Of a stretch of DNA of 64,000 nucleotides, positions 1 through 64,000 are shown in pieces. The notes under the pieces were generated by a model. The model was not told where the DNA came from. It did no database searches and saw nothing but the letters and a program-made list of their open reading frames with translations. A program made the position numbers and the translations under genes. Source of the DNA: Bacteroidota bacterium (GTDB taxonomy: Bacteria; Bacteroidota; Bacteroidia; Cytophagales; Cyclobacteriaceae); NCBI GenBank assembly GCA_018266435.1, contig JAFEAL010000015.1, positions 1 through 64,000 on the forward strand, in the 5' to 3' direction. Within the stretch, counting starts at the first letter, position 1; the number at the start of each line of letters is the position of its first letter.

Positions 1-2
1 TA

Positions 3-3000
3 ACCGTTAACAGTCCCCCCGCCATTACCGTACAACCCCCCGCCAGCACAACATCTTGTGCGGGAACGAATGTACTGCTGTCTGTCACAGCAACCGGCAC
101 CGGGCTTACTTACCAATGGATAGATGTGGCCACCAGTTTACCACCGGTTGGAGCCTATTTTTCTGGGATCAACACCAATAGTTTATTGATTTCGGGAATC
201 GATGCCACATTGAACGGCAAGCAATATCAAGTGGTTGTAAGCGGCACATGTGCCCCTAGTGCATCATCAATAGTCTCAACGTTAACCGTTCAAAATCTTC
301 CTCAAATTACCGGCCAACCATCTAACTCCACGATTTGTGAAAACACAAATACTAATTTTTCAGTTAATGCTGGAGTGACCACATCACCTACCTACCAATG
401 GCAGGTAAGTACAGATGGCGGATTGACTTTCAATAATGTTTCGGGCGCAGTTTATAGCGGAGCTACGTCAGCTACCTTGACGTTGACTACTACACCTTTT
501 TCCTACTCAGGATATTTGTATCGAGTGGTTGTAGGTGGAGCATGCGCTCCGGCAGTTATCAGTTCTTCAGCATTGCTTTCAGTGCAGCAAAATGCAATTG
601 TAACTACAGGACCATCAAATGTTACGGCTTGCCAAAATGCAACTGCTTCGTTTTCTGTTTTAGCCAGTGGATACAATTTATCATACCAGTGGCAGGAGAA
701 CGGAGTGAACTTATCAAATACCGGAATTTATAGCGGAGTTAATACAAACACACTCACCCTTACGGGAATAACGCTGGCATTAAATGCTAACAAATATCAA
801 GTAGTAGTAAAAAATGCAAGTGGTTTTTGTACAGCAGCTGTTACCAGTTCATTTGCTACACTAACAGTCAATAAAATTCCTGATGCTGCAGCCAGTGATG
901 TAACTATTTGCAGCGGATCTTCCACAAATATTTCGATCACCAACTCTAACGGTACCCCGGGAACAACTTTCACCTGGATTGTGCAATCAAGTACTAATAT
1001 TACCGGAGCATCCGGAGGTGTTGGAAGTTTGATTAACCAAAGCCTTACTTCTACCGATGGAATTAATGTCGGCAGCGTAACCTACAGTATCACACCTCAG
1101 GCAGCCGGCTGTAATGGAATTCCATTTGCAGTAAATGCAACAGTTAATCCAATTCCACAGGTTTCAGCGCAAGCTGACGCAGCTTTTTGCCCGGGCACTT
1201 CGATTAATATTCCGTTGCCTGCAAACATCGCAGGATCAACCGTATCATGGACTAATTCTAATCCAGCTATCGGAATTCCTGCATCCGGTCTTGGAGATTT
1301 GGTGTTTACGGGAGGAACAAATATTTCAGGAGCAGATGTTGTGGGAACCATCACCTATCAGGCAACCAAAAATGGATGTACGGGACCAAGCAAGAATTTT
1401 AACCTCACCATACATCCGAGCCCGGTGGTCACCCCGGTGGGGAACATCACCGTTTGTAGCGGAGGAGCAGTGGTTGCGATTAACTTCAGCGCCAACACGG
1501 GAGGCGGAGAGACCTACAACTGGACGAACAGCAACCCCAGCACCGGGCTTGCGCCCAGCGGGTCGGGCAACATAGCCGCGTTCACAGCCGCAGTGAACAC
1601 TACCGGATCAGCGGTAACAGGCACCGTAAGTGTGACAGCTACCAAGAACGGATGCACAGGTCCGGTGAAGACCTTCACAATTACAGTGAACCCCGAGCCG
1701 GTGGTTGCAGCCGTAGCAAATCAGGCTTTTTGCCCTGGAACAGGAATCAACATCCCGCTGACGAGCAATGTGGCAGGTAGTGTGCAAACCTGGACGAACA
1801 GCAACCCCTCAATCGGAATAGCAGCGAGTGGTACAGGTGACATCATCTACACAGCACCAGCCAACAATACAGGTGCAGATGTTACCGGCACGATTACAGT
1901 GACGGGCACGGCCAATGGGTGCAGCAGTGCAGGGGCGAATCAAAAGACCTTTACGATCACCCTCCACCCAAACCCGGTGATAACCAATACTGCGCTACAA
2001 CTTCAAACTACTATCTGTAGCGGAACTACACTGAGTTTCTTACCCACTTCAAATACTGGGGTGACAACTACTTATGCCTGGACGACTACTACAACCGGGG
2101 TATTGACGGGTGTTTCAGCATCAGGATCAGGTACAATTACAGACACTCCGGTTAACTCAGGGAATACTGCAGGAACCATTACCTATACAATAACACCAAC
2201 GTTCAATTCTTGCGTTGGATTACCGGTAAACTATGTAGTAACCATTAATCCGGTTCCGACCGTGTCGGCTTCTAATCAAACGATCTGCAGCGGCCAGACC
2301 ACGAGCGTGGCAATCACCAACCCGAATACAGTTTCAGGAACGACCTTTGCATGGGCCGTATCAAGCAGCACGAATGTAACAGGAATGTCTGGGGGTAGTG
2401 GGGTTACAATCAGCCAATTGTTGACCAGTACAGACGGCATCAACCCCGGTACAGTGAACTACACAATCACGCCAACTGCGAACGGTTGTGCAGGCACACC
2501 CATCGTGGTTACTGTTACCGTGAATCCCGCTCCGGTGATTACCAACACCTCTTTGCAACTTCAGACCACCATTTGCAGCGGCACGGCACTGGGCTTTACG
2601 CCCACTTCCTCGATTGGTGGAACAACGTACACATGGACGAGCAGTGTTACCGGATCGGTCACAGGCAACACGGCTTCAGGGAGCGGGATGATTACTGACG
2701 CACTGACCAACTCATCAAACACAGTTGGTACGGTTACCTACCACATCACACCCAGTGTGAGCGGTTGTAGCGGCACATCCAGAGATTATGTAGTAACCGT
2801 TCAGCCGGCTCCTTCATTCACATTTACAAACTCGTCCGCACAAATCTGTTCAGGAAGTCAAACCAATATTTTACTGAATACACCAGTAGCTGGCGGACAG
2901 GTAAGACTTAAGTCGGTCAGCTACGGTGCGGTCTCGGGCACATTATCTGCCGGTGCGTTATACAACGATGGGCAGTTTATTACTGAGGTTTTAATCAACT

Positions 3001-6000
3001 CAACCAATGCACCGGTTACGGTTACCTATCAGTTTGAAGCAATCGTTGGTGCGTGCGGACCGAGTGCAAGCATGGCGACTACCGTAGTGGTCAATCCAAA
3101 CCCCACGATGGGGATTAACAATACTACAGCAGTTATTTGCAGTGGTACACAGCCATCCATTACACTGACGAGTCCCACCTCAGGGGCAAGTATATCGTTG
3201 CAGAATGTTTCTTATGGAGCAATTACAGGTGGGCTGTATGCTTCAGGCGGCACATTTACCACGGGGGCGGTGATCAGTGAAAGTGTGGGCGGATTAGTAA
3301 ATAATACCAACAACCCCATCACTATTACTTATACCTTTACGGTGAGCACACCATTAACCACTCCGTCATGCCCGCTGAGTGCAACCACTCAAAGCACTAC
3401 GGTGCAAGTCTTACCTGAACCAACAATTCCCATTGTTACAAATAATGCACCAACGATTTGCTCGGGTAGCCAGGCAAATATCACACTCAATACCGCTGTG
3501 GGGGGCGGACAAATAGTATTAAGCGCAGTAAACTATGGTGCAGTAAGCGGTACTCTTTCGTCTGGTCTTCTTTATTCGAGTGGACAAAAAGTAACGGAAG
3601 TATTGGTAAACCCTACCAATGCGCCTGTTACAGTAGTGTATCAATTTGCAGTAGTAGTAGGAGGCTGTGTGGCAGGCCCGCTTCAAACGGTAAATGTTGT
3701 TGTCAATCCTTCACCCGTCTTTTCAATTACCAATAATACATTAGAGGTATGTGAAGGATCTCCTGTGAATATTCAATTGAATAGCCCGACAACGGGTGCG
3801 GTAATCACTCTTTCATCTGTGAATTATAATGGAGTTACCGGAACAATGAGTCCTGGGACAACCTTTACTAACGGTCAGTTTATTACGGAAACATTGGCCA
3901 CTCCTTTTACTACACCCACCACGGTTACTTATACTTTTACTGTAGCAGCTTCGGGTTGTTCAAACCCTACCTCACAGCAGACAACGGTTTCTATTACTAA
4001 ACAAGCCACAGTTTCGTTGCCGGCAGACTACACCGTTTGTCAGCCGGCATCCATTGCCTTGACCGGAACAATTGGGGGCAGTGCGGTAACAGGTCTTTGG
4101 AGTGTGGTAAGTGGTGGAGGAACACTTTCTGCCTCCAATCTTTCGGGAAGTACAGTAACGGCTACTTATACTCCGGTAGCGGCCGATGTAACACATACTG
4201 TTACCTTAAAACTGACTACCAATGACCCGGATGGCGCAGGCCCTTGTTCACCGGCCATCGCCACTATCAATATTCACATCAATCAGTCGGCACAGGTTTT
4301 TGCACCGGCTAATCTGGCGATATGCCAAGATGTGCCGGGCATTGCCTTGGGTGGAAGTATAGGGGGTTCGACTGTAGCTACGGTGTGGTCGGGCGGGCTG
4401 GGTACATTCAGTAATGTGAACGACCCGAATGCTACCTATACATTTAAAAACCCAAATGAGATCAACACCACCGTGGTATTGACATTTACTGCACTTGATC
4501 CTGATGGTGCAGGCCCGTGTACTGCCGTGAGCACCCAAACGAATTTGAAGATTAACCCATTGCCGATAGTTACATTTAGCGGATTCCCTCCAGGGGCTCC
4601 TCCTCAGGTAGTGGCCAATACACTCCCTTTTCCGTTAACGGGCAATCAAATAGGAGGGTTGTTTACAATATCCCCCTCCACTCCGGGCGTGGGCATCACC
4701 ACTCAGAGCCCGGTTGATAAAGCTACATTTTATCCAAGTTTGGCAACGTTGGGATTAAATACTGTAACGTATAATTTCACGGATATTAATTCTTGCACTA
4801 ACTCTACTTCTCAAAATATAATTGTTAACCCGGTAACGACATGTGAGTTTACTATTTTCAACAAAGTAACATTTGGAAGTGGAGAAATACCGATATGCTC
4901 TAGTGAAGGAAATGTGCAGCTTGTTGGCACCCCACTGCCAAACGGCCAGCCCGCTACAGGCTTTTTTGCGGTGGGTCCGTACTCAACAGGCAGTGCGGGT
5001 TATGGGGGGGTTCAGACGTATGCTGACTCGGTGTTGATTGCTAATAGTTTGATTATTTCCGGCAGTAATGTGTACTTAAATACTACCAACTTGCCGGCTA
5101 AAGAATACTTTATTTACTATCAGTTCCAAAATACATTTGGGGCTATTACCACTAAGCTTCATCCTATTTTAGTCTTTCCTTATCCCAAACCTAAATTTAG
5201 TTCGAGCAATAATTGTGTTGTTAATGCGGTGACATTTTATGATTCTTCCAAAGTTCAAGCTAACACCTTACCGGTTCCTTATAACAGCTCAACTATTGTT
5301 AATTATATTTGGGACTTTAACGATGGCTCGCCTAAGGCTTACTTTACCAGTCCCTTCACCAGTACTTCGCATAAATACGGAGTTCCCAGTAACTATAACG
5401 TAACTTTGCAGGTTGTCACAGATGCCCCGAACGGGGGGTGCACAGCTATGTTCTCTTATCCGTTAACGGTTGGTAATCCGCCTTCACCTGCTTTTTCATG
5501 GTCGGCTATATGTACCAATGACTCCACTAAATTTGTTGACCATTCGTTTCCTGGAGTAGTAAGTACAATTACTAATTTGAAATGGGATTTTGGTGATGGA
5601 AAAACCATATCCGGCAGCCCGGGTGCAAAGGTCACCAACAGCGCATCAAACTTAACCAGCGGCACGTATTCCAAACCGAACCATAAATACAACTCCAATA
5701 GTATATATCCTGTAACGCTTACAGTAACCAATAACAACGGCTGTTTTGCAACAACACCTGTAAAAAAAGTATTTATTTTAGCCTACAAAACACTGAAGAT
5801 ATCGGCCGATTCTGCGTACGAAGAGAATTTTGAGAACATAGCAACCCATGGTGGAGGTTGGATACCTGAAGTTCCGGATGGTTATTTCGCTACCAATGCT
5901 ACCCTTCTTGATTCGATAAAAAGTGATACCAGTTGGGTGTGGAGTAAACCCAATGGATTGGTGATTCAACCGTCACCACAAACGGGTAACTATTCGTGGT

Positions 6001-7538
6001 GGACAGGAAAGAACAACAATTCTTATTTCTACTATGAGAACTCAGCGATTAACGGACCTTGCTTCAATCTTTCAAAACTCAACAGGCCCAAGGTGTCATT
6101 TGATTACTGGGTAAATACCGAAGTTAATGCAGATGGAGCTGTGTTGCAATACTCTGTTAATGGCGGAACCAGTTGGGAGTTGGTTGGGCCGTTGGCAGGG
6201 CTTCCTACGTCTCAACGCAACCAAGGAATTAATTGGTATCCACCGGGTGCAATAGTTACAGCCAACCCGGGTGAGCAGCCAAGCTTTGGTCCTTATGGAT
6301 GGACCGGTAACACGCAGGCAAGTTGGTATCGTGCCAGTTACAATCTTGACATGATACCGTGGGTAAATCCATTGCCCCCTTACGATTCCTTGCGTAAGCA
6401 GGTACGTTTACGGATAGCCTTTGCCAGCAAGGGGATACCCTCTGGCGGCACGAAATACGATGGGTTTGCCTTTGACAACGTGTACGTGGGCAACAAAACA
6501 AAAAATGTGTTGTTTGAAAATTTTACTAACGCAAACCAAACGAGCAGCCTAATAGCCGAGTCTAATTTTAATACACTTTATCAGGCACAACTGTCAGCCA
6601 GAAACGAAGACACCGATTTCACTTACCTGCAGTATCATGTACGCTTTCCGGCACCCGATGTGTTTAGCCAAACCAATGCCGATGATGCCTCAGCACGTGC
6701 TCTGTTTTATAACGTACAGCAACCTCCGTACTCTGTCATGAGTGGTATTCAAACGGGAATTTTTGCCAATGGAGATTACTCAACGTTTTTGAACGGTGTT
6801 GAAATTGATCGCATGGCACTGAAAAAACCGCAGCTCATCATCACCAAAGTAGATACACTGCCCACCGGCTCGAGCAATAAAATCAATGCGCGCATCCACG
6901 TTAAAGCCGATACCACCGTTACCTATCCAATCTATGCAAACATTGCGTTGATGGAAGAACGAGATAGCCTCACTGTTCCGGGAAAAACCTATACGCACAT
7001 TATGCGTAAGTTATTGTTCTCAGGCAGTGGCAATACACCACCGTTGGGAACACTGAACCCCGGAGACTCATTGATTTTATCCAACCCGGCCAATGGCGGG
7101 GTAACCACGCTGAACTGCACGATCAAAGATGCTACTAAACTGCGTTTGGTAGCCTGGGTGCAAAACATCGACCCGCTGAAGCGGGGTGCTCAAGAAATTG
7201 TGCAGAGTTTTGTTTCACCTATTAAACTGAATACTAAAACCGGACAGGTAATTACCGGTGTGGAGCAAACAACCGGTTCACTGGACGACTTGGTATTATA
7301 CCCTAACCCGGCCGAGTCTAAATTTAATTTAGCATTGCCCGGTGATTTCCCCGAAGGATGCATCTGGAAAATTGCCGACCAGCGCGGCATCTACGTGATG
7401 TCAGGTAATTTCAGCGATGCCTTCAATGGCAAGAAAACAATTTCAATTAGTCTTCAGAGCGGAGTTTACATTGTGGCTGTTGGCGCGCCAGGCCAAACTC
7501 CGGTTTACCGAAGGCTGGTGGTACTCAATCCGGAGTAA
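3..7538 (+). CDS. Giant secreted repeat protein with T9SS type A sorting domain (5' end outside window)
   Basis: The frame is open from base 3. The first ATG/GTG-type codon is a GTG at 126, but the 41 codons before it read as an ordinary Ig-like domain (ending TYQW), so the gene starts upstream of the window and 126 is not a true start. Visible order: Ig-like domains with YQW motifs (to about 860); seven PKD-like/Ig-like units with a CSG motif near the start and a GC or C near the end (about 860-2810); four units carrying a VxYGxVxGxL-type motif (2812-3995); two Ig-like units ending DPDGAGPC (about 4000-4560); two PKD domains with WDF motifs (about 5200-5790); a MAM/jelly-roll-like domain (about 5800-6500); an Omp28/thioredoxin-like region without CxxC (about 6510-6840). 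The last 80 residues (YPNP near 7300) are a type A sorting domain, which in known systems is cleaved as the protein crosses the outer membrane through T9SS. Probably a cell-surface or secreted adhesin; ligand unknown. Confidence 0.85.
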   Translation, partial: TVNSPPAITVQPPASTTSCAGTNVLLSVTATGTGLTYQWIDVATSLPPVGAYFSGINTNSLLISGIDATLNGKQYQVVVSGTCAPSASSIVSTLTVQNLPQITGQPSNSTICENTNTNFSVNAGVTTSPTYQWQVSTDGGLTFNNVSGAVYSGATSATLTLTTTPFSYSGYLYRVVVGGACAPAVISSSALLSVQQNAIVTTGPSNVTACQNATASFSVLASGYNLSYQWQENGVNLSNTGIYSGVNTNTLTLTGITLALNANKYQVVVKNASGFCTAAVTSSFATLTVNKIPDAAASDVTICSGSSTNISITNSNGTPGTTFTWIVQSSTNITGASGGVGSLINQSLTSTDGINVGSVTYSITPQAAGCNGIPFAVNATVNPIPQVSAQADAAFCPGTSINIPLPANIAGSTVSWTNSNPAIGIPASGLGDLVFTGGTNISGADVVGTITYQATKNGCTGPSKNFNLTIHPSPVVTPVGNITVCSGGAVVAINFSANTGGGETYNWTNSNPSTGLAPSGSGNIAAFTAAVNTTGSAVTGTVSVTATKNGCTGPVKTFTITVNPEPVVAAVANQAFCPGTGINIPLTSNVAGSVQTWTNSNPSIGIAASGTGDIIYTAPANNTGADVTGTITVTGTANGCSSAGANQKTFTITLHPNPVITNTALQLQTTICSGTTLSFLPTSNTGVTTTYAWTTTTTGVLTGVSASGSGTITDTPVNSGNTAGTITYTITPTFNSCVGLPVNYVVTINPVPTVSASNQTICSGQTTSVAITNPNTVSGTTFAWAVSSSTNVTGMSGGSGVTISQLLTSTDGINPGTVNYTITPTANGCAGTPIVVTVTVNPAPVITNTSLQLQTTICSGTALGFTPTSSIGGTTYTWTSSVTGSVTGNTASGSGMITDALTNSSNTVGTVTYHITPSVSGCSGTSRDYVVTVQPAPSFTFTNSSAQICSGSQTNILLNTPVAGGQVRLKSVSYGAVSGTLSAGALYNDGQFITEVLINSTNAPVTVTYQFEAIVGACGPSASMATTVVVNPNPTMGINNTTAVICSGTQPSITLTSPTSGASISLQNVSYGAITGGLYASGGTFTTGAVISESVGGLVNNTNNPITITYTFTVSTPLTTPSCPLSATTQSTTVQVLPEPTIPIVTNNAPTICSGSQANITLNTAVGGGQIVLSAVNYGAVSGTLSSGLLYSSGQKVTEVLVNPTNAPVTVVYQFAVVVGGCVAGPLQTVNVVVNPSPVFSITNNTLEVCEGSPVNIQLNSPTTGAVITLSSVNYNGVTGTMSPGTTFTNGQFITETLATPFTTPTTVTYTFTVAASGCSNPTSQQTTVSITKQATVSLPADYTVCQPASIALTGTIGGSAVTGLWSVVSGGGTLSASNLSGSTVTATYTPVAADVTHTVTLKLTTNDPDGAGPCSPAIATINIHINQSAQVFAPANLAICQDVPGIALGGSIGGSTVATVWSGGLGTFSNVNDPNATYTFKNPNEINTTVVLTFTALDPDGAGPCTAVSTQTNLKINPLPIVTFSGFPPGAPPQVVANTLPFPLTGNQIGGLFTISPSTPGVGITTQSPVDKATFYPSLATLGLNTVTYNFTDINSCTNSTSQNIIVNPVTTCEFTIFNKVTFGSGEIPICSSEGNVQLVGTPLPNGQPATGFFAVGPYSTGSAGYGGVQTYADSVLIANSLIISGSNVYLNTTNLPAKEYFIYYQFQNTFGAITTKLHPILVFPYPKPKFSSSNNCVVNAVTFYDSSKVQANTLPVPYNSSTIVNYIWDFNDGSPKAYFTSPFTSTSHKYGVPSNYNVTLQVVTDAPNGGCTAMFSYPLTVGNPPSPAFSWSAICTNDSTKFVDHSFPGVVSTITNLKWDFGDGKTISGSPGAKVTNSASNLTSGTYSKPNHKYNSNSIYPVTLTVTNNNGCFATTPVKKVFILAYKTLKISADSAYEENFENIATHGGGWIPEVPDGYFATNATLLDSIKSDTSWVWSKPNGLVIQPSPQTGNYSWWTGKNNNSYFYYENSAINGPCFNLSKLNRPKVSFDYWVNTEVNADGAVLQYSVNGGTSWELVGPLAGLPTSQRNQGINWYPPGAIVTANPGEQPSFGPYGWTGNTQASWYRASYNLDMIPWVNPLPPYDSLRKQVRLRIAFASKGIPSGGTKYDGFAFDNVYVGNKTKNVLFENFTNANQTSSLIAESNFNTLYQAQLSARNEDTDFTYLQYHVRFPAPDVFSQTNADDASARALFYNVQQPPYSVMSGIQTGIFANGDYSTFLNGVEIDRMALKKPQLIITKVDTLPTGSSNKINARIHVKADTTVTYPIYANIALMEERDSLTVPGKTYTHIMRKLLFSGSGNTPPLGTLNPGDSLILSNPANGGVTTLNCTIKDATKLRLVAWVQNIDPLKRGAQEIVQSFVSPIKLNTKTGQVITGVEQTTGSLDDLVLYPNPAESKFNLALPGDFPEGCIWKIADQRGIYVMSGNFSDAFNGKKTISISLQSGVYIVAVGAPGQTPVYRRLVVLNPE
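860..2811 (+). repeat. Seven Ig/PKD-like protein repeats within the first giant gene
   Basis: Seven units of roughly 90-100 residues, each bounded by an NPxP linker and opening with a (I/V)CSG-type motif. Units 2-4 share a WTNSNP motif. Units 5 and 7 share the same opening (ITNT, then LQLQTTICSGT). Units 1 and 6 share a TSTDGIN motif. The pattern suggests block duplication. Base composition alternates between units: about 1410-1990 and 2250-2800 are GC-richer than 860-1400 and 1985-2250. Boundaries are approximate, read from the protein. Confidence 0.7.
2812..3995 (+). repeat. Four tandem Ig-like protein repeats of a second type
   Basis: Four consecutive units of about 98 residues share an opening ICSGSQ/VCEGS-like segment, then a short strand with V(S/N)YGAVSGTL or a variant, then a T(T/Y)TFTV-like strand. 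They differ in motif from the seven units before them, so the protein is a mosaic of at least two repeat families. Boundaries are approximate. Confidence 0.65.
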
Positions 7539-9420
7539 CGGTCTCACTCAGTTCAAGAATAGCATTTGAAAGATCGGTACAGAGTTCATCTACCAGTGAA
7601 CGGAGTAGTTGCGTGTCTTTGTTTTGTTTTGCTAACTCTTCTACCTGAATAGCCTTTTCGCGCGAAGCCTTCATTCCGATCATGGTTACAGAAGGTTTTA
7701 TTTTATGAACGGCTCGTGACAGCGATACCCAGTCTCCTTGATCTCTGTGCAGTTTTATTTCTTTGATTGTTTCGGGAATGTTTTTGAGAAACGATTGAAT
7801 GATCTCACGAATAAATTTCTCATCGTTGTTTGAAATACTTTTTAAGTGGCTGAGGTCAATATTTTTCAACTGCCTGCCTTTTGTTTTTTTGTTGATTTTT
7901 AAGCGTGTAAGTTTTTTGTAAAGGTCTTCGGGCGTAAATGGCTTGGCCACCCAGTCGTTCATGCCCGCAGCCAAACATTCTTCAATGTCTTTGTGAGTAG
8001 CGTTGGCAGTAAGGGCAATGATGGGGATTAGGCTTTTGGATGATGAACTGCCACGGATCACTTTAGTTGCTTCCAGGCCATCCATCACAGGCATTTGTAT
8101 GTCCATGAGCACAATGTCGTAATCTCCGTTTTTAATTTTTTCTACGGCTACCAATCCGTTTTCGGCTGAGTCGATCTGGCAATCCCAGATTTTTAAAATA
8201 CTGCCGGCATATAACCGGTTGATGTCGTTGTCTTCCACCAACAAAACAGAAAGGTGAGACAATGATTTTTTTTGATAAGCAGTGGATTTGTTTACCTGCC
8301 CGGGTAACTCGCTCGGGCTGGCAACTTGATAAGGAATAGTAACCGCAAACACAGAGCCAGAGCCTTCCTTGCTTTTTACGGAGATATTTCCTTTTTGTAA
8401 GTCCACTAATTGTTTTACAATGGTAAGGCCAAGCCCGGTGCCTCCATACTTGCGGGTAACGCTGGCGTCTACCTGGCTAAAACTCTCAAAAATGGTATTC
8501 AGTTTTGTTTTGGGTATGCCAATGCCTGTGTCCTTCACTTCAAAAACCAAATAATAATTTTTACTTGTTTTTTTGGATACATGGCACGACAGGGAAATGG
8601 AGCCTTGCTGGGTAAATTTGATGGCATTACCAATGAGGTTAAGCAATACTTGATTGAGGCGCACGGGGTCACCTAAAAAAATCCGGTTGGCATCAGGATG
8701 CAGCTGGTAGTGCAATGAAATTTTTTTCTCAGATGCCTGAAACGAGAAGCTGTCTATGATCGATTGCATCAGGTCGTTTAAGTTGAACCCGATGTGTTCA
8801 AATTTTAGTTTTCCTGATTCGATCGAGGCGAGGTCGAGAATATCGTTAATGATTACCTTCAGGTTATCGGCTGCATGTTGAATTGCGTGCAGGTACGTAG
8901 CCTGTTCATTGGCGTTGGGGTTTTGACTGAGCAGCGAAGCCATGCCCGCGATGCCGTTGATGGGTGTACGTATTTCATGACTAATGTTGGCCAAAAAAAG
9001 TTCTTTGGCCTTTTGCGCACGCAGCAACTCTTCAGCATCTTTTTTACGCTGCTCAATGTCGCGACAGTCTAAAATCAATCCTTTTATTTTTTCTTTTTGT
9101 AGCAAGTTGATGGAGTTAAACTCCAGGTACCGGTAGGTGCCGTCTTTGCATCGGAATTGAAACTCCACCGACTCGTTAAACTTTTTTTTGGTACTGGCAG
9201 TGTAGGCTTTTTTAAATTGCAAGAGGGTGGAGGGGTGGATGAAATCAAAAAAGTTCTTGCCGGTCAATGTATTTTGAGAATACCCTAAGGTCTCTTTTAC
9301 AGACTGGTTGTGGTAAAGGATGCCCCCGTGGTAGTCCACAATAAAAATAATATCAGAGCCGTCTTCTACCACGGCTTTGAAAAAGCCGCCTCTCTTTACA
9401 TAGTTTTTCAATGCTTTCAC
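7525..9420 (-). CDS. PAS hybrid sensor histidine kinase with REC and HPt domains
   Basis: A 631-residue cytoplasmic phosphorelay kinase. Order: PAS domain (about 15-125); HisKA with H-box histidine His148 (NISHEIRTP); HATPase_c with N-box Asn265 (NLIGNAIKFT), DTGIGI and GTGLGL; receiver domain (about 390-505) with phospho-acceptor Asp440 (LMDIQMPVMDG); C-terminal HPt domain with likely His572 (VHKIKP). No transmembrane segment is seen, so it probably senses a cytoplasmic signal through PAS. The start is GTG at 9420; no in-frame ATG lies closer. The gene begins 7 nt after the stop of the sigma-54 response regulator, so the two are probably co-transcribed and translationally coupled. Its 3' end overlaps the convergent giant gene by 14 bp. 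The family is certain; the signal is unknown. Confidence 0.92.
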   Translation of the reverse strand: MKALKNYVKRGGFFKAVVEDGSDIIFIVDYHGGILYHNQSVKETLGYSQNTLTGKNFFDFIHPSTLLQFKKAYTASTKKKFNESVEFQFRCKDGTYRYLEFNSINLLQKEKIKGLILDCRDIEQRKKDAEELLRAQKAKELFLANISHEIRTPINGIAGMASLLSQNPNANEQATYLHAIQHAADNLKVIINDILDLASIESGKLKFEHIGFNLNDLMQSIIDSFSFQASEKKISLHYQLHPDANRIFLGDPVRLNQVLLNLIGNAIKFTQQGSISLSCHVSKKTSKNYYLVFEVKDTGIGIPKTKLNTIFESFSQVDASVTRKYGGTGLGLTIVKQLVDLQKGNISVKSKEGSGSVFAVTIPYQVASPSELPGQVNKSTAYQKKSLSHLSVLLVEDNDINRLYAGSILKIWDCQIDSAENGLVAVEKIKNGDYDIVLMDIQMPVMDGLEATKVIRGSSSSKSLIPIIALTANATHKDIEECLAAGMNDWVAKPFTPEDLYKKLTRLKINKKTKGRQLKNIDLSHLKSISNNDEKFIREIIQSFLKNIPETIKEIKLHRDQGDWVSLSRAVHKIKPSVTMIGMKASREKAIQVEELAKQNKDTQLLRSLVDELCTDLSNAILELSETVTPD

Positions 9421-9427
9421 CGGGTTG

Positions 9428-10789
9428 TCAAATTCCTTTTTGTTCCATTTCTTTCAAATACCGGTAGATGGACGATTTGCCAATACCTAACCGCTTGGCT
9501 ACATCCAACACGTTGTTGTCGTACTTGTTTAAAAAAGTGCGTATGATGCGGTAGGTGTATTCTTCAAGAGTCATTTCAGTGGCCAGCATCGGTTCTTCGC
9601 CCACGGCATTTTGAAAGTTGATGTCACGGTCGCGCAGTTCGTTGCCTTCGGCCATTACCGCGGCCAGGTCAATTACCGATTTCAGCTCGCGTACGTTGCC
9701 GGGAAAGGAGTACGTCATTAATTTAGTTTGGGCATCGACAGCTATTTTAAATTTGGGTAGCTGGTTTTCTCTGCAAAATAAATCGAGGAAGTGGCGGGCT
9801 AATATAATGATATCATTTCCGCGTTCACGCAACGGGGGCAAGTGAATAGGCAGCCCCAGCAACCGGTAATACAAATCTTCGCGAAATCTGCCTGCTTTGG
9901 TTTCGTCAGCCAGGTTGCGGTGGGTAGCCACAATCACGCGTACATCGAGTTTGATCACCTGATTACTGCCTATGCGAGAAATTTCTTTTTCTTGCAGTAC
10001 ACGAAGTAGTTTTGCCTGAAGGTTTAGCTCCATCTCGCCAATTTCATCGAGGAAAAGAGTGCCGCCATCGGCCTCTTCAAATTTTCCGATCCTCCGGGTA
10101 GCGGCTCCGGTGAAAGCGCCTTTTTCATGGCCGAACAATTCACTCTCAATCAGTTCTTTTGGGATGGCAGCAATGTTTACGGCCACAAAGGGTTTATTTT
10201 TCCGTTTTGAATTATAGTGCACGGCTTTGGCCACTAACTCCTTTCCCGTTCCGGTTTCTCCCGAAATGGAAACTGTGATTTGAGTTTTTACCGCTTTCTC
10301 CAGCAAAGCAAATACTTTCTTAATGGCCTCACTGTTGCCTATAATACTCTTTTCAAATTCATATTTGGCGGTGATCTCTTCTTTGAGCCGATCTATCTCT
10401 TTGATGAGCGAAGATTTATTGCGGGCATTTTTAATGGCATTCAGTATCCGGTCTTTGGCTTCTTCGTCTTTGGTGATGTAATCGAATGCTCCTAACTTCA
10501 GGAGTTCCACGGCTGTGCCGATTTTTTCCTGCGCTGAGATAATAATTACACTGATGTCGGGATTGTATTCGCGTATAGCCTTCAATACTTTTTCTCCGGG
10601 CATATCAGGAAGTGTGTAGTCCAATGTAATGACAGCCGGTTTTTTATGAAGTTGGTTCAGGCAGTCGTTTCCTTTGGTAAAGAACTCGGTTTCAAAGTCG
10701 GGATTGAGGCCCAGTACGTATTGCAGGTATTTTGTGTAAGTAGGGTCGTCTTCTACTACAAATATCTTAATCGGGTCTTTTTCGTACAT
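9428..10789 (-). CDS. Sigma-54-dependent response regulator (NtrC family)
   Basis: A 453-residue protein with three classic modules: a receiver domain with phospho-acceptor Asp57; an AAA+ sigma-54 interaction domain with Walker A GETGTGKE (177-184), the sigma-54 contact motif GAFTGA (224-229) and Walker B TLFLDE (244-249); and a C-terminal Fis-type helix-turn-helix (about 415-453). Family knowledge: such proteins use ATP hydrolysis to open promoters held by sigma-54 RNA polymerase. It is the first gene of a two-gene operon with the hybrid histidine kinase, the likely phosphate donor via its HPt domain. The ATG at 10789 faces a 92-bp divergent intergenic region shared with the TerB-like gene. 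Targets cannot be told from this window. Confidence 0.94.
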   Translation of the reverse strand: MYEKDPIKIFVVEDDPTYTKYLQYVLGLNPDFETEFFTKGNDCLNQLHKKPAVITLDYTLPDMPGEKVLKAIREYNPDISVIIISAQEKIGTAVELLKLGAFDYITKDEEAKDRILNAIKNARNKSSLIKEIDRLKEEITAKYEFEKSIIGNSEAIKKVFALLEKAVKTQITVSISGETGTGKELVAKAVHYNSKRKNKPFVAVNIAAIPKELIESELFGHEKGAFTGAATRRIGKFEEADGGTLFLDEIGEMELNLQAKLLRVLQEKEISRIGSNQVIKLDVRVIVATHRNLADETKAGRFREDLYYRLLGLPIHLPPLRERGNDIIILARHFLDLFCRENQLPKFKIAVDAQTKLMTYSFPGNVRELKSVIDLAAVMAEGNELRDRDINFQNAVGEEPMLATEMTLEEYTYRIIRTFLNKYDNNVLDVAKRLGIGKSSIYRYLKEMEQKGI

Positions 10790-10881
10790 CGGTTTGGATT
10801 GAGAAGTAATCGTTGGGTTTGCTGTGATTATATTTTAAAAATTACATCAAAAATAAAAGATAACTGATTATATTAGCATAT

Positions 10882-11349
10882 ATGAGAAACTCATTAGACA
10901 GACTTTCAAGTGAAGATCGTGAATTCCTTATGAAAGCGCCTATATTGGTTTCTATTCTTATTGCCGGTGCGGATGGAAAAATTGACCGCAGCGAAATTCA
11001 AGAAGGGATGAAGCAAGCAAAGAACAATCAAAAAACAACAAGCGCAGAATTGATGGAACTTTACGATGAGGTGGGATCTGATTTTGAAGATAAACTGAAG
11101 ATTGTACTTCAAGGATACCCCGTAAAAGGACAACTGCGCAACAAAGCGATCACCGAAGAGTTAGTTTTATTAAACGATTTTTGGCCTAAACTGGATGATG
11201 ATTTTTCTAAAGCATACTACCAGAGTCTTCGCGACTTGGCCTTGAGCGTGGCACAGTCGTCAGGCGGAATTTTGGGGATGAACACCATTGGTGCCGAAGA
11301 AGCAAAATACATTAACTTGCCGATGATAAAAGACCCATCAGCCAATTAA
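10882..11349 (+). CDS. TerB-like domain protein of unknown function
   Basis: A 155-residue, probably cytoplasmic, mostly helical protein. An acidic motif (AGADGKIDRSEI, about residues 29-40) resembles the metal-binding signature of TerB/DjlA N-terminal-like domains (ADGxxxxxE). There is no signal peptide or membrane segment. The stop codon overlaps the start of the rhomboid gene by one base (TAATG), so the two are likely translated together. A second TerB-like protein is at 29957-30391. No other tellurite-resistance genes (terC, terD, terZ) are nearby, so a role in tellurite resistance is not supported. The domain call rests on a short motif and overall look only. Confidence 0.6.
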   Translation: MRNSLDRLSSEDREFLMKAPILVSILIAGADGKIDRSEIQEGMKQAKNNQKTTSAELMELYDEVGSDFEDKLKIVLQGYPVKGQLRNKAITEELVLLNDFWPKLDDDFSKAYYQSLRDLALSVAQSSGGILGMNTIGAEEAKYINLPMIKDPSAN

Positions 11350-11921
11350 TGTCTCATCGCGAAAATCAACTTTTCAGCAGTTCAGCTGTTCCCTTTCGTT
11401 TAGTGTTTTTGATGTGGCTTGTTTTCACAGTCGAGGTTACTTACAATATTGATCTGGGTTACCTCGGTATCTATCCGCGCACGTTTCATGGACTGGCGGG
11501 TATCCTTTTTGCTCCTTTGTTGCACGGAAGCCTGGGACATTTATTCTCCAATACGTTTCCTTTACTTTTCTTAGGAACACTTCTTTATTTTTTTTATGAC
11601 CGCATTGGAGGTATTGTGTTTTTCAGGTGTTATTTTATTACTAATTTTTTGGTGTGGCTTCTTAGTCCACGGCTTTCGTACCACATTGGGGCCAGTGGTT
11701 TGATTTACGGGCTTGCTTCATTTTTAATTTTGTTTGGGATTCTCCGTCAAGATTTTTTATCACTCACTATTTCACTAATTATTATGTTTGTATACGGTGG
11801 TGCTATTTTGTCGGGTGTGGCCCCCACGGATCCACACATTTCGTGGGAAGCACACTTGTTTGGTGCACTTACAGGAGTAGTGACCGCTTTTGATTTGGCA
11901 AACCGAAAAAAAATCAGGTGA
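11349..11921 (+). CDS. Rhomboid family intramembrane serine protease
   Basis: A 190-residue polytopic membrane protein with about six hydrophobic segments. The catalytic signature is complete: Ser116 in GASG (residues 114-117), His169 in the last membrane helix (EAHLFGALTG), and the conserved HG...GHLFSN motif in helix 2 (His64, Asn68). Rhomboids cleave substrate transmembrane helices inside the membrane. It overlaps the upstream TerB-like gene by one base and the downstream holA gene by one base (TGATG), a tight three-gene unit. Substrates are unknown. Confidence 0.93.
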   Translation: MSHRENQLFSSSAVPFRLVFLMWLVFTVEVTYNIDLGYLGIYPRTFHGLAGILFAPLLHGSLGHLFSNTFPLLFLGTLLYFFYDRIGGIVFFRCYFITNFLVWLLSPRLSYHIGASGLIYGLASFLILFGILRQDFLSLTISLIIMFVYGGAILSGVAPTDPHISWEAHLFGALTGVVTAFDLANRKKIR

Positions 11922-12943
11922 TGGATGCGCTGGCTAAAAAAATTTTAGAAAAACTAAAGAAAGGAAAATACGACCCGGTATATCTTCTACAAGGAGAGGA
12001 AACGTATTACATCGACTTGCTGTCAAACTACATTGAAACCAATGCTTTGACAGAAGGGGAGAAAGGATTCAATCAAGTAATTCTTTATGGAAAAGACTCA
12101 CCCATGGCGGCTATCCTTACCTGCGCCAGGCGCTTTCCCATGATGGCCGAGCGCCAAGTAGTGATTGTGCGCGAAGCACAAGACATTCCCGACTTAAACA
12201 AAGACACCGGCTCCAAACTTCTACTGGATTACCTGACCCAGCCGGTACCCTCCACGGTATTGGTTCTGTGCCACAAACACAAAACACTTGATAAGCGCAG
12301 AGAGTTGGGCAAGAAAGCCGAGCAACTGGCTACATCGGCTGCGTTTAAAAAACCTTACGACAATCAGTTGATTGAGTTTATTGTAAAGTACATTGAGGAG
12401 AAAAAATATTCCATCGATGAAGAAGCTGCGCGTGTATTGGCCGAATACGTAGGCAATGACTTGAACCGATTGGCGAATGAGGCCGATAAAATTTTGATCA
12501 GCCATGATGCAAAAGAGCCGATCCGACCTACCGAAGTTATGGCCAAGGTGGGCATCAGCCGCGAGTACAACATTTTTGAGTTGCAGCGGGCACTGGTCAG
12601 CAAAGACTGGATGCAGGTAGCCAAGATCATTAATTACTTCGAAGCTAATCCAAAAAAAAATCCAGCTATACCCATGGTCGCTTTTCTCTATTCGTTTTTC
12701 AGTAAAGTGTTGGCGGCACACAGTGTGCAAGATCGCTCTCCGCAGGGACTGACGGCTGCCTTGAAGATTAATCCGTATTCGGCCAAAGAGTATTCCGCTG
12801 CTGTTCAGCGCTTTTCACAAGCCAAGGCGCTGGAGATTGTTTCGCTGCTGCGCCAGGCAGATTTAAAATTAAAAGGTGTTAATTCTGGCAACGAGGACGA
12901 AGGCCAGATTTTAAAAGAGCTGGTGTTTCGGATGCTGGTATAG
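11921..12943 (+). CDS. holA: DNA polymerase III subunit delta
   Basis: The clamp-loader delta subunit, which opens the beta clamp during loading. At 340 residues the length fits the family. The N-terminal Rossmann-like region begins with the family's LLQGEETYYID type motif (about 21-31), followed by the AAA+ fold lacking Walker motifs and a helical C-terminal collar domain. I chose the ATG at 11921, which overlaps the rhomboid stop (TGATG), over the GTG three bases earlier. The gene is followed by a 61-bp gap with a candidate promoter for the TPR gene. Confidence 0.9.
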   Translation: MDALAKKILEKLKKGKYDPVYLLQGEETYYIDLLSNYIETNALTEGEKGFNQVILYGKDSPMAAILTCARRFPMMAERQVVIVREAQDIPDLNKDTGSKLLLDYLTQPVPSTVLVLCHKHKTLDKRRELGKKAEQLATSAAFKKPYDNQLIEFIVKYIEEKKYSIDEEAARVLAEYVGNDLNRLANEADKILISHDAKEPIRPTEVMAKVGISREYNIFELQRALVSKDWMQVAKIINYFEANPKKNPAIPMVAFLYSFFSKVLAAHSVQDRSPQGLTAALKINPYSAKEYSAAVQRFSQAKALEIVSLLRQADLKLKGVNSGNEDEGQILKELVFRMLV

Positions 12944-12962
12944 GTACTTGCCCATTTTTTCT

Positions 12963-12970
12963 TACCTTTG
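12963..12970 (+). promoter_or_regulatory. Candidate -7 promoter element (TACCTTTG) for the TPR gene
   Basis: TACCTTTG matches the Bacteroidota -7 consensus TAnnTTTG and lies 34 bp before the ATG at 13005. A TTG at 12948-12950 is closer than the usual -33 spacing, so only the -7 element is claimed. Confidence 0.4.
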
Positions 12971-13004
12971 AAGCCATATTTCTTCATGCTTCATTATTTT
13001 TTGC

Positions 13005-16000
13005 ATGGATTTATTTTTTAAACTGACGAACGCAATAAAATCTTTTCTCGAAAGTTTTACATTAAAACTGTACGTGATCTGTATTTACTATCTGCGACTT
13101 CGCCCCATCCGCTTAGTTCTGTTCCTGATTCTTTTTACTTTCGGTACACTCGCAGCCCAAGATGTACTCCTCCAACAAAAAACCGCAAGGCTATATAAAA
13201 CCGGAGTAGAATTGATGACGCAAAACCAATTTGCAGCGGCACGAGAAAATTTTAATCAATACCTTTCATTGGCCAACGGCAGCAGTACCCAGCGCACTGA
13301 TGCCGAGTATTACCGGGCCGTGTGCTCACTGAATTTATACCACACCGATGCCGAGAAGCAGGTGCAAGATTTCATCGACCGCAACCCGTCTTCTCCAAAA
13401 TCACGAATGGCCAACCACGAACTAGCCAATTTTTTCTACACGGGAAAAAATTACAAGAAAGCAGGTACTTATTTTGCCAAGGCCGATTTTGATGCACTCT
13501 CGCCCGCTCAGCAAAACACAGATCATTTTCGCTGGGGCTACAGCCTCTTCAGCCAACGTCAATTAAAGGAAGCTCTCGATCAATTTAATTTTATCAAAAC
13601 CCAGGGCGGACAGTATGGCCCTGCAGCCAGCTATTATGCAGGATTTGTTGAATACAGCCTGGCTGATTATGCCAATGCGCTTACCGATTTAAAGCGGGCC
13701 GAGCAGGCAGATGCCTACGCCAGCATTGTTCCTTATTTGATCGCCAACGTGTATTACAAACAAAAAGACTACAACACGCTGATTGATTATGCGCAATCGG
13801 TAAGCAACCGAAGCAACTTAACTAATGCGGATGAAATAGCTTTGCTTTCGGCCGAAGCTCTTTTTAAAAAATCAGAATATAAAAATGCACTGACCGGCTA
13901 CGACAAATACCTGGCCGGCAAAGAAGAAAAAGCAAGTAAGACCATTTTGTACCGGGCGGGGTATTCGGCTTATATGGCCAACCAAGACACCAAAGCCATT
14001 TCCTATTTTAAAAATTCTTTTTCTGATGCCGATTCTATTGGATGCTATTCGGCTTTTTACCTGGGTGAACTTTATTTGAAGGCTAATCAAAAACCATTGG
14101 CACTCACTTCGTTTGATGTGGCGAGAAGGTACAAAGATGATCCGGTGTTGGCCGAAGAATCTGCTTTTCTGTTTGCTAAAATTTCATACGATCTCGGGAG
14201 GCCAGACCAGGCAATCAAAGAATTTGAACGAATATTGAAAAACTATCCGTCAAGTGTGCACGCTACCGAAATCAAAGAACTGCTCTCGCAAGCGTATGTC
14301 AATGCTAATAATTTCAACAAAGCGATTGAATACATCGAAGCATTGCCCAACCGAAGCCCGGCTGTAGAGCGTGCGTATCAAAAAGCAACAATGCTGAAGG
14401 GTATGGAATTGTTTAACCAGGAAGATTATCCACAAGCCGTTCAGTACTTTGAGAAATCACTCGCTCATCCTGAAGAAAAAAAATATGTAGCCGAAGCCAG
14501 TTTTTGGTGTGGAGAGGCTTACTCGGTGGGAAGAAAATACGAAGAAGCAGCCCGGCAGTACTTAAAAGCAATTGAAGATGGAGACGACAATTTATTAAAA
14601 CTTAGGGCACGCTACGGATTGGGTTATGCATATTTTAACATGCAGCAATACGACCGTGCACTGTTCAGCTTAAAAGAGTTTGTCAACAAATCGCCTAACG
14701 GCCAACCCAACCTATCAGACGGAACCCTTCGGTTGGCCGACTGTTATTACATCTCAAAATCATATAATGATGCACTGAGCCTGTACCGCAAAGCCATTGC
14801 GCTTAACTCACCCGATGTGGACTATGCCTATTTTCAATCGGGAATTATTTTGGGTATTCTTCAAAAATACAGCGAAGCCAAAGCATCATTAAGCCGTGTG
14901 GTACGTGATTATCCCAATTCCCGTTTTGCCGATGAGTCGGTCTTTCAATTGGCACAACAAGAGTTTGAGCAGGGACATTATGCAGAAGCCGTGAATGGCT
15001 ACAGCAGTTTGATTACTAACAACCCATCCTCGCGGTTTACTCCGTATGCATTTGTACGCAGAGCAGCTGCAAACTATAACCTGAAAGAATACAACAAAAC
15101 TTCTGAGGATTACATCACAGCCATAGAGAAGTATGGAAACCACCCCGCTACCAAAGATGTGCTGCTGCCATTGCAGGAATCATTGAACCTGGCCGGACGT
15201 TCTGCTGAATTCAATAAGTACCTTTCCGAATATAAAAAAGCCAACCCTGATGCCAAAGGGGTAGAAGCCGTTGAGTTTGAAGCAGCGAAAAATTTATACT
15301 TTAATCAGGATTATGCCAACGCCATTAAAAACTTAGACGGCTACATATCCGCGTATCCGCAAAGTACCAAACTGACCGAGGCAAAATACTACCAGGCAGA
15401 ATCGTATTACCGCACTAAAGATTTTGTAAAAGCGCTGGGCATCTACAATGAAATTACCAGCGACAAAACATTTACTCAGGCAAGCAAAGTAACCGCACGC
15501 ATTGCTGAGTTGGAGTTCCGACAAGGGCATTATCAGTCGGCAGTACCGTTTTATCAAACCTTGGCACAACAAGCTGCCAATAAGAAAGAACAGTATGCGG
15601 CATGGAACGGCTTAATGGAATCGTATTACTCACTGGCTCAATATGACTCAAGTGCAAAATATGCTAAGATCATCTTAGAAAGCGGAAGTGTGAATGCCGG
15701 TGCGCAAAACAAAGCTTCTTTGTATTTGGGCAAAGCAGCTATGGGCAAAGGCGATTATGAAACGGCTAAAGATGAATTTTTGTCCACCATCAATGCCGCG
15801 CAAGATGAATATGGAGCCGAAGCGAAATACCACTTAGCAGAAATTTTCTTTTTCAATAAAGATTACAAACAGTGTAACGAAACCCTGTTTGGGCTTAATA
15901 CTGAGTTCTCATCGTACACCCAGTGGGTAGGTAAATCGTATTTGCTGTTGGCCGACAGCTACCTGAAGTTGGACAATGTTTATCAGGCAAAAGCTACATT

Positions 16001-16127
16001 AATTTCACTGGTAGATAATTTTCCGGTAGATGAAATTAAGAAGCAAGCATCGGAAAAATTAAAACAAATCGATGCCGATGATGCAAAGAAAAAACAAACA
16101 GTAAAAGCAGACAGCACAAAGAACTGA
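13005..16127 (+). CDS. Large TPR-repeat envelope protein
   Basis: A 1040-residue protein made almost entirely of tetratricopeptide-type helix pairs from about residue 55 to 1020 (recurring A..YY.A..Y....Y..A...Y patterns). The N-terminus holds two hydrophobic stretches (about 20-32 and 38-50), the second ending LAAQD like a signal-peptide cleavage site. The protein is therefore probably periplasmic, or anchored to the inner membrane if the long N-terminus is real. The ATG at 13005 is the first in frame. The next gene starts one base after its stop, so it is co-expressed with an outer-membrane barrel; a scaffold or assembly role at the envelope is an inference. No enzymatic motif is visible. 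Confidence 0.82.
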   Translation: MDLFFKLTNAIKSFLESFTLKLYVICIYYLRLRPIRLVLFLILFTFGTLAAQDVLLQQKTARLYKTGVELMTQNQFAAARENFNQYLSLANGSSTQRTDAEYYRAVCSLNLYHTDAEKQVQDFIDRNPSSPKSRMANHELANFFYTGKNYKKAGTYFAKADFDALSPAQQNTDHFRWGYSLFSQRQLKEALDQFNFIKTQGGQYGPAASYYAGFVEYSLADYANALTDLKRAEQADAYASIVPYLIANVYYKQKDYNTLIDYAQSVSNRSNLTNADEIALLSAEALFKKSEYKNALTGYDKYLAGKEEKASKTILYRAGYSAYMANQDTKAISYFKNSFSDADSIGCYSAFYLGELYLKANQKPLALTSFDVARRYKDDPVLAEESAFLFAKISYDLGRPDQAIKEFERILKNYPSSVHATEIKELLSQAYVNANNFNKAIEYIEALPNRSPAVERAYQKATMLKGMELFNQEDYPQAVQYFEKSLAHPEEKKYVAEASFWCGEAYSVGRKYEEAARQYLKAIEDGDDNLLKLRARYGLGYAYFNMQQYDRALFSLKEFVNKSPNGQPNLSDGTLRLADCYYISKSYNDALSLYRKAIALNSPDVDYAYFQSGIILGILQKYSEAKASLSRVVRDYPNSRFADESVFQLAQQEFEQGHYAEAVNGYSSLITNNPSSRFTPYAFVRRAAANYNLKEYNKTSEDYITAIEKYGNHPATKDVLLPLQESLNLAGRSAEFNKYLSEYKKANPDAKGVEAVEFEAAKNLYFNQDYANAIKNLDGYISAYPQSTKLTEAKYYQAESYYRTKDFVKALGIYNEITSDKTFTQASKVTARIAELEFRQGHYQSAVPFYQTLAQQAANKKEQYAAWNGLMESYYSLAQYDSSAKYAKIILESGSVNAGAQNKASLYLGKAAMGKGDYETAKDEFLSTINAAQDEYGAEAKYHLAEIFFFNKDYKQCNETLFGLNTEFSSYTQWVGKSYLLLADSYLKLDNVYQAKATLISLVDNFPVDEIKKQASEKLKQIDADDAKKKQTVKADSTKN

Positions 16128-16128
16128 A

Positions 16129-17868
16129 ATGATTTGCAGAAAAATATATAATCGCCCATTATCTCTGGCTGCTGCTTGCTGGTTGCTGGGGTCTTTTTTT
16201 TCTGTGAGCGGCCAGGCGCAAGATCAAAAAGAAAAATGGGGCGAAGGCGAAATTGAAAAAGTAGAAATTCAAATCACCAAAAACCGGCAGATCACGTTAC
16301 CACAGGCTTCGCGCAATTTTGAAAAAGTACCGCCCCGTCCTGCTGAGCCGATTAAGCCGGCTATTGCTTACCAATACAAAACAATTTCATTCAACACACC
16401 CGATTATTCACCGGCTATTCGCCCGCTTAAATTGAAGGACGAACCTCTTTCAAAAACCTATGGCAATTATTTGAGTGCCGGCTTTGGTAATTATTCATCG
16501 CCTTATGCCGAGGCATACTTTACCAACAAACGCGATAAAAATAAAAGCTACGGAGCCAAACTCTATCACCGCAGTTTTATGACCGGACCGGTGGATGGAA
16601 AAAATTCAGCCAGCGGCAATACCGAATTGCGTGTGTTTGGTAAAAGCATGAATAACTATGTGGCATTGAGTGGCTTTGCCGATTATGAAAACATTACCAC
16701 ACATTTTTACGGGTATCCACCCGGCCACCCGGTTGATAAAAGTTCCATTCTTCAGAGTTATAATATTTTCAGCCTGGGTGGTGAAGTGGAGAACTCCCGA
16801 TCATCTGATTTTAAGTATAGCTTGAAAGGAGGCTACAGTTATTTAAGCGATCACTATTCAGCCAGTGAAAATGCAGTCAACGTTGATCTTTCAAGCCAAT
16901 ATAAAATCGATAATAACCGAAGGTTGCTGATAGATGCTGACATATTTTTGATGGACAGAAAAGATAATGTAGTTGCTTCTAAAATGCGTCAGGTTGTTAA
17001 AGTAAAACCTTCGTACCAATTCTCACCAATTGATAACTTGTCACTTACGGCAGGATTTAATGCTGTTGTTGAAAACGATACGATTGGGAAACAAAACGGA
17101 GTTCATGTATACCCCAACGTAGCGGCCGATTATACCTTATCTAACGCAGTGCAAGCCTATGCATCATTAACCGGAGATATTGACCGGGTATCTTTGCACT
17201 CACTGGCTCGCGAAAATGCGTGGATCAACTCCAACATCAACTTGTTTAACACCAATCGTACGTTAGAATTTTTGGCTGGCTTGCGTGGCCAATTGAGTGG
17301 AAAGGTTTCGTATGGTGCCGGATTCTCATTTGCCAACCTGAAGAATCTTTATTACTACCAATTAGACACAACAAAACACTCACAAAACAAATTCAATGTA
17401 TTTTATGACAACGGAAGCACTCAACGCATTTCGTTTTTTGGTGAGCTGAATTACACATCAGAAGCTTTCGCAATCGGCTTGCGCGGAGATTATTTTTCGT
17501 ACTCAACTTCCATGGCCAACCAGATTGCGTCATTTTACGGAATAACCAATCCGTCATTAGAAAACGTGGCCCTTCACCGGCCCACATACCGGGTGGCGAT
17601 CAATTCTACATACAATATTTATGATAAAATCATTCTGAGTGCCAACTTCATTGCCCAGGGGGGAATCAATGCGTTAGATGTAAAAACAAAACGGTTGATT
17701 ACACTGAATCCGGCTGCTGATCTGAATTTTAAAATAAACTATAAGGTATCAAAACAGTTCTCGCTGTTTCTTGATTTTAATAACATCTTATCAAGCAATT
17801 ATCAGTTGTACATGAATTATCCCGTGCGTGCATTTCAGGTGTTGGGTGGAGCCAGCTGGAATTTTTAA
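16129..17868 (+). CDS. Outer-membrane beta-barrel protein (TonB-dependent-receptor-like)
   Basis: A 579-residue protein with a signal peptide ending near SGQAQ (residues 1-31). About 70 residues of Pro/Lys-rich linker follow, then many alternating hydrophobic/polar strands with aromatic girdles, and the protein ends in Phe (ASWNF), as outer-membrane barrels do. I see no clear plug domain or TonB box, so it may be a barrel without a plug rather than a full transporter. It starts one base after the TPR gene stop (TGAAATG), indicating strict co-expression with that protein. Substrate unknown. Confidence 0.72.
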   Translation: MICRKIYNRPLSLAAACWLLGSFFSVSGQAQDQKEKWGEGEIEKVEIQITKNRQITLPQASRNFEKVPPRPAEPIKPAIAYQYKTISFNTPDYSPAIRPLKLKDEPLSKTYGNYLSAGFGNYSSPYAEAYFTNKRDKNKSYGAKLYHRSFMTGPVDGKNSASGNTELRVFGKSMNNYVALSGFADYENITTHFYGYPPGHPVDKSSILQSYNIFSLGGEVENSRSSDFKYSLKGGYSYLSDHYSASENAVNVDLSSQYKIDNNRRLLIDADIFLMDRKDNVVASKMRQVVKVKPSYQFSPIDNLSLTAGFNAVVENDTIGKQNGVHVYPNVAADYTLSNAVQAYASLTGDIDRVSLHSLARENAWINSNINLFNTNRTLEFLAGLRGQLSGKVSYGAGFSFANLKNLYYYQLDTTKHSQNKFNVFYDNGSTQRISFFGELNYTSEAFAIGLRGDYFSYSTSMANQIASFYGITNPSLENVALHRPTYRVAINSTYNIYDKIILSANFIAQGGINALDVKTKRLITLNPAADLNFKINYKVSKQFSLFLDFNNILSSNYQLYMNYPVRAFQVLGGASWNF

Positions 17869-17916
17869 GTCAGGATAATCGTGCAAACCCTGATGGTTAA
17901 TTGATAGAAAATGCTT

Positions 17917-17924
17917 TATTTTTG
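17917..17924 (+). promoter_or_regulatory. Candidate -7 promoter element (TATTTTTG) for the SPOR gene
   Basis: TATTTTTG fits TAnnTTTG and lies 34 bp upstream of the chosen ATG at 17958. That spacing gives a short leader and supports the shorter start. Confidence 0.45.
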
Positions 17925-17957
17925 TATGAATATCCCTTAACGTTAACCTTACCATCC

Positions 17958-18653
17958 ATGGCAGACGAAATCAACAAGAATCAGAATGACGAAGAAAACT
18001 TCGGACTTCCCGATATTGATTATAAACCACTCGATCAACTTGAGGAAAATAAACCCGTAGCTGAAACTCACGAAGAAACCAGTGAGCAGACCAGCGAAGA
18101 TGCTGAGTTACGTCACCAACAAAACGAAGTGCTGCACGAGTATGAAGAAGAAGAAGAAAGCACATCCTCTAAGGCACCGCTGGTGATTGGCCTCATTATC
18201 GCTTTAGTTGTTGGTGTGGCTGGGTTTATGATTTATAAATTTGTTTACCTGCCTAAGAAAGCCAAGCAAGAGCAATTAGCTAAAGAAAAGGCAGAAGCAG
18301 ACCGTAAGGCAGAAGAAGACAGAAAGGCCAAAGAGGCAGAAGAACTGCGCCTGAAACAAGAAGCCGAGGCAAAAGCAAACGCCAAACCGGCCGAAGGAAC
18401 AATAGAAACCCTGGCACAGCGTACCGGTCATTATTTTGTGATCGTGTCAAGTTCAATCGATGGAGACTTGGCAATGGACCGAGCAAAAAAACTGAGTGCT
18501 AAAGGTATTAGCAGCAAGATTATTCCACCGTATGGCAAATGGAAGTACTTCCGTTTGGGTATCGGAAATTTTGATACCTACGCCAGTGCGCAATCCAGTG
18601 CTGATGCCTCTAAAGCTGAGTACGGAGATGGGCTTTGGGTAATGAAGTACTAA
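17958..18653 (+). CDS. SPOR-domain inner-membrane protein
   Basis: 231 residues from the ATG at 17958. An upstream TTG at 17901 would add 19 residues that overlap the candidate promoter, so it is rejected. Order: an acidic, Glu-rich cytoplasmic N-terminus (1-75), one transmembrane helix (about 80-105), a long Lys/Glu/Ala-rich helical linker (about 106-160), and a C-terminal SPOR domain (about 165-231). Known SPOR domains bind denuded peptidoglycan glycan strands at septa or sites of wall turnover. The gene is followed 14 bp later by a TonB-like gene, so both may form a cell-wall-spanning pair. A role in division or envelope linkage is an inference from the domain. Confidence 0.88.
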   Translation: MADEINKNQNDEENFGLPDIDYKPLDQLEENKPVAETHEETSEQTSEDAELRHQQNEVLHEYEEEEESTSSKAPLVIGLIIALVVGVAGFMIYKFVYLPKKAKQEQLAKEKAEADRKAEEDRKAKEAEELRLKQEAEAKANAKPAEGTIETLAQRTGHYFVIVSSSIDGDLAMDRAKKLSAKGISSKIIPPYGKWKYFRLGIGNFDTYASAQSSADASKAEYGDGLWVMKY

Positions 18654-18667
18654 TGAATTATTTGTGA

Positions 18668-19549
18668 ATGTTAGAAGGGCCAAACGATATAAAAAATAAG
18701 CGCATTGCGTTTCTGGTTTCTGCGGGTTTGCACACCGGGCTTTTTCTCACATTCTTTTTTTTGATTTCATGGCGTGCACCGTATCCGCCCGCCCCGGAGT
18801 ATGGGGTAGTATTGAATTACGGCTTAGATGATCAGGGTGGGGGAGAGATTCAACCCGAAACTACTGTTGGTAACTCAACAGCAGATGAAAATAATCAGGG
18901 GTTAAAACAAGAAGAAAAAAAAGCCGATGCCGACCCGATTAAAGAGGAGACTCAAAAATCTGATACAAAAGAAGAACAAAAGCCGGGAATTGTTTCAGAT
19001 GAAACCAGTGATGTACTGGTAAAGGACACAAAAAAAACGGAAGTAAAGCCTAAAGAAAAAAAAATAGAAGTTGTTACTGAAAAGAAAACGACTGAAGAAA
19101 AGAAACCGGTCATAAATAAAGAAGCGGTGTACTCGGCCGATAAAGGTTCAAAGAAAGGCGAGAGCAACCAAAGCCAAGGTGATGACCCGGGCAAAGTAGG
19201 AGATAAGGGTAACCCGCAAGGCAAACTTGATGCAAAGGCTCTGTACGGCAAGCCGGGTGGAGGCGGAGGTGGCGATGGCTTTGGTTTGGCTATGTCAGGC
19301 TGGGAGTGGGCTACGAAACCTAAAACACCCGATCTTCCCGATAATGAAGATGGACGGATTGTATTTGAAATTGAGTGTGATGAAGATGGAGACATCATAG
19401 GCATCACCACTCTTGAGCGAGGACTCAGCCCACGGGCTGAGCAGTTGTTAAAAGACGAAATCAGAAAAAACTCATTGATACGCACATCAAGCGGCAAAAC
19501 AGCCGAAAAATCTAAAGGCAAAGTGGTTTTTGTATTAAAAACGAAATGA
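18668..19549 (+). CDS. TonB-like energy transducer / envelope-spanning protein
   Basis: A 293-residue protein with an N-terminal signal-anchor helix (about 14-35). A long Lys/Glu/Pro-rich periplasmic spacer (about 55-190) and a Gly-rich patch (about 197-205) follow. The C-terminal domain of about 85 residues (FEIECDEDGDI...RGLSP...KGKVVFVLK) has the strand-helix-strand look of TonB_C domains in Bacteroidota. TonB proteins pass proton-motive energy to outer-membrane receptors. No exbB/exbD lies next to it, so energising partners must be elsewhere. It follows the SPOR gene by 14 bp. It could instead be a structural spacer protein of the TonB/TolA type. Confidence 0.72.
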   Translation: MLEGPNDIKNKRIAFLVSAGLHTGLFLTFFFLISWRAPYPPAPEYGVVLNYGLDDQGGGEIQPETTVGNSTADENNQGLKQEEKKADADPIKEETQKSDTKEEQKPGIVSDETSDVLVKDTKKTEVKPKEKKIEVVTEKKTTEEKKPVINKEAVYSADKGSKKGESNQSQGDDPGKVGDKGNPQGKLDAKALYGKPGGGGGGDGFGLAMSGWEWATKPKTPDLPDNEDGRIVFEIECDEDGDIIGITTLERGLSPRAEQLLKDEIRKNSLIRTSSGKTAEKSKGKVVFVLKTK

Positions 19550-19577
19550 ACATCTTTGCTGCCAATTTTTTTATCCT

Positions 19578-20696
19578 TTGAAAAAAAAATCGTGCTTTTT
19601 TTGTTGGGCGTTTTTAGTTTGTATCAGCACCTCTGCCATTGCTCAAATTAACTTAGAGAAAGACTCCGTCAACCGTAAAGGAAAAAAAAGAAAATTGTTT
19701 GCCTTCCCGGCTGTTATATATTCACCGGAAACCACTCTGGCTTTAGGGGGTGCCGGAAATTTTTATTTTAAACTAGGCCGCGACACAACGGTGCGTACTT
19801 CGTATGTTCAGGCATTAGGTTTATACACTTTGCGCAAGCAAGCTGTTTTTGGTTTTGAGAGTATGATCTTCTTTCATAAAGAAAAATATATTCTCAAAAC
19901 AAAAGGGTCTGCCAGCTACTTCCCCGATCGTTTTTGGGGGTTGGGCAATGATTCGCCTAATGACTACGAACGATATACGGTAGGTCAATTTTATTTATCG
20001 CCTCAATTGTTGAGAAGAGCGTATAAAAGACTTTTTTTAGGTCCCGCTTTCGAAATCCAGAATGTATTTTCCTTTGAGTATGGTTCGGGTATGCCCCCAG
20101 GCACCAGTAAGTTTGATGTGCAAAAAGTGCCCGGTCGGAAAGGGAGCTATGTAGCCGGCCTAGGGGCAGTTGCATCGTGGGACAGCCGGGATAATACGTT
20201 TAGCTCAAGCAAAGGATTTTATTTTTCGTATTACGTCAGTTCCTTTAGCCCTGCTTTCGGAAGCCGGTTCAGTTACACCTCACATTCATTGGATGTACGC
20301 AAGTACTTTTCAGTCGGGAAAAATGATGTTATCGCCTTTCAGTTTGTTACGTTGGCTAACATTGGCATGGTGCCGGTTCGCAGCATGGCCAATATTGGAA
20401 GCAACAGCATTATGCGTGGGTACTACGAAGGACGATACACGGCAAATAATTTAATTGCTTTGCAAGCTGAGTATCGCTTTCCGGTGTATAAACGTTTTGG
20501 CATGGTTGTCTTTGCGGCCACTGGCCGGGTAGCTGACCATACGGCTCAATTGTTTACTGTTCGGGGGCAGAAACCCTCTTTAGGAACGGGGCTTCGGTAT
20601 GCTGTTGATCCTAAAGAAAAACTCAATTTCCGGTTTGATGTTGGGTTCGGTCAACAGTCAAACGGTTTTTATTTTTATCTGACAGAGGCTTTCTAA
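19578..20696 (+). CDS. BamA/TamA-family (Omp85-like) outer-membrane barrel protein
   Basis: 372 residues with a signal peptide (to about ISTSAIAQ, residue 22), no POTRA domains, and a barrel resembling the C-terminal bacterial surface antigen (D15) domain. The motif NSIMRGYYEGRY (about residues 275-286) matches the conserved RGY/RGF loop that plugs Omp85 barrels, and the protein ends in Phe. The start is TTG at 19578; the closest ATG (19546) is in another frame. Being short and POTRA-less, it is not BamA itself but one of the small barrel-only relatives common in Bacteroidota. Function unknown. Confidence 0.82.
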   Translation: MKKKSCFFCWAFLVCISTSAIAQINLEKDSVNRKGKKRKLFAFPAVIYSPETTLALGGAGNFYFKLGRDTTVRTSYVQALGLYTLRKQAVFGFESMIFFHKEKYILKTKGSASYFPDRFWGLGNDSPNDYERYTVGQFYLSPQLLRRAYKRLFLGPAFEIQNVFSFEYGSGMPPGTSKFDVQKVPGRKGSYVAGLGAVASWDSRDNTFSSSKGFYFSYYVSSFSPAFGSRFSYTSHSLDVRKYFSVGKNDVIAFQFVTLANIGMVPVRSMANIGSNSIMRGYYEGRYTANNLIALQAEYRFPVYKRFGMVVFAATGRVADHTAQLFTVRGQKPSLGTGLRYAVDPKEKLNFRFDVGFGQQSNGFYFYLTEAF

Positions 20697-20719
20697 GCCA
20701 AGTATTCTAATGCGTTATA

Positions 20720-21499
20720 TCAGGGTTTGGTTCTATACAAACTTTCAGCAATTTTTTCAGGAATGGATTTAGGTACCCAATATGTGAGTTGAGCGCTGAG
20801 CCAGTTGGCAAAACCGGTAATTACTTCGGCTTTTTTATGGAACATGCCATCAATCGCTATTTTGGCAACAGCTTCGGGTGTCATGCTGAATTTTTCGGCA
20901 CGGTCTTTCATGGCGCTCATGCCGGCACGATCAATGAAACTGGTAGAAGTGGCTCCGGGACTTACGCAAGTAACGGAGACAGACGATTTTTTTAATTCTC
21001 TGCGAAGCCCCCGTGTAAATAAAATAACAAAGGCTTTAGTGGCTGCATAGGTAGAAAGTGTCGGCACAGCCTGATAGGCTGCTGTACTGGCCACATTTAA
21101 AATGTAGGATTGGGTGTGTTTTTTTAATTCTGGAATAAATGCATGGCATAACTCTACCAACGTAAGCATATTCAGTTGCATCATGTTGGTGAGTTTTTCA
21201 ACGGCCGTATTTTCAACAGCTCCCCAAACGCCATAGCCGGCATTGTTGATGAGTATGTGTACAGAGAAATTATTTTTGTCAATCCATTCTTTAATGGCTG
21301 CAGCACTTTGCTCTGCTGACAGGTCTTTGCAGAGGTATTCTACGCGCACACCAAATTTATTGGATAAGTCTTTTTGCAAAGTCAATAGCTTTTCCTCTGA
21401 ACGGGCCACCAACAGTAAATCTATTTTACGTTTGGCCAGTTCATGCGCCATGGACAAGCCAATACCGCCACTGGCTCCGGTAATCAGTGCAAATGCCAT
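20720..21499 (-). CDS. Short-chain dehydrogenase/reductase
   Basis: 259 residues with the full classical SDR set: cofactor motif TGASGGIG (7-14), NNAG (85-88), and catalytic Ser138, Tyr151 and Lys155 (YAATK). Such enzymes reduce or oxidise carbonyl/hydroxyl groups using NAD(P). The substrate cannot be read from sequence; the closest general subgroup is the DltE/YdfG-like cluster. The gene starts one base after the stop of the phytanoyl-CoA-dioxygenase-like gene, so the two are co-transcribed and may act on the same small molecule or lipid (inference). Confidence 0.9.
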   Translation of the reverse strand: MAFALITGASGGIGLSMAHELAKRKIDLLLVARSEEKLLTLQKDLSNKFGVRVEYLCKDLSAEQSAAAIKEWIDKNNFSVHILINNAGYGVWGAVENTAVEKLTNMMQLNMLTLVELCHAFIPELKKHTQSYILNVASTAAYQAVPTLSTYAATKAFVILFTRGLRRELKKSSVSVTCVSPGATSTSFIDRAGMSAMKDRAEKFSMTPEAVAKIAIDGMFHKKAEVITGFANWLSAQLTYWVPKSIPEKIAESLYRTKP

Positions 21500-21500
21500 G

Positions 21501-22403
21501 TTACTTGTTGGTGATAGAAATTAGTCGCTGGTAAAGCAGTGGTTTACTGTTTTCATTGCGAGGGTTAAACTTGCCCGTAATAATGGGCACGTACATTACC
21601 CGTCTGCGGCTTTTTTCTCCGGTAAAAGGAGAGCGTGCAACACGGTGCCACAGCCGGCCATCGTGCACGGTTAAATCACCGGCCTCTACGTTTAATCCTA
21701 TTTCTTTTTTGTCGGGTTTGTGGCTGATGAAGTATGCTTTTTTGAAGAGCATGGTTCCGATACCTTTATTGTGCGTGCCGGGGATAATTCTCAGACCGCC
21801 ATTGTCGGTAGTGGAGTTGTCCAAATGAATGCCCACATTTAGCATGGGCATAATTTTTTGTCCCTGAAAAATATCGCGCAAGGCATCGGTATGCCAGCCA
21901 AGCTGACTGTAATTGCTTTCGTTGGTATTGATGTAGTGATTGAATACGAGACCGTCTTTTTCGTTTTCACCAATCCGGCAGTCATCGGCCCCTATAAAAT
22001 CAAACAAATTTTTTAAACGCGCATCGCGCAGCAGTTCGGCAAATTTTTCGCTGTGTTTGTTTATAAAAGCGAACCGCTGAACTATTTTTTTACCGTTTAC
22101 ATCGGTACCGTATTTGATGGGCACCCCGTTAATAGTTTTATAGTCTTTGTTGACCCACTCGTTCTGAATGGCCTCTGATTCTTTCAGTAAATCAGCCACC
22201 TTTTCTCTGCTGATAAAGTTTTTGAAATGGATAAATCCGTTTTTGTCAAAAAATATTTTTTGCTCAGGTGTCAGTTTTTCTGCAAGCTGAAAAACAGGGT
22301 AATCATTTCGGAAGGGATCCTTTCCTTTAGCGTGCCCGTTTTCATTTGGCTCATTGGTAAAGTGAGCTGTGGAAACACCTTCCTTCAATCCGTTCAAATC
22401 CAT
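21501..22403 (-). CDS. Phytanoyl-CoA dioxygenase family protein
   Basis: A 300-residue Fe(II)/2-oxoglutarate-type oxygenase. The facial triad is visible: His171 and Asp173 (GWHTD), then His253 (LWHRVARS), with an Arg cluster at 266-268 suited to 2-oxoglutarate binding. The family hydroxylates lipids and secondary metabolites; substrate unknown here. It leads a two-gene operon with an SDR reductase, a plausible hydroxylase plus dehydrogenase pair. The ATG at 22403 is well placed, with an AT-rich 86-bp gap upstream. Confidence 0.88.
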   Translation of the reverse strand: MDLNGLKEGVSTAHFTNEPNENGHAKGKDPFRNDYPVFQLAEKLTPEQKIFFDKNGFIHFKNFISREKVADLLKESEAIQNEWVNKDYKTINGVPIKYGTDVNGKKIVQRFAFINKHSEKFAELLRDARLKNLFDFIGADDCRIGENEKDGLVFNHYINTNESNYSQLGWHTDALRDIFQGQKIMPMLNVGIHLDNSTTDNGGLRIIPGTHNKGIGTMLFKKAYFISHKPDKKEIGLNVEAGDLTVHDGRLWHRVARSPFTGEKSRRRVMYVPIITGKFNPRNENSKPLLYQRLISITNK

Positions 22404-22489
22404 GTCATTTTTTATAAAACGTAAGCGCTAAGGTAATACAATTTTAAATAAATCTGTTTTTCTCTACTAAATCAGTAGGTCTTATTTTT

Positions 22490-23128
22490 TTAAAGGGATT
22501 TATCAGTAATCAACCTCTTGTTTATTGTACGGAAAAATTGCACGACCAGGTATGAAAATAGAACTGCCCCGGCCATGTCAATGGTATAGTGAACCCGCTG
22601 CCAGGCCAATAATATACCCACGATCAAGGTAGCTCCAAAGATGAACCATTTCAATAATCGTTTTTCTTCAATTAAAAACAAGATAAAAAGTGTTGAGATA
22701 TGGCCTGAAAAAAATAAATCTTTGACGTACACGGATTGGCCGTAAGCAAACACGGCAAGAAAAGGGTCGGTGAGGGGTATAATTCCATTAGGTGCTTCCA
22801 GCGTGAATAGATACAAGCTGGCGATTCGCATGAAATTTACCACCACATAACTTTGAAGAAGGAGTAAAATAATTTTTGGCTTTGAGATATTGCTTGTCAG
22901 AAATAAGATGGGGCACAAATAAATTAATACAAAGATTTCGATTGACCAATCTTTAGGCGAAAACATATTTAAAACAGGGTCACTAAGTTGTGTGCCGGGC
23001 TTGGGTAATAAAATGAAATTGAAGAAATAAGATAAGTACCCCGCAAAGATGAGTAAGCCGGCCAGTGAAATAAGAAAAGAAAATAAGAAGCGTCTGTTTT
23101 GAAAAGCCTCTCTCCATTGAAGCCTCAT
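22490..23128 (-). CDS. PAP2-related (sphingomyelin-synthase-like) membrane protein
   Basis: 212 residues with about six membrane helices. Two motifs match the lipid phosphatase/phosphotransferase superfamily: FFSGHIS (about 140-146), with the catalytic His, and RVHYTIDMAG (about 179-188), with the second His and the Asp of the catalytic triad. This pattern is like the PAP2_C/sphingomyelin-synthase-related branch. It would act on lipid phosphates or transfer head groups in the membrane. It starts 3 bp after tyrS, so it is likely transcribed with it, although the functions are unrelated. Confidence 0.8.
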   Translation of the reverse strand: MRLQWREAFQNRRFLFSFLISLAGLLIFAGYLSYFFNFILLPKPGTQLSDPVLNMFSPKDWSIEIFVLIYLCPILFLTSNISKPKIILLLLQSYVVVNFMRIASLYLFTLEAPNGIIPLTDPFLAVFAYGQSVYVKDLFFSGHISTLFILFLIEEKRLLKWFIFGATLIVGILLAWQRVHYTIDMAGAVLFSYLVVQFFRTINKRLITDKSL

Positions 23129-23131
23129 ACC

Positions 23132-24418
23132 TTATTCAGCCAGTTCGATTAAGAAATAATTTTTCTTTCCCTTTTGAGCCAGCAAAAACCGGTTGTGTAA
23201 CAAACTGAAGTTCGGTTTTTGGTTGCCATCTTCAATTTTTTGTTTGTTGATGCTCACACCACCTGCGGCTATCATTTTGCGAGCCTCACCTTTTGATGGA
23301 AATATTTTTAACTGAGTAACTTCAGAAAGCAAATCAATAATACTATTGCTGTTAGTAAGAGAAGATGGGCTGATAGTAATATGAGGCACACCTTCGAATA
23401 CGGCCAAAAAAATATTTTCATCCAAGCCGGCCAAATCTTCGGCCACTGACTGACCGAATAATATAGAAGAGGCTTTGATTGCCTTGGCTACTTCATCTTT
23501 TGAGTGTACCCGGCCGGTGATATCTTGGGCCAACTCAATTTGTAGTTTTCGCAAGTGAGGAGCAACTGCGTGGTCGGCCACCAGCCCCTCGATTTCGGCT
23601 TTATTTTTTTGAGTAAAAATCTTAATAAAGTTAGCAGCATCCTCATCAGAGGCATTGAGCCAGTATTGATAAAACTTGTAAGGCGAAGTTTTTTGAGCAT
23701 CGAGCCACACGTTACCCTGTTCTGATTTTCCAAACTTGGTGCCGTCTGCTTTTTTGATCAACGGAGTGGTTAATGCAAAAGCTTCTCCGCCTGCTTTACG
23801 TCTGATCAGTTCCGTTCCGGTTACAATGTTACCCCATTGGTCTGAGCCACCCATTTGCAGTTTACAATTCTTGTTTTGGTAAAGCCAGTAAAAATCATAG
23901 CCCTGCACCAATTGGTAACTGAATTCGGTAAATGACAGCCCGGACTCCAGCCTTTTTTGAACAGAGTCTTTGGCCAGCATATAATTGATGGTGATGTGTT
24001 TACCTACCTCACGAATGAAATCCAAAAAGGATATTCCTTTAAACCAATCATAATTGTTTACCATTTCGGCACGGTTGGCGCCTGAAAAATCAATGAATCG
24101 CTCCAGCTGTTTTTTAACACACGATTCGTTGTGGCGCAAAACTTCTTCTGAAAGCAGGTTACGTTCTATCGACTTACCCGAAGGGTCACCCACCATACCT
24201 GTTGCTCCGCCTACCAGTGCCACGGGTTTGTGACCAGCCTGCTGAAAATGAACCAGCGTCATGATTTGTACTAAGTTGCCGATGTGCAGCGAATCGGCTG
24301 TGGGATCAAACCCGATGTAGCCGGCCGTTGACTCTTTTAGCAACTGCTCTTCGGTACCGGGCATGACATCGTGCAGCATACCGCGCCATTTCAGTTCCTG
24401 AACAAAATTTTGCTTCAT
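23132..24418 (-). CDS. tyrS: Tyrosyl-tRNA synthetase
   Basis: 428 residues, the usual TyrRS length, charging tRNA-Tyr. The HIGH-type motif is HIGN (45-48), the KMSKS-type motif is KFGKS (228-232), and a C-terminal S4-like RNA-binding domain lies at about 365-428. The frame is open 55 codons further upstream, but that extension is low-complexity intergenic-like sequence overlapping the divergent gene. The ATG at 24418 (MKQNF) is the real start. It heads the minus-strand run tyrS-PAP2-like and diverges from the FAD dehydrogenase gene. Confidence 0.97.
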
Positions 24419-24436
24419 GAAATCGAAAATAAGTCG

Positions 24437-24444
24437 CAAATATA
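24437..24444 (-). promoter_or_regulatory. Candidate -7 promoter element (TATATTTG, minus strand) for tyrS
   Basis: On the minus strand the sequence reads TATATTTG, matching TAnnTTTG, 18 bp before the tyrS ATG at 24418. No confident -33 element. Confidence 0.45.
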
Positions 24445-24491
24445 AATTTAAAAATTCAAGTGTACAGCCACGGGTAAAAAGTTGAGAAGCG

Positions 24492-24499
24492 TATCTTTG
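24492..24499 (+). promoter_or_regulatory. Candidate -7 promoter element (TATCTTTG) for the FAD dehydrogenase gene
   Basis: TATCTTTG fits the Bacteroidota -7 consensus and lies 29 bp upstream of the ATG at 24529. It is divergent from the tyrS element at 24437-24444. Confidence 0.5.
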
Positions 24500-24528
24500 A
24501 CGGGTTGAAAGGATAACTCCCTTCCCCC

Positions 24529-26097
24529 ATGAATACAAAAACCGAAATTGTCCTTTCGCCTGAAGAGGCTTTTGATGAAGCAAAGTTCAAGGCTTCGCTC
24601 TACGAAAAACTGAAACTCGATCCGAATGATGTTTTTATTCGACCCATCCGCAGGTCAATCGATGCCCGAGGAAAAAAAGTCTTAGTAAGGGTTCAGGTTG
24701 AACTTTTTTCTGCAGGAATTCAGCAGTTGAATTATTCAAAAGACTATCCGGATGTAAGCAAAAAACCTTCGGTTATTATTGTAGGCACCGGGCCGGCCGG
24801 GTTGTTTGCAGCTATCCGGCTGATTGAAATGGGGATTAAGCCGATTCTGTTCGAACGTGGCAAAGACGTGCAGTCGCGCAGGCACGATCTGGCAGCCATT
24901 AACAAAGAGCATATCGTTAATCCCGAATCCAATTATTGTTTTGGTGAGGGCGGTGCCGGTACTTATTCAGACGGCAAACTTTACACACGATCAACCAAGC
25001 GCGGAGATGTGGGCCGCATTCTTCAAATCCTACTGGCACATGGCGCGCCAGAAGAAATTTTGTACGATGCGCACCCACACATTGGCACCAACAAACTTCC
25101 AAAAATTGTTATGGCTCTGCGCGAAAGTATTCTTCGGGCGGGCGGTGAAATTCATTTTCAAACAAAAGTTACCGATTTTATTGTGTCTGGAGAGGAGATA
25201 AAAGGGGTGATCACCCAGGGGTGTGTTACACACGAAGCAAAAGCAGTAGTGTTGGCCACGGGTCATTCAGCCCGAGATATTTTTGAATTGCTCCATAAAA
25301 AAAATATTTTGATTGAAGCCAAGCCTTTTGCTTTGGGGGTGCGCGTAGAGCACCAACAGAATTTTATTGATCAGGTTCAATATCATTGTACGGTAAACCG
25401 GGGAAGTTTTTTGCCTGCCTCGTCTTATTCGTTGGTACATCAGGCAAAATGGAATGGCGTGGAGCGGGGCGTTTTTTCTTTCTGTATGTGCCCGGGCGGA
25501 TTTATTGTGCCGGCTGCTACTCATCCGGGCGAAGTAGTAGTAAACGGCATGAGCCCTTCGCGAAGAGATTCAAAATTTGCTAACTCGGGAATTGTGGTGA
25601 CTATAAGCGAAAAAGATTTTATTTCGTATTCTAAATTTGGAGCATTGGCCGGAATGTACTTTCAACAGGACCTGGAAAAAAACGCCTGCGAAGTAGCGGG
25701 CGGAACTCAAACGGCACCGGCCCAGCGGCTGGTTGATTTTGTAGAAGGAAAGGTCTCTAATTTCCTATTGGATACGTCCTATCAACCGGGTCTTTCCAGT
25801 ATTGAAATGAAAACATTTTTACCTGATTTTATCAATGAAAGTTTAGTTCAGGGATTTAGGAACTTTGGAGTAAAAATGAAGGGTTATCTTACAAACGAAG
25901 CGCAGATTATAGGAGTGGAAAGCCGTACATCTTCACCGGTGCGTATTCCTCGCAACAAAGAAACTCTGGAGCATCTGCAAACCAAACGCCTCTACCCGTG
26001 TGCAGAGGGCGCAGGTTATGCCGGGGGTATTGTATCAGCCGCTATGGATGGCGAAAGGTGTGCAGAAGCATTAGCAAAAAAATATTTTAACAAATGA
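24529..26097 (+). CDS. Uncharacterised FAD-dependent dehydrogenase (COG2509-like)
   Basis: 522 residues. After an N-terminal domain of about 80 residues (ferredoxin-like in this family) comes a dinucleotide-binding motif [11 protein letters not shown] (about 85-95), then the family hallmark [13 protein letters not shown] (about 141-153). A C-terminal FAD motif EGAGYAGGI (about 495-503) completes the fold. Length and motifs match the widespread COG2509 dehydrogenases, whose reaction is not established. The ATG overlaps nothing upstream. The stop overlaps the next gene, a CoA-binding protein, by 4 bp (ATGA), so the two are translationally coupled. Confidence 0.88.
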
Positions 26098-26459
26098 AAA
26101 AGACTGTGATCATAGGTGCCACAACTAATTCAGGCCGGTATGCATTTTTGGCTGCCGAAAAACTTCAGCAGAGTGGATTTGAATTTATTCCCGTAGGGAT
26201 TAAAAAAGGAACAGTATTCGGAAAAGAAATTCTTGACTTACGGCAAAAACCCGTCATTGACAATGTACATACCATCACGTTATACATCAATCCAACCAAT
26301 CAGATGGAATGGTACAGCTATCTTTTATCGTTAAACCCCAAGCGTGTAATTTTTAATCCAGGAACTGAAAATCCCGAGTTTGAAAAAATTCTTTCGGATA
26401 AAAATATAGAAGCCATTGAAGCCTGCACCCTGGTGTTGTTAGCTTCGCATCAATATTGA
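26094..26459 (+). CDS. CoA-binding domain protein
   Basis: A 121-residue single Rossmann-like domain. The N-terminus [18 protein letters not shown] and the later VIFNPGTENPEF match the small stand-alone CoA-binding (YccU-like/DUF) proteins, which resemble the nucleotide-binding part of succinyl-CoA synthetase. There is no catalytic histidine domain, so it is not a synthetase. It overlaps the FAD dehydrogenase gene by 4 bp and is followed by a 70-bp gap. Function unknown. Confidence 0.82.
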   Translation: MKKTVIIGATTNSGRYAFLAAEKLQQSGFEFIPVGIKKGTVFGKEILDLRQKPVIDNVHTITLYINPTNQMEWYSYLLSLNPKRVIFNPGTENPEFEKILSDKNIEAIEACTLVLLASHQY

Positions 26460-26529
26460 TTGAGACAATTGGTGGACAACAACTTGCGACTGAATTGGCA
26501 TCAATTAGTAATACAAACCCCAAGATCAA

Positions 26530-27159
26530 ATGATTATTGACCTGACCCATCCATTAAAAGATAACATCACAGTTTACCCGGGAACAATCAAGCCGAGATT
26601 TGAAGTGGGCAACACCATAGAAAAAGATGGTTTTGCCGAACTGAACATGAGTATGTGTACCCATACAGGAACACACATTGATGCACCATCGCACATTATT
26701 AAAGGCGCAAAATCTTTGGATGCCTTTCCGGTCGATAAATTTATTGGCAGGGGTATAGTTATTGACTGCGTTAAAAAAAAATCCATTGAATTGGATTACC
26801 TGGCTACCTATACCGATAAAATAAATAGCATAGAGTTCATTCTTTTTTACACCGGATGGCAGAATAAATGGAACACACCCAATTATTTTGATCCATTCCC
26901 TACGCTCACTACCGAAGCTGTGCAGTGGCTGTTAAAATTTAAACTGAAAGCACTTGGCTTTGATGCCATTTCAGTAGATGCCATGCAAGAGGAAACTTTG
27001 CCTAACCATCACTTGTTGCTCCCAAAAGAAGTTCTCATTATTGAAAACATGACAAACCTCGATCAATTGATCGGAAAAGAATTTGAACTGAATTGCATCC
27101 CTTTGCTTATCAGTGCCGCTGACGGATCGCCTGTCAGGGCCTTTGCAAGAATTTTATAG
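26530..27159 (+). CDS. Cyclase-family metal hydrolase (kynurenine formamidase-like)
   Basis: 209 residues carrying the family metal-binding signature HTGTHIDAPSH (45-55), as in bacterial arylformamidases (KynB) and isatin hydrolases. These enzymes hydrolyse amide or ring bonds using Mn or Zn. Whether the substrate is N-formylkynurenine is not supported: no other tryptophan-degradation gene is nearby. The gene ends 44 bp from the convergent NTF2-like gene. Confidence 0.85.
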   Translation: MIIDLTHPLKDNITVYPGTIKPRFEVGNTIEKDGFAELNMSMCTHTGTHIDAPSHIIKGAKSLDAFPVDKFIGRGIVIDCVKKKSIELDYLATYTDKINSIEFILFYTGWQNKWNTPNYFDPFPTLTTEAVQWLLKFKLKALGFDAISVDAMQEETLPNHHLLLPKEVLIIENMTNLDQLIGKEFELNCIPLLISAADGSPVRAFARIL

Positions 27160-27203
27160 TAACAAAAAACAACAGGTTAAAAAAATACTAAACAGGTTGT
27201 TAG

Positions 27204-27668
27204 TTATTTTTTCGGATAAATAGCTACGGCAGAAACACAAACTATTTTCCATTTGCCGTCTTTCTTTTCAAGCACGCGTACCTGCGAAGTATCATCGTGG
27301 TCTATCTCATCTTTTACTTTTTGGATAAACCTTACGTAAGCGCTATTGCCATAAATTTTTACATACTTCCACTCGTTGGTAATTTCTGCCCGCGAGGGTC
27401 TGGCTGTTTTAAAGTAGTGATCAAAGTTTTTGTTAATGGCCTCCCATCCGTCTACAAAACTAGCCCAGGTAGAGTCAGCGTAAGACCAATATGCATGAGG
27501 AACTTTCCACCAGCAATTTTCCCAGTTCTTTCGATCTACTGTGAAGTACGAGTACGTTTCTTGGGCAATTACTTCTTTGATGGCGGCCTCATCAGCTTGG
27601 CCCAATACCGGGTTGGCAGTCAGGCTGGCCACAAAAGCCACCATTGAAAATAAGATGTTTGGTTTCAT
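27204..27668 (-). CDS. Secreted NTF2-like / SnoaL-like protein
   Basis: 154 residues with a signal peptide (1-23, ending PVLGQ) and an NTF2-like alpha-plus-beta cone fold. A helix with AAIKEVIAQET comes first, followed by a Trp-rich loop (about 48-72) and paired strands ending VRVLEKKDGKWKIV. The fold is common to DUF4440 and SnoaL-like families; the activity is undefined. It is probably periplasmic or exported. It stands alone between a convergent hydrolase gene and the divergent PPK2 gene. Confidence 0.78.
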   Translation of the reverse strand: MKPNILFSMVAFVASLTANPVLGQADEAAIKEVIAQETYSYFTVDRKNWENCWWKVPHAYWSYADSTWASFVDGWEAINKNFDHYFKTARPSRAEITNEWKYVKIYGNSAYVRFIQKVKDEIDHDDTSQVRVLEKKDGKWKIVCVSAVAIYPKK

Positions 27669-27808
27669 AGGATATAGCTTTTTTGATCAACAACTAAATA
27701 TACTTAAATATGTTCAAATAGAGCACGCATTTTATCATTTTAGTATATGATCTAAGTCATACACGAATTAAGATTCATTTTTGAGATTGTACTTAAAAAA
27801 CAACCCTT

Positions 27809-28753
27809 ATGAAAATTGACGAATATTTAGTGCCCGTTAAAAAAATGATGGTCGCTCCCGGTAAAAAAGTAAAACTAAAAGACTTTGAAACTTCCTACAA
27901 AGGCAAGGTACTCAACAAGCAAGAATCTGAATTAATGTTGCAGTCCAGTCGCAAATACTTAGCCGATGTGCAGGATAAACTTTATGCTCACAACCGCTAC
28001 AGCGTGCTGATCATTCTGCAAGCGATGGATGCGGCAGGTAAAGACGGAGCGGTGAAGCACATTATGTCAGGGTTTAACCCATTAGGTGTAAAGGTGTATA
28101 GTTTTAAAGCACCTAATTCTCAGGAGTTGGATCATGATTATTTTTGGCGTCATGAGTTGGCACTGCCGGCACGCGGAGAAATTGCCATTCATAACCGTTC
28201 GCACTATGAAAATGTGCTGGCTACAAAAGTACATCCCGAATGGATATTGAATGAAAATATTCCGGGCATTGAAACCGTAGAAAAAATAGACGGAAAATTT
28301 TGGAGAAAGCGCTACAAACAAATCAGGAGATTTGAAAAAAATCTGGCTTCAAACGGAATGGTAATCTTGAAGTTTTTTTTGAATGTTTCAAAAAAAGAAC
28401 AAAAGAAGCGGTTTCTTGAGCGAATTGAAGATCCCGGAAAAAACTGGAAATTTTCGCTCTCTGACCTAAAAGAACGGGCCTTTTGGGATAACTACCAGCG
28501 GGCTTATGAAGAGGCCTTTGAAGCTACTTCAACCGATTACGCCCCGTGGTTTGTTATACCCGCTGACGACAAATGGTTTGCGCGCTTAGCCATTGCTACG
28601 ATTATATCTCAACAATTTGATAAATTGGAGCTTAGTTATCCAATCGTCAGCCAGGCGCAAAAGCAAGAACTGCAAAAAGCTAAATTGGTGCTGCTCGGTG
28701 AAGAGGATAAAAACCCCGATTCAAAAAAGAAAAAGAAAAAAACTAAAGCGTGA
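27809..28753 (+). CDS. ppk2: Polyphosphate kinase 2 family protein
   Basis: A 314-residue PPK2-family nucleotide phosphotransferase, transferring phosphate between polyphosphate and nucleoside phosphates. Walker A is DAAGKDG (74-80). The Walker B-side motif is IHNRSHYE (127-134), and the lid region is rich in Lys/Arg (about 190-215). The single-domain length suits class I or III enzymes; the preferred nucleotide cannot be told. The C-terminus is a Lys-rich tail. Its stop overlaps the start of a Gfo/Idh/MocA gene by 4 bp (GTGA). Confidence 0.93.
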   Translation: MKIDEYLVPVKKMMVAPGKKVKLKDFETSYKGKVLNKQESELMLQSSRKYLADVQDKLYAHNRYSVLIILQAMDAAGKDGAVKHIMSGFNPLGVKVYSFKAPNSQELDHDYFWRHELALPARGEIAIHNRSHYENVLATKVHPEWILNENIPGIETVEKIDGKFWRKRYKQIRRFEKNLASNGMVILKFFLNVSKKEQKKRFLERIEDPGKNWKFSLSDLKERAFWDNYQRAYEEAFEATSTDYAPWFVIPADDKWFARLAIATIISQQFDKLELSYPIVSQAQKQELQKAKLVLLGEEDKNPDSKKKKKKTKA

Positions 28754-29907
28754 AGAGAAAATTAAGAATGGGCATGGTGGGCGGTGGGCTCACCTCCTTT
28801 ATTGGCCCCGTACACCGTAAGGCACTTGCCATTGATGGTCAAATTGAGTTGGTCTGTGGTGCATTCAGCATCAACCCCAAAGAATCTAAAGAAACCGGAG
28901 AGTCACTCTACCTCGATCCGGAACGGGTCTATGCTACGTATTCTGAGATGTTTGAAAAAGAAAAAAAAATGCCGCCAGACAAGCGAATTGATTTTGTAAG
29001 TGTGGTTACACCTAATCATGTTCACTTTGACCCCACCAAAATGGCGTTGGAGTCAGGCTTTCACGTAGTGGTAGAAAAACCCATTGCTTTTTCACTAGCT
29101 GAAGCAAAAGTGCTTGAAAAACTGGTGAATAAGACCGGGTTAATTTTAGCGCTGGCTCATACCTATACCGGTTACCCTATGGTAAAAGAAGCAAAGCAAA
29201 TTGTGAAATCAGGAAAGCTGGGCAAGATCAGAAAGGTATTTGTAGAATATCCGCAAGGTTGGCTTTCCGGTCCATTAGAGAAAGCCGGAAACATGCAAGC
29301 CTCCTGGCGTACCGACCCCAAACAATCGGGCAGGGGCGGAGCGATTGGCGACATTGGCACCCATGCGGCCAACTTAGCCGAGTACATCATCGGCTCTGAC
29401 ATCACCGAAGTATGCAGTATGTTAAATGCGGTGGTAGAAGGACGAATGCTCGATGATGATTGCTCAATGCTGGTTAAGTTTGATAATGGCGCATCGGGTG
29501 TATTGCTGGCCACACAAGTGGCGGCCGGTGATGAAAATAATTTAAACATTCGGGTTTATGGAGAAAAAGGCGGGTTGGAGTGGCGGCAGGAAGAGCCAAA
29601 TACATTGGTTCTAAAATGGCTCGATAAACCGAAGGAAATTCTCCGAGCAGGATGGAAATATTTATCTGACGAAGCAAAGGGGTACATCCGTACCCCGCCC
29701 GGCCACCCGGAGGGCTACTTAGAAGCCTTTGCAAATATTTATCGCTCGTTTACCCATGCCATGCACGACTATAAACCCGGTAAAAAAATCGACCCCAAAA
29801 AGTATGATTTTCCCGATGTACACCACGGTGTGCGCGGTATGGTGTTTGTTGAAACAGTAGTGAAGTCAGCACACACCAGTAAAAAGTGGGTAAAAATCCC
29901 GAAGTAA
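28750..29907 (+). CDS. Gfo/Idh/MocA family oxidoreductase
   Basis: 385 residues with an N-terminal Rossmann motif GMVGGGLTSFIG (about 8-19), VVEKPIA (about 102-108) with the conserved Lys of the family EKP motif, and a C-terminal beta-sheet domain. Such enzymes oxidise or reduce sugars or cyclitols using NAD(P). The start is GTG at 28750, overlapping the PPK2 stop by 4 bp. An ATG at 28768 is the alternative and would keep the full cofactor motif, so the start is uncertain. Substrate unknown. Confidence 0.9.
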   Translation: MKRKLRMGMVGGGLTSFIGPVHRKALAIDGQIELVCGAFSINPKESKETGESLYLDPERVYATYSEMFEKEKKMPPDKRIDFVSVVTPNHVHFDPTKMALESGFHVVVEKPIAFSLAEAKVLEKLVNKTGLILALAHTYTGYPMVKEAKQIVKSGKLGKIRKVFVEYPQGWLSGPLEKAGNMQASWRTDPKQSGRGGAIGDIGTHAANLAEYIIGSDITEVCSMLNAVVEGRMLDDDCSMLVKFDNGASGVLLATQVAAGDENNLNIRVYGEKGGLEWRQEEPNTLVLKWLDKPKEILRAGWKYLSDEAKGYIRTPPGHPEGYLEAFANIYRSFTHAMHDYKPGKKIDPKKYDFPDVHHGVRGMVFVETVVKSAHTSKKWVKIPK

Positions 29908-29941
29908 TTTAAACCATTTTTCTATTCTTGTTTCCAACTAA

Positions 29942-29949
29942 TAAATTTG
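29942..29949 (+). promoter_or_regulatory. Candidate -7 promoter element (TAAATTTG) for the second TerB-like gene
   Basis: TAAATTTG fits TAnnTTTG but lies only 7 bp before the ATG at 29957, which would give an almost leaderless transcript. Low confidence. Confidence 0.25.
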
Positions 29950-29956
29950 CATTATT

Positions 29957-30391
29957 ATGAATGGCTTCTTTGAACACCAATACCTGTCCTACAAAAAAAA
30001 TCACATCAAAAATTTACTGGCATTGGCCAAAGCCGATGGGTTTGTACATGAAAAAGAGCAGTTGATGCTTTATAAAATTGGCAAGCGCTATGGTCTGAAG
30101 GAGCGGCAAGTGAAGGAACTGATGGACAGCAACGAAAAATTTACAATCAATGTACCCGATAACTTTCATGACCAAATGAACGTGTTGTACGACCTGATGC
30201 TAATGGTATGGGCCGATGGCGTAGTGGAGAAAAAGGAAATTGCATTTTGCGAAGCTTTAGTAAAAAAATTTGGCTTGAAAAAAGACATTGTAAAGTGGTT
30301 GCTGCACGAAGTGTTTGAGAAGGGACGCTCACCGCAACCTGATGAATGGGAGGAGTTGAAAAAAGAAGCGAAGACAACTTTTGTAAAATAG
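29957..30391 (+). CDS. TerB-like domain protein
   Basis: 144 residues, all helical by appearance, with two acidic TerB-type motifs in tandem halves: AKADGFVHEKE (about 25-35) and WADGVVEKKE (about 82-91). The repeat of ADG-x-V-x-x-x-E in each half is what TerB family proteins show. No membrane segment or signal. No tellurite-resistance neighbours, so the exact role is open. Compare the other TerB-like protein at 10882-11349. Confidence 0.82.
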   Translation: MNGFFEHQYLSYKKNHIKNLLALAKADGFVHEKEQLMLYKIGKRYGLKERQVKELMDSNEKFTINVPDNFHDQMNVLYDLMLMVWADGVVEKKEIAFCEALVKKFGLKKDIVKWLLHEVFEKGRSPQPDEWEELKKEAKTTFVK

Positions 30392-30488
30392 TTACGGCAA
30401 CACCCCCAAACCCAGACCCCTTCATTTACGTTATCTCTTCGTAAGCATTTAATTCATTAATTTGCCATCAAATTACGGTGAGGGAATT

Positions 30489-31919
30489 ATGATTATAGAA
30501 GAATCAAAAAAACTTTCTACCCAGGAAAAAGCATTACGCATCAATTTGAACCGCACTATCTATGGTTCTTTTGCCGAAGTGGGCGGAGGTCAGGATACAG
30601 CAGCCAATTTTTTTAAAGTCGGGGGAGCCAGTGGCACGGTGGCTAAAACTATGTCGGCCTATGACATGAAGTTTAGCGATGCCATTTACGGTGCGTGTGA
30701 TCGGTACGTGAGCGAAAGCCGCCTGATAAGCATGATTGAGCACGAGTACCAACTATTACCCGAGCGTTTGCCGCACCGCATGAGTGAAACGCGCTTTTTT
30801 GCCTTTGCCGATACCGTTGAGATATTGAATTTTGAACGCACCAACCAGGGACAAGGATGGATGGGCATGCGTTTTCAACTGGCCCCACTCGGTCCGTATA
30901 ATGACTGCATTATTCATGTTAGGCTGCACGACAACGATCAGCTTCAGCAACAGGTAGCTTTGGGAATATTGGGAGTTAATTTAATCTACGCGTGTATGTT
31001 TCTTACTAACCCCGAAGAAATCATGCTTTCACTGCTGGACGGACTGACCACGCGCAGGGCCGAGATTGATATGTTTAGAATTGAAGGCTCTGATTTTAAA
31101 AATGTAGATAACCGGTTGATGGCACTGAAGTTGGTAAAAAACGGCCTAACCAAAGCCGCCATGTTCGGTCCGGATGGGCGAGTGATGCAACCTTCTGAAT
31201 GTTTGTATAAGAAGAATGTGCTTGTACTCAGAGGGCGCTTTCGCCCGGTTACGCATGTTAACGTAGATATGTTGCTTACTTCGCGCAGGCATTTTAAAAA
31301 TGAAACAGACGTAGATAAGAATAAAATTATTACGATTACAGAGCTCACCCTCAATGACCTGAGCATGGATGGCAGCATTGATGAAAAGGATTTTCTATAC
31401 CGAGCTGATATTATCTGCTCGTTAGGGCAAAACGTGCTCGTCTCAAATTATTTTGAGTACTACCGGTTAGTAGATTACTTATCGAAAATTACTAAAGGAA
31501 AAAAAACCGGGTTAGTGCTGGGTGTTTATGCCTTAAAAAAAGTATTTGATGAAAAAACCTACAGCAACTTACGGGGTGGAATTTTAGAATGTTTTTCTGC
31601 CCTGTTTGGAAGCAATATCAAACTATACATCTACCCGGCTTTGCGCCAGGATAATACACTTTTTACATTGGATGATTTTGAAAAAGAGTTACCCGAAAAT
31701 TTAAAACCACTCTTCCGTTACCTGATGGTGAACAATAAAATGGAAGGTATTGACGATGCCAATGTGAACAACCTGAACATCATTTCTGACAATGTGCTGA
31801 CCATGATCAGAAAAGGAGAAGCCGGCTGGGAAAAATATGTTCCACACAAAGTAGAAGAAGCCATCAAAGAACATGGTTTGTTTGATTACCCACAGAAAGG
31901 GGCGAAACTAGTAGCTTAG
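30489..31919 (+). CDS. Conserved cytoplasmic protein of unknown function
   Basis: 476 residues from the ATG at 30489. The frame is open to 30462 with a TTG start, but that would add only nine residues of intergenic-like sequence. No signal peptide, membrane segment or known catalytic motif is visible. The protein is Lys/Leu-rich and reads as a globular enzyme-like chain; striking stretches are VGGGQDTAANFFKVGGASG (about 23-41) and RGRFRPVTHVNVDM (about 255-268). I recall similar Bacteroidota proteins, some labelled as nicotinate-nucleotide adenylyltransferase, but the HxGH nucleotidyltransferase motif is absent here, so I do not adopt that label. It ends 1 bp from the convergent coiled-coil gene. 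Confidence 0.7.
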   Translation: MIIEESKKLSTQEKALRINLNRTIYGSFAEVGGGQDTAANFFKVGGASGTVAKTMSAYDMKFSDAIYGACDRYVSESRLISMIEHEYQLLPERLPHRMSETRFFAFADTVEILNFERTNQGQGWMGMRFQLAPLGPYNDCIIHVRLHDNDQLQQQVALGILGVNLIYACMFLTNPEEIMLSLLDGLTTRRAEIDMFRIEGSDFKNVDNRLMALKLVKNGLTKAAMFGPDGRVMQPSECLYKKNVLVLRGRFRPVTHVNVDMLLTSRRHFKNETDVDKNKIITITELTLNDLSMDGSIDEKDFLYRADIICSLGQNVLVSNYFEYYRLVDYLSKITKGKKTGLVLGVYALKKVFDEKTYSNLRGGILECFSALFGSNIKLYIYPALRQDNTLFTLDDFEKELPENLKPLFRYLMVNNKMEGIDDANVNNLNIISDNVLTMIRKGEAGWEKYVPHKVEEAIKEHGLFDYPQKGAKLVA

Positions 31920-31920
31920 G

Positions 31921-32838
31921 TTATTTTACATCAAACGGAGCTGATCCGATTTTATAGTTATCGGCAAAAATTTCCATCACGTATTTTCCTGAGGTATAGT
32001 CTGATCCCTTTTCGTAAAAGAATGTGAGTTTTTGTTTGGTGTTATCAAACAAAATATCTTGCGCTGCCGTGTAAAATTCTTCTTTGCCGTTGAGCATAAA
32101 TGTGCCAGAGCCTTTGGCTACATCAAAAATCACCTGATTATTTTCATCGGTTATACGGATGATAATTTTTTTACCTTCGATGGGCGCCACTTTGTTATCG
32201 GCCAGGTTAAATTCTACTTTTAGTTTTTGTAGTTGCCTGTTTTTAAAAGGTGAGTTACGTTCTTTGCCTTTGCTGTTTACGGCTTTAATAACAATGTTTT
32301 CGGCTTTTAATTGCGAGGCAATGGCCACTTTGCCGGCCAGTTCTTCTTTGTTTTTAGAAAGCCGTGTGATGGAGTCGCTGAGTTTATTTTGTTTGGTTTT
32401 TAGAGTTCTGTTTTCGCTGAATAACTGGGTGTTGACATTTTTAAGTTTTTCAATTTCCTGATCTTTCAGTTTCAGCAGTTCTTGATAGCCTTCCACTTTA
32501 TCTTTTAATTCCTGCATAGCTTTGGCGCTTCGTCTGGTGCTGCGTTTTAATTCCAGTTCTACTTCGGCTTTGGCTTTTTGCAGTTCTTCCACATCGCCAC
32601 CGAGTTTTTGGATTTCTGCAATTTTCTGATCCAATTGTGTTTGTATATCAGTCAGCTTTTGCATGGTAGAGGCAAGGTCTTCCTCCGTGGTGGCCAGTTG
32701 TTCTTTTACTTCAACCTTCTCCTGATAGTCGAGGTATATTTTCACACTTTGAATAGCAATGATTACCAATAGCAAAATGACGAGCCAGTTTGACTTGCCG
32801 CTCTTTATCGGTTGAGAGTTTTCTGTTGTGTCAGTCAT
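31921..32838 (-). CDS. Membrane-anchored coiled-coil protein
   Basis: 305 residues: a short cytoplasmic N-terminus, one transmembrane helix (about 18-36), a long heptad-rich coiled coil (about 38-180, Lys/Glu/Leu), then a C-terminal globular domain of about 115 residues. That domain has beta-strand character (KIIIRITDENNQVIFDV, KQKLTFFYEKG). The layout suggests an envelope rod with a folded end outside the inner membrane. The C-terminal domain is not one I can name. No gene partner is evident; the neighbour is convergent. Confidence 0.72.
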   Translation of the reverse strand: MTDTTENSQPIKSGKSNWLVILLLVIIAIQSVKIYLDYQEKVEVKEQLATTEEDLASTMQKLTDIQTQLDQKIAEIQKLGGDVEELQKAKAEVELELKRSTRRSAKAMQELKDKVEGYQELLKLKDQEIEKLKNVNTQLFSENRTLKTKQNKLSDSITRLSKNKEELAGKVAIASQLKAENIVIKAVNSKGKERNSPFKNRQLQKLKVEFNLADNKVAPIEGKKIIIRITDENNQVIFDVAKGSGTFMLNGKEEFYTAAQDILFDNTKQKLTFFYEKGSDYTSGKYVMEIFADNYKIGSAPFDVK

Positions 32839-32866
32839 AATAAAAAAATAAAGTCAAAGGTAAGGA

Positions 32867-33658
32867 TTAAAGTTGCCAGGTGAAATGCTGCCGGTTTAGG
32901 TTGATGTCAAAAAATAATATGCCGCAATGAAATAAATCAATGCTGGCATATACTAAATCATGCGTGTGCAGTGCTTTCCAGGCGGTGACCATTTCGGGCG
33001 AACGGTATATGTCATCAATTACAATTATTCCCTTGTCGGCAATTCGTTTAACCAACCAGTTGAAATATCGAATGGTTGGTTCATACCGATGGTTGGCATC
33101 CATCAGCACAAAATCAAATCTGGCCGGGTGTTGCAAAAATTCAGGAAGTGTTTGGTCAATGTTTCCTTCGATCAGGTTGATATTTTTCTGGTTGAAATAT
33201 TCAAAATTGGTTCGGGCTATATTAATCATGGCTTGGTTGCCTTCTAATGTAGTGATGCGGCTGTCTTTCACACGGGCTAAATACAGTGAGGTAATGCCCA
33301 TAGAGGTGCCCAACTCCAAAATATTTTTTGCTTCCAGGCTCTTGGCAATCCGGTAGTACAGTTGGCATTGCAATTCGTTATTCAGACTGGTGGCTGCTAC
33401 TTGACTGATGCTGCGCTGGTCGCTGTTGAAGTGGTAAGAGGCATCGCCCATATCTTTTACAGTTACCAGCGAGTGATTGCTTAATAATTTAGCTCTCGTT
33501 TTTTCAATATCTAAAAAAAGAAGCGGATCATTTTTTTCTTTAACAACCCGGTTGTAGAAATCATAAAAAAAAGGAGAGTGAATAGAATGATCATCTACCG
33601 CATCGAGCCAATGGTTAAGAAATGATTTGATCTGAAAAAAGCTGTGCACGTTTAACAA
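32867..33658 (-). CDS. Class I SAM-dependent methyltransferase
   Basis: 263 residues. The SAM-binding motif I is ILELGTSMGITSLYLA (about 118-133), followed by motif II-like TLEGN (about 141-145) and post-I FDFVLMDANH (about 179-188). This last resembles the O-methyltransferase family, where a metal-binding Asp sits near DANH. The N-terminus has an acidic His-rich stretch (DDHSIHSPFF). The start is TTG at 33658; a GTG at codon 4 is an alternative. Substrate unknown. It lies in the same direction as apaG, 48 bp away. Confidence 0.85.
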   Translation of the reverse strand: MLNVHSFFQIKSFLNHWLDAVDDHSIHSPFFYDFYNRVVKEKNDPLLFLDIEKTRAKLLSNHSLVTVKDMGDASYHFNSDQRSISQVAATSLNNELQCQLYYRIAKSLEAKNILELGTSMGITSLYLARVKDSRITTLEGNQAMINIARTNFEYFNQKNINLIEGNIDQTLPEFLQHPARFDFVLMDANHRYEPTIRYFNWLVKRIADKGIIVIDDIYRSPEMVTAWKALHTHDLVYASIDLFHCGILFFDINLNRQHFTWQL

Positions 33659-33706
33659 ATAGAACGTAAATAAGTGAAGAGGGCTGTGGGTTACAAGAAA
33701 GTAAAA

Positions 33707-34093
33707 TCAATTTAATCGTACCGGTTCAGTCATGGTAAACTCCGGTATCACTACAAAAAACTGAGTACCGTCCAGCACCCGCTCCATCAGGTAGGTACCA
33801 CTCATTTTGCCTATGCCCGATTTTAGATTGCAACCCGAGACATATTGGTGTGATTGCCCCGGCTCCAGTACGGGTTTTTGACCCACCACACCCTCACCCT
33901 CCACTTCGCGCGATTCAAAACCCGCATCGCAGATAAGCCAGTGTCTGCGCAACAATTGAACGGTGTACTCGCTCTGGTTTTCGATGGTAATGCGATAGGT
34001 AAACACATGGTGGTATTGTGCCGGGTTGGAGTAAGACGGCTGATACTCTGTCTCCACTGTTACTTTTACACCTTGCGTTACTTCGGCAATCAT
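33707..34093 (-). CDS. apaG: ApaG protein
   Basis: 128 residues, the family's usual size. It shows the ApaG fold pattern of beta strands with the conserved YRITIENQSEYTVQLLRRHW (about 33-52) and GVVGQKPVLEPGQSHQYVSG (about 68-87). ApaG is associated with Co2+/Mg2+ homeostasis in enterobacteria, but its biochemical role is not settled. It starts at ATG 34093, divergent from ung, sharing a 61-bp AT-rich region. Confidence 0.95.
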   Translation of the reverse strand: MIAEVTQGVKVTVETEYQPSYSNPAQYHHVFTYRITIENQSEYTVQLLRRHWLICDAGFESREVEGEGVVGQKPVLEPGQSHQYVSGCNLKSGIGKMSGTYLMERVLDGTQFFVVIPEFTMTEPVRLN

Positions 34094-34154
34094 GACCTAA
34101 AAATATCAAATTTTTATAATTTTCGGAGGAGAACATAATAACTCCTGTTATACC

Positions 34155-34817
34155 ATGGATGTAAAAATAGCCGAATCGTGGAAATTAAAACTTCAGGCTG
34201 AATTTGACAAAGACTATTTTAACCAACTGACAACCTTTGTTAAGCACGAATACCAAACCCACACAATCTACCCGCCTGGCAAAGAAATTTTCCGCGCATT
34301 TGATTGTTGCCCCTTTGAGCAGGTAAAGGTTGTTCTCATTGGTCAGGATCCTTATCACGGAGAAGGCCAGGCAAACGGGTTATGTTTCTCCGTGCGCGAG
34401 GGTATCCGACAGCCACCTTCGTTGCAAAATATTTTCAAAGAAATACAAAATGATCTGAACAAATCCATTCCTGTTTCGGGCGACCTTGAGCGATGGGCAA
34501 AGCAAGGTGTGTTGTTGCTCAATGCAACTCTTACCGTACGAGCCTCGGCACCCGGCTCTCATCAAAACAAAGGATGGGAAGCATTTACCGATGCGGTAAT
34601 CAAAATTATCTCTGAAGAAAAAAGCAACATCGTATTTTTGCTATGGGGTGCGTATGCACAAAAGAAGGGTGAGATGATTGATCGCTCAAAACATTTGGTG
34701 TTGACAAGTGCGCATCCCTCGCCCTTTTCGGTAGCACGCGGTTTTTTTGGCAGCAAGCACTTCAGTAAAACCAATGACTACCTGCGCAGCAAAGGATTGA
34801 AGGAGATTGAATGGTGA
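34155..34817 (+). CDS. ung: Uracil-DNA glycosylase (family 1)
   Basis: 220 residues, the usual UNG length. The active-site motif GQDPYHG (63-69) has the catalytic Asp65, and the C-terminal HPSP motif (187-190) has the catalytic His187. It removes uracil from DNA to start base-excision repair. It is divergent from apaG and stands alone on the plus strand. Confidence 0.97.
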   Translation: MDVKIAESWKLKLQAEFDKDYFNQLTTFVKHEYQTHTIYPPGKEIFRAFDCCPFEQVKVVLIGQDPYHGEGQANGLCFSVREGIRQPPSLQNIFKEIQNDLNKSIPVSGDLERWAKQGVLLLNATLTVRASAPGSHQNKGWEAFTDAVIKIISEEKSNIVFLLWGAYAQKKGEMIDRSKHLVLTSAHPSPFSVARGFFGSKHFSKTNDYLRSKGLKEIEW

Positions 34818-34885
34818 AGCAGGAAGTTGCAGGTACAGAATTCTATACTCTAAAAACTAAGGAAGTGTAATTTTAATCTGAAACC

Positions 34886-36349
34886 CTACCGAATCAAATT
34901 AAAAAACCTCTTCCACCGGATCTTGTTAAAATAACTTCCGTATTTATCGATCGATAGCCAGATGAAAAATCCTTTACCCACAATATGGTCTTCAGGTACA
35001 AAACCCCAATAACGTGAGTCTTGTGAGTTGTGACGGTTGTCGCCCATCATGAAATAATAGTTTTGTTTAAACGTGTATTCTTTCAACTCTTTTCCATCAA
35101 TTACCAATCTTCCGCTGTCAATTTTTACATCGGAGTTATGGTCGTAGTCGCGAATGGTTGAACCATACACCGAAAGGGTTGAGTCGTTGACCGGAATAGT
35201 CCAGCCTTCTTTAGGAACAGTAAGCGGGCCAAAAAAATCAGTATTCCATTTGATGTATTTAGACTGAGGAAAAAGATCGCCCCGCACAATGCCTTGGGGT
35301 TCGATTTGCGCTTTGATGGATGTAATGTAGGGCAATGTTTTTACTTCTTCATATTTCTCTTGGGTGAGGAACATACTGTAAGCCACCTCATTGTTCTCTT
35401 GCCGGCCATATTCGTGGTAGTCATCGGCATCGAGTTCGAGCCGTTCAAAATTGCGCGGGTTGATTTGATCTTTAGCGGTAACGAGGTAACTCATTTTTAA
35501 GCCGGGTGGTTTATCTAACGGGCTTCCGTTCACCAACACATCTCCGTTCTTCACTTCCACCACATCTCCACTGATGGCTACACAGCGTTTGATGTAGTTG
35601 GTTTTGAGATCAACCGGGTAATTTACCCATTTGCTACGGTCGTATTCTTCCAGGTTGTTTTGCCCAATGTCAGGTACGTTGAACACCACTACATCGCCCC
35701 GCTTTACAGTTGTAAACCCCGGCAAGCGGTAGGAGGGAAGTTGAACCCAATCCAGGTAAGAAGGAATGTTGGTGAACCAGATTTTTTGGTGAGTCAGCGG
35801 AATTTGAAGCGGTGTGCGCGGTGTGCGCGTGCCGTAGTGGAATTTGCTCACAAACAGAAAATCGCCTACCAACAGAGAATTTTCCATCGAAGGAGTGGGG
35901 ATGGTGTACGCTTCCATAATCAGCCAGCGGATCAGTGTGGCGGCCACCACGGCAAAAATAATGGCATCGGCCCATTCCTGAAAAATTGTTTTGGGGCGAT
36001 TCGGAATTTTATCAAGCGTTCCCAGGTACTTTACATTTTTATCTAAGCCGATAAGCGGAAGAAAAACAAATCCAAAAAATACAACAGCGCCCTGATGGAT
36101 TAATTTATCCTTGCCGAAGCATTTGATAAAATCAAAGACCAACACATAGAGCGCAAAAATATTGATGAAGGGAATGAATAAATAGATGATCCACCATTTT
36201 GATTTACCGACCAATTGAGCGGCAACGAATTGTCCGTAGAAAGGAACCAGGCATTTCCAGCCTTCAATGCCGGCCTTTTCAAATAAATTCCAAAACCCGA
36301 TGGCGCTGCCAATCAGGAATGCGAGAAAAATACAGGTAATTACAATCAT
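34886..36349 (-). CDS. lepB: Signal peptidase I, extended Bacteroidota type
   Basis: 487 residues, much longer than the common form of about 250-320. Residues 1-110 carry three or so membrane helices ahead of the catalytic part. A further helix (about 128-145) is followed by Ser154 (PTPSMENSL), the general-base Lys254 (YIKRCVAISGD), and the C-terminal motif MGDNRHNSQDSRYWG (about 433-447). It cleaves signal peptides after Sec export. The region between the Lys motif and MGDNR is enlarged, typical of Bacteroidota. It is last in the run parA-parB-DUF5683-dapB-lepB. Confidence 0.94.
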   Translation of the reverse strand: MIVITCIFLAFLIGSAIGFWNLFEKAGIEGWKCLVPFYGQFVAAQLVGKSKWWIIYLFIPFINIFALYVLVFDFIKCFGKDKLIHQGAVVFFGFVFLPLIGLDKNVKYLGTLDKIPNRPKTIFQEWADAIIFAVVAATLIRWLIMEAYTIPTPSMENSLLVGDFLFVSKFHYGTRTPRTPLQIPLTHQKIWFTNIPSYLDWVQLPSYRLPGFTTVKRGDVVVFNVPDIGQNNLEEYDRSKWVNYPVDLKTNYIKRCVAISGDVVEVKNGDVLVNGSPLDKPPGLKMSYLVTAKDQINPRNFERLELDADDYHEYGRQENNEVAYSMFLTQEKYEEVKTLPYITSIKAQIEPQGIVRGDLFPQSKYIKWNTDFFGPLTVPKEGWTIPVNDSTLSVYGSTIRDYDHNSDVKIDSGRLVIDGKELKEYTFKQNYYFMMGDNRHNSQDSRYWGFVPEDHIVGKGFFIWLSIDKYGSYFNKIRWKRFFNLIR

Positions 36350-36400
36350 AATAAATTACGTAAGTCAAAAAAAACCGCTGCAAAGAAAGTCAAAATATGT

Positions 36401-37105
36401 TTAGAATTTTAAAAAATCGTCCATCGAAAAAACGCCTTTTTTACCGGCCAGCCACTCAGCCACCAACACAGCCCCCAGGGCAAATCCTTCGCGTGAGTGA
36501 GCCGTGTGTTTGATCTCGATGTCATCAATTTGGCTGGTGTATTTTACGGTGTGAGTTCCGGGTGCTGGGTCAATTCGGTATGCCCGGATAACGAGTGCTT
36601 CTGCCTTGGAGGATTCATTCAGCACCCACTCTTTTTTAAGGGGGTGATTTTTGATGATACCCTCGGCCAGCGTAATGGCCGTGCCACTGGGTGCATCTTT
36701 CTTTTGGGTGTGGTGGGTTTCGTCAATGGAAACATCGTAGCCCGGTTGCGTACTCATCAGCCGGGCTAAGTATTCATTCACTTTAAAAAAAATATTCACA
36801 CCCAAACTGTAATTGGAAGCATAAAATAGGGCACTTCCTTTTTGCAGGCATAAATTTTCCATTTCCTTTTTTCGGTGGTGCCAACCGGTGGTGCCACAAA
36901 CCACAGGAATTTTTTTTTCGAAACAATACCGCAGATTTTCTGTTACTGCATCGGGTTGAGAAAATTCAATGGCAGCATCGGCCGGGCCATCAAATTGGTC
37001 CAGTTCTTTTTTGCTATCCACTTTAGAAACAAGGTGTCCGCGTTTCAAAGCAATGGCTTCAATGGCCTTGCCCATTTTTCCGTAACCGATCAGAAGGATT
37101 TTCAT
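36401..37105 (-). CDS. dapB: 4-hydroxy-tetrahydrodipicolinate reductase
   Basis: 234 residues, on the short side for the family but normal in Bacteroidota. The N-terminal NAD(P) motif is LLIGYGKMGKAIE (about 4-16). The catalytic/substrate motif is DETHHTQKKDAPSGTA (about 127-142), with the conserved His pair and Lys. It makes tetrahydrodipicolinate for lysine and peptidoglycan diaminopimelate. It lies 44 bp after the DUF5683 gene and 51 bp before lepB. Confidence 0.95.
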   Translation of the reverse strand: MKILLIGYGKMGKAIEAIALKRGHLVSKVDSKKELDQFDGPADAAIEFSQPDAVTENLRYCFEKKIPVVCGTTGWHHRKKEMENLCLQKGSALFYASNYSLGVNIFFKVNEYLARLMSTQPGYDVSIDETHHTQKKDAPSGTAITLAEGIIKNHPLKKEWVLNESSKAEALVIRAYRIDPAPGTHTVKYTSQIDDIEIKHTAHSREGFALGAVLVAEWLAGKKGVFSMDDFLKF

Positions 37106-37149
37106 TCAAAACTTAAAATCAACATCTAAAAATAGATTTTCGTGTCAAG

Positions 37150-37764
37150 TTAAAATTTCAGGGTCAATCCCATTCCCACCCCCGAAGGTATAAACATTGG
37201 TTGTAGCCGAACGTGCATATTGGGGTTAATATCAAACTCCTTTAAGTGTGCGTCTATGTGGGCATCTACCATTTGCAAAAGGTAGAACATACCCGTAAGA
37301 ATAGAGAAATAATCACGCTGCCTGCGGGCTTGGTCAACCACGGTGCGCAAACTGGCGGTGGTGGCACCACTGATCGGGTTGTAGGTAATATTGGGATGAT
37401 TGATATTATAAAATAACTGTTCCTTGTATTTTACTTCGGCATCATTGTAAAACTTGACTACAGCAATTAATCCAAGTAAGCCACCATACACCAGCGGTAC
37501 TTTCCAGTATTTTTTGTTGTAGGCTTGGCCGGCCCCAGGAAGTATGGCCGAGTAAAACAATGCTTTGCGCGGGTCAAAGCGTTTGGTATAGGCCTCGACC
37601 GTCATTTTTTTTCGGCCATGTTTTAAATAGATCGTGTCAGTAGAAAGAATCTTAATGGTGTCTTTCTTTGCCTCGGGTGTCACAACCGTATCTTTTTTTG
37701 TCTCTTGCGCCAAGAGCGTATTCCACCCGGTGCAAAACAGCAAAAAAAGAAGGATAAGGCGCAT
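37150..37764 (-). CDS. DUF5683 domain protein
   Basis: 204 residues with a signal peptide (1-19, ending LLAQE), then the core motif RKALFYSAILPGAGQAYNKKYWKVP (split: RKALFYSAILPG, then AGQAYNKKYWKVP; about 66-90). A hydrophobic helix follows (about 90-105), and a second one sits near the end. The ending VGMGLTLKF is strand-like. Found throughout Bacteroidota next to parB and dapB, function unknown; probably envelope-located. It starts one base after the parB stop. Confidence 0.85.
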   Translation of the reverse strand: MRLILLFLLFCTGWNTLLAQETKKDTVVTPEAKKDTIKILSTDTIYLKHGRKKMTVEAYTKRFDPRKALFYSAILPGAGQAYNKKYWKVPLVYGGLLGLIAVVKFYNDAEVKYKEQLFYNINHPNITYNPISGATTASLRTVVDQARRQRDYFSILTGMFYLLQMVDAHIDAHLKEFDINPNMHVRLQPMFIPSGVGMGLTLKF

Positions 37765-37765
37765 G

Positions 37766-38659
37766 TTAAATTTTTAAAATATCGAGAATGCGGTTGAGGT
37801 CTTCTACTGACAAGAAAGGAATGCGTATATCGCCCTTTTTGCCATCGCTCTTTACAGTAACTTTTGTGCCAAAGTGTGAAGATAAGCGAGATTGTAACTG
37901 ATACACTTCTTTGGGGGCATTGGGGGTTGGTTTACCAGTAGTTTCTTTCTTTTCGCTGGTTAATTCGCGGGCTAAAGATTCAACGGCTCTGACGGAAAGG
38001 TCTTCGTTAATAATTTTTTTTAGGATAAATAGCTGTGATTCGGGGTTTTCTACATTGATGATAGCCCGTGCATGCCCCATCGAAATTTTATTGTCGCGCA
38101 AGGCGATTTGAATATCGGGCGGCAGTTTGAGTAAGCGTAAATAGTTGGTAACGGTGGTTCTGTTTTTCCCCACGCGCTCGCCCAGTTCTTCCTGCTTTAA
38201 ATTACACTCAGAGATCAGGCGCTGGTAGCTCAATGAAATTTCTATGGGGTTTAAATTTTCGCGCTGAATGTTTTCGATCAGTGCCATCTCCACCATTTGC
38301 TGATCGTTGGCGGTGCGTACATAAGCGGGCAAGGTTTTTAACCCAGCCAGCTTCGATGCTTGAAACCTGCGCTCACCAGAAATCAACTGGTACTGGTTGG
38401 GGGCCAGCTTTCTTACCGTAATGGGCTGAATGATGCCGTGCACCTTAATCGATTCGGCCAGTTCATGGAGTGCCTCCTGATCAAAATGCTGTCGCGGCTG
38501 AAACGGGTTGGTCTCGATTTCGTTTATATTAATCTCATTCAGGTTACTGGATGAAACGGAGAGTGCCGGATTTACCACTTCCACTTCTGATTTTTCTCCT
38601 TCTGAGTCGCTGAGCAGTGCGCTCAGGCCTCGACCCAATGCTTTTTTCTTGGTGCTCAT
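37766..38659 (-). CDS. parB: Chromosome-partitioning protein ParB
   Basis: 297 residues. An N-terminal tail with LGRGLSALL (8-16) is the ParA-stimulating segment. Next come the ParB/Noc core with NPFQPR (about 51-56), GERRFQA (about 94-100) and ENIQRENLNP (about 128-137), a helix-turn-helix (about 150-200) and a C-terminal dimer domain. ParB is a CTP-dependent clamp that loads at parS sites. Its start overlaps the parA stop by 4 bp. Confidence 0.96.
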   Translation of the reverse strand: MSTKKKALGRGLSALLSDSEGEKSEVEVVNPALSVSSSNLNEININEIETNPFQPRQHFDQEALHELAESIKVHGIIQPITVRKLAPNQYQLISGERRFQASKLAGLKTLPAYVRTANDQQMVEMALIENIQRENLNPIEISLSYQRLISECNLKQEELGERVGKNRTTVTNYLRLLKLPPDIQIALRDNKISMGHARAIINVENPESQLFILKKIINEDLSVRAVESLARELTSEKKETTGKPTPNAPKEVYQLQSRLSSHFGTKVTVKSDGKKGDIRIPFLSVEDLNRILDILKI

Positions 38660-39429
38660 TTGTGCATTCCGTTTTTGTTCAATACTTCGCGGGCCAGGTT
38701 CAGGTAACTGATGGCACCTTTGCTTTCGGCATCGTGCACGATTACCGGCAGCCCAAAGCTGGGCGACTCGCTCAGTTTTACGTTGCGCGGGATAATGGTT
38801 TTGAAGGCAATGCTCTTGAAATGCGTGCGCACTTCTTCTACCACCTGGTTGCCCAGCGAAGTGCGAGAATCGTAAAGTGTTAATAAAATTCCTTCAATCT
38901 CCAGTTTGGGGTTCAGTCGCGTTTGAATGATTTTGATGGTGTTCAATAATTTTCCCAGACCTTCCAGGGCAAAGTATTCGCACTGCACCGGGATGATTAC
39001 CGAGTCGGCTGCAGTTAAGGAGTTGATGGTAATCAAACCTAATGACGGTGAGCAGTCGATCAAAATAAAATCGTATTGATCTTTTATTTCAGCGAGGGCA
39101 TCGCGCATTTTTTCTTCACGGTGCTCAATGTTTACCATTTCTACCTCGGCACCTACCAGGTCTATGTGCGAAGGGAGCACATCCAAAAATTTCAACTCAT
39201 TTTTGATTATGGCCTCCGAGGGTTTTACGCCATCTACCATGCACTCGTAAATACTTTTTTTGATGTCTTTGGGGTTCATGCCTAGCCCCGAAGTAGAGTT
39301 GGCCTGCGGATCGGCATCTACGAGCAATGTTTTGTATTCCAACACCGCCAGACTTGCTGCCAGGTTAATGGCCGAAGTGGTTTTGCCCACGCCTCCTTTT
39401 TGATTTGCTATCGCAATGATTTTGCCCAT
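38656..39429 (-). CDS. parA: Chromosome-partitioning ATPase ParA/Soj
   Basis: 257 residues with the deviant Walker A KGGVGKTTSA (10-19), Walker A' LLVDADPQ (about 35-42) and the Walker B-like FILIDCSPSLG (about 120-130). It hydrolyses ATP to move ParB-parS complexes during chromosome segregation. It overlaps parB by 4 bp. Upstream (39430-39597) are a -7-type element and a candidate half-parS repeat. Confidence 0.96.
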   Translation of the reverse strand: MGKIIAIANQKGGVGKTTSAINLAASLAVLEYKTLLVDADPQANSTSGLGMNPKDIKKSIYECMVDGVKPSEAIIKNELKFLDVLPSHIDLVGAEVEMVNIEHREEKMRDALAEIKDQYDFILIDCSPSLGLITINSLTAADSVIIPVQCEYFALEGLGKLLNTIKIIQTRLNPKLEIEGILLTLYDSRTSLGNQVVEEVRTHFKSIAFKTIIPRNVKLSESPSFGLPVIVHDAESKGAISYLNLAREVLNKNGMHK

Positions 39430-39502
39430 AGGTTAATTTGAAAATTTAAGATTTGAGCATTTGAAAACAGCCTTTGTATCTTCAGATTTCAAATCGTTGT
39501 GG

Positions 39503-39510
39503 CAAAGATA
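39503..39510 (-). promoter_or_regulatory. Candidate -7 promoter element (TATCTTTG, minus strand) for parA
   Basis: On the minus strand this reads TATCTTTG, 73 bp before the parA ATG. It fits TAnnTTTG. The possible ParB half-sites lie 15-35 bp upstream of it. Confidence 0.45.
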
Positions 39511-39525
39511 AAGCTATTCGTTCAT

Positions 39526-39547
39526 CGTGGAACGTTCGTGAAACAAT
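39526..39547. promoter_or_regulatory. Possible ParB-binding repeat upstream of parA
   Basis: Two direct copies of CGTGnAAC (CGTGGAACGTT, then CGTGAAACAAT, 11-bp period) resemble halves of the parS consensus TGTTNCACGTGNAACA, but no full palindrome is present. A DnaA-box-like TTATCCACT follows at 39549-39557. The evidence is weak. Confidence 0.25.
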
Positions 39548-39597
39548 GTTATCCACTTATCTTCAACAGACCATGCACAAGTAATGGTGTATATGGA

Positions 39598-41394
39598 CTA
39601 CTTCTTTGCCTTTCGCTGTGCCTCGCTCGTCTTCATCGCTTCTTCTAACTTAGCCATGAATTTTGATTTTTTGGCTGTGCCCGAGGCAGCCTTCTTTCGG
39701 TTTTCATTCATAATGGCCATGATTTTGTCTTCATCCACAAAGCGTTTGATTACGGCCTGTTGGGCAAATGTGATCAGGTTGGAAACAAAATAATAAAAGT
39801 TCAATCCGGCAGAAAACGAGTTGAGCACAAACATAAAAATGACCGGCATAAAGTACCCCATCATTTTCATGGGGCCTTCTACCGAGCTCAACTGGTTATT
39901 CTGCCATTGAAACACAAGCTGCGAGGCGGTCATCAGCAACAAAAACAAACTGACGTGGTCGCCAAAGCCAAACGGTATTTTAAAAGGCAAATGGATGATC
40001 GAGTCATACGTGGATAAATCTTCTGCCCACAAAAAATGCTGTTGCCGTAATTCAATGGCATTTGGAAACAGGTAAAACATGGAGAGGATGATCGGAAACT
40101 GGAGCAGGATAGGAATACAACCACTGAACGGGTTTACCCCGGCTTGCTGGTACAACTTCATCTGGTCTTGCTGTGCTTGCGCCATGTTGTCGCCATTCTT
40201 GGCTTTAATAATATCTAACTCGGGTTTGAGTAAACGCATTTTGGCCTGGCCCAGCATAGAACTGTAGGTGAGCGGGGTGAGCAGCAGTTTCATAAACAAC
40301 ACCAACAAGAAAATAATCAAACCGTAGTTACCAATGAATGATTGTAAAAATTGAAATACCGGGCGCGCCAAATATTGGTTTACCCAAATGACGGGTGGCC
40401 AGCCCAAATACACATTTCGCGAAAAGCCATCGGTTACTTTTCGTAACAGGTCATAGTCATTGGGGCCGAAATAGTAGGTGAACTTTGCCTGGCCGGTAGT
40501 AACTGAGGCAGCCGGAATGGTTAAACTCACTTCGGCTTTTTTTAACAACGATGAATCGGCAGCATCTAAGAAAATAGAAAATGCACCTGAGCTGAAATTA
40601 TTTTTAGCAAGGATAGCACTGACAAAAAATTTCTGCTTGATGGCCACCCACTTCATTGGCTCGCCTATGGTCTTTACATCTGAAGAACTTTCAGAAAGTC
40701 CTTTGAAAGATTGTTGTGTAGTATAGTAATTTATAGTAGTACGGTTGCGGCTGTCGGTGATGTCTTTTTCCTGTAAGGGGATCAGGTCAACCCAATGAAA
40801 AGAAATTTCTTTTTCGTTCAGTCCCAATCCCTGCGACTCAATGGAGTACCCGATTTCATACCCTTTAGCCGGGATGGAATAGATGTGTTTGATAAACGCA
40901 TTGTCAGAAAGCCTGGCTGAGAAAATAACCTGGGTGGAGTCACCCTGCCTGGTAGTTTCAATCCGGTAGTGAAGCTGATACAGGTCAATCGGTTTTCCTT
41001 CGTAGGTGGCCATCAATGAAAAATGATTGTTTTTTCCGTTTGCCAGGAGAAGGGGTTTTTGATGATAGGTTTTGAATTTTTTTAAATTCACTTCGCTTAC
41101 TGTGGCATTGTTGGTAAGCGTGATTTTTAATACATCGTTTTCTGCCGATACAAATTCTTCGGCTCCGATCATAAAAGAACCCAGGCTTCCTAAACTCTTG
41201 ATCAGGGTGGTATCAACTGAAGAAAGAGTTGTTTGACGAGCCGAGTCTTTGGGTGAGGCGGAAGTGGCTGATTGTGCTGGTTTCTGTGCAGTAGTTTGAT
41301 TCTCGACAGGCACCGGTGCCGGACTGAAAAAATAAAAGTACACAAACAACAATACGGCAATGAGTGTGAGGCCTATGGTTGAATTACGATCCAT
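39598..41394 (-). CDS. yidC: Membrane protein insertase YidC
   Basis: 598 residues. After an N-terminal helix (about 5-22) and a large periplasmic beta-supersandwich domain (about 55-350) comes the conserved five-helix insertase core. A cytoplasmic loop (TPLTYSSMLGQAKMRLLKPE, about 373-392) precedes the last helices, and the tail is Lys-rich (AKKSKF...AQRKAKK), as in ribosome-binding YidC tails. It inserts inner-membrane proteins, with SecYEG or alone. Downstream lies the parA upstream region; upstream, 62 bp away, is pyrG. Confidence 0.95.
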   Translation of the reverse strand: MDRNSTIGLTLIAVLLFVYFYFFSPAPVPVENQTTAQKPAQSATSASPKDSARQTTLSSVDTTLIKSLGSLGSFMIGAEEFVSAENDVLKITLTNNATVSEVNLKKFKTYHQKPLLLANGKNNHFSLMATYEGKPIDLYQLHYRIETTRQGDSTQVIFSARLSDNAFIKHIYSIPAKGYEIGYSIESQGLGLNEKEISFHWVDLIPLQEKDITDSRNRTTINYYTTQQSFKGLSESSSDVKTIGEPMKWVAIKQKFFVSAILAKNNFSSGAFSIFLDAADSSLLKKAEVSLTIPAASVTTGQAKFTYYFGPNDYDLLRKVTDGFSRNVYLGWPPVIWVNQYLARPVFQFLQSFIGNYGLIIFLLVLFMKLLLTPLTYSSMLGQAKMRLLKPELDIIKAKNGDNMAQAQQDQMKLYQQAGVNPFSGCIPILLQFPIILSMFYLFPNAIELRQQHFLWAEDLSTYDSIIHLPFKIPFGFGDHVSLFLLLMTASQLVFQWQNNQLSSVEGPMKMMGYFMPVIFMFVLNSFSAGLNFYYFVSNLITFAQQAVIKRFVDEDKIMAIMNENRKKAASGTAKKSKFMAKLEEAMKTSEAQRKAKK

Positions 41395-41456
41395 CTTAAT
41401 CTGATTTGAAAATGTATTGAAAATTTGAAAAAAATTACTTGACCACCTGTTTCCTG

Positions 41457-43076
41457 CTATTGCCTGCTGCCTGCTCTTTGTGTCATGGCCGCCTCTACAA
41501 ACTTAACAAACAACGGATGAGGGTTGAGCACAGTACTTCTCAGTTCTGGATGATACTGCACTCCGATAAACCACGGGTGATCTTTTAGTTCGACCACCTC
41601 AACCAAACCCGAATCGGGATTGATGCCTACGGCTTTCAGGCCGGCTTCTTCAATCTGATCCAGGTATTTGTTATTGAATTCGTAGCGGTGGCGGTGGCGT
41701 TCTTTAATCAGGGTTTCTTCATACACATGATGGGCTTTAGATCCTTTTTTCAGTTTGCACTCGTAGGCCCCTAAGCGCATGGTGCCACCCTTGGCGGTGA
41801 TCTTTTTTTGCTCTTCCATCAAATCAATTACCGGGTGTTTGGTTTTTTGATGCAACTCGGTAGTGCTGGCATCTATTTTTAATACATGACGGGCAAATTC
41901 AATCACGGCCATCTGCATGCCGAGGCATATACCAAGAAAAGGTATTTTATTTTCGCGCACGTATCGCACAGCCTCAATTTTTCCTTCCAGTCCCCGCTCG
42001 CCAAAACCCGGTGCTACCAGCACGCCATCTAAACCAGAAAGTACTTCAGCTGCGGTTTCGCGATTGATTTCTTCTGAAGAAATCCACTTCACATTTACTT
42101 TGCAATCGTTTTGCGAACCCGCGTGAATGAATGCTTCAGCTATGGATTTGTAGGCATCGGGTAATGAAACATATTTTCCCACCAACCCGATAGTTACTTC
42201 ATTGGCCGGATTTTTCAGTTTTGATAAAAATGATTTCCATTGTTCCAGTTCAGGTTCTTGCTTGGAAGTCATTTTCAACTTGGTCAGTACTCGTTCATCC
42301 AGTTTTTCTTTGCGCATCAGCATCGGCACATCGTAGATGGTGTCGGCATCAATGGCTTCAATCACTGAGTTGATGTTTACGTTACAGAAGAGAGCAAGTT
42401 TTTTGCGGATGTCCAATGACAGCGGAAGTTCGGTGCGGCACACTAAGATGTCGGGCTGAATTCCGTAAGAGAGAAGTTCTTTAACCGAGTGTTGAGTGGG
42501 TTTGGTTTTTAGTTCTTTGGCGGCCTTTAGGTAGGGGATGAGCGTGAGGTGGATGACCATGGAGTTGTTGGCTCCCAACTCCCAGCGCACCTGCCGCACT
42601 GTCTCTACAAACGGCAACGACTCAATGTCGCCCACCGATCCACCGATTTCAGTAATGATAAAGTCGTACTGACCGGTTTCGCCCAATAAAAATATGTTGC
42701 GTTTGATTTCATCGGTAATGTGCGGAATCACCTGCACAGTCTTACCCAAGTATTCGCCTTTGCGCTCTTTGGTAATGACGTTATTGTAAATGCGACCGGT
42801 GGTAACATTATTGGCCTGACTGGTGCGCACATTTAAAAAACGTTCGTAGTGGCCCAGGTCGAGGTCGGCCTCGGCACCATCATCGGTTACGTAGCACTCC
42901 CCGTGTTCGTAGGGATTGAGCGTGCCGGGGTCGATGTTGATATAGGGATCAAATTTTTGAATGGTAACCGAAAAGCCACGGGACTGTAATAGTTTGCCAA
43001 GCGAAGCAGAGATGATGCCTTTGCCCAGCGAGGAGGTAACACCCCCGGTAACGAATATGTATTTTGCGGATGACAT
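41457..43076 (-). CDS. pyrG: CTP synthase
   Basis: 539 residues, the usual length. The N-terminal synthetase domain starts [17 protein letters not shown] (about 4-20). The C-terminal class I glutaminase domain has the nucleophile Cys in LGICLGMQ (about 384-391) and the HPEL segment (about 517-520). It converts UTP to CTP using glutamine. The start is at 43076; a longer open frame runs upstream to 43096. The -7-type element at 43094-43101 lies 17 bp before the ATG. Confidence 0.97.
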
Positions 43077-43093
43077 GGTAAAAAATCCGCGCG

Positions 43094-43101
43094 CAAAGGT
43101 A
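43094..43101 (-). promoter_or_regulatory. Candidate -7 promoter element (TACCTTTG, minus strand) for pyrG
   Basis: On the minus strand this reads TACCTTTG, matching TAnnTTTG, 17 bp before the pyrG ATG at 43076. Confidence 0.45.
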
Positions 43102-43183
43102 GTGGATTTGGTCAGTTGACGACCTGGCCGGTAAAATTATTTTAGAAGACTGCCGGCCGGGCTTCTTGTGATGGAGTCACCCT

Positions 43184-43221
43184 CTGCCTGAATATTTTTT
43201 TACGATTGAGCTACCAGGCAG
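43184..43221. repeat. Inverted repeat CTGCCTG...CAGGCAG in the pyrG/adhesin intergenic region
   Basis: The 7-bp perfect arms are at 43184-43190 and 43215-43221, with a 24-nt AT-rich spacer. The overlapping sequence TGCCTGAATAT (43185-43195) recurs as a direct repeat at 43306-43316, just before the adhesin ATG. This could be an operator or a mRNA-leader feature. The rest of the divergent region (43077-43340) holds only the candidate promoters. Confidence 0.35.
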
Positions 43222-43259
43222 TTTGTCTGTAAAAATTTCCTTTTTGTGGAAATAATAAA

Positions 43260-43267
43260 TAAGTTTG
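43260..43267 (+). promoter_or_regulatory. Candidate -7 promoter element (TAAGTTTG) for the giant adhesin
   Basis: TAAGTTTG fits TAnnTTTG and lies 73 bp before the ATG at 43341. A TTG at 43244-43246 is only 13 bp upstream of it, closer than the usual -33 distance. Confidence 0.4.
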
Positions 43268-43340
43268 AAGAATTGTAGGCATTCAATCGGTTACACTTGG
43301 TTGGTTGCCTGAATATAAACCGTTAGAAATACCTAACCTG

Positions 43341-46300
43341 ATGACCGCCTTCAAACCGTTACACCGATTTTTTCAATTTACTATTTACGCCTGCCTTTTT
43401 TTCTTAGGCAGCACCCACTTGTTTGCTCAAACGGCTACTGTAGTCAACATCCCTGGTTGGCCGAGATATGAAAGTTTTGATCAACAGTCGGTATCAGTAT
43501 GGTTTGATGACGGAGCCGGGGGGGCAGTTACGCTAACGGGCACAAGCAGTACGGCTCAGTGGACTGTTACGGTTAATGGAACTCCGGTTACTATTGTTAC
43601 TACTGTCCCGTATACCGGTGCCACCGTCTACCCAATTGTGAGTGGGGCAGCGGCTATTGTGCGGGTAGCTTTTGATGCATCAGTTATTGCCGGTCATCCG
43701 GCCTGGGTGCTACCCGGTGATGTGGTGAAGATCAGTTTTACCAACACAGGGGGCACGTTGAAAACCGGGGGTAGTGGAAACAATGCAGCCAATTTTTCGA
43801 ACATCACCTGTAAAAACAACTATACACCAACTTGCGCAGATGTTAATTTTTTAAGTTATGGAACTGCCAGTTCGCCCATTCAATGTGCTCCGGTAGATAC
43901 CAAATTCTGGCGCTGGACCTACCGCTACTCGTTGCGGTGGCGCAACAGTTCTAAGTTTGTTATAGGTAATGAAAACTTGGTAGTTCAGTGGAATAACCCG
44001 GCAGCCACAGTCAGCAATTTAAAAGCCTGGTACTCTGATGCAGGGGGTACAACGTGGTACTCGAATGTTATATTAAGTAATTCTGCTTCCACAACATCAA
44101 GCGCTTACGCGCCCGCGGCCAATCCGTATCCTGAAATATTTCTTACTTACCGTAGCAGTTTTAATCCGGCTACAGGAGTATTAGATGGCACCAATTCTTT
44201 TATTTACCCAAAGGGTTCGGGGTTGTGCAATTTCAATGCGATTTCTTACCCGTTCAACCCAACTTATTTTGGGTGTAATGTGGGACAAAACCTAAAAAGC
44301 CAGGAGTTTATTTCTAACGATTGGGATAACCAAAACCCGGGTGTACTTAACTCGGCAGATATTCCACCTACCGGAGTAGGAGGATTCACCACTACTGATC
44401 AGGTGTGTTTAGGAACAAACGTGGGGGCACAGTTTAGTGATGCTTCCACCTTTAACTGTATGGGTAACGGAACAACCCTGCCTGTACCTACACAAGGAGC
44501 TTATACGGGCCCGGTAAACAATGCGCAGCGCTGGGTAAGGATCATTTATGGAGGCCAAAACTCGAGTGTTCCGGCCAATAATATTCCCAATATTGTAGTA
44601 AACGGTTTTGCAGTAACCGGGGCAGCGGGTGCACTAAATGCTTCGTTGGTTGGTAACCCTGCCATATCTAATGCTTATAACCTTGCACCACCCGTCAATA
44701 CTCCTCCGGTTCCTGCCACAGTCAATGGTTACGTGGTAACCGGTGCAGGCGGACCGGGTGTGCCAGATGCAAACGGAGTAATTCAACTTAATGTACCGGC
44801 AAATGCCACCACTTCAGGTTTAATTAGCCAGTTGATCACTACGTCATCCCCATTAGGTCAGGTGGTGGGGCAGAAATTTTACATAACCATTCAATACTGG
44901 AACGCTTGTAACCCGTACCCGGGCAATAATCCTGTTGAATATACAGGTACAGTTGCCGGGCAGTATGTACAAATTGTTACCGCCCCTGCTCCTTTGGCCT
45001 CAACTGGCCGGGCGGTTTGTTACGATGGTACGAATAATATCAGTGCCATTAATTTTACTACAACCAGTTCAATCGGAGGATCAAGGCTAGGAGTTAACTG
45101 GTACAAATCTAATCCACAAACCGGTGGTACGGCCATGACCAACCCCAATGGAACTAATAGTTTAACCTTTCCGGCTAATAGATATACCTCCAGGGGGGGC
45201 ATTGGCACGTTTGCCGTCAATAATAGCAACGGAGGGTACTATTCACTTTGGGCTACACAGACGGCAGCATCAGGGTCATCTACTTGCGAAAGTACCCCAG
45301 TAGAAGTGGTAATCTTTCAGCAACCCAACATAGGAACCAATACACCGAGCATTACCAGCGGCCCGACAGATGTGTGTAACAACACTACGCAGGCGTACAC
45401 CTCATCAGCTCCGACTACACCTAAAACATTACCGGTTAATACATTTACCAATACCGGTATTGCACCGGAGAACGGGGCGATCAATTTTATAACCGATGAT
45501 TTTTGGTCTCAGGGATTTGGAGCGCAGGTATCGCTCTCTGCCACACAGGGCACGTCAACCAATGCCACATTTAGTTTGTCGCCACAGCCGGCAACTTTTA
45601 CTAATAATAATATTACAGTTAATCTACAATACACGGGTAGCCCTGTAGTAAACGTAAATACCCCGGTTACTTCACCTGCACCGCCACCGCCTCTTCCGGC
45701 TAACTACAGCATCACCCCTCAAACTAATTGCCCTAACAACAATACCAATGTTTCAGTAAATGTATGGGGGGTGAGCAATGGAGGCTCGATCAGCGTGCCG
45801 TCACAAACAATTTGCGAAGGAACCAACCCGGCTGCGGTGAGCGTTTCCGGCATAAGGGGTAACGTGCAGAACTGGCAAATGCAGGTAAATGGAGGTGGAT
45901 TTTCAACTAATGCGGCATTGGGTACCGGTAATACCGCAACCATTAGTGCCGCTACGGTACCGATTGTGGGTGGAGCACAGACTACGTATCAGTTTTATGC
46001 TGTAGTAAAAAATGGACCGGTTTGTACACCTGCCAATAGTCCCACGGCAACAATCATTGTTAATCCGCGTCCAACCAATGCAGTTCTTTCGGGAACCACT
46101 ACTATTTGTAAAGGTAATTCAACAAACCTAACGGTAGCAATAACCGGTGGGGTCAGTACTTATTCCGTAGTGTATAATGACGGATCAGGAAATATTACTG
46201 TAAACGGGTATGTATCAGGCAGCAATATTCCGGTGAGCCCTTCTGTGAATACTACTTATACATTGGTATCCGTGACGGATGCCAACGGATGTACTTCGGC

Positions 46301-49300
46301 TGCCGTTAGCGGTACGGCTACTGTTACGGTTCGTAATCTATCGGCTGTACTTTCATCAACCGGCCCCACTTCGCTTTGCCCCGCTCCGGTGCCCGGCAAC
46401 TCTACAACAATTGCATTTACCGTTACAGATAACAATGGTAACGCATTAACTACTTACAATGTAAATTATCAGGATAACCTTGCAAACCTTTACAACACTG
46501 GTGCAGGCTATGTAAGCGGCAGCAATGTTACTCTTAGCAACATAGTTTCATCGAGAACTTTTTCGATCACCAATATTACCGATCCGCTGGGTTGTACGAC
46601 TAATCCTAATACAGGTAGTGTGGCCATCACGGTAGGGAGTGCCCCTTCTTCTGCTACTTTCAGTGGTGGAGGCTCGGTTTGTTTAAATGGATCATTAAAT
46701 CTGAAACTGGTCATTTCTGGAGGTGTCTCTCCATACCAGGTTACTATCCCCGGCATAAACGGTGGCAGCCCGTTTGCCTACACCAGTGGCAACCCGATAG
46801 CTGTGCCCACTTCCAGTACCGGAACGATAAACTACTCAGCCACAGTAATAACTGATGCCTGCGGGGCTCCTTTACCCTTGGCAAGCATTTCAGGAAATCC
46901 TCAATCGGTAACCGTCAATCCGTTGCCTGTTGCCAACAATTCAATTGCTGCTGTGGTGTGCTCTCAAACTAATCTCAACATCAATACCTCTGCCAATATT
47001 ACCAATGGCGTAGCGAGCACATTTGCCTGGACAGCAGCCTACACGGGTGGAATGACAGGCCCGGCCAGTGGTACAGGAAATATCACCGGAGTGGTGGTCA
47101 ACAAAACATCGGCTGTACAAACGGCTACCTTTACAGTTACTCCCACTTCTGTTACCGGGTCTTGCCCCGGGGCAAACTTTACGATTACACAAACCGTAAA
47201 TCCGGAGCCGGTTTCGGCCAATCAAACGCTGACTGCTCTTTGCTCTCCGGCAACCGTAACCATCAATCCACAAACTCAAGGTGTTAACCAGCCAGGCGGC
47301 AATAATATAGCTAGCACATTTACCTGGACAGGCAGCTACGGAGCCCTGACGGGAGGAGTGGCCAGTGGAAGCGGAAACATTACCGGGTTTGCACTAACCA
47401 ATTCAACAGGAGCCGCTATCAATGCTGTTTTCACGGTAACACCAACGGCTAATACCGGATCTTGTGTCGGTTCTAATTTTACGATCACGCTTCCGGTTAA
47501 TCCATTGGCTAATATTTCAAGTCAGCCAGTAAATGACACCAAATGCTCTGGGCAAAACTCTTCATTCTCAGTAACGGCTACCGGGCCAGGCTTGTCATAC
47601 CAATGGCAGGTAAGTACCGATGGTGGCGCTACCTGGAGTAATCTTTCTAACGGAGCGCCTTACAGTAATGTAACCACTTCAACTCTTAACCTTACGGGAG
47701 TAACGGTTGCATTGAATGCCTACCAATATCGGTGCGTAGTGACTACGCTGACCAACGGAGTTTCGTGCCCCGCTAATACAACTGCAGCAACGCTCACGGT
47801 AAATCCGTTGCCTACGTCAACTGATCCGCTGCCTCAACTTTGTGAGGATGTGTATTTAGGAGGTTCGCATGCTAATGTTGACTTAACAAGCTATAATGCA
47901 TCAGTTACCAATGCACCCACAGTGGCTTGGTATAATGATGCCGGGCACACCAGTTCGGTGGGCACACCTACCAGTGTTACGGTAACCAATGGTAAGGTTT
48001 ATTATTTTGTAGCTACCTCAGCGGCTACGTGTATTAACACAGGCACACTTACGTTCACCGTGAACCCGTTGCCACAAGCAGTAACTAAAAATTATTCGTA
48101 TTGCGAAGATCACAGCGGGGCAACCCCCATTCCGCCACACAGTAATTCACATGCCGGTATTGATTTGACTTCATACAACACCACGATAGCGGGAGGTTCG
48201 ATGAGTAATCGTTCGGTAGCCTGGTATTCTGATGCAGCACTGACTACATTGATTCCTTCACCCAATAATTATACCCTGGCACCGGTACTTCCGGCCACTA
48301 CGATAACTGTTTATGCAAAAGTAACCAACACCGTAACAGGCTGTACCAATTCAGCAAATGTTAATCTGACGATTCTTCCCAGGCCGATTGATAACCCGAT
48401 CTCTGGAAATGCTTCGGTATGTACCGGTACGAGTACTATTTTGTACCAGGTTGACCCGACACTCAATATTGGATCAAATTATACCTGGAGCGTGGTGGGC
48501 ACTCCCCCCTCAGATGTTACTTTATTTGCAGGTGGAGGAACGAATTCATCCAACTTTTTTGTGCTGCTCCGATTTCCATCGGCTACCGGTACCGTTGCTC
48601 TCAGTGTATTTGAAACGTTGAACGGGTGCTCTGGTAATACGCAGAATATGACAATCAATGTCAACTCGGCACCCAGTGCTAACACCATTAATGGAGTTAC
48701 TCAGGTATGTACCAACCAAACAGCAGTACCGTATGCAGTAGCTTCTCCCAATGTGACCTCAAATTATACATGGACTGTTTCACCCGATGCATCAAATGCA
48801 GGATCTGTAACCGCTAACGGAAGTGCGATCAATGTCAATTTTGGTGTGATTAGCCCAGTAACCATTACAGTAGTTGAAACGGCCTCATCCGGTTGTGTGG
48901 GTGCACCCGCAAATATTGGCGTAACAGTTAACCCTCGACCAGCCATGACTTCGGCTACGACTGCCTCGGTGTGCAGCGGGCAAGTTCCTTCGCTGGTGTT
49001 CACCTCCAATATTGCCAGTACGTATGCGTGGACAGTGACCAATATTACCGGTGGGATCACAGGGGTAACTAATGGACAATCAGGTAACGGAGACTTATCC
49101 AGCACATTTACTGCCGGAGTCTTACGCAATAAATCAGGCGCTGTTGGATCGGTAACATTTAATGTTACTCCCACCGCCTCAGCGGCTCCCAACTGCCAGG
49201 GTACTACGCAAAGTGTTGTGCTCACAGTAAACCCTGAACCCGTTTTGGTCAACCCTCAAACAGCAACCATCTGCAGTGGCTCTGCAGTGAATTATACCAT

Positions 49301-52300
49301 TCAGTTGAATCCCCTTAATCTGCCTCCGGGAACGGTGTACAGTTGGCCTTTGCCCACCATGTCTGATGCAAGCGTGCAAGGTTCGGCAGTTACCAGTATG
49401 AATGTGCCTATTACGGATGTATTGAACAACACTTCGTCAGGTACGATCACGGCTACGTATGCAGTTACTCCGGTAAGTGGTGGCGGGTGTACCGGTGCTA
49501 CACAAAATGTGGTGGTTACGGTCAATCCTCAGCCGGCCATGAATGCGGTGAACACTCAACAATGTAGTGGTACCGCTATAGGAGTGTCGTTTACCAAAAC
49601 AGCCGGATCGCCAATCATCAATAACTATAACATTACATCGGTCATTGTGCCGGGTGGGTTGGTGGCTTCTGGAAGCAATGCGGTAATTCCGGCTAATGGG
49701 GTTAGTGCAACCTACATTTCGAATGATTCTTACCTGAACACCACGCTTAATCCGCTGATTGTTCAATACACAGTTGTTCCAACAACCAGTGCGGGATGTT
49801 TGGGGAGCCCGACATCAGTTAATATTACAATCAACCCTCAGCCTTCGCTTTCAGCCACATTAGATAAAACCTTGTGCAGTGAGCTAGCAACCGGTCTGAC
49901 GCTGAGTACCATTGCCGGGTCAGTTCCGGCTACGGGCTATAACATCACAGGTATTACCATAGCTCCGGGATTAGTGGCAGGCGGAAGCAATGCGGTTGTG
50001 CCGGCATCCAATGTAGCTCCCGGTTATTTGGCCAGTGATCAATTTACGAATACGGGAAACGCACCTTTAACGGTAGTATATCAGGTAGTTCCGGTAAGCG
50101 CATTAGGCTGTAATGGTAATCCACCCAAGTCCATAACGATGACCATTCTTCCTGAGCCAGTAGTGGCAAATGGATTAAGTGGTTCGAAGTGCAGCGGAAT
50201 TGCTACCGGACTGACATTGAATACCAATGGTACCTCAGTGGCTGCAGCAAACTATAATATTACCACCCGAACAATTGCTCCGGGGCTTGTGGCCAGCGGT
50301 GCAAATGCAGTTGTTCCCGCTGCAGGTGTACCGGCCTCTTACTTAGCAGGAGATGTCTTTACTAATACCACCAGTGCTGCATTGGCAGTGACGTATACCG
50401 TTGTTCCAATCAGTGCTTCGCCTTGTACTGGTCAACCTAAGATAATTACTATTACCATTAACCCGGAGCCGGTGATGTCTCCGGCAGGCACGTCCCCGGT
50501 ATGTAGCCGGGCGGCCATCGGTCTTGCATTAAATACCAATGGTACTTCTGTAGGTGCAGCTAGTTACAACATCACAGCACGTTCTATTTCGGCCGGGCTA
50601 ACTCCCAATGTGGCCAATGCGGCTGTTCCCGCATCTGCTGTACCTAGCAATTATTTAGCGGCTGATGTGTACACCAACACAGGTGCAAATCCATTGACAG
50701 TTACTTATACAGTTGTTCCCGTTGGATCAATAGGTGGTTGTTTGGGTCAATCTCAAACCATTATTGTGACAATCAACCCTGAACCGGTGATGTCATCTTC
50801 GTTAGATGGTACAGTCTGCAGCATTGTACCTATTGGGTTGACTTTGAATACGAATGGGTCATCGGTAGCAGCCAATACTTACAACATTACAGCTATTTCT
50901 GTTGACGGTGGGTTGACTCCCGGGAGCAATGCAGTTGTTCCGGCAAGCAATGTAGCGGCCGGCTACCTGACCAATGACACCTACACCAATACAGGCACGG
51001 TACCGTTAAATGTAGTGTATACCGTGGTGCCGGTAAGTGGAGCCGGTTGCTCAGGCAATCCATTAAACATTACACTTAAGGTAAACCCAATGCCCATTGT
51101 ATCAAACGGCCTGAATAAAGCGGCCTGTAGTGGTGCGGCAGTTGGTCTTACCTTAAACACCAACGGTGTATCGGTAGCGGCCGCAAATTATAATATCAGT
51201 TCAGTATCAGTTGATCCGGGTTTAACAGCAGGTGGAGGTAACGCAGTGATCCCGGCCAACAATGTGGCTACCACCTATTTGCTTAATGATAAATACACCA
51301 ATACCGGAAATACTTCTTTGCCGGTTGTCTATACGGTAGTGCCAATTAGTGCCGCGGGTTGCCCGGGGCCTTCTCAAACCATTACGATAACCATCAATCC
51401 CGAGCCTGTTGTTTCCGGTTCATTGGGTAATTCTGTATGCAGCAGTACGACCATCGGGCTTCTATTAAATACTAACGGGTCTTCTGTGGCCGCTGCGAAT
51501 TATAATATCACAGGCAGAACAGTAGCGGGAGGACTTACTCCTAAAGGCACCAATGTTACCGTTCCGGCTTCTGCTGTAGCTGCCAATTATTTAGCCGGGG
51601 ATATATACACCAACACAACAACGTTACCACTGAATGTAACTTATACAGCCGTTGCCGTGAGTGGTGCCGGATGTGTGGGCCAACCGGTTACGATAACTAT
51701 CGTGATTAATCCCGAACCGGTACTATCTAATGGTTTGAACGCTACCCTTTGCAGCAGTACAGCTACTGGCTTGACGTTGGCTACCAATGGCACATCTGTG
51801 GGAGCTGCAAGTTATAATGTGACCAACATTTCACTTTCTCCCGGACTGACCGCAAGCGGGGGTAATGCCGTGATCCCATCAACGGGAGTAGCTAATAATT
51901 ACCTTGCCAATGACCAATTTATTAATGTCACATCCAATGCATTAACGGCCACCTACTCGATTGTACCAGTCAGTGCTTCGGGTTGTGTTGGTGCACCAGT
52001 TAATGTGGTGATGACCATTAATCCTCAGCCGGTTGTTTCATCATTATTAAACAATACCGTGTGCAGTGATGTGGCTACGGGGCTGACATTAAGCACTAAT
52101 GGAACATCAGTTGCTGCACTGAATTACAACATCACAGTTCGAACCATTGCTCCGGGGTTGGTACCTGCCGGAGCCAATGCCACAGTACCCGCCACCGGGG
52201 TAGCGGCATCGTATTTGTCGGCCGATAAATTTAATAACATTACAACCGCGCCACTTAATGTTGCCTATACCGTGGTGCCGGTTAGTGGAGCTAATTGTGC

Positions 52301-55300
52301 GGGCACCCCGATGACCATCACCATTACGATTAATCCTAAACCCGTATTAAATGTTTCACCGGTTACACAATGCAGTGGTGTGGCTACAGGTTTGTTATTA
52401 GCCACCAGTGCGTCATCGGTAACGGCTCAGAATTATAACATTACGGCTATCTCTATCCCACCCGGATTGACCGCAGACGGAACGAATGCCGTAGTGCCTG
52501 CCTCCGGTGTTAATGCCAATTATTTAGCTGGTGATGATTTCACGAATACAGGTGCTGGTGATTTAACCGTTACATATACCGTGGTGCCGGTAAGTTCATT
52601 AGGTTGTGCCGGTCAATCGATGCCCATAGGTGTCACCATTCATCCACAACCGGTTGTGGCTACTACCCTCAACAATACATTGTGCAGTCGTTCTCCGGTT
52701 AATTTAGTTTTGGCAACCAATGGTACCTCAGTGGCCGCAGCGAATTATAACATAACGGCTATCAGTATCCAGGCAGGTTTAGTGGCCGGGGGATCAAATG
52801 CAGCTGTTCCGGCAACAGGAGTTGTGAGTACCTACTTACAAAATGATACCTATACCAACACCACCAACTCTGCCCTTACAGTTTCTTATACGGTAGTTCC
52901 GGTAAGTGCAGCCGGTTGTTTGGGTAATCCGCAGGTTATCACTATGACGATTAATGCGGAGCCTGTTGTTTCTACTTTTCTCAATAATACGGTATGCAGT
53001 CAGGCAAACATCGGGTTGACTCTGAACACAAATGGTTCATCTGCATCAGCCGCTAACTATTCTATTACAGCAAGAAACATTACTGCCGGGTTAACTCCAT
53101 CACCGTCTAACGTAATTGTACCGGCTACGAATGTGGCAGCAAGTTATCTGGCATTGGATAAATACACCAATACAGGTGGGGTTGCACTTTCTGTGACGTA
53201 TACCGTTGTGCCATTTAGTGCAGCAGGTTGCCAGGGGCAGCCCCAGATAATCACGATCATGATTAATCCTGAGCCGGTGATTCCGACCCTGGATGCCCCC
53301 GTTTGCAGCAGCGTGGCTACCGGATTGCTACTGACTACCAACGGTACGTCTGTAGCAGCAACGAGTTACAACATTGTTTCAATTACTGTAGGGGGTACAT
53401 TGGTAGCAGCCGGAGGAAATGCGGTTGTACCGGCTACGGGTGTTGCCGCTAGTTATTTAGCATCTGATGTTTTTAAAAACATAGATAATTTTTCACAAAC
53501 AGTAACGTATGTTGTTGCTCCTATGAGTGGAGCTTCATGCCTGGGTGGAAATAAAACCATTACGCTCACGATTAACCCCGAACCTGTGGGTAATAATTTC
53601 ACTGATCCGCAATGCGCTACCACATTAAATCACAGCATTGTATCTCAAATCACCAATGGTGTTAATTCTGTGTTTACCTATACTGTGGCCACTAATAACC
53701 CCGGGGTTCCACCGGCTGCCAATAGAACCGTTGCTTCAGCTGCTAACATCACTGATAACTATGTTAATAACACAGGTAGTCCGGCAACTCTTACCTACAC
53801 GATTACGCCCTTTAGTTCTGTCAACAATTGTCAGGGGCAACCATTCAATTATATTGTCGTCATTAATCCAACACCTGTTGGAGCCAATAATACACAGGCG
53901 GCTCTTTGTTCGCATAATGCCTTTACCATTAATCCACAATCTCAAATTACTAATGGGGTAACAGCTACGTTTGCCTGGACAGCCGTGTACGATGCCGGTT
54001 TAACCGGTGGTACAGGAACAGGTTCTGGCAATATTGCGGATAATCTGACCAACTTAACCGGTGCGGCACTGAATGCAACGTACACCATTACCCCGAGTGC
54101 AGGGCCATGTTCAGGTACAACATTTACGATTATCCAGCCTATCAATCCGGAGCCGGTGATGGATCCTACACTCTCACCTAAAACAATTTGCAGTAATAAT
54201 GCTACGTCACCTAATCCAACCAACATTGTACTAAATACAAATGGTACTTCGGTAGCTGCAACATCTTACAATGTGTCACTGGTAAGCCAAGATGCCGGGT
54301 TGACCGGTTCGCCCACCACAGGTACTACACTGGGTGCAAATGCTATTAAAAATGATGTGTACAACAATGTAGGCCCGGTTTCATTGAAAGTAGTATATCA
54401 AATTATTCCCAAATCGGCAGCCGGTTGTACGGGCGCACCTTTCAATATTTCAGTTACGGTAAATCCTGAACCGGTAGTGGCCGCATTGAGCAACACAGTT
54501 TGCAGCCGTGATGTTTCCAATGTGTTACTCACAACCAATGGTACATCCATAGGGGCATTAAACTATCAGTTGAAAGCGGTTACAGTTCCGGGAACGATTA
54601 CCGCCAATCCTTCAAATACGGTGGTGGGAACGACCAGTGGAGTTTCGCTGATCAAAAATGATTCCTACACCAATACAACCAGCGGAGCGGTAACAGTAAC
54701 ATATAGTATTCTGGGCATCAGTGCATCGGGTTGTCAGGGGCTTGCCCAAACCATTTTGGTTACAATAAACCCCGAGCCTATTATGGTACCCGGGTTGGCC
54801 ACGGTATGTAGCAATGTAGCTTCTGGGGTGGTGCTTGGGCCAGCTGGAGGGTCGGCTGCTATATCACAGTATAACCTGAACCAGATTCTGACACCCGGAG
54901 GATTGACTCCGGCCGGTACAAATGTGGGATTAGGTACGTACTCAACTAATAATTTTTTAGCCAACGATGTATTTACCAATACAACCAACTCTCCGTTAAA
55001 TGTAGTTTATACGATTGTTCCGGTTACGGCCAGTTTATGTAAAGGCTTATCACAGACTGTAACGCTTACGGTTAACCCGGCACCGGCCTTGGCAGGCTTA
55101 AATACTACGGTTTGTTCAACCAGCGCTACCAATGTAGTATTTGCCACCACGCCCACCAGTGTGCCTGCGGCCAGCCCGAATGGGTATAACATTACCAACA
55201 TCGTCATTCAGGCTGGGCTTACTCAAACAGCTGGAAATACGGGATCACCAAGAAATGGGGTCACCAGTTCGGAAATTCAAGGAGATAAATTTACCAATTC

Positions 55301-58025
55301 AACCAACGGTACATTAACAGTAACGTACACAGTTGCACCGGTATCAACAGGAGGTTGTGTTGGCCCGACAGGAAACATTGTGGTAACAGTTGAGCCAACG
55401 ATTAAAGCTACGGTAGTGCCTGCTTCATTGACACAGAGTATTTGCAGTAATACCCAGACCAATATCGCGTTGAGTTCACCAACTATTCCTTCAACAGGAG
55501 CAGCTTCCATTTCATTTAGTTACACAGCTACCTCGAGCCTTGGAGGTTCTATTTCAGGATTTATTCCTGCGGTAAGCAATCTTCCACCCGGAACGATTAC
55601 CGATAATCTTGTCAATACGGCAAACAACGCGGGTACGGTTACTTATGCAATCACAGCAGTTTCCAATGGCGCAGCAGGCGGATCCGGATGCTCCAGCCAG
55701 GCAGTCAATTTTGTTGTGACCGTGGATCCGTTGCCCAAACTTATAGCCACTCCGTTGATTCAAACCGTTTGCTCTCAGGTACCGAGCAACGTAGTGTTGA
55801 CTTCACCTACAAACCCATCGGCCGGAACGATTCGGTTTAATGTGATCAGTTCTACACCCACAGGCGGAATGGTGCAAACGGCTCCTGCAGTTCCTGCTGC
55901 TTTCTATACCGTGGGTCAATCAATTAAAGACGCATGGAATAACACTACTGTATCCCAGCAAACCGTAGCGTATGTATTGCAGCCCGTGGTCAATGGCGGT
56001 TTAGGTTGTGTAGGAAATAACACCAGCATCACCCTGAATGTAAATCCGTTGCCGGTTCTTACGGCTACTTCGCAAGCACCTATTTGCAGCGACAGTACTG
56101 TAAATATTTCGTTATCATCAAATGTGATTGGAACGATAAACACATGGACTACATCTATTGCACCTTTGGGCTCTGTGCTTGGCGCAGGAGGAGGATCGGG
56201 CGATCTTATCATGCAATCGCTGCGAAACACCGGAAGCGTTCCGTCAACTGTTACCTATACCATTACACCCAAGGCAGCAAATTGTACGAACACCCCCGTG
56301 GTGGTTAATGTAACGGTTAATCCAACCCCTACTATTTTGGCTTTGCCCGCAACACAAGTAGTTTGTTATGGTGCACCCTTGAATATACCGTTAACAAGTG
56401 CGGTAACGGGAGTGAACTATGCCTGGACGGTTGATCCTAATAATTCGGGAGTTCCTCTATCCGGATCGGCCTCCGGAGCGGGTGCTAACTCTTCGGCAGC
56501 AATAAGTATAGCGGCAGTAAGCGACACTTTAAGTTTTTCATCCGATAGTTTTGGCTACTACATTACGCCTACTGGTCCGGCACCTACGTTTTGCCCGGGC
56601 TTGCAAAAAACGGTAAACATTCAGGCTGGAGCTCAATTGAAGGCGAAATTTTTAAATGATCCGGTCAATAATATTTGTGCAGGCACGAAAGACTTTTTGC
56701 AGGTGCAGTTAAATGGCCAGGCTCCATTTACATTAGTTTATAATGACGGAAGTAATGTGACACTAACCAAGGTATCTAATTTTAAAGCTATACCGATTAG
56801 CCCTACCACTAATACTACGTATAACTTAGTGTCCATGAAAGACAACTTAGGGTGCCCTCAATCATTGACTGGCCAAGTCATCTACAATGTGTTTCCTCAA
56901 TTAACGGCAGCGTTTACAGTGGGTACAGTTCCACAGTTTTCAGGCGGAAATTCTACAGTTACGTTTACCAATACCTCTACTCCGCAAGATGCTGCTCAGT
57001 ACAGTTATGTGTGGAATTTTGGCGTAGATTCAGCACCGGATTCAGTTAATAACATAGGCCCCAATTTCTCCGTCAATTATTCCTCACCGGGAAGAAAAAT
57101 AATATCACTGACAGTTACGAACTTATCACCCAATGCGGCAGGGCTTTCTTGCTCTGCTAAGATGACCACTCAAACCATTAATATTCTGGTGGCACCTGTT
57201 GTGGCAGCATTTCAAGCAACACCTCCTGCTGCATGTTTCCCCTCATCGTTGACGGTTACACAAAATACTTCGGGTGGAGATGAAAGCAATTGGCAGGTAA
57301 CTGATAAGAATAATAATATTGTTGGCCAGTCCACGGCACCACTTCCGGTATTCACGATTACACAACCCGGTGAATACTATATATCGCTCACGGCCGTGTA
57401 TTCAAAAACAGGCCAACATAATACGTTGGTGCAAGGACCATTCATAGTGTACGATAAACCGCAGGCTGTATTTTTGGCAAATCCACCCACGGTTTATGTG
57501 CCCGATACTCCAATGAAGTTAATCAACAACAGTTTTGGTGCAACTGAATTTAATTGGGATTTTGGAGATGGAAATAATTCAACCGACTTTGAACCAACGT
57601 ATACCTATAAGTTCCCCGGAGTATTTACGATTTCACTCATTGCATCGAACGACCACGGGGGTGGTATCATCTGCCGCGATACATCACAACAAAAAATACT
57701 GGCCAAACAAGGTGGGGTGGCTAAAATACCCAACGCGTTTACTCCCAGCACAGCCGGCCCGAGCGGAGGCATATCCGGTGGTACCAATGATGCCAATAAT
57801 TATATTTTCTTGCCTCAGGTAAAAGGTGTGGAAGAATTCAACCTACAGATTTATGATCGTTGGGGTAATCTTATTTTTGAAAGCAATAATCAAACGGTGG
57901 GTTGGGATGGCTATGACCAAAATGGCAGGCTGATGCATGCGGGTGTGTATGTGTATAAGCTTACCCTTCGGTTGTCAGATCAACAGCGAACTACACAAGT
58001 GGGTGACGTTACTTTGATCCGTTAA
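43341..58025 (+). CDS. Giant SprB-like repeat adhesin with gliding-type (CHU_C) T9SS type B C-terminus
   Basis: 4894 residues from the ATG at 43341. The frame opens at a TTG at 43305, but the signal peptide (1-30, ending HLFAQ) begins at 43341. Order: a unique N-terminal region (about 31-800), Ig/PKD-like units (about 800-2060), thirteen contiguous repeats of about 104 residues (2065-3414), two Ig-like units, four diverged relatives of the repeat (3605-4018), more Ig-like units, PKD-like domains with WDFGDG (about 4510-4780), and a gliding motility-associated C-terminal domain (about 4796-4893, with PNAFTP, YDRWGN, GWDG and GVYVYKL). Type B domains of this kind direct T9SS export in SprB, the cell-surface gliding adhesin of Flavobacterium johnsoniae. 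The PorP/SprF-family gene follows 20 bp later, as with sprB-sprF. Role in gliding or attachment is inferred. Confidence 0.88.
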   Translation: MTAFKPLHRFFQFTIYACLFFLGSTHLFAQTATVVNIPGWPRYESFDQQSVSVWFDDGAGGAVTLTGTSSTAQWTVTVNGTPVTIVTTVPYTGATVYPIVSGAAAIVRVAFDASVIAGHPAWVLPGDVVKISFTNTGGTLKTGGSGNNAANFSNITCKNNYTPTCADVNFLSYGTASSPIQCAPVDTKFWRWTYRYSLRWRNSSKFVIGNENLVVQWNNPAATVSNLKAWYSDAGGTTWYSNVILSNSASTTSSAYAPAANPYPEIFLTYRSSFNPATGVLDGTNSFIYPKGSGLCNFNAISYPFNPTYFGCNVGQNLKSQEFISNDWDNQNPGVLNSADIPPTGVGGFTTTDQVCLGTNVGAQFSDASTFNCMGNGTTLPVPTQGAYTGPVNNAQRWVRIIYGGQNSSVPANNIPNIVVNGFAVTGAAGALNASLVGNPAISNAYNLAPPVNTPPVPATVNGYVVTGAGGPGVPDANGVIQLNVPANATTSGLISQLITTSSPLGQVVGQKFYITIQYWNACNPYPGNNPVEYTGTVAGQYVQIVTAPAPLASTGRAVCYDGTNNISAINFTTTSSIGGSRLGVNWYKSNPQTGGTAMTNPNGTNSLTFPANRYTSRGGIGTFAVNNSNGGYYSLWATQTAASGSSTCESTPVEVVIFQQPNIGTNTPSITSGPTDVCNNTTQAYTSSAPTTPKTLPVNTFTNTGIAPENGAINFITDDFWSQGFGAQVSLSATQGTSTNATFSLSPQPATFTNNNITVNLQYTGSPVVNVNTPVTSPAPPPPLPANYSITPQTNCPNNNTNVSVNVWGVSNGGSISVPSQTICEGTNPAAVSVSGIRGNVQNWQMQVNGGGFSTNAALGTGNTATISAATVPIVGGAQTTYQFYAVVKNGPVCTPANSPTATIIVNPRPTNAVLSGTTTICKGNSTNLTVAITGGVSTYSVVYNDGSGNITVNGYVSGSNIPVSPSVNTTYTLVSVTDANGCTSAAVSGTATVTVRNLSAVLSSTGPTSLCPAPVPGNSTTIAFTVTDNNGNALTTYNVNYQDNLANLYNTGAGYVSGSNVTLSNIVSSRTFSITNITDPLGCTTNPNTGSVAITVGSAPSSATFSGGGSVCLNGSLNLKLVISGGVSPYQVTIPGINGGSPFAYTSGNPIAVPTSSTGTINYSATVITDACGAPLPLASISGNPQSVTVNPLPVANNSIAAVVCSQTNLNINTSANITNGVASTFAWTAAYTGGMTGPASGTGNITGVVVNKTSAVQTATFTVTPTSVTGSCPGANFTITQTVNPEPVSANQTLTALCSPATVTINPQTQGVNQPGGNNIASTFTWTGSYGALTGGVASGSGNITGFALTNSTGAAINAVFTVTPTANTGSCVGSNFTITLPVNPLANISSQPVNDTKCSGQNSSFSVTATGPGLSYQWQVSTDGGATWSNLSNGAPYSNVTTSTLNLTGVTVALNAYQYRCVVTTLTNGVSCPANTTAATLTVNPLPTSTDPLPQLCEDVYLGGSHANVDLTSYNASVTNAPTVAWYNDAGHTSSVGTPTSVTVTNGKVYYFVATSAATCINTGTLTFTVNPLPQAVTKNYSYCEDHSGATPIPPHSNSHAGIDLTSYNTTIAGGSMSNRSVAWYSDAALTTLIPSPNNYTLAPVLPATTITVYAKVTNTVTGCTNSANVNLTILPRPIDNPISGNASVCTGTSTILYQVDPTLNIGSNYTWSVVGTPPSDVTLFAGGGTNSSNFFVLLRFPSATGTVALSVFETLNGCSGNTQNMTINVNSAPSANTINGVTQVCTNQTAVPYAVASPNVTSNYTWTVSPDASNAGSVTANGSAINVNFGVISPVTITVVETASSGCVGAPANIGVTVNPRPAMTSATTASVCSGQVPSLVFTSNIASTYAWTVTNITGGITGVTNGQSGNGDLSSTFTAGVLRNKSGAVGSVTFNVTPTASAAPNCQGTTQSVVLTVNPEPVLVNPQTATICSGSAVNYTIQLNPLNLPPGTVYSWPLPTMSDASVQGSAVTSMNVPITDVLNNTSSGTITATYAVTPVSGGGCTGATQNVVVTVNPQPAMNAVNTQQCSGTAIGVSFTKTAGSPIINNYNITSVIVPGGLVASGSNAVIPANGVSATYISNDSYLNTTLNPLIVQYTVVPTTSAGCLGSPTSVNITINPQPSLSATLDKTLCSELATGLTLSTIAGSVPATGYNITGITIAPGLVAGGSNAVVPASNVAPGYLASDQFTNTGNAPLTVVYQVVPVSALGCNGNPPKSITMTILPEPVVANGLSGSKCSGIATGLTLNTNGTSVAAANYNITTRTIAPGLVASGANAVVPAAGVPASYLAGDVFTNTTSAALAVTYTVVPISASPCTGQPKIITITINPEPVMSPAGTSPVCSRAAIGLALNTNGTSVGAASYNITARSISAGLTPNVANAAVPASAVPSNYLAADVYTNTGANPLTVTYTVVPVGSIGGCLGQSQTIIVTINPEPVMSSSLDGTVCSIVPIGLTLNTNGSSVAANTYNITAISVDGGLTPGSNAVVPASNVAAGYLTNDTYTNTGTVPLNVVYTVVPVSGAGCSGNPLNITLKVNPMPIVSNGLNKAACSGAAVGLTLNTNGVSVAAANYNISSVSVDPGLTAGGGNAVIPANNVATTYLLNDKYTNTGNTSLPVVYTVVPISAAGCPGPSQTITITINPEPVVSGSLGNSVCSSTTIGLLLNTNGSSVAAANYNITGRTVAGGLTPKGTNVTVPASAVAANYLAGDIYTNTTTLPLNVTYTAVAVSGAGCVGQPVTITIVINPEPVLSNGLNATLCSSTATGLTLATNGTSVGAASYNVTNISLSPGLTASGGNAVIPSTGVANNYLANDQFINVTSNALTATYSIVPVSASGCVGAPVNVVMTINPQPVVSSLLNNTVCSDVATGLTLSTNGTSVAALNYNITVRTIAPGLVPAGANATVPATGVAASYLSADKFNNITTAPLNVAYTVVPVSGANCAGTPMTITITINPKPVLNVSPVTQCSGVATGLLLATSASSVTAQNYNITAISIPPGLTADGTNAVVPASGVNANYLAGDDFTNTGAGDLTVTYTVVPVSSLGCAGQSMPIGVTIHPQPVVATTLNNTLCSRSPVNLVLATNGTSVAAANYNITAISIQAGLVAGGSNAAVPATGVVSTYLQNDTYTNTTNSALTVSYTVVPVSAAGCLGNPQVITMTINAEPVVSTFLNNTVCSQANIGLTLNTNGSSASAANYSITARNITAGLTPSPSNVIVPATNVAASYLALDKYTNTGGVALSVTYTVVPFSAAGCQGQPQIITIMINPEPVIPTLDAPVCSSVATGLLLTTNGTSVAATSYNIVSITVGGTLVAAGGNAVVPATGVAASYLASDVFKNIDNFSQTVTYVVAPMSGASCLGGNKTITLTINPEPVGNNFTDPQCATTLNHSIVSQITNGVNSVFTYTVATNNPGVPPAANRTVASAANITDNYVNNTGSPATLTYTITPFSSVNNCQGQPFNYIVVINPTPVGANNTQAALCSHNAFTINPQSQITNGVTATFAWTAVYDAGLTGGTGTGSGNIADNLTNLTGAALNATYTITPSAGPCSGTTFTIIQPINPEPVMDPTLSPKTICSNNATSPNPTNIVLNTNGTSVAATSYNVSLVSQDAGLTGSPTTGTTLGANAIKNDVYNNVGPVSLKVVYQIIPKSAAGCTGAPFNISVTVNPEPVVAALSNTVCSRDVSNVLLTTNGTSIGALNYQLKAVTVPGTITANPSNTVVGTTSGVSLIKNDSYTNTTSGAVTVTYSILGISASGCQGLAQTILVTINPEPIMVPGLATVCSNVASGVVLGPAGGSAAISQYNLNQILTPGGLTPAGTNVGLGTYSTNNFLANDVFTNTTNSPLNVVYTIVPVTASLCKGLSQTVTLTVNPAPALAGLNTTVCSTSATNVVFATTPTSVPAASPNGYNITNIVIQAGLTQTAGNTGSPRNGVTSSEIQGDKFTNSTNGTLTVTYTVAPVSTGGCVGPTGNIVVTVEPTIKATVVPASLTQSICSNTQTNIALSSPTIPSTGAASISFSYTATSSLGGSISGFIPAVSNLPPGTITDNLVNTANNAGTVTYAITAVSNGAAGGSGCSSQAVNFVVTVDPLPKLIATPLIQTVCSQVPSNVVLTSPTNPSAGTIRFNVISSTPTGGMVQTAPAVPAAFYTVGQSIKDAWNNTTVSQQTVAYVLQPVVNGGLGCVGNNTSITLNVNPLPVLTATSQAPICSDSTVNISLSSNVIGTINTWTTSIAPLGSVLGAGGGSGDLIMQSLRNTGSVPSTVTYTITPKAANCTNTPVVVNVTVNPTPTILALPATQVVCYGAPLNIPLTSAVTGVNYAWTVDPNNSGVPLSGSASGAGANSSAAISIAAVSDTLSFSSDSFGYYITPTGPAPTFCPGLQKTVNIQAGAQLKAKFLNDPVNNICAGTKDFLQVQLNGQAPFTLVYNDGSNVTLTKVSNFKAIPISPTTNTTYNLVSMKDNLGCPQSLTGQVIYNVFPQLTAAFTVGTVPQFSGGNSTVTFTNTSTPQDAAQYSYVWNFGVDSAPDSVNNIGPNFSVNYSSPGRKIISLTVTNLSPNAAGLSCSAKMTTQTINILVAPVVAAFQATPPAACFPSSLTVTQNTSGGDESNWQVTDKNNNIVGQSTAPLPVFTITQPGEYYISLTAVYSKTGQHNTLVQGPFIVYDKPQAVFLANPPTVYVPDTPMKLINNSFGATEFNWDFGDGNNSTDFEPTYTYKFPGVFTISLIASNDHGGGIICRDTSQQKILAKQGGVAKIPNAFTPSTAGPSGGISGGTNDANNYIFLPQVKGVEEFNLQIYDRWGNLIFESNNQTVGWDGYDQNGRLMHAGVYVYKLTLRLSDQQRTTQVGDVTLIR
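49533..53582 (+). repeat. Thirteen tandem protein repeats of about 104 residues (312 bp)
   Basis: The region covers 4050 bp in frame, so 13 units average 312 bp. Each unit opens with PV(V/M/L) and a CS motif near residue 12, continues with GLTLNTNGTSVAAANYNIT, GLxxxGxNAVVPA and NYLAxDxYTNT, and ends with VTYTVVPVSAxGCxGxP and ITINPEP. The Cys pair (near positions 12 and 90) is present in essentially every unit, which suggests an internal disulfide or a paired link. At DNA level the copies are diverged (only short stretches such as ACCAATGGTACCTCAGTGGC are shared between units 3 and 11), so the array looks old rather than freshly expanded. Confidence 0.85.
54153..55394 (+). repeat. Four diverged copies of the adhesin repeat
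   Basis: Four units (1242 bp) keep the opening CS motif, the TNGTS or TPTS region, the (Y/F)TN(T/S)T strand, VTYT and the second Cys. They have lost much of the internal NAVVPA motif and vary in length. They follow two Ig-like units of another type (53583-54152), which suggests insertion or shuffling inside the array. Confidence 0.7.
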
Positions 58026-58045
58026 AAGCTATTATATTTGAGAAG

Positions 58046-59074
58046 ATGAAAAGTATTTGGGTCGTATTTTGTATTTGTGTCAGCTCTTTTGCAGCATCTG
58101 CTCAAGATCCTCAATTCTCTCAATACTATCAGGCACCGTTATACCTCAATCCCGGTTTTACCGGCATCACACCTCAGCAAAGATTGGTGGTGAATAACCG
58201 CATTCAGTGGCCCAACCTTCCGCAGGCTTTTAATACATTCATGGCGAGCTATGATATCTGGGTAGATGAACTGAGAAGCGGGTTTGGGGTAATAGCCAGT
58301 ACGGATAAAATGGGATCGGCCGGGTGGCGCACCACTACCTTTGGTTTAACCTACAGTTACAAAGTAAGGCTGAATGAAAAGATTGTCTTTTCACCCGGGC
58401 TTTATTTTGGCTATGGTATGAATGGACTTGATCGTTCAAAACTTATACTGGGCGATCAGCTTACGTATGGCGCTGCTGGTTCTCTTGATCCGGCTTTACA
58501 AAAATTGGGAAACCAGCAATATTTTGATTTTGGATCTGGTTTTCTGTTGTATAGTAAAACACTTTGGTTTGGCGCGTCTTTCAGCCATATGAACCAGCCG
58601 AATGTTTCGGTATTAAATGAGGTGGACAGGCTGGGAATGAAAACGACTATCCATTTTGGTGCGAGATTAAATTTAATGAACGGCTTGCGCTCGCCCGATC
58701 GCCCTTCTTACCTCACACCCTCATTTGTTTTCCGCAATCAGTCGGGGATTACCCAGATGGATGTGGGAATCAATTATCACGTAGATCCTGTTTCGATTGG
58801 CTTTTGGTATAGAGGCAAGCCTTACCAGAAAAGTGTGATTGGTTCTGTGCAGCAAGATGCTGTCATCTTCTTACTGGGAATCTATCTTAAGGATTTTACG
58901 ATTGGGTATAGCTATGATTTTACTATTTCTCCGCTGGCTACTTCGGCTGGAGGTGCACATGAAATATCGCTTATTTACGAATTTGCAGCCAAGCCTCTGC
59001 ATCGAGGAGTGAAGAAACGCAATCGCCTGATTCCTTGCCCCACGTTTAATAACAAACCGGGTTTCTGGAACTAG
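58046..59074 (+). CDS. PorP/SprF-family type IX secretion membrane protein
   Basis: 342 residues. The signal peptide (1-19, ending AASAQ) is followed by the family opening DPQFSQYYQAPLYLNPGFTG (20-39), then an outer-membrane barrel with alternating strands. PorP/SprF proteins act at the outer membrane in T9SS export; SprF is needed for SprB display, and other members pair with their own type B cargo. It lies 20 bp after the giant adhesin stop, so it is most likely its dedicated export partner. The C-terminal Lys/Arg-rich tail ends at Asn342. Confidence 0.92.
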   Translation: MKSIWVVFCICVSSFAASAQDPQFSQYYQAPLYLNPGFTGITPQQRLVVNNRIQWPNLPQAFNTFMASYDIWVDELRSGFGVIASTDKMGSAGWRTTTFGLTYSYKVRLNEKIVFSPGLYFGYGMNGLDRSKLILGDQLTYGAAGSLDPALQKLGNQQYFDFGSGFLLYSKTLWFGASFSHMNQPNVSVLNEVDRLGMKTTIHFGARLNLMNGLRSPDRPSYLTPSFVFRNQSGITQMDVGINYHVDPVSIGFWYRGKPYQKSVIGSVQQDAVIFLLGIYLKDFTIGYSYDFTISPLATSAGGAHEISLIYEFAAKPLHRGVKKRNRLIPCPTFNNKPGFWN

Positions 59075-59088
59075 CCTGACTACTTAAC

Positions 59089-59739
59089 TTACATTGAAGT
59101 AAAACAAAATGAAATGAGGTTGGCGCCCATTTTCAGCGCCTCTTGCCGTTTGCTTTCAGGATCGTTATAAATTCGTTGATCTTCCCAGCCATTTCCCAGG
59201 TCACATTCATAAGAATAAAATAAAACAAGCTTGCCTTCATGAAAAATACCAAATCCCTGGGCAGGCTTTCCATCGTGTTCATGTATTTTGGGAAGCCCTT
59301 TTTCAAATTCAAATTTTTGATGATAAATGGGGTGAGAGAAGGGGATTTCAACCAATTCTGATTCAGGGAATACTTTTTTCAACTCCAACCTGAAAAACTT
59401 ATCGAGGCCGTAGTTGTCATCTACATGCAAAAATCCGCCACTCAATAAATAATTTCTGAGGTTTTCTGCTTCAGCCGGAGAAAAGACCACATTTCCGTGG
59501 CCGGTCATGTACACATAGGGGTAGTTGTAAATTGATGGGCTGCCTACTTCAACAATATCTTCTTCTTCTTGCAGATGAGTGCTTAGTTCTTTATTACAAA
59601 ACTTGATCAGGTTGGGCAAGGCAGTTTTATTGGCATACCAATCGCCACCTCCGTTATACTTCAGTTTGGCAATTTTTAATTGAGCCAGTACAGGGTTTGC
59701 CAAAACAATCCAGCAGATGAACAAAAAAGGCCTTTGCAT
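59089..59739 (-). CDS. DUF4159 domain protein
   Basis: 216 residues from the ATG at 59739. An earlier ATG at 59778 adds 13 residues, but the signal peptide (MQRPFLFICWIVLANPVLAQ) begins at 59739. The mature part shows the DUF4159 features: KYNGGGDWYANKTALPNL (about 26-43), GHGNVVFS (about 88-95), an LRNYLLSGGFLHVDDNYG motif (about 101-118), and HPIYHQKFEF (about 139-148). The family has a glutamine-amidotransferase-like fold in which the nucleophile is not obvious. Convergent to the PorP/SprF-family gene, 14 bp away; function unknown. Confidence 0.82.
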   Translation of the reverse strand: MQRPFLFICWIVLANPVLAQLKIAKLKYNGGGDWYANKTALPNLIKFCNKELSTHLQEEEDIVEVGSPSIYNYPYVYMTGHGNVVFSPAEAENLRNYLLSGGFLHVDDNYGLDKFFRLELKKVFPESELVEIPFSHPIYHQKFEFEKGLPKIHEHDGKPAQGFGIFHEGKLVLFYSYECDLGNGWEDQRIYNDPESKRQEALKMGANLISFCFTSM

Positions 59740-59847
59740 TAAATTATTATAAAATTGCATTAAAATTAAAAATCTCACCTTTTTTACTCGGGCAATTAAA
59801 CCAATCAGGTAAAAACCTTTCCAAGCAACAAAAAACTAAAAACCTTT

Positions 59848-60783
59848 ATGAAAAACAAAAGCTTGTTTAGAATGAAGAGCTGGGCTGCTTGGGTGGTGGG
59901 GTTCTTCGTGGCGTTGGTCTCCTGTCAGAAAGACAGTGATGTACTCAATGCAAATGATGTACAAAATGTAAACACCGAGGCAGCTGCAGCAACGTACACC
60001 AATGAGGCAAGCGACATTGCTACCAGCACGATGGGGGCCATATCTACTTCTCAGTTGGCCGGGGCAAGAGAATCAGGCTATGTATTAAGAAATTTGGTGA
60101 ATTGGGATGAGCGGTTGCAATGTGCGGTAGTCACCATTATCCGTACAGGCTCAAAACAAAATCCGTCAGGCAGCATTGTGATAAACTACGACTCCTTATC
60201 ATCAACTTGTACCGACTCGCACGGAGTAAGACGCAAAGGTCAAATTATCATCACCTACTCAGGAAGGAGATGGATGCCCGGGTCTACCTATAACATCCGG
60301 TTGGTTAATTTCTATCGCAACGATATACACATTGAAGGTAACTTAACATTAACCACTCAGCAGGCTGACACATCACAATATTTGCTGTTTAAGTCAGTGC
60401 TAGACAGTGGCAAGGTTACGTTTGGCGATGGTAAATTTATTACCCGAGAGCATACGATCACCCGCGAGTGGGTACGCACGCCATCTCCGTTGACTGATGA
60501 GTGGATTACCCTGACAAAAAACCCCGTGGATAACTCTTTTAGCCAGGCAAAAGGCACATGCAAAAACGGAGAAACATACACCATGCAGGTTACTAAAGAT
60601 ATTGTTGAGAAAGCTTCTTGTCGCATCAACAAAATATTTATTCCGGTAAGTGGCACCAAAGTGATAACGGTAGGTAATGAAACGTACACGATTGATTATG
60701 GAAACGGTACGTGTTCTGATGTAATCACCATAACTATAAGAGGGAGACTGAAACAAATTAATTTTAACCCGGAAGGAAACTAA
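59848..60783 (+). CDS. Lipoprotein, tandem paralogue 1
   Basis: 311 residues. The N-terminus ends in a lipobox ALVSC (Cys31), so it is a predicted lipoprotein, after a longer-than-usual leader. The mature part starts with an acidic/Asn-rich segment (NDVQNVNTEAAAATYTNEAS, about 41-60) and continues with beta strands containing GQIIITYSGRRW and DIVEKASC. It ends with a Gly-rich strand pair and EGN. It is a paralogue of the next gene (60890-61831): shared DxQNVN, NEASD, QLAxAR, GQIxITYSG(K/R)R and a C-terminal PxSGxK. Role unknown. It is followed by an intrinsic terminator. Confidence 0.75.
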   Translation: MKNKSLFRMKSWAAWVVGFFVALVSCQKDSDVLNANDVQNVNTEAAAATYTNEASDIATSTMGAISTSQLAGARESGYVLRNLVNWDERLQCAVVTIIRTGSKQNPSGSIVINYDSLSSTCTDSHGVRRKGQIIITYSGRRWMPGSTYNIRLVNFYRNDIHIEGNLTLTTQQADTSQYLLFKSVLDSGKVTFGDGKFITREHTITREWVRTPSPLTDEWITLTKNPVDNSFSQAKGTCKNGETYTMQVTKDIVEKASCRINKIFIPVSGTKVITVGNETYTIDYGNGTCSDVITITIRGRLKQINFNPEGN

Positions 60784-60787
60784 CGCT

Positions 60788-60826
60788 AAAACAGGTAACC
60801 GGGCACTGGTTACCTGTTTTTTTATT
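60788..60826 (+). terminator. Intrinsic terminator after lipoprotein 1
   Basis: AAAACAGGTAACC (60788-60800) pairs perfectly with GGTTACCTGTTTT (60808-60820), with a 7-nt loop and a T-rich tail to 60826. The downstream gene therefore needs its own promoter or read-through. Confidence 0.9.
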
Positions 60827-60839
60827 TTATAATTAAACC

Positions 60840-60866
60840 TTGTGTAACTTTTAAACTCTTACACAA
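60840..60866. repeat. Inverted repeat TTGTGTAA...TTACACAA before lipoprotein 2
   Basis: The 8-bp perfect arms at 60840-60847 and 60859-60866 have an 11-nt AT-rich spacer and end 23 bp before the ATG at 60890. It may be an operator site or a hairpin in the leader. No equivalent is seen before lipoprotein 1. Confidence 0.5.
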
Positions 60867-60889
60867 CAAAACTAAAACTCCAAATCAAA

Positions 60890-61831
60890 ATGAAAAAAAC
60901 AATGTTGAAAGGATTATCGGCAGTTGTAGTGGCGGGTATGATCATGCTCGCCTCGTGCAACAAAAGCAATGACAATCCGCTGAGCGTCACCGATACACAA
61001 AATGTAAACTCTGAGTCGGTTTCTGCTTCGCAAAGCAACGAAGCCAGCGATTTGACCAATTCCGTAATGGACAATGTTACAGATACGCAGTTGGCTCAAG
61101 CCCGTATGGAGTGGACGATTGACCTAAGCGGCAAAGACGGCCGTCTGAAAGGAGCAACTATTACGATTAACGGAACAGGTACAAAAGACGATCCTACCGG
61201 AACGATTACCATTGATTTTGGATCGGGTACTACCGGAGCGGATGGCATTACACGCTCAGGCCAGATTGTTATTACTTACTCAGGCAAAAGATTCCAAGAA
61301 GGCTCAACACGCAGCATCAGTTTTAACAACTATTCGCGCAACAAGATTTCTCTTACCGGTACCATTCTGGTTACGGTTACTTCGGTAGATTCAACCACCA
61401 CTGCCGGCACGTGGGTTATCACACATAGCCATACAACGCCCCAGGCACTGACGTTTACCTTTGCAGACAAATCTACGGCAACCCGTACAGCTACTTATAC
61501 TTCTGTGTGGACTATTGTATGGACTAACCTTGGCCAATCTACTTTAACCCATAAAAAGGGGGGTACTGCTAATGGCACAACCCGAAAAGGTGCATCGTAT
61601 AATATGAGTATTACTTCTGACATAGTGTATTCAGCAGCATGTGTATTCACAGGATATTATTTTCCACAGTCAGGAGCGAAGACTTTATCTGTAACCAATG
61701 CAGGTTCGTCTTCTCCCAATATTTACACCTTTACTTTTGGCAGCGGCAGTTCAACATCTTGTACGAATACGGTAACCATTGCCTATAACGGTAAAACCAA
61801 GACAATTACCATTAGTGGTGATGGCAACTAA
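60890..61831 (+). CDS. Lipoprotein, tandem paralogue 2
   Basis: 313 residues, with a lipobox MLASC (Cys23). The mature part mirrors paralogue 1: acidic DTQNVN, SNEASD, QLAQAR, GQIVITYSGKR and a C-terminal PQSGAK followed by Gly/Ser/Thr strands and DGN at the end. It is more Thr/Ser-rich than paralogue 1. A complete intrinsic terminator precedes it, so it is probably transcribed separately, possibly from a promoter near the inverted repeat at 60840-60866. Function unknown. Confidence 0.75.
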   Translation: MKKTMLKGLSAVVVAGMIMLASCNKSNDNPLSVTDTQNVNSESVSASQSNEASDLTNSVMDNVTDTQLAQARMEWTIDLSGKDGRLKGATITINGTGTKDDPTGTITIDFGSGTTGADGITRSGQIVITYSGKRFQEGSTRSISFNNYSRNKISLTGTILVTVTSVDSTTTAGTWVITHSHTTPQALTFTFADKSTATRTATYTSVWTIVWTNLGQSTLTHKKGGTANGTTRKGASYNMSITSDIVYSAACVFTGYYFPQSGAKTLSVTNAGSSSPNIYTFTFGSGSSTSCTNTVTIAYNGKTKTITISGDGN

Positions 61832-61859
61832 AAGATTTTGAGGGGTTGGTGAGGTAGGT

Positions 61860-61891
61860 AAAGCCCTGGCGGAAACGTCAGGGCTTTTTTG
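61860..61891 (+). terminator. Intrinsic terminator after lipoprotein 2
   Basis: AAAGCCCTGGCG (61861-61872) pairs with CGTCAGGGCTTT (61877-61888) around a GAAA loop with one G-T wobble, then a T run to 61891. Thymidylate synthase starts 39 bp later. Confidence 0.92.
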
Positions 61892-61930
61892 TTTGCGTTC
61901 TGTTAAGTTATTTGCATAAAAATTGAGTTC

Positions 61931-62725
61931 ATGCAACAGTACCTTGATTTGATGAAAGACATTTTGGAAAACGGAGCAACCAAGACCGACCGCACCGGCA
62001 CTGGTACAAAATCTGTTTTTGGGAGACAACTCCGATTTGATTTAGCCAAAGGTTTTCCGTTGGTGACCACCAAAAAACTTCATCTACGTTCCATTATATA
62101 TGAATTACTTTGGTTTTTGAAAGGCGAAACGAATATCAAATACTTGAAAGATAACGGAGTTACAATTTGGGATGAATGGGCTGATGAAAACGGTGAACTC
62201 GGCCCGGTATATGGAAGTCAGTGGCGCAGCTGGCCATCTCCTGATGGGCGAAAAATTGATCAGATGGCTAATGTCATCCACCAGTTAAAAACAAAACCCG
62301 ATTCGCGCAGGCACATTGTTTCAGCCTGGAATCCGGCTGAGGTTGATAACATGGCACTGCCACCCTGCCACGCCTTATTTCAGTTTTATGTAGCTGAAGG
62401 AAAATTGTCATGTCAACTTTATCAACGCAGTGCCGATTATTTTCTGGGAGTACCGTTCAATATTGCCAGTTATGCGTTGCTCACTGAAATGGTGGCTCAA
62501 CAAACCGATTTGCTTTTGGGAGAGTTTGTGTGGACGGGGGGCGATGTGCATTTGTATTCCAATCACGTTGAGCAAGCTAAGCTTCAACTTTCTCGCGAGC
62601 CGTTTATGTTGCCAACATTAAAAATCAAACGAAAACCTGATTCTATTTTTGCGTATGAGTTTGATGATTTTGAGATAGTAAACTATCAAACACATGCCTC
62701 CATTAAAGCTCCCATCGCTGTTTAA
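61931..62725 (+). CDS. thyA: Thymidylate synthase
   Basis: 264 residues, the usual length. The catalytic Cys146 sits in [12 protein letters not shown] (143-154); [10 protein letters not shown] (22-31), [19 protein letters not shown] (81-99) and [13 protein letters not shown] (about 165-177) match the family. It converts dUMP to dTMP with methylene-tetrahydrofolate. The next gene follows after 5 bp, so it is likely co-transcribed with the bestrophin-like gene. A dihydrofolate reductase gene, often adjacent, is not in this window. Confidence 0.97.
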
Positions 62726-62730
62726 TTTTT

Positions 62731-63603
62731 ATGGTAAACTATAATCCTAAAGTTTGGGTTGAGTTGATTTTTCACTCATACAGCAAGCAAGTGCTGAAAA
62801 CGTTGTTGCCTGCACTCATTTTTATGGGTTTGTTTACGGCAACTTGTTGTTATTTGGAATTAACTTTTTTAAAAAGCCTTCCGGCTTTTACCACTGTTCA
62901 CTCGTTGCTTGGCATCGTGCTGGGTTTGTTTTTGGTGTTTCGCACTAATTCAGCCTACGAACGATGGTGGGAGGGAAGGAAACTGTGGGGTAGCTTGGTT
63001 AACAGCTCACGCAATTTTGCCATGAAACTAAACGCTGTGTTAGGTCAGGGAATGGAAGAAGACCGAAAATGGTTTGCTGAAATGATCAGCCATTTTATGT
63101 GGGCCACAAAAGAACATTTACGTAAAGGGGTGGTACCAGACGACATGGAAATAAACAACAAAATATTTCTTGGGCAGTTGAAGCAAGCTGCCCACAAGCC
63201 CAACCGGATAGCCACGGCCATGTATTTAAAAATAGAGGAACTTTTTAGAAAAAATGTTATTACCGGTTTTCACCTCACCAATTTTGACAAGGAGATGAAA
63301 GATTTTGTTGACCTGATGGGATCTTGCGAACGAATTAAGAAAACCCCCATCCCGTACTCTTACACCATGTACATCAAAAAATTTATTTTCATCTACATCA
63401 TTACGTTGCCTTTTGGGTTTATCCCTACGCTGGGGTACTATACTATTGCGGTTGTGCTACTGGTAGCTTTTGTGTTATTAAGTGTAGAACTGATTGCTGA
63501 AGAGATTGAAGACCCATTTGGCCAGGATATCAACGATTTGCCCACCGATGAGTTAACCGCGGCAATCAAAGCAAATGTGAAAGAGATTTTGAATGTTGAT
63601 TAA
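62731..63603 (+). CDS. Bestrophin-family channel protein
   Basis: 290 residues with two N-terminal and two C-terminal hydrophobic segments (about 23-45, 53-70, 210-227, 230-250). The family motif AYERWWEGRKLWG (about 75-87) and the later IPYSYTMYIKKFIFIYIITLP (IPYSYTMYIKKF, then IFIYIITLP; about 207-227) are recognisable. Prokaryotic bestrophin homologues form ion channels (chloride or cation selective, depending on the protein). It starts 5 bp after thyA. Ion selectivity is not readable. Confidence 0.93.
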   Translation: MVNYNPKVWVELIFHSYSKQVLKTLLPALIFMGLFTATCCYLELTFLKSLPAFTTVHSLLGIVLGLFLVFRTNSAYERWWEGRKLWGSLVNSSRNFAMKLNAVLGQGMEEDRKWFAEMISHFMWATKEHLRKGVVPDDMEINNKIFLGQLKQAAHKPNRIATAMYLKIEELFRKNVITGFHLTNFDKEMKDFVDLMGSCERIKKTPIPYSYTMYIKKFIFIYIITLPFGFIPTLGYYTIAVVLLVAFVLLSVELIAEEIEDPFGQDINDLPTDELTAAIKANVKEILNVD

Positions 63604-63647
63604 TGATTGGGTAGTAGGCAACAAGAAAAGAAATACTTTCTGTTTGA

Positions 63648-64000
63648 TCATTTTTTCATCAGGGCATTAACCTTATCAACAAACTTTGTCTGCCAATCGC
63701 TGCCTAATTCTTTTTGGTAGGCTGCAAAAGTATTTTCGTTGTGGTCATTTATTTCTTTGGCTACAGCGGGGGCACGTTTGTAACTATTGAAAGTTCCCAA
63801 CCGACTGGAAAACTCCAAATTGATTTTCATAATTTGAGCAACCGCATCGTATGCTTTCATTTGGTCAACAGCATGATCTCCCCATCCTGAAACCGGAACA
63901 ATCCAAACAGGTAACTTTTTATTATAGATATAAACCTTATCAGTTTTTATCATACGGCTATGTTTTTGACAATAACAAGTTAACGACATTGCAAAGATGC
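63648..64000 (-). CDS. Small exported protein of unknown function (5' end outside window)
   Basis: The last 113 residues are read from an ATG at 63989, but the frame stays open to the window end. The upstream codons (IFAM, then SLTCYCQ) look like the end of a signal peptide, so the gene very likely starts beyond 64000. The mature part is mostly helical (DQMKAYDAVAQIMKINLEFSS; split as DQMKAYDAVAQI, MKINLEFSS), Lys/Asn-rich, and ends in MKK. No domain is recognised. It is convergent to the bestrophin-like gene, 44 bp away. Confidence 0.6.
   Translation of the reverse strand, partial: IFAMSLTCYCQKHSRMIKTDKVYIYNKKLPVWIVPVSGWGDHAVDQMKAYDAVAQIMKINLEFSSRLGTFNSYKRAPAVAKEINDHNENTFAAYQKELGSDWQTKFVDKVNALMKK

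Follow-up and report, generated by a model that had tools for sequence, protein, structure and literature searches.

A giant repeat protein with a type B sorting domain, encoded directly before a gene of the PorP/SprF family, raises the question of what such a pair does: whether it serves attachment or gliding, and how its carrier would be coupled to the machinery that moves adhesins. We analyzed a pair of this kind in a window of 64,000 nucleotides (the whole stretch of DNA analyzed, positions 1 to 64,000 of contig JAFEAL010000015.1 of a Cyclobacteriaceae bacterium), the features of which are collected in Table 1. Judging from sequence, we give a probability of roughly 0.72 to the reading that the pair is an adhesin module for gliding, driven by the track through a one-cysteine hook.

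Table 1. Features of the adhesin-carrier pair and its flanks in the window.
Feature	Positions	Strand	Basis or remark
Giant type B adhesin, 4894 aa	43341..58025	+	ATG start; 14 orthologous frames in relatives
30 PKD_5-like repeats, residues 1192-4429	46914..56627	+	Own profile search and Pfam PKD_5
CHU_C / type B T9SS C-terminal sorting domain	57780..58004	+	PF13585, 48.8 bits (cut-off 27)
PorP/SprF-family carrier, 342 aa, predicted 14-strand outer-membrane barrel with disordered C-tail	58046..59074	+	Pfam, NCBIfam, AlphaFold2
Ile-Pro-Cys-Pro codons (Cys331), proposed one-cysteine track hook	59030..59041	+	Motif starts 14 codons before the stop
CTP synthase (pyrG), divergent neighbour, flank marking the position of the pair	41457..43076	-	
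yidC, next divergent neighbour, flank	39598..41394	-	

The adhesin and its carrier

The preliminary description of this locus had claimed a repeat protein of 4894 residues with a CHU_C end, a repeat type unlike that of SprB, and a PorP/SprF gene placed 20 bp 3′ of the adhesin gene in the sprB-sprF order. The first claim was borne out by the ORF and a Pfam CHU_C score over the cut-off, the second by a Pfam scan without SprB repeats, and the third by the ORFs and the profile scores of the carrier. An alternative TTG start at 43305 would extend the adhesin ORF to 43305-58025 (4906 aa). The N-terminus carries a probable signal peptide, judged by eye, and the N-terminal quarter of the protein lies outside the repeat profile. 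The Pfam scan detected PKD_5 (1e-175) in 27 stretches, against about 30 PKD_5-like domains by our own profile. According to that profile search, the repeats are mostly spaced by 89-110 aa, and 29 of the 30 contain exactly two Cys residues, so that each repeat probably forms one internal disulfide. The families listed in the scan were PKD_5, PKD_4, PKD_6, CHU_C and one sub-threshold Ig-like match, with the SprB repeat absent. The adhesin thus has PKD_5-like repeats in place of the SprB repeats that SprB of F. johnsoniae presumably has. The NCBIfam type B model TIGR04131 scored 31.8 bits, below its cut-off of 35, and the adhesin would therefore be missed by TIGR04131 alone. The window also holds a second large PKD_5 repeat protein (3-7538, + strand), whose 5′ end lies outside the window. 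Its end matched Por_Secre_tail with 26.5 bits (cut-off 27), and it is probably a type A T9SS cargo.

The carrier matched Pfam PorP_SprF with 206 bits (cut-off 22.3) and the NCBIfam PorP family TIGR03519 with 244.9 (cut-off 90.55). Its gene is separated from the adhesin gene by 20 bp on the same (+) strand. The gene after it encodes a DUF4159 protein on the opposite strand, and no PorE-like gene follows the pair. An AlphaFold2 model of the carrier, built from 34 sequences, predicted 14 strands, the last of which ends at residue 315; this model is weak, with a mean pLDDT of 68.3, a pTM of 0.67, and pLDDT below 50 for residues 320-342. Foldseek with the model returned porins, FadL and T9SS translocon chains among the 50 matches listed, with TM-scores of 0.29-0.51 by query length; these matches back the predicted barrel fold and nothing more specific. 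A PDB sequence search with the carrier at E 0.1 found no relative. Outer-membrane barrels with an even number of strands have both termini on one side, usually the periplasm. The even number predicted here would accordingly place both carrier ends on one side, and the periplasm is where a hook would have to be.

Conservation of the locus

The nearest named records were MAGs labelled Bacteroidetes, Cyclobacteriaceae, Flammeovirgaceae or Cytophagales. Of 25 orthologous loci, 24 had the C-terminal domain of an adhesin encoded ahead of PorP, at a distance of 17-94 bp; the remaining one (L055) begins within the PorP gene, so that this order could not show. Chance is thus excluded as the source of the pair. 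An assembly artefact was also rejected, since the same locus is present in relatives. Uninterrupted orthologous adhesin frames were found in 14 relatives and measured 2795-5628 codons from stop to stop. By one profile, these frames carried 4 to 33 repeats, compared with 30 in the window protein. As read from the sequences compared, stalk length varies freely between species, while the sorting domain, the carrier and the hook are constant. One relative's adhesin (L101:4845-18881) contains two identical repeats, where neighbouring repeats average 56% identity, which suggests a recent stalk expansion.

The flanking genes were compared in 17 relative loci, one of which (L099) ends within the adhesin, two (L104 and L105) are truncated at their start by a contig edge, and one (L092) stops before yidC could appear; pyrG was present as in the window in 13 and yidC in 12. 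Neither gene was found in L097. A second pair, made up of an adhesin frame of 1243-1280 aa and a second IPCP PorP, lies directly behind the first in L099, L104 and L105, forming a four-gene cluster. Its counterpart in the window's genome is on a separate contig (L019).

Secretion and gliding genes in the genome

The genome comprises 3.48 Mb in 24 contigs and is estimated to be 100% complete. A check for T9SS core genes, which had been proposed for this locus, found SprA, GldK, GldL, GldM and PorG over their cut-offs and GldN slightly under. SprA had one match in the genome (2286.5 bits). The NCBIfam scores were 431.4 bits for GldK (cut-off 350), 245.3 for GldL, 251.3 for GldM, 195.7 for PorG (NF052316, cut-off 130) and 81.5 for GldN, just below the threshold of its model (85.9). 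The gene order PorP-gldK-gldL-gldM-gldN is present, as is GldB. GldJ scored 574.8 bits with TIGR03530 (cut-off 382.9) and 324.4 with the longer model TIGR03524, under its cut-off of 458.2. The preliminary description had further proposed a self-contained T9SS module of cargo and partner. The cargo-partner pair stands, in a genome with SprA, GldB, GldJ-GldN and PorG, but its self-containment does not. With one match for SprA, one for GldK and one for GldJ, the idea of the pair as a self-contained system was rejected, because it would depend on the single SprA of the genome and on shared track proteins.

The whole genome gave five PorP matches and ten CHU_C matches, nine of the latter over the cut-off. 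Three of the five PorP genes lie directly after a CHU_C gene (those of the window, L019 and L020), one (L017) is divergent to such a gene, and one (L018) belongs to the gldK gene order. The PorP at L017:4715-11154 ends in IPCPKF, and the CHU_C protein divergent to it has 1732 aa. PorPs with a Cys-Pro end resembling that of L017 were gldJ-linked in 14 of the loci surveyed below.

The tail cysteine of the carrier

The C-terminal sequence of the carrier is NRLIPCPTFNNKPGFWN. A tail Cys was present in 120 of 120 carrier homologs among the matches listed (of 2190, query included), within IPCP in 119 and LPCP in one. In every one of these 120, it was the only Cys past residue 25. Cys-X-Cys is absent from the carrier tail, the same listed homologs all having one tail Cys. 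A DNA scan of the whole genome found 32 sites able to encode IPCP versus 16 for the reversed pattern. All 32 were checked; five were in frame in ORFs longer than 100 aa, and four of the five were C-terminal tails, the fifth being internal. The four ORFs with this tail encode the window PorP, the L019 PorP, the L017 PorP and PorG.

PorG belongs to a Pfam and NCBIfam family different from PorP. Among the 120 PorG homologs listed of 1632 matches, 119 contained a Cys within 22 residues of the C-terminus (IPCP in 70, IPCA in 46, and three others), and the lone homolog without it was shorter and evidently incomplete. Across the class, PorG tails differ in wording; all 30 of those read contain a Cys (a PorG match was obtained in 51 of 60 genomes). 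Beside PorG in locus L086, on the same strand, there is a 371-aa frame of a cysteine-free DUF6089 relative.

That adhesins are linked to a moving track by a disulfide was described for F. johnsoniae in November 2025 (PMC12635249). There, SprF and PorG are each disulfide-bonded via a Cys-X-Cys tail to Cys343 of GldK (Liu et al. 2025, PMC12635249). In the same study, the SprF cysteines are required for sustained adhesin movement and dispensable for SprB export; type A export strictly requires Cys343 of GldK, and SprB export is increased by it; and in SprF without the first Cys of the pair, a minority is bonded and gliding on agar is abolished, with some adhesins still moving. The PorG-reactive residue of Porphyromonas gingivalis PorK is Cys356, within Arg-Gly-Cys-Phe (PMC12635249). 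The GldK of our genome has cysteines at positions 18, 25 (lipobox, judged by eye), 240, 284 and 358, and Cys240, within KGCMLANFKP, aligns with PorK Cys356. A class survey found the motif Gly-Cys-[FML]-Leu at the partner site in 15 of 15 GldK frames and 0 of 15 GldJ frames, two of the latter being short or incomplete. By sequence, then, the carrier and PorG, whose counterparts form the bonds in F. johnsoniae, here have a one-Cys tail in common, and the GldK partner Cys is kept.

Comparison with known systems

The pair as such is of an already known kind, namely a type B cargo with a dedicated carrier. It resembles SprB-SprF of F. johnsoniae in having a type B adhesin followed by a PorP/SprF carrier, a Cys-bearing tail, the GldK partner Cys and GldJ, but differs in the single tail Cys (IPCP) of its carrier, against the Cys-X-Cys of SprF. 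Type B cargoes of F. johnsoniae include mobile and static ones, and the mobile ones were noted not to be encoded with a PorE-like gene (Paillat et al. 2025, PMC12618676). Fjoh_4750 is a mobile cargo and Fjoh_3952 a static one. The substrate/shuttle pairs described there likewise have a dedicated carrier encoded beside the cargo; unlike our pair, static cargo is tied to an adjoining PorE-like gene, and the excerpted text mentions no tail cysteine. The disulfide between PorG and GldK or PorK (PMC12635249) is comparable in that PorG here ends in the IPCP of the carriers and P. gingivalis PorG has a single tail Cys; however, PorG is a T9SS component and the window protein an adhesin carrier. The PorP-PorE-PG1035 complex of P. 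gingivalis (PMC9143113) also has a type B protein anchored by a barrel of the PorP type, but includes PorE, in contrast to the absence of a PorE-like gene after our pair. What is new here is that the tails of the carrier and PorG look like the recently described track hook in a version with one Cys. Searches of open-licence PMC papers for the tail cysteine gave nothing beyond PMC12635249, and no paper on a one-cysteine tail in PorP carriers.

Proposed mechanism

SprA would export the 4894-aa adhesin through its type B domain. By analogy with SprB/SprF, the adjoining PorP, as its dedicated outer-membrane carrier, would retain the exported adhesin. The Cys in the IPCP of the periplasmic C-tail would then form a disulfide with GldK Cys240, and the moving GldJ/GldK/GldN track would drag the adhesin along the cell, pushing the cell over the surface. 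PorG, having the same IPCP tail, would bind the same GldK Cys240, as in F. johnsoniae. Because one Cys in place of Cys-X-Cys leaves no internal disulfide donor, the bond would depend on a different oxidant and should be less easily reversed. The result of removing the first Cys in F. johnsoniae implies that a lone cysteine may be less effective or require a further oxidant.

Survey of PorP tails across the class

The survey covered 100 PorP loci from 18 genomes, chosen among the matches listed for 20 genomes: all listed matches were used for some genomes, one each for G182 and G173, and none for G178 and G158. One locus (L205) was dropped, having no PorP frame near its centre, which left 99 PorP genes. 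Tail Cys residues were scored on the last 16 residues. The original scoring used the last 24, and the change was made after the data had been seen, because barrel-strand cysteines fell within the last 24 residues of gldK-linked PorPs. A tail Cys was found in 14 of 14 gldJ-linked PorPs, all with Cys-Pro, and in 0 of 15 gldK-linked ones (Fisher p = 1.3e-8, uncorrected for kinship). It was also present in 14 of 51 PorPs with a CHU_C gene upstream and in 10 of 19 without an adhesin or gldJ neighbour. Tails with Cys-X-Cys or Cys-X-X-Cys numbered four, all in genome G204 (three CHU_C-linked, one without such a neighbour).

A tree was built from the 99 surveyed PorPs and the five of our genome, with the tails removed beforehand. 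Its fully supported split separated the side of the window PorP, where 33 of 38 members were hooked, from the other side, where 8 of 66 were. All 16 gldK-linked PorPs fell on the latter side. Hooked members occurred on both sides of the main split, and the tail state changed at least 10 times on the tree. Thus, inheritance accounts for part of the hook's distribution, and renewed gain or loss for the rest.

Should the hook be a mark of mobility, carriers that have it are expected to lack peptidoglycan-anchoring partners. Among the 51 CHU_C-linked carriers, 20 were counted as anchored, 16 by a PorE-like gene following the carrier gene (a single BLAST cluster) and four by a fused end. Hooked were 3 of the 20 carriers with an anchoring partner and 11 of the 31 without (p = 0.20), a trend in the expected direction that was not significant. 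An earlier count with a wider partner definition gave 3 of 23 versus 11 of 28 (p = 0.058). Five members of the PorE-like cluster were scanned; OmpA was over the Pfam cut-off in one and PD40 in two more, and two hooked exceptions (L225 and L286), with frames incomplete at the sequence edge, gave sub-threshold matches only.

Alternative explanations and wider meaning

Whether the pair serves attachment or gliding had been left open, and the tail Cys of the carrier, so far as sequence can indicate, favours track-driven gliding. We counted against the gliding module the effect of removing the first SprF Cys in F. johnsoniae, the single-Cys tails on PorPs without an adhesin or gldJ beside them, the lack of significance in anchor avoidance, and the sub-cut-off scores of TIGR04131 and GldN. 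A static attachment adhesin, held at the surface by a carrier whose tail Cys bonds, for example, another envelope protein or a second carrier, is unlikely, though it is the strongest competitor. Some type B cargoes of F. johnsoniae are indeed static (PMC12618676), and the hook occurs all the same in 3 of the 16 CHU_C-linked carriers that are followed by a PorE-like gene; however, the gene following our pair is the oppositely oriented DUF4159 gene and no PorE-like one, PorG ends in the same IPCP, and GldK keeps the partner Cys. It is quite improbable that the link between carrier and track through the tail Cys serves mainly export, in a PorG-like role with adhesin movement as a by-product. The motif held in common with PorG and the export functions of GldK Cys343 would fit this role (PMC12635249), but the SprF cysteines are dispensable for SprB export in the same source, and gldK-linked PorPs had no tail Cys in 15 of 15 cases. 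Finally, an inherited or chance likeness of the IPCP tails with no common partner is very improbable: the match covers only four residues and PorP proteins have a common ancestry, but PorG comes from another family, four of the five in-frame IPCP sites in the genome (ORFs longer than 100 aa) are tails of just these proteins, and the tail state changed at least 10 times, hooked members being found on either side of the main split.

Beyond the gliding module itself, we lean slightly towards a broader reading. A single Cys in a short C-terminal motif (IPCP or CPxF) may be a general hook, repeatedly gained and lost, that, throughout the class, chains barrels of at least two families (PorP and PorG) to the GldK track and tells track-driven from static carriers, the Cys-X-Cys of F. 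johnsoniae being a lineage-specific elaboration and not the rule. If the one-Cys tail does the same job, the disulfide track mechanism would reach well beyond F. johnsoniae in a simpler form, and the twin-cysteine donor step would not be universal. A genomic signature of four residues would then predict which PorP-carried adhesins move and which stay, and the assignment of type B cargoes to gliding would become directly testable.

The four fused-end carriers among the 51 were L214 and L295, with SPOR over the cut-off, L222, with SPOR just under it (20.6 versus 21), and L274, with OmpA over the cut-off. An OmpA domain fused to PorP was also observed in L279. These SPOR or OmpA fusions are possibly built-in peptidoglycan anchors.
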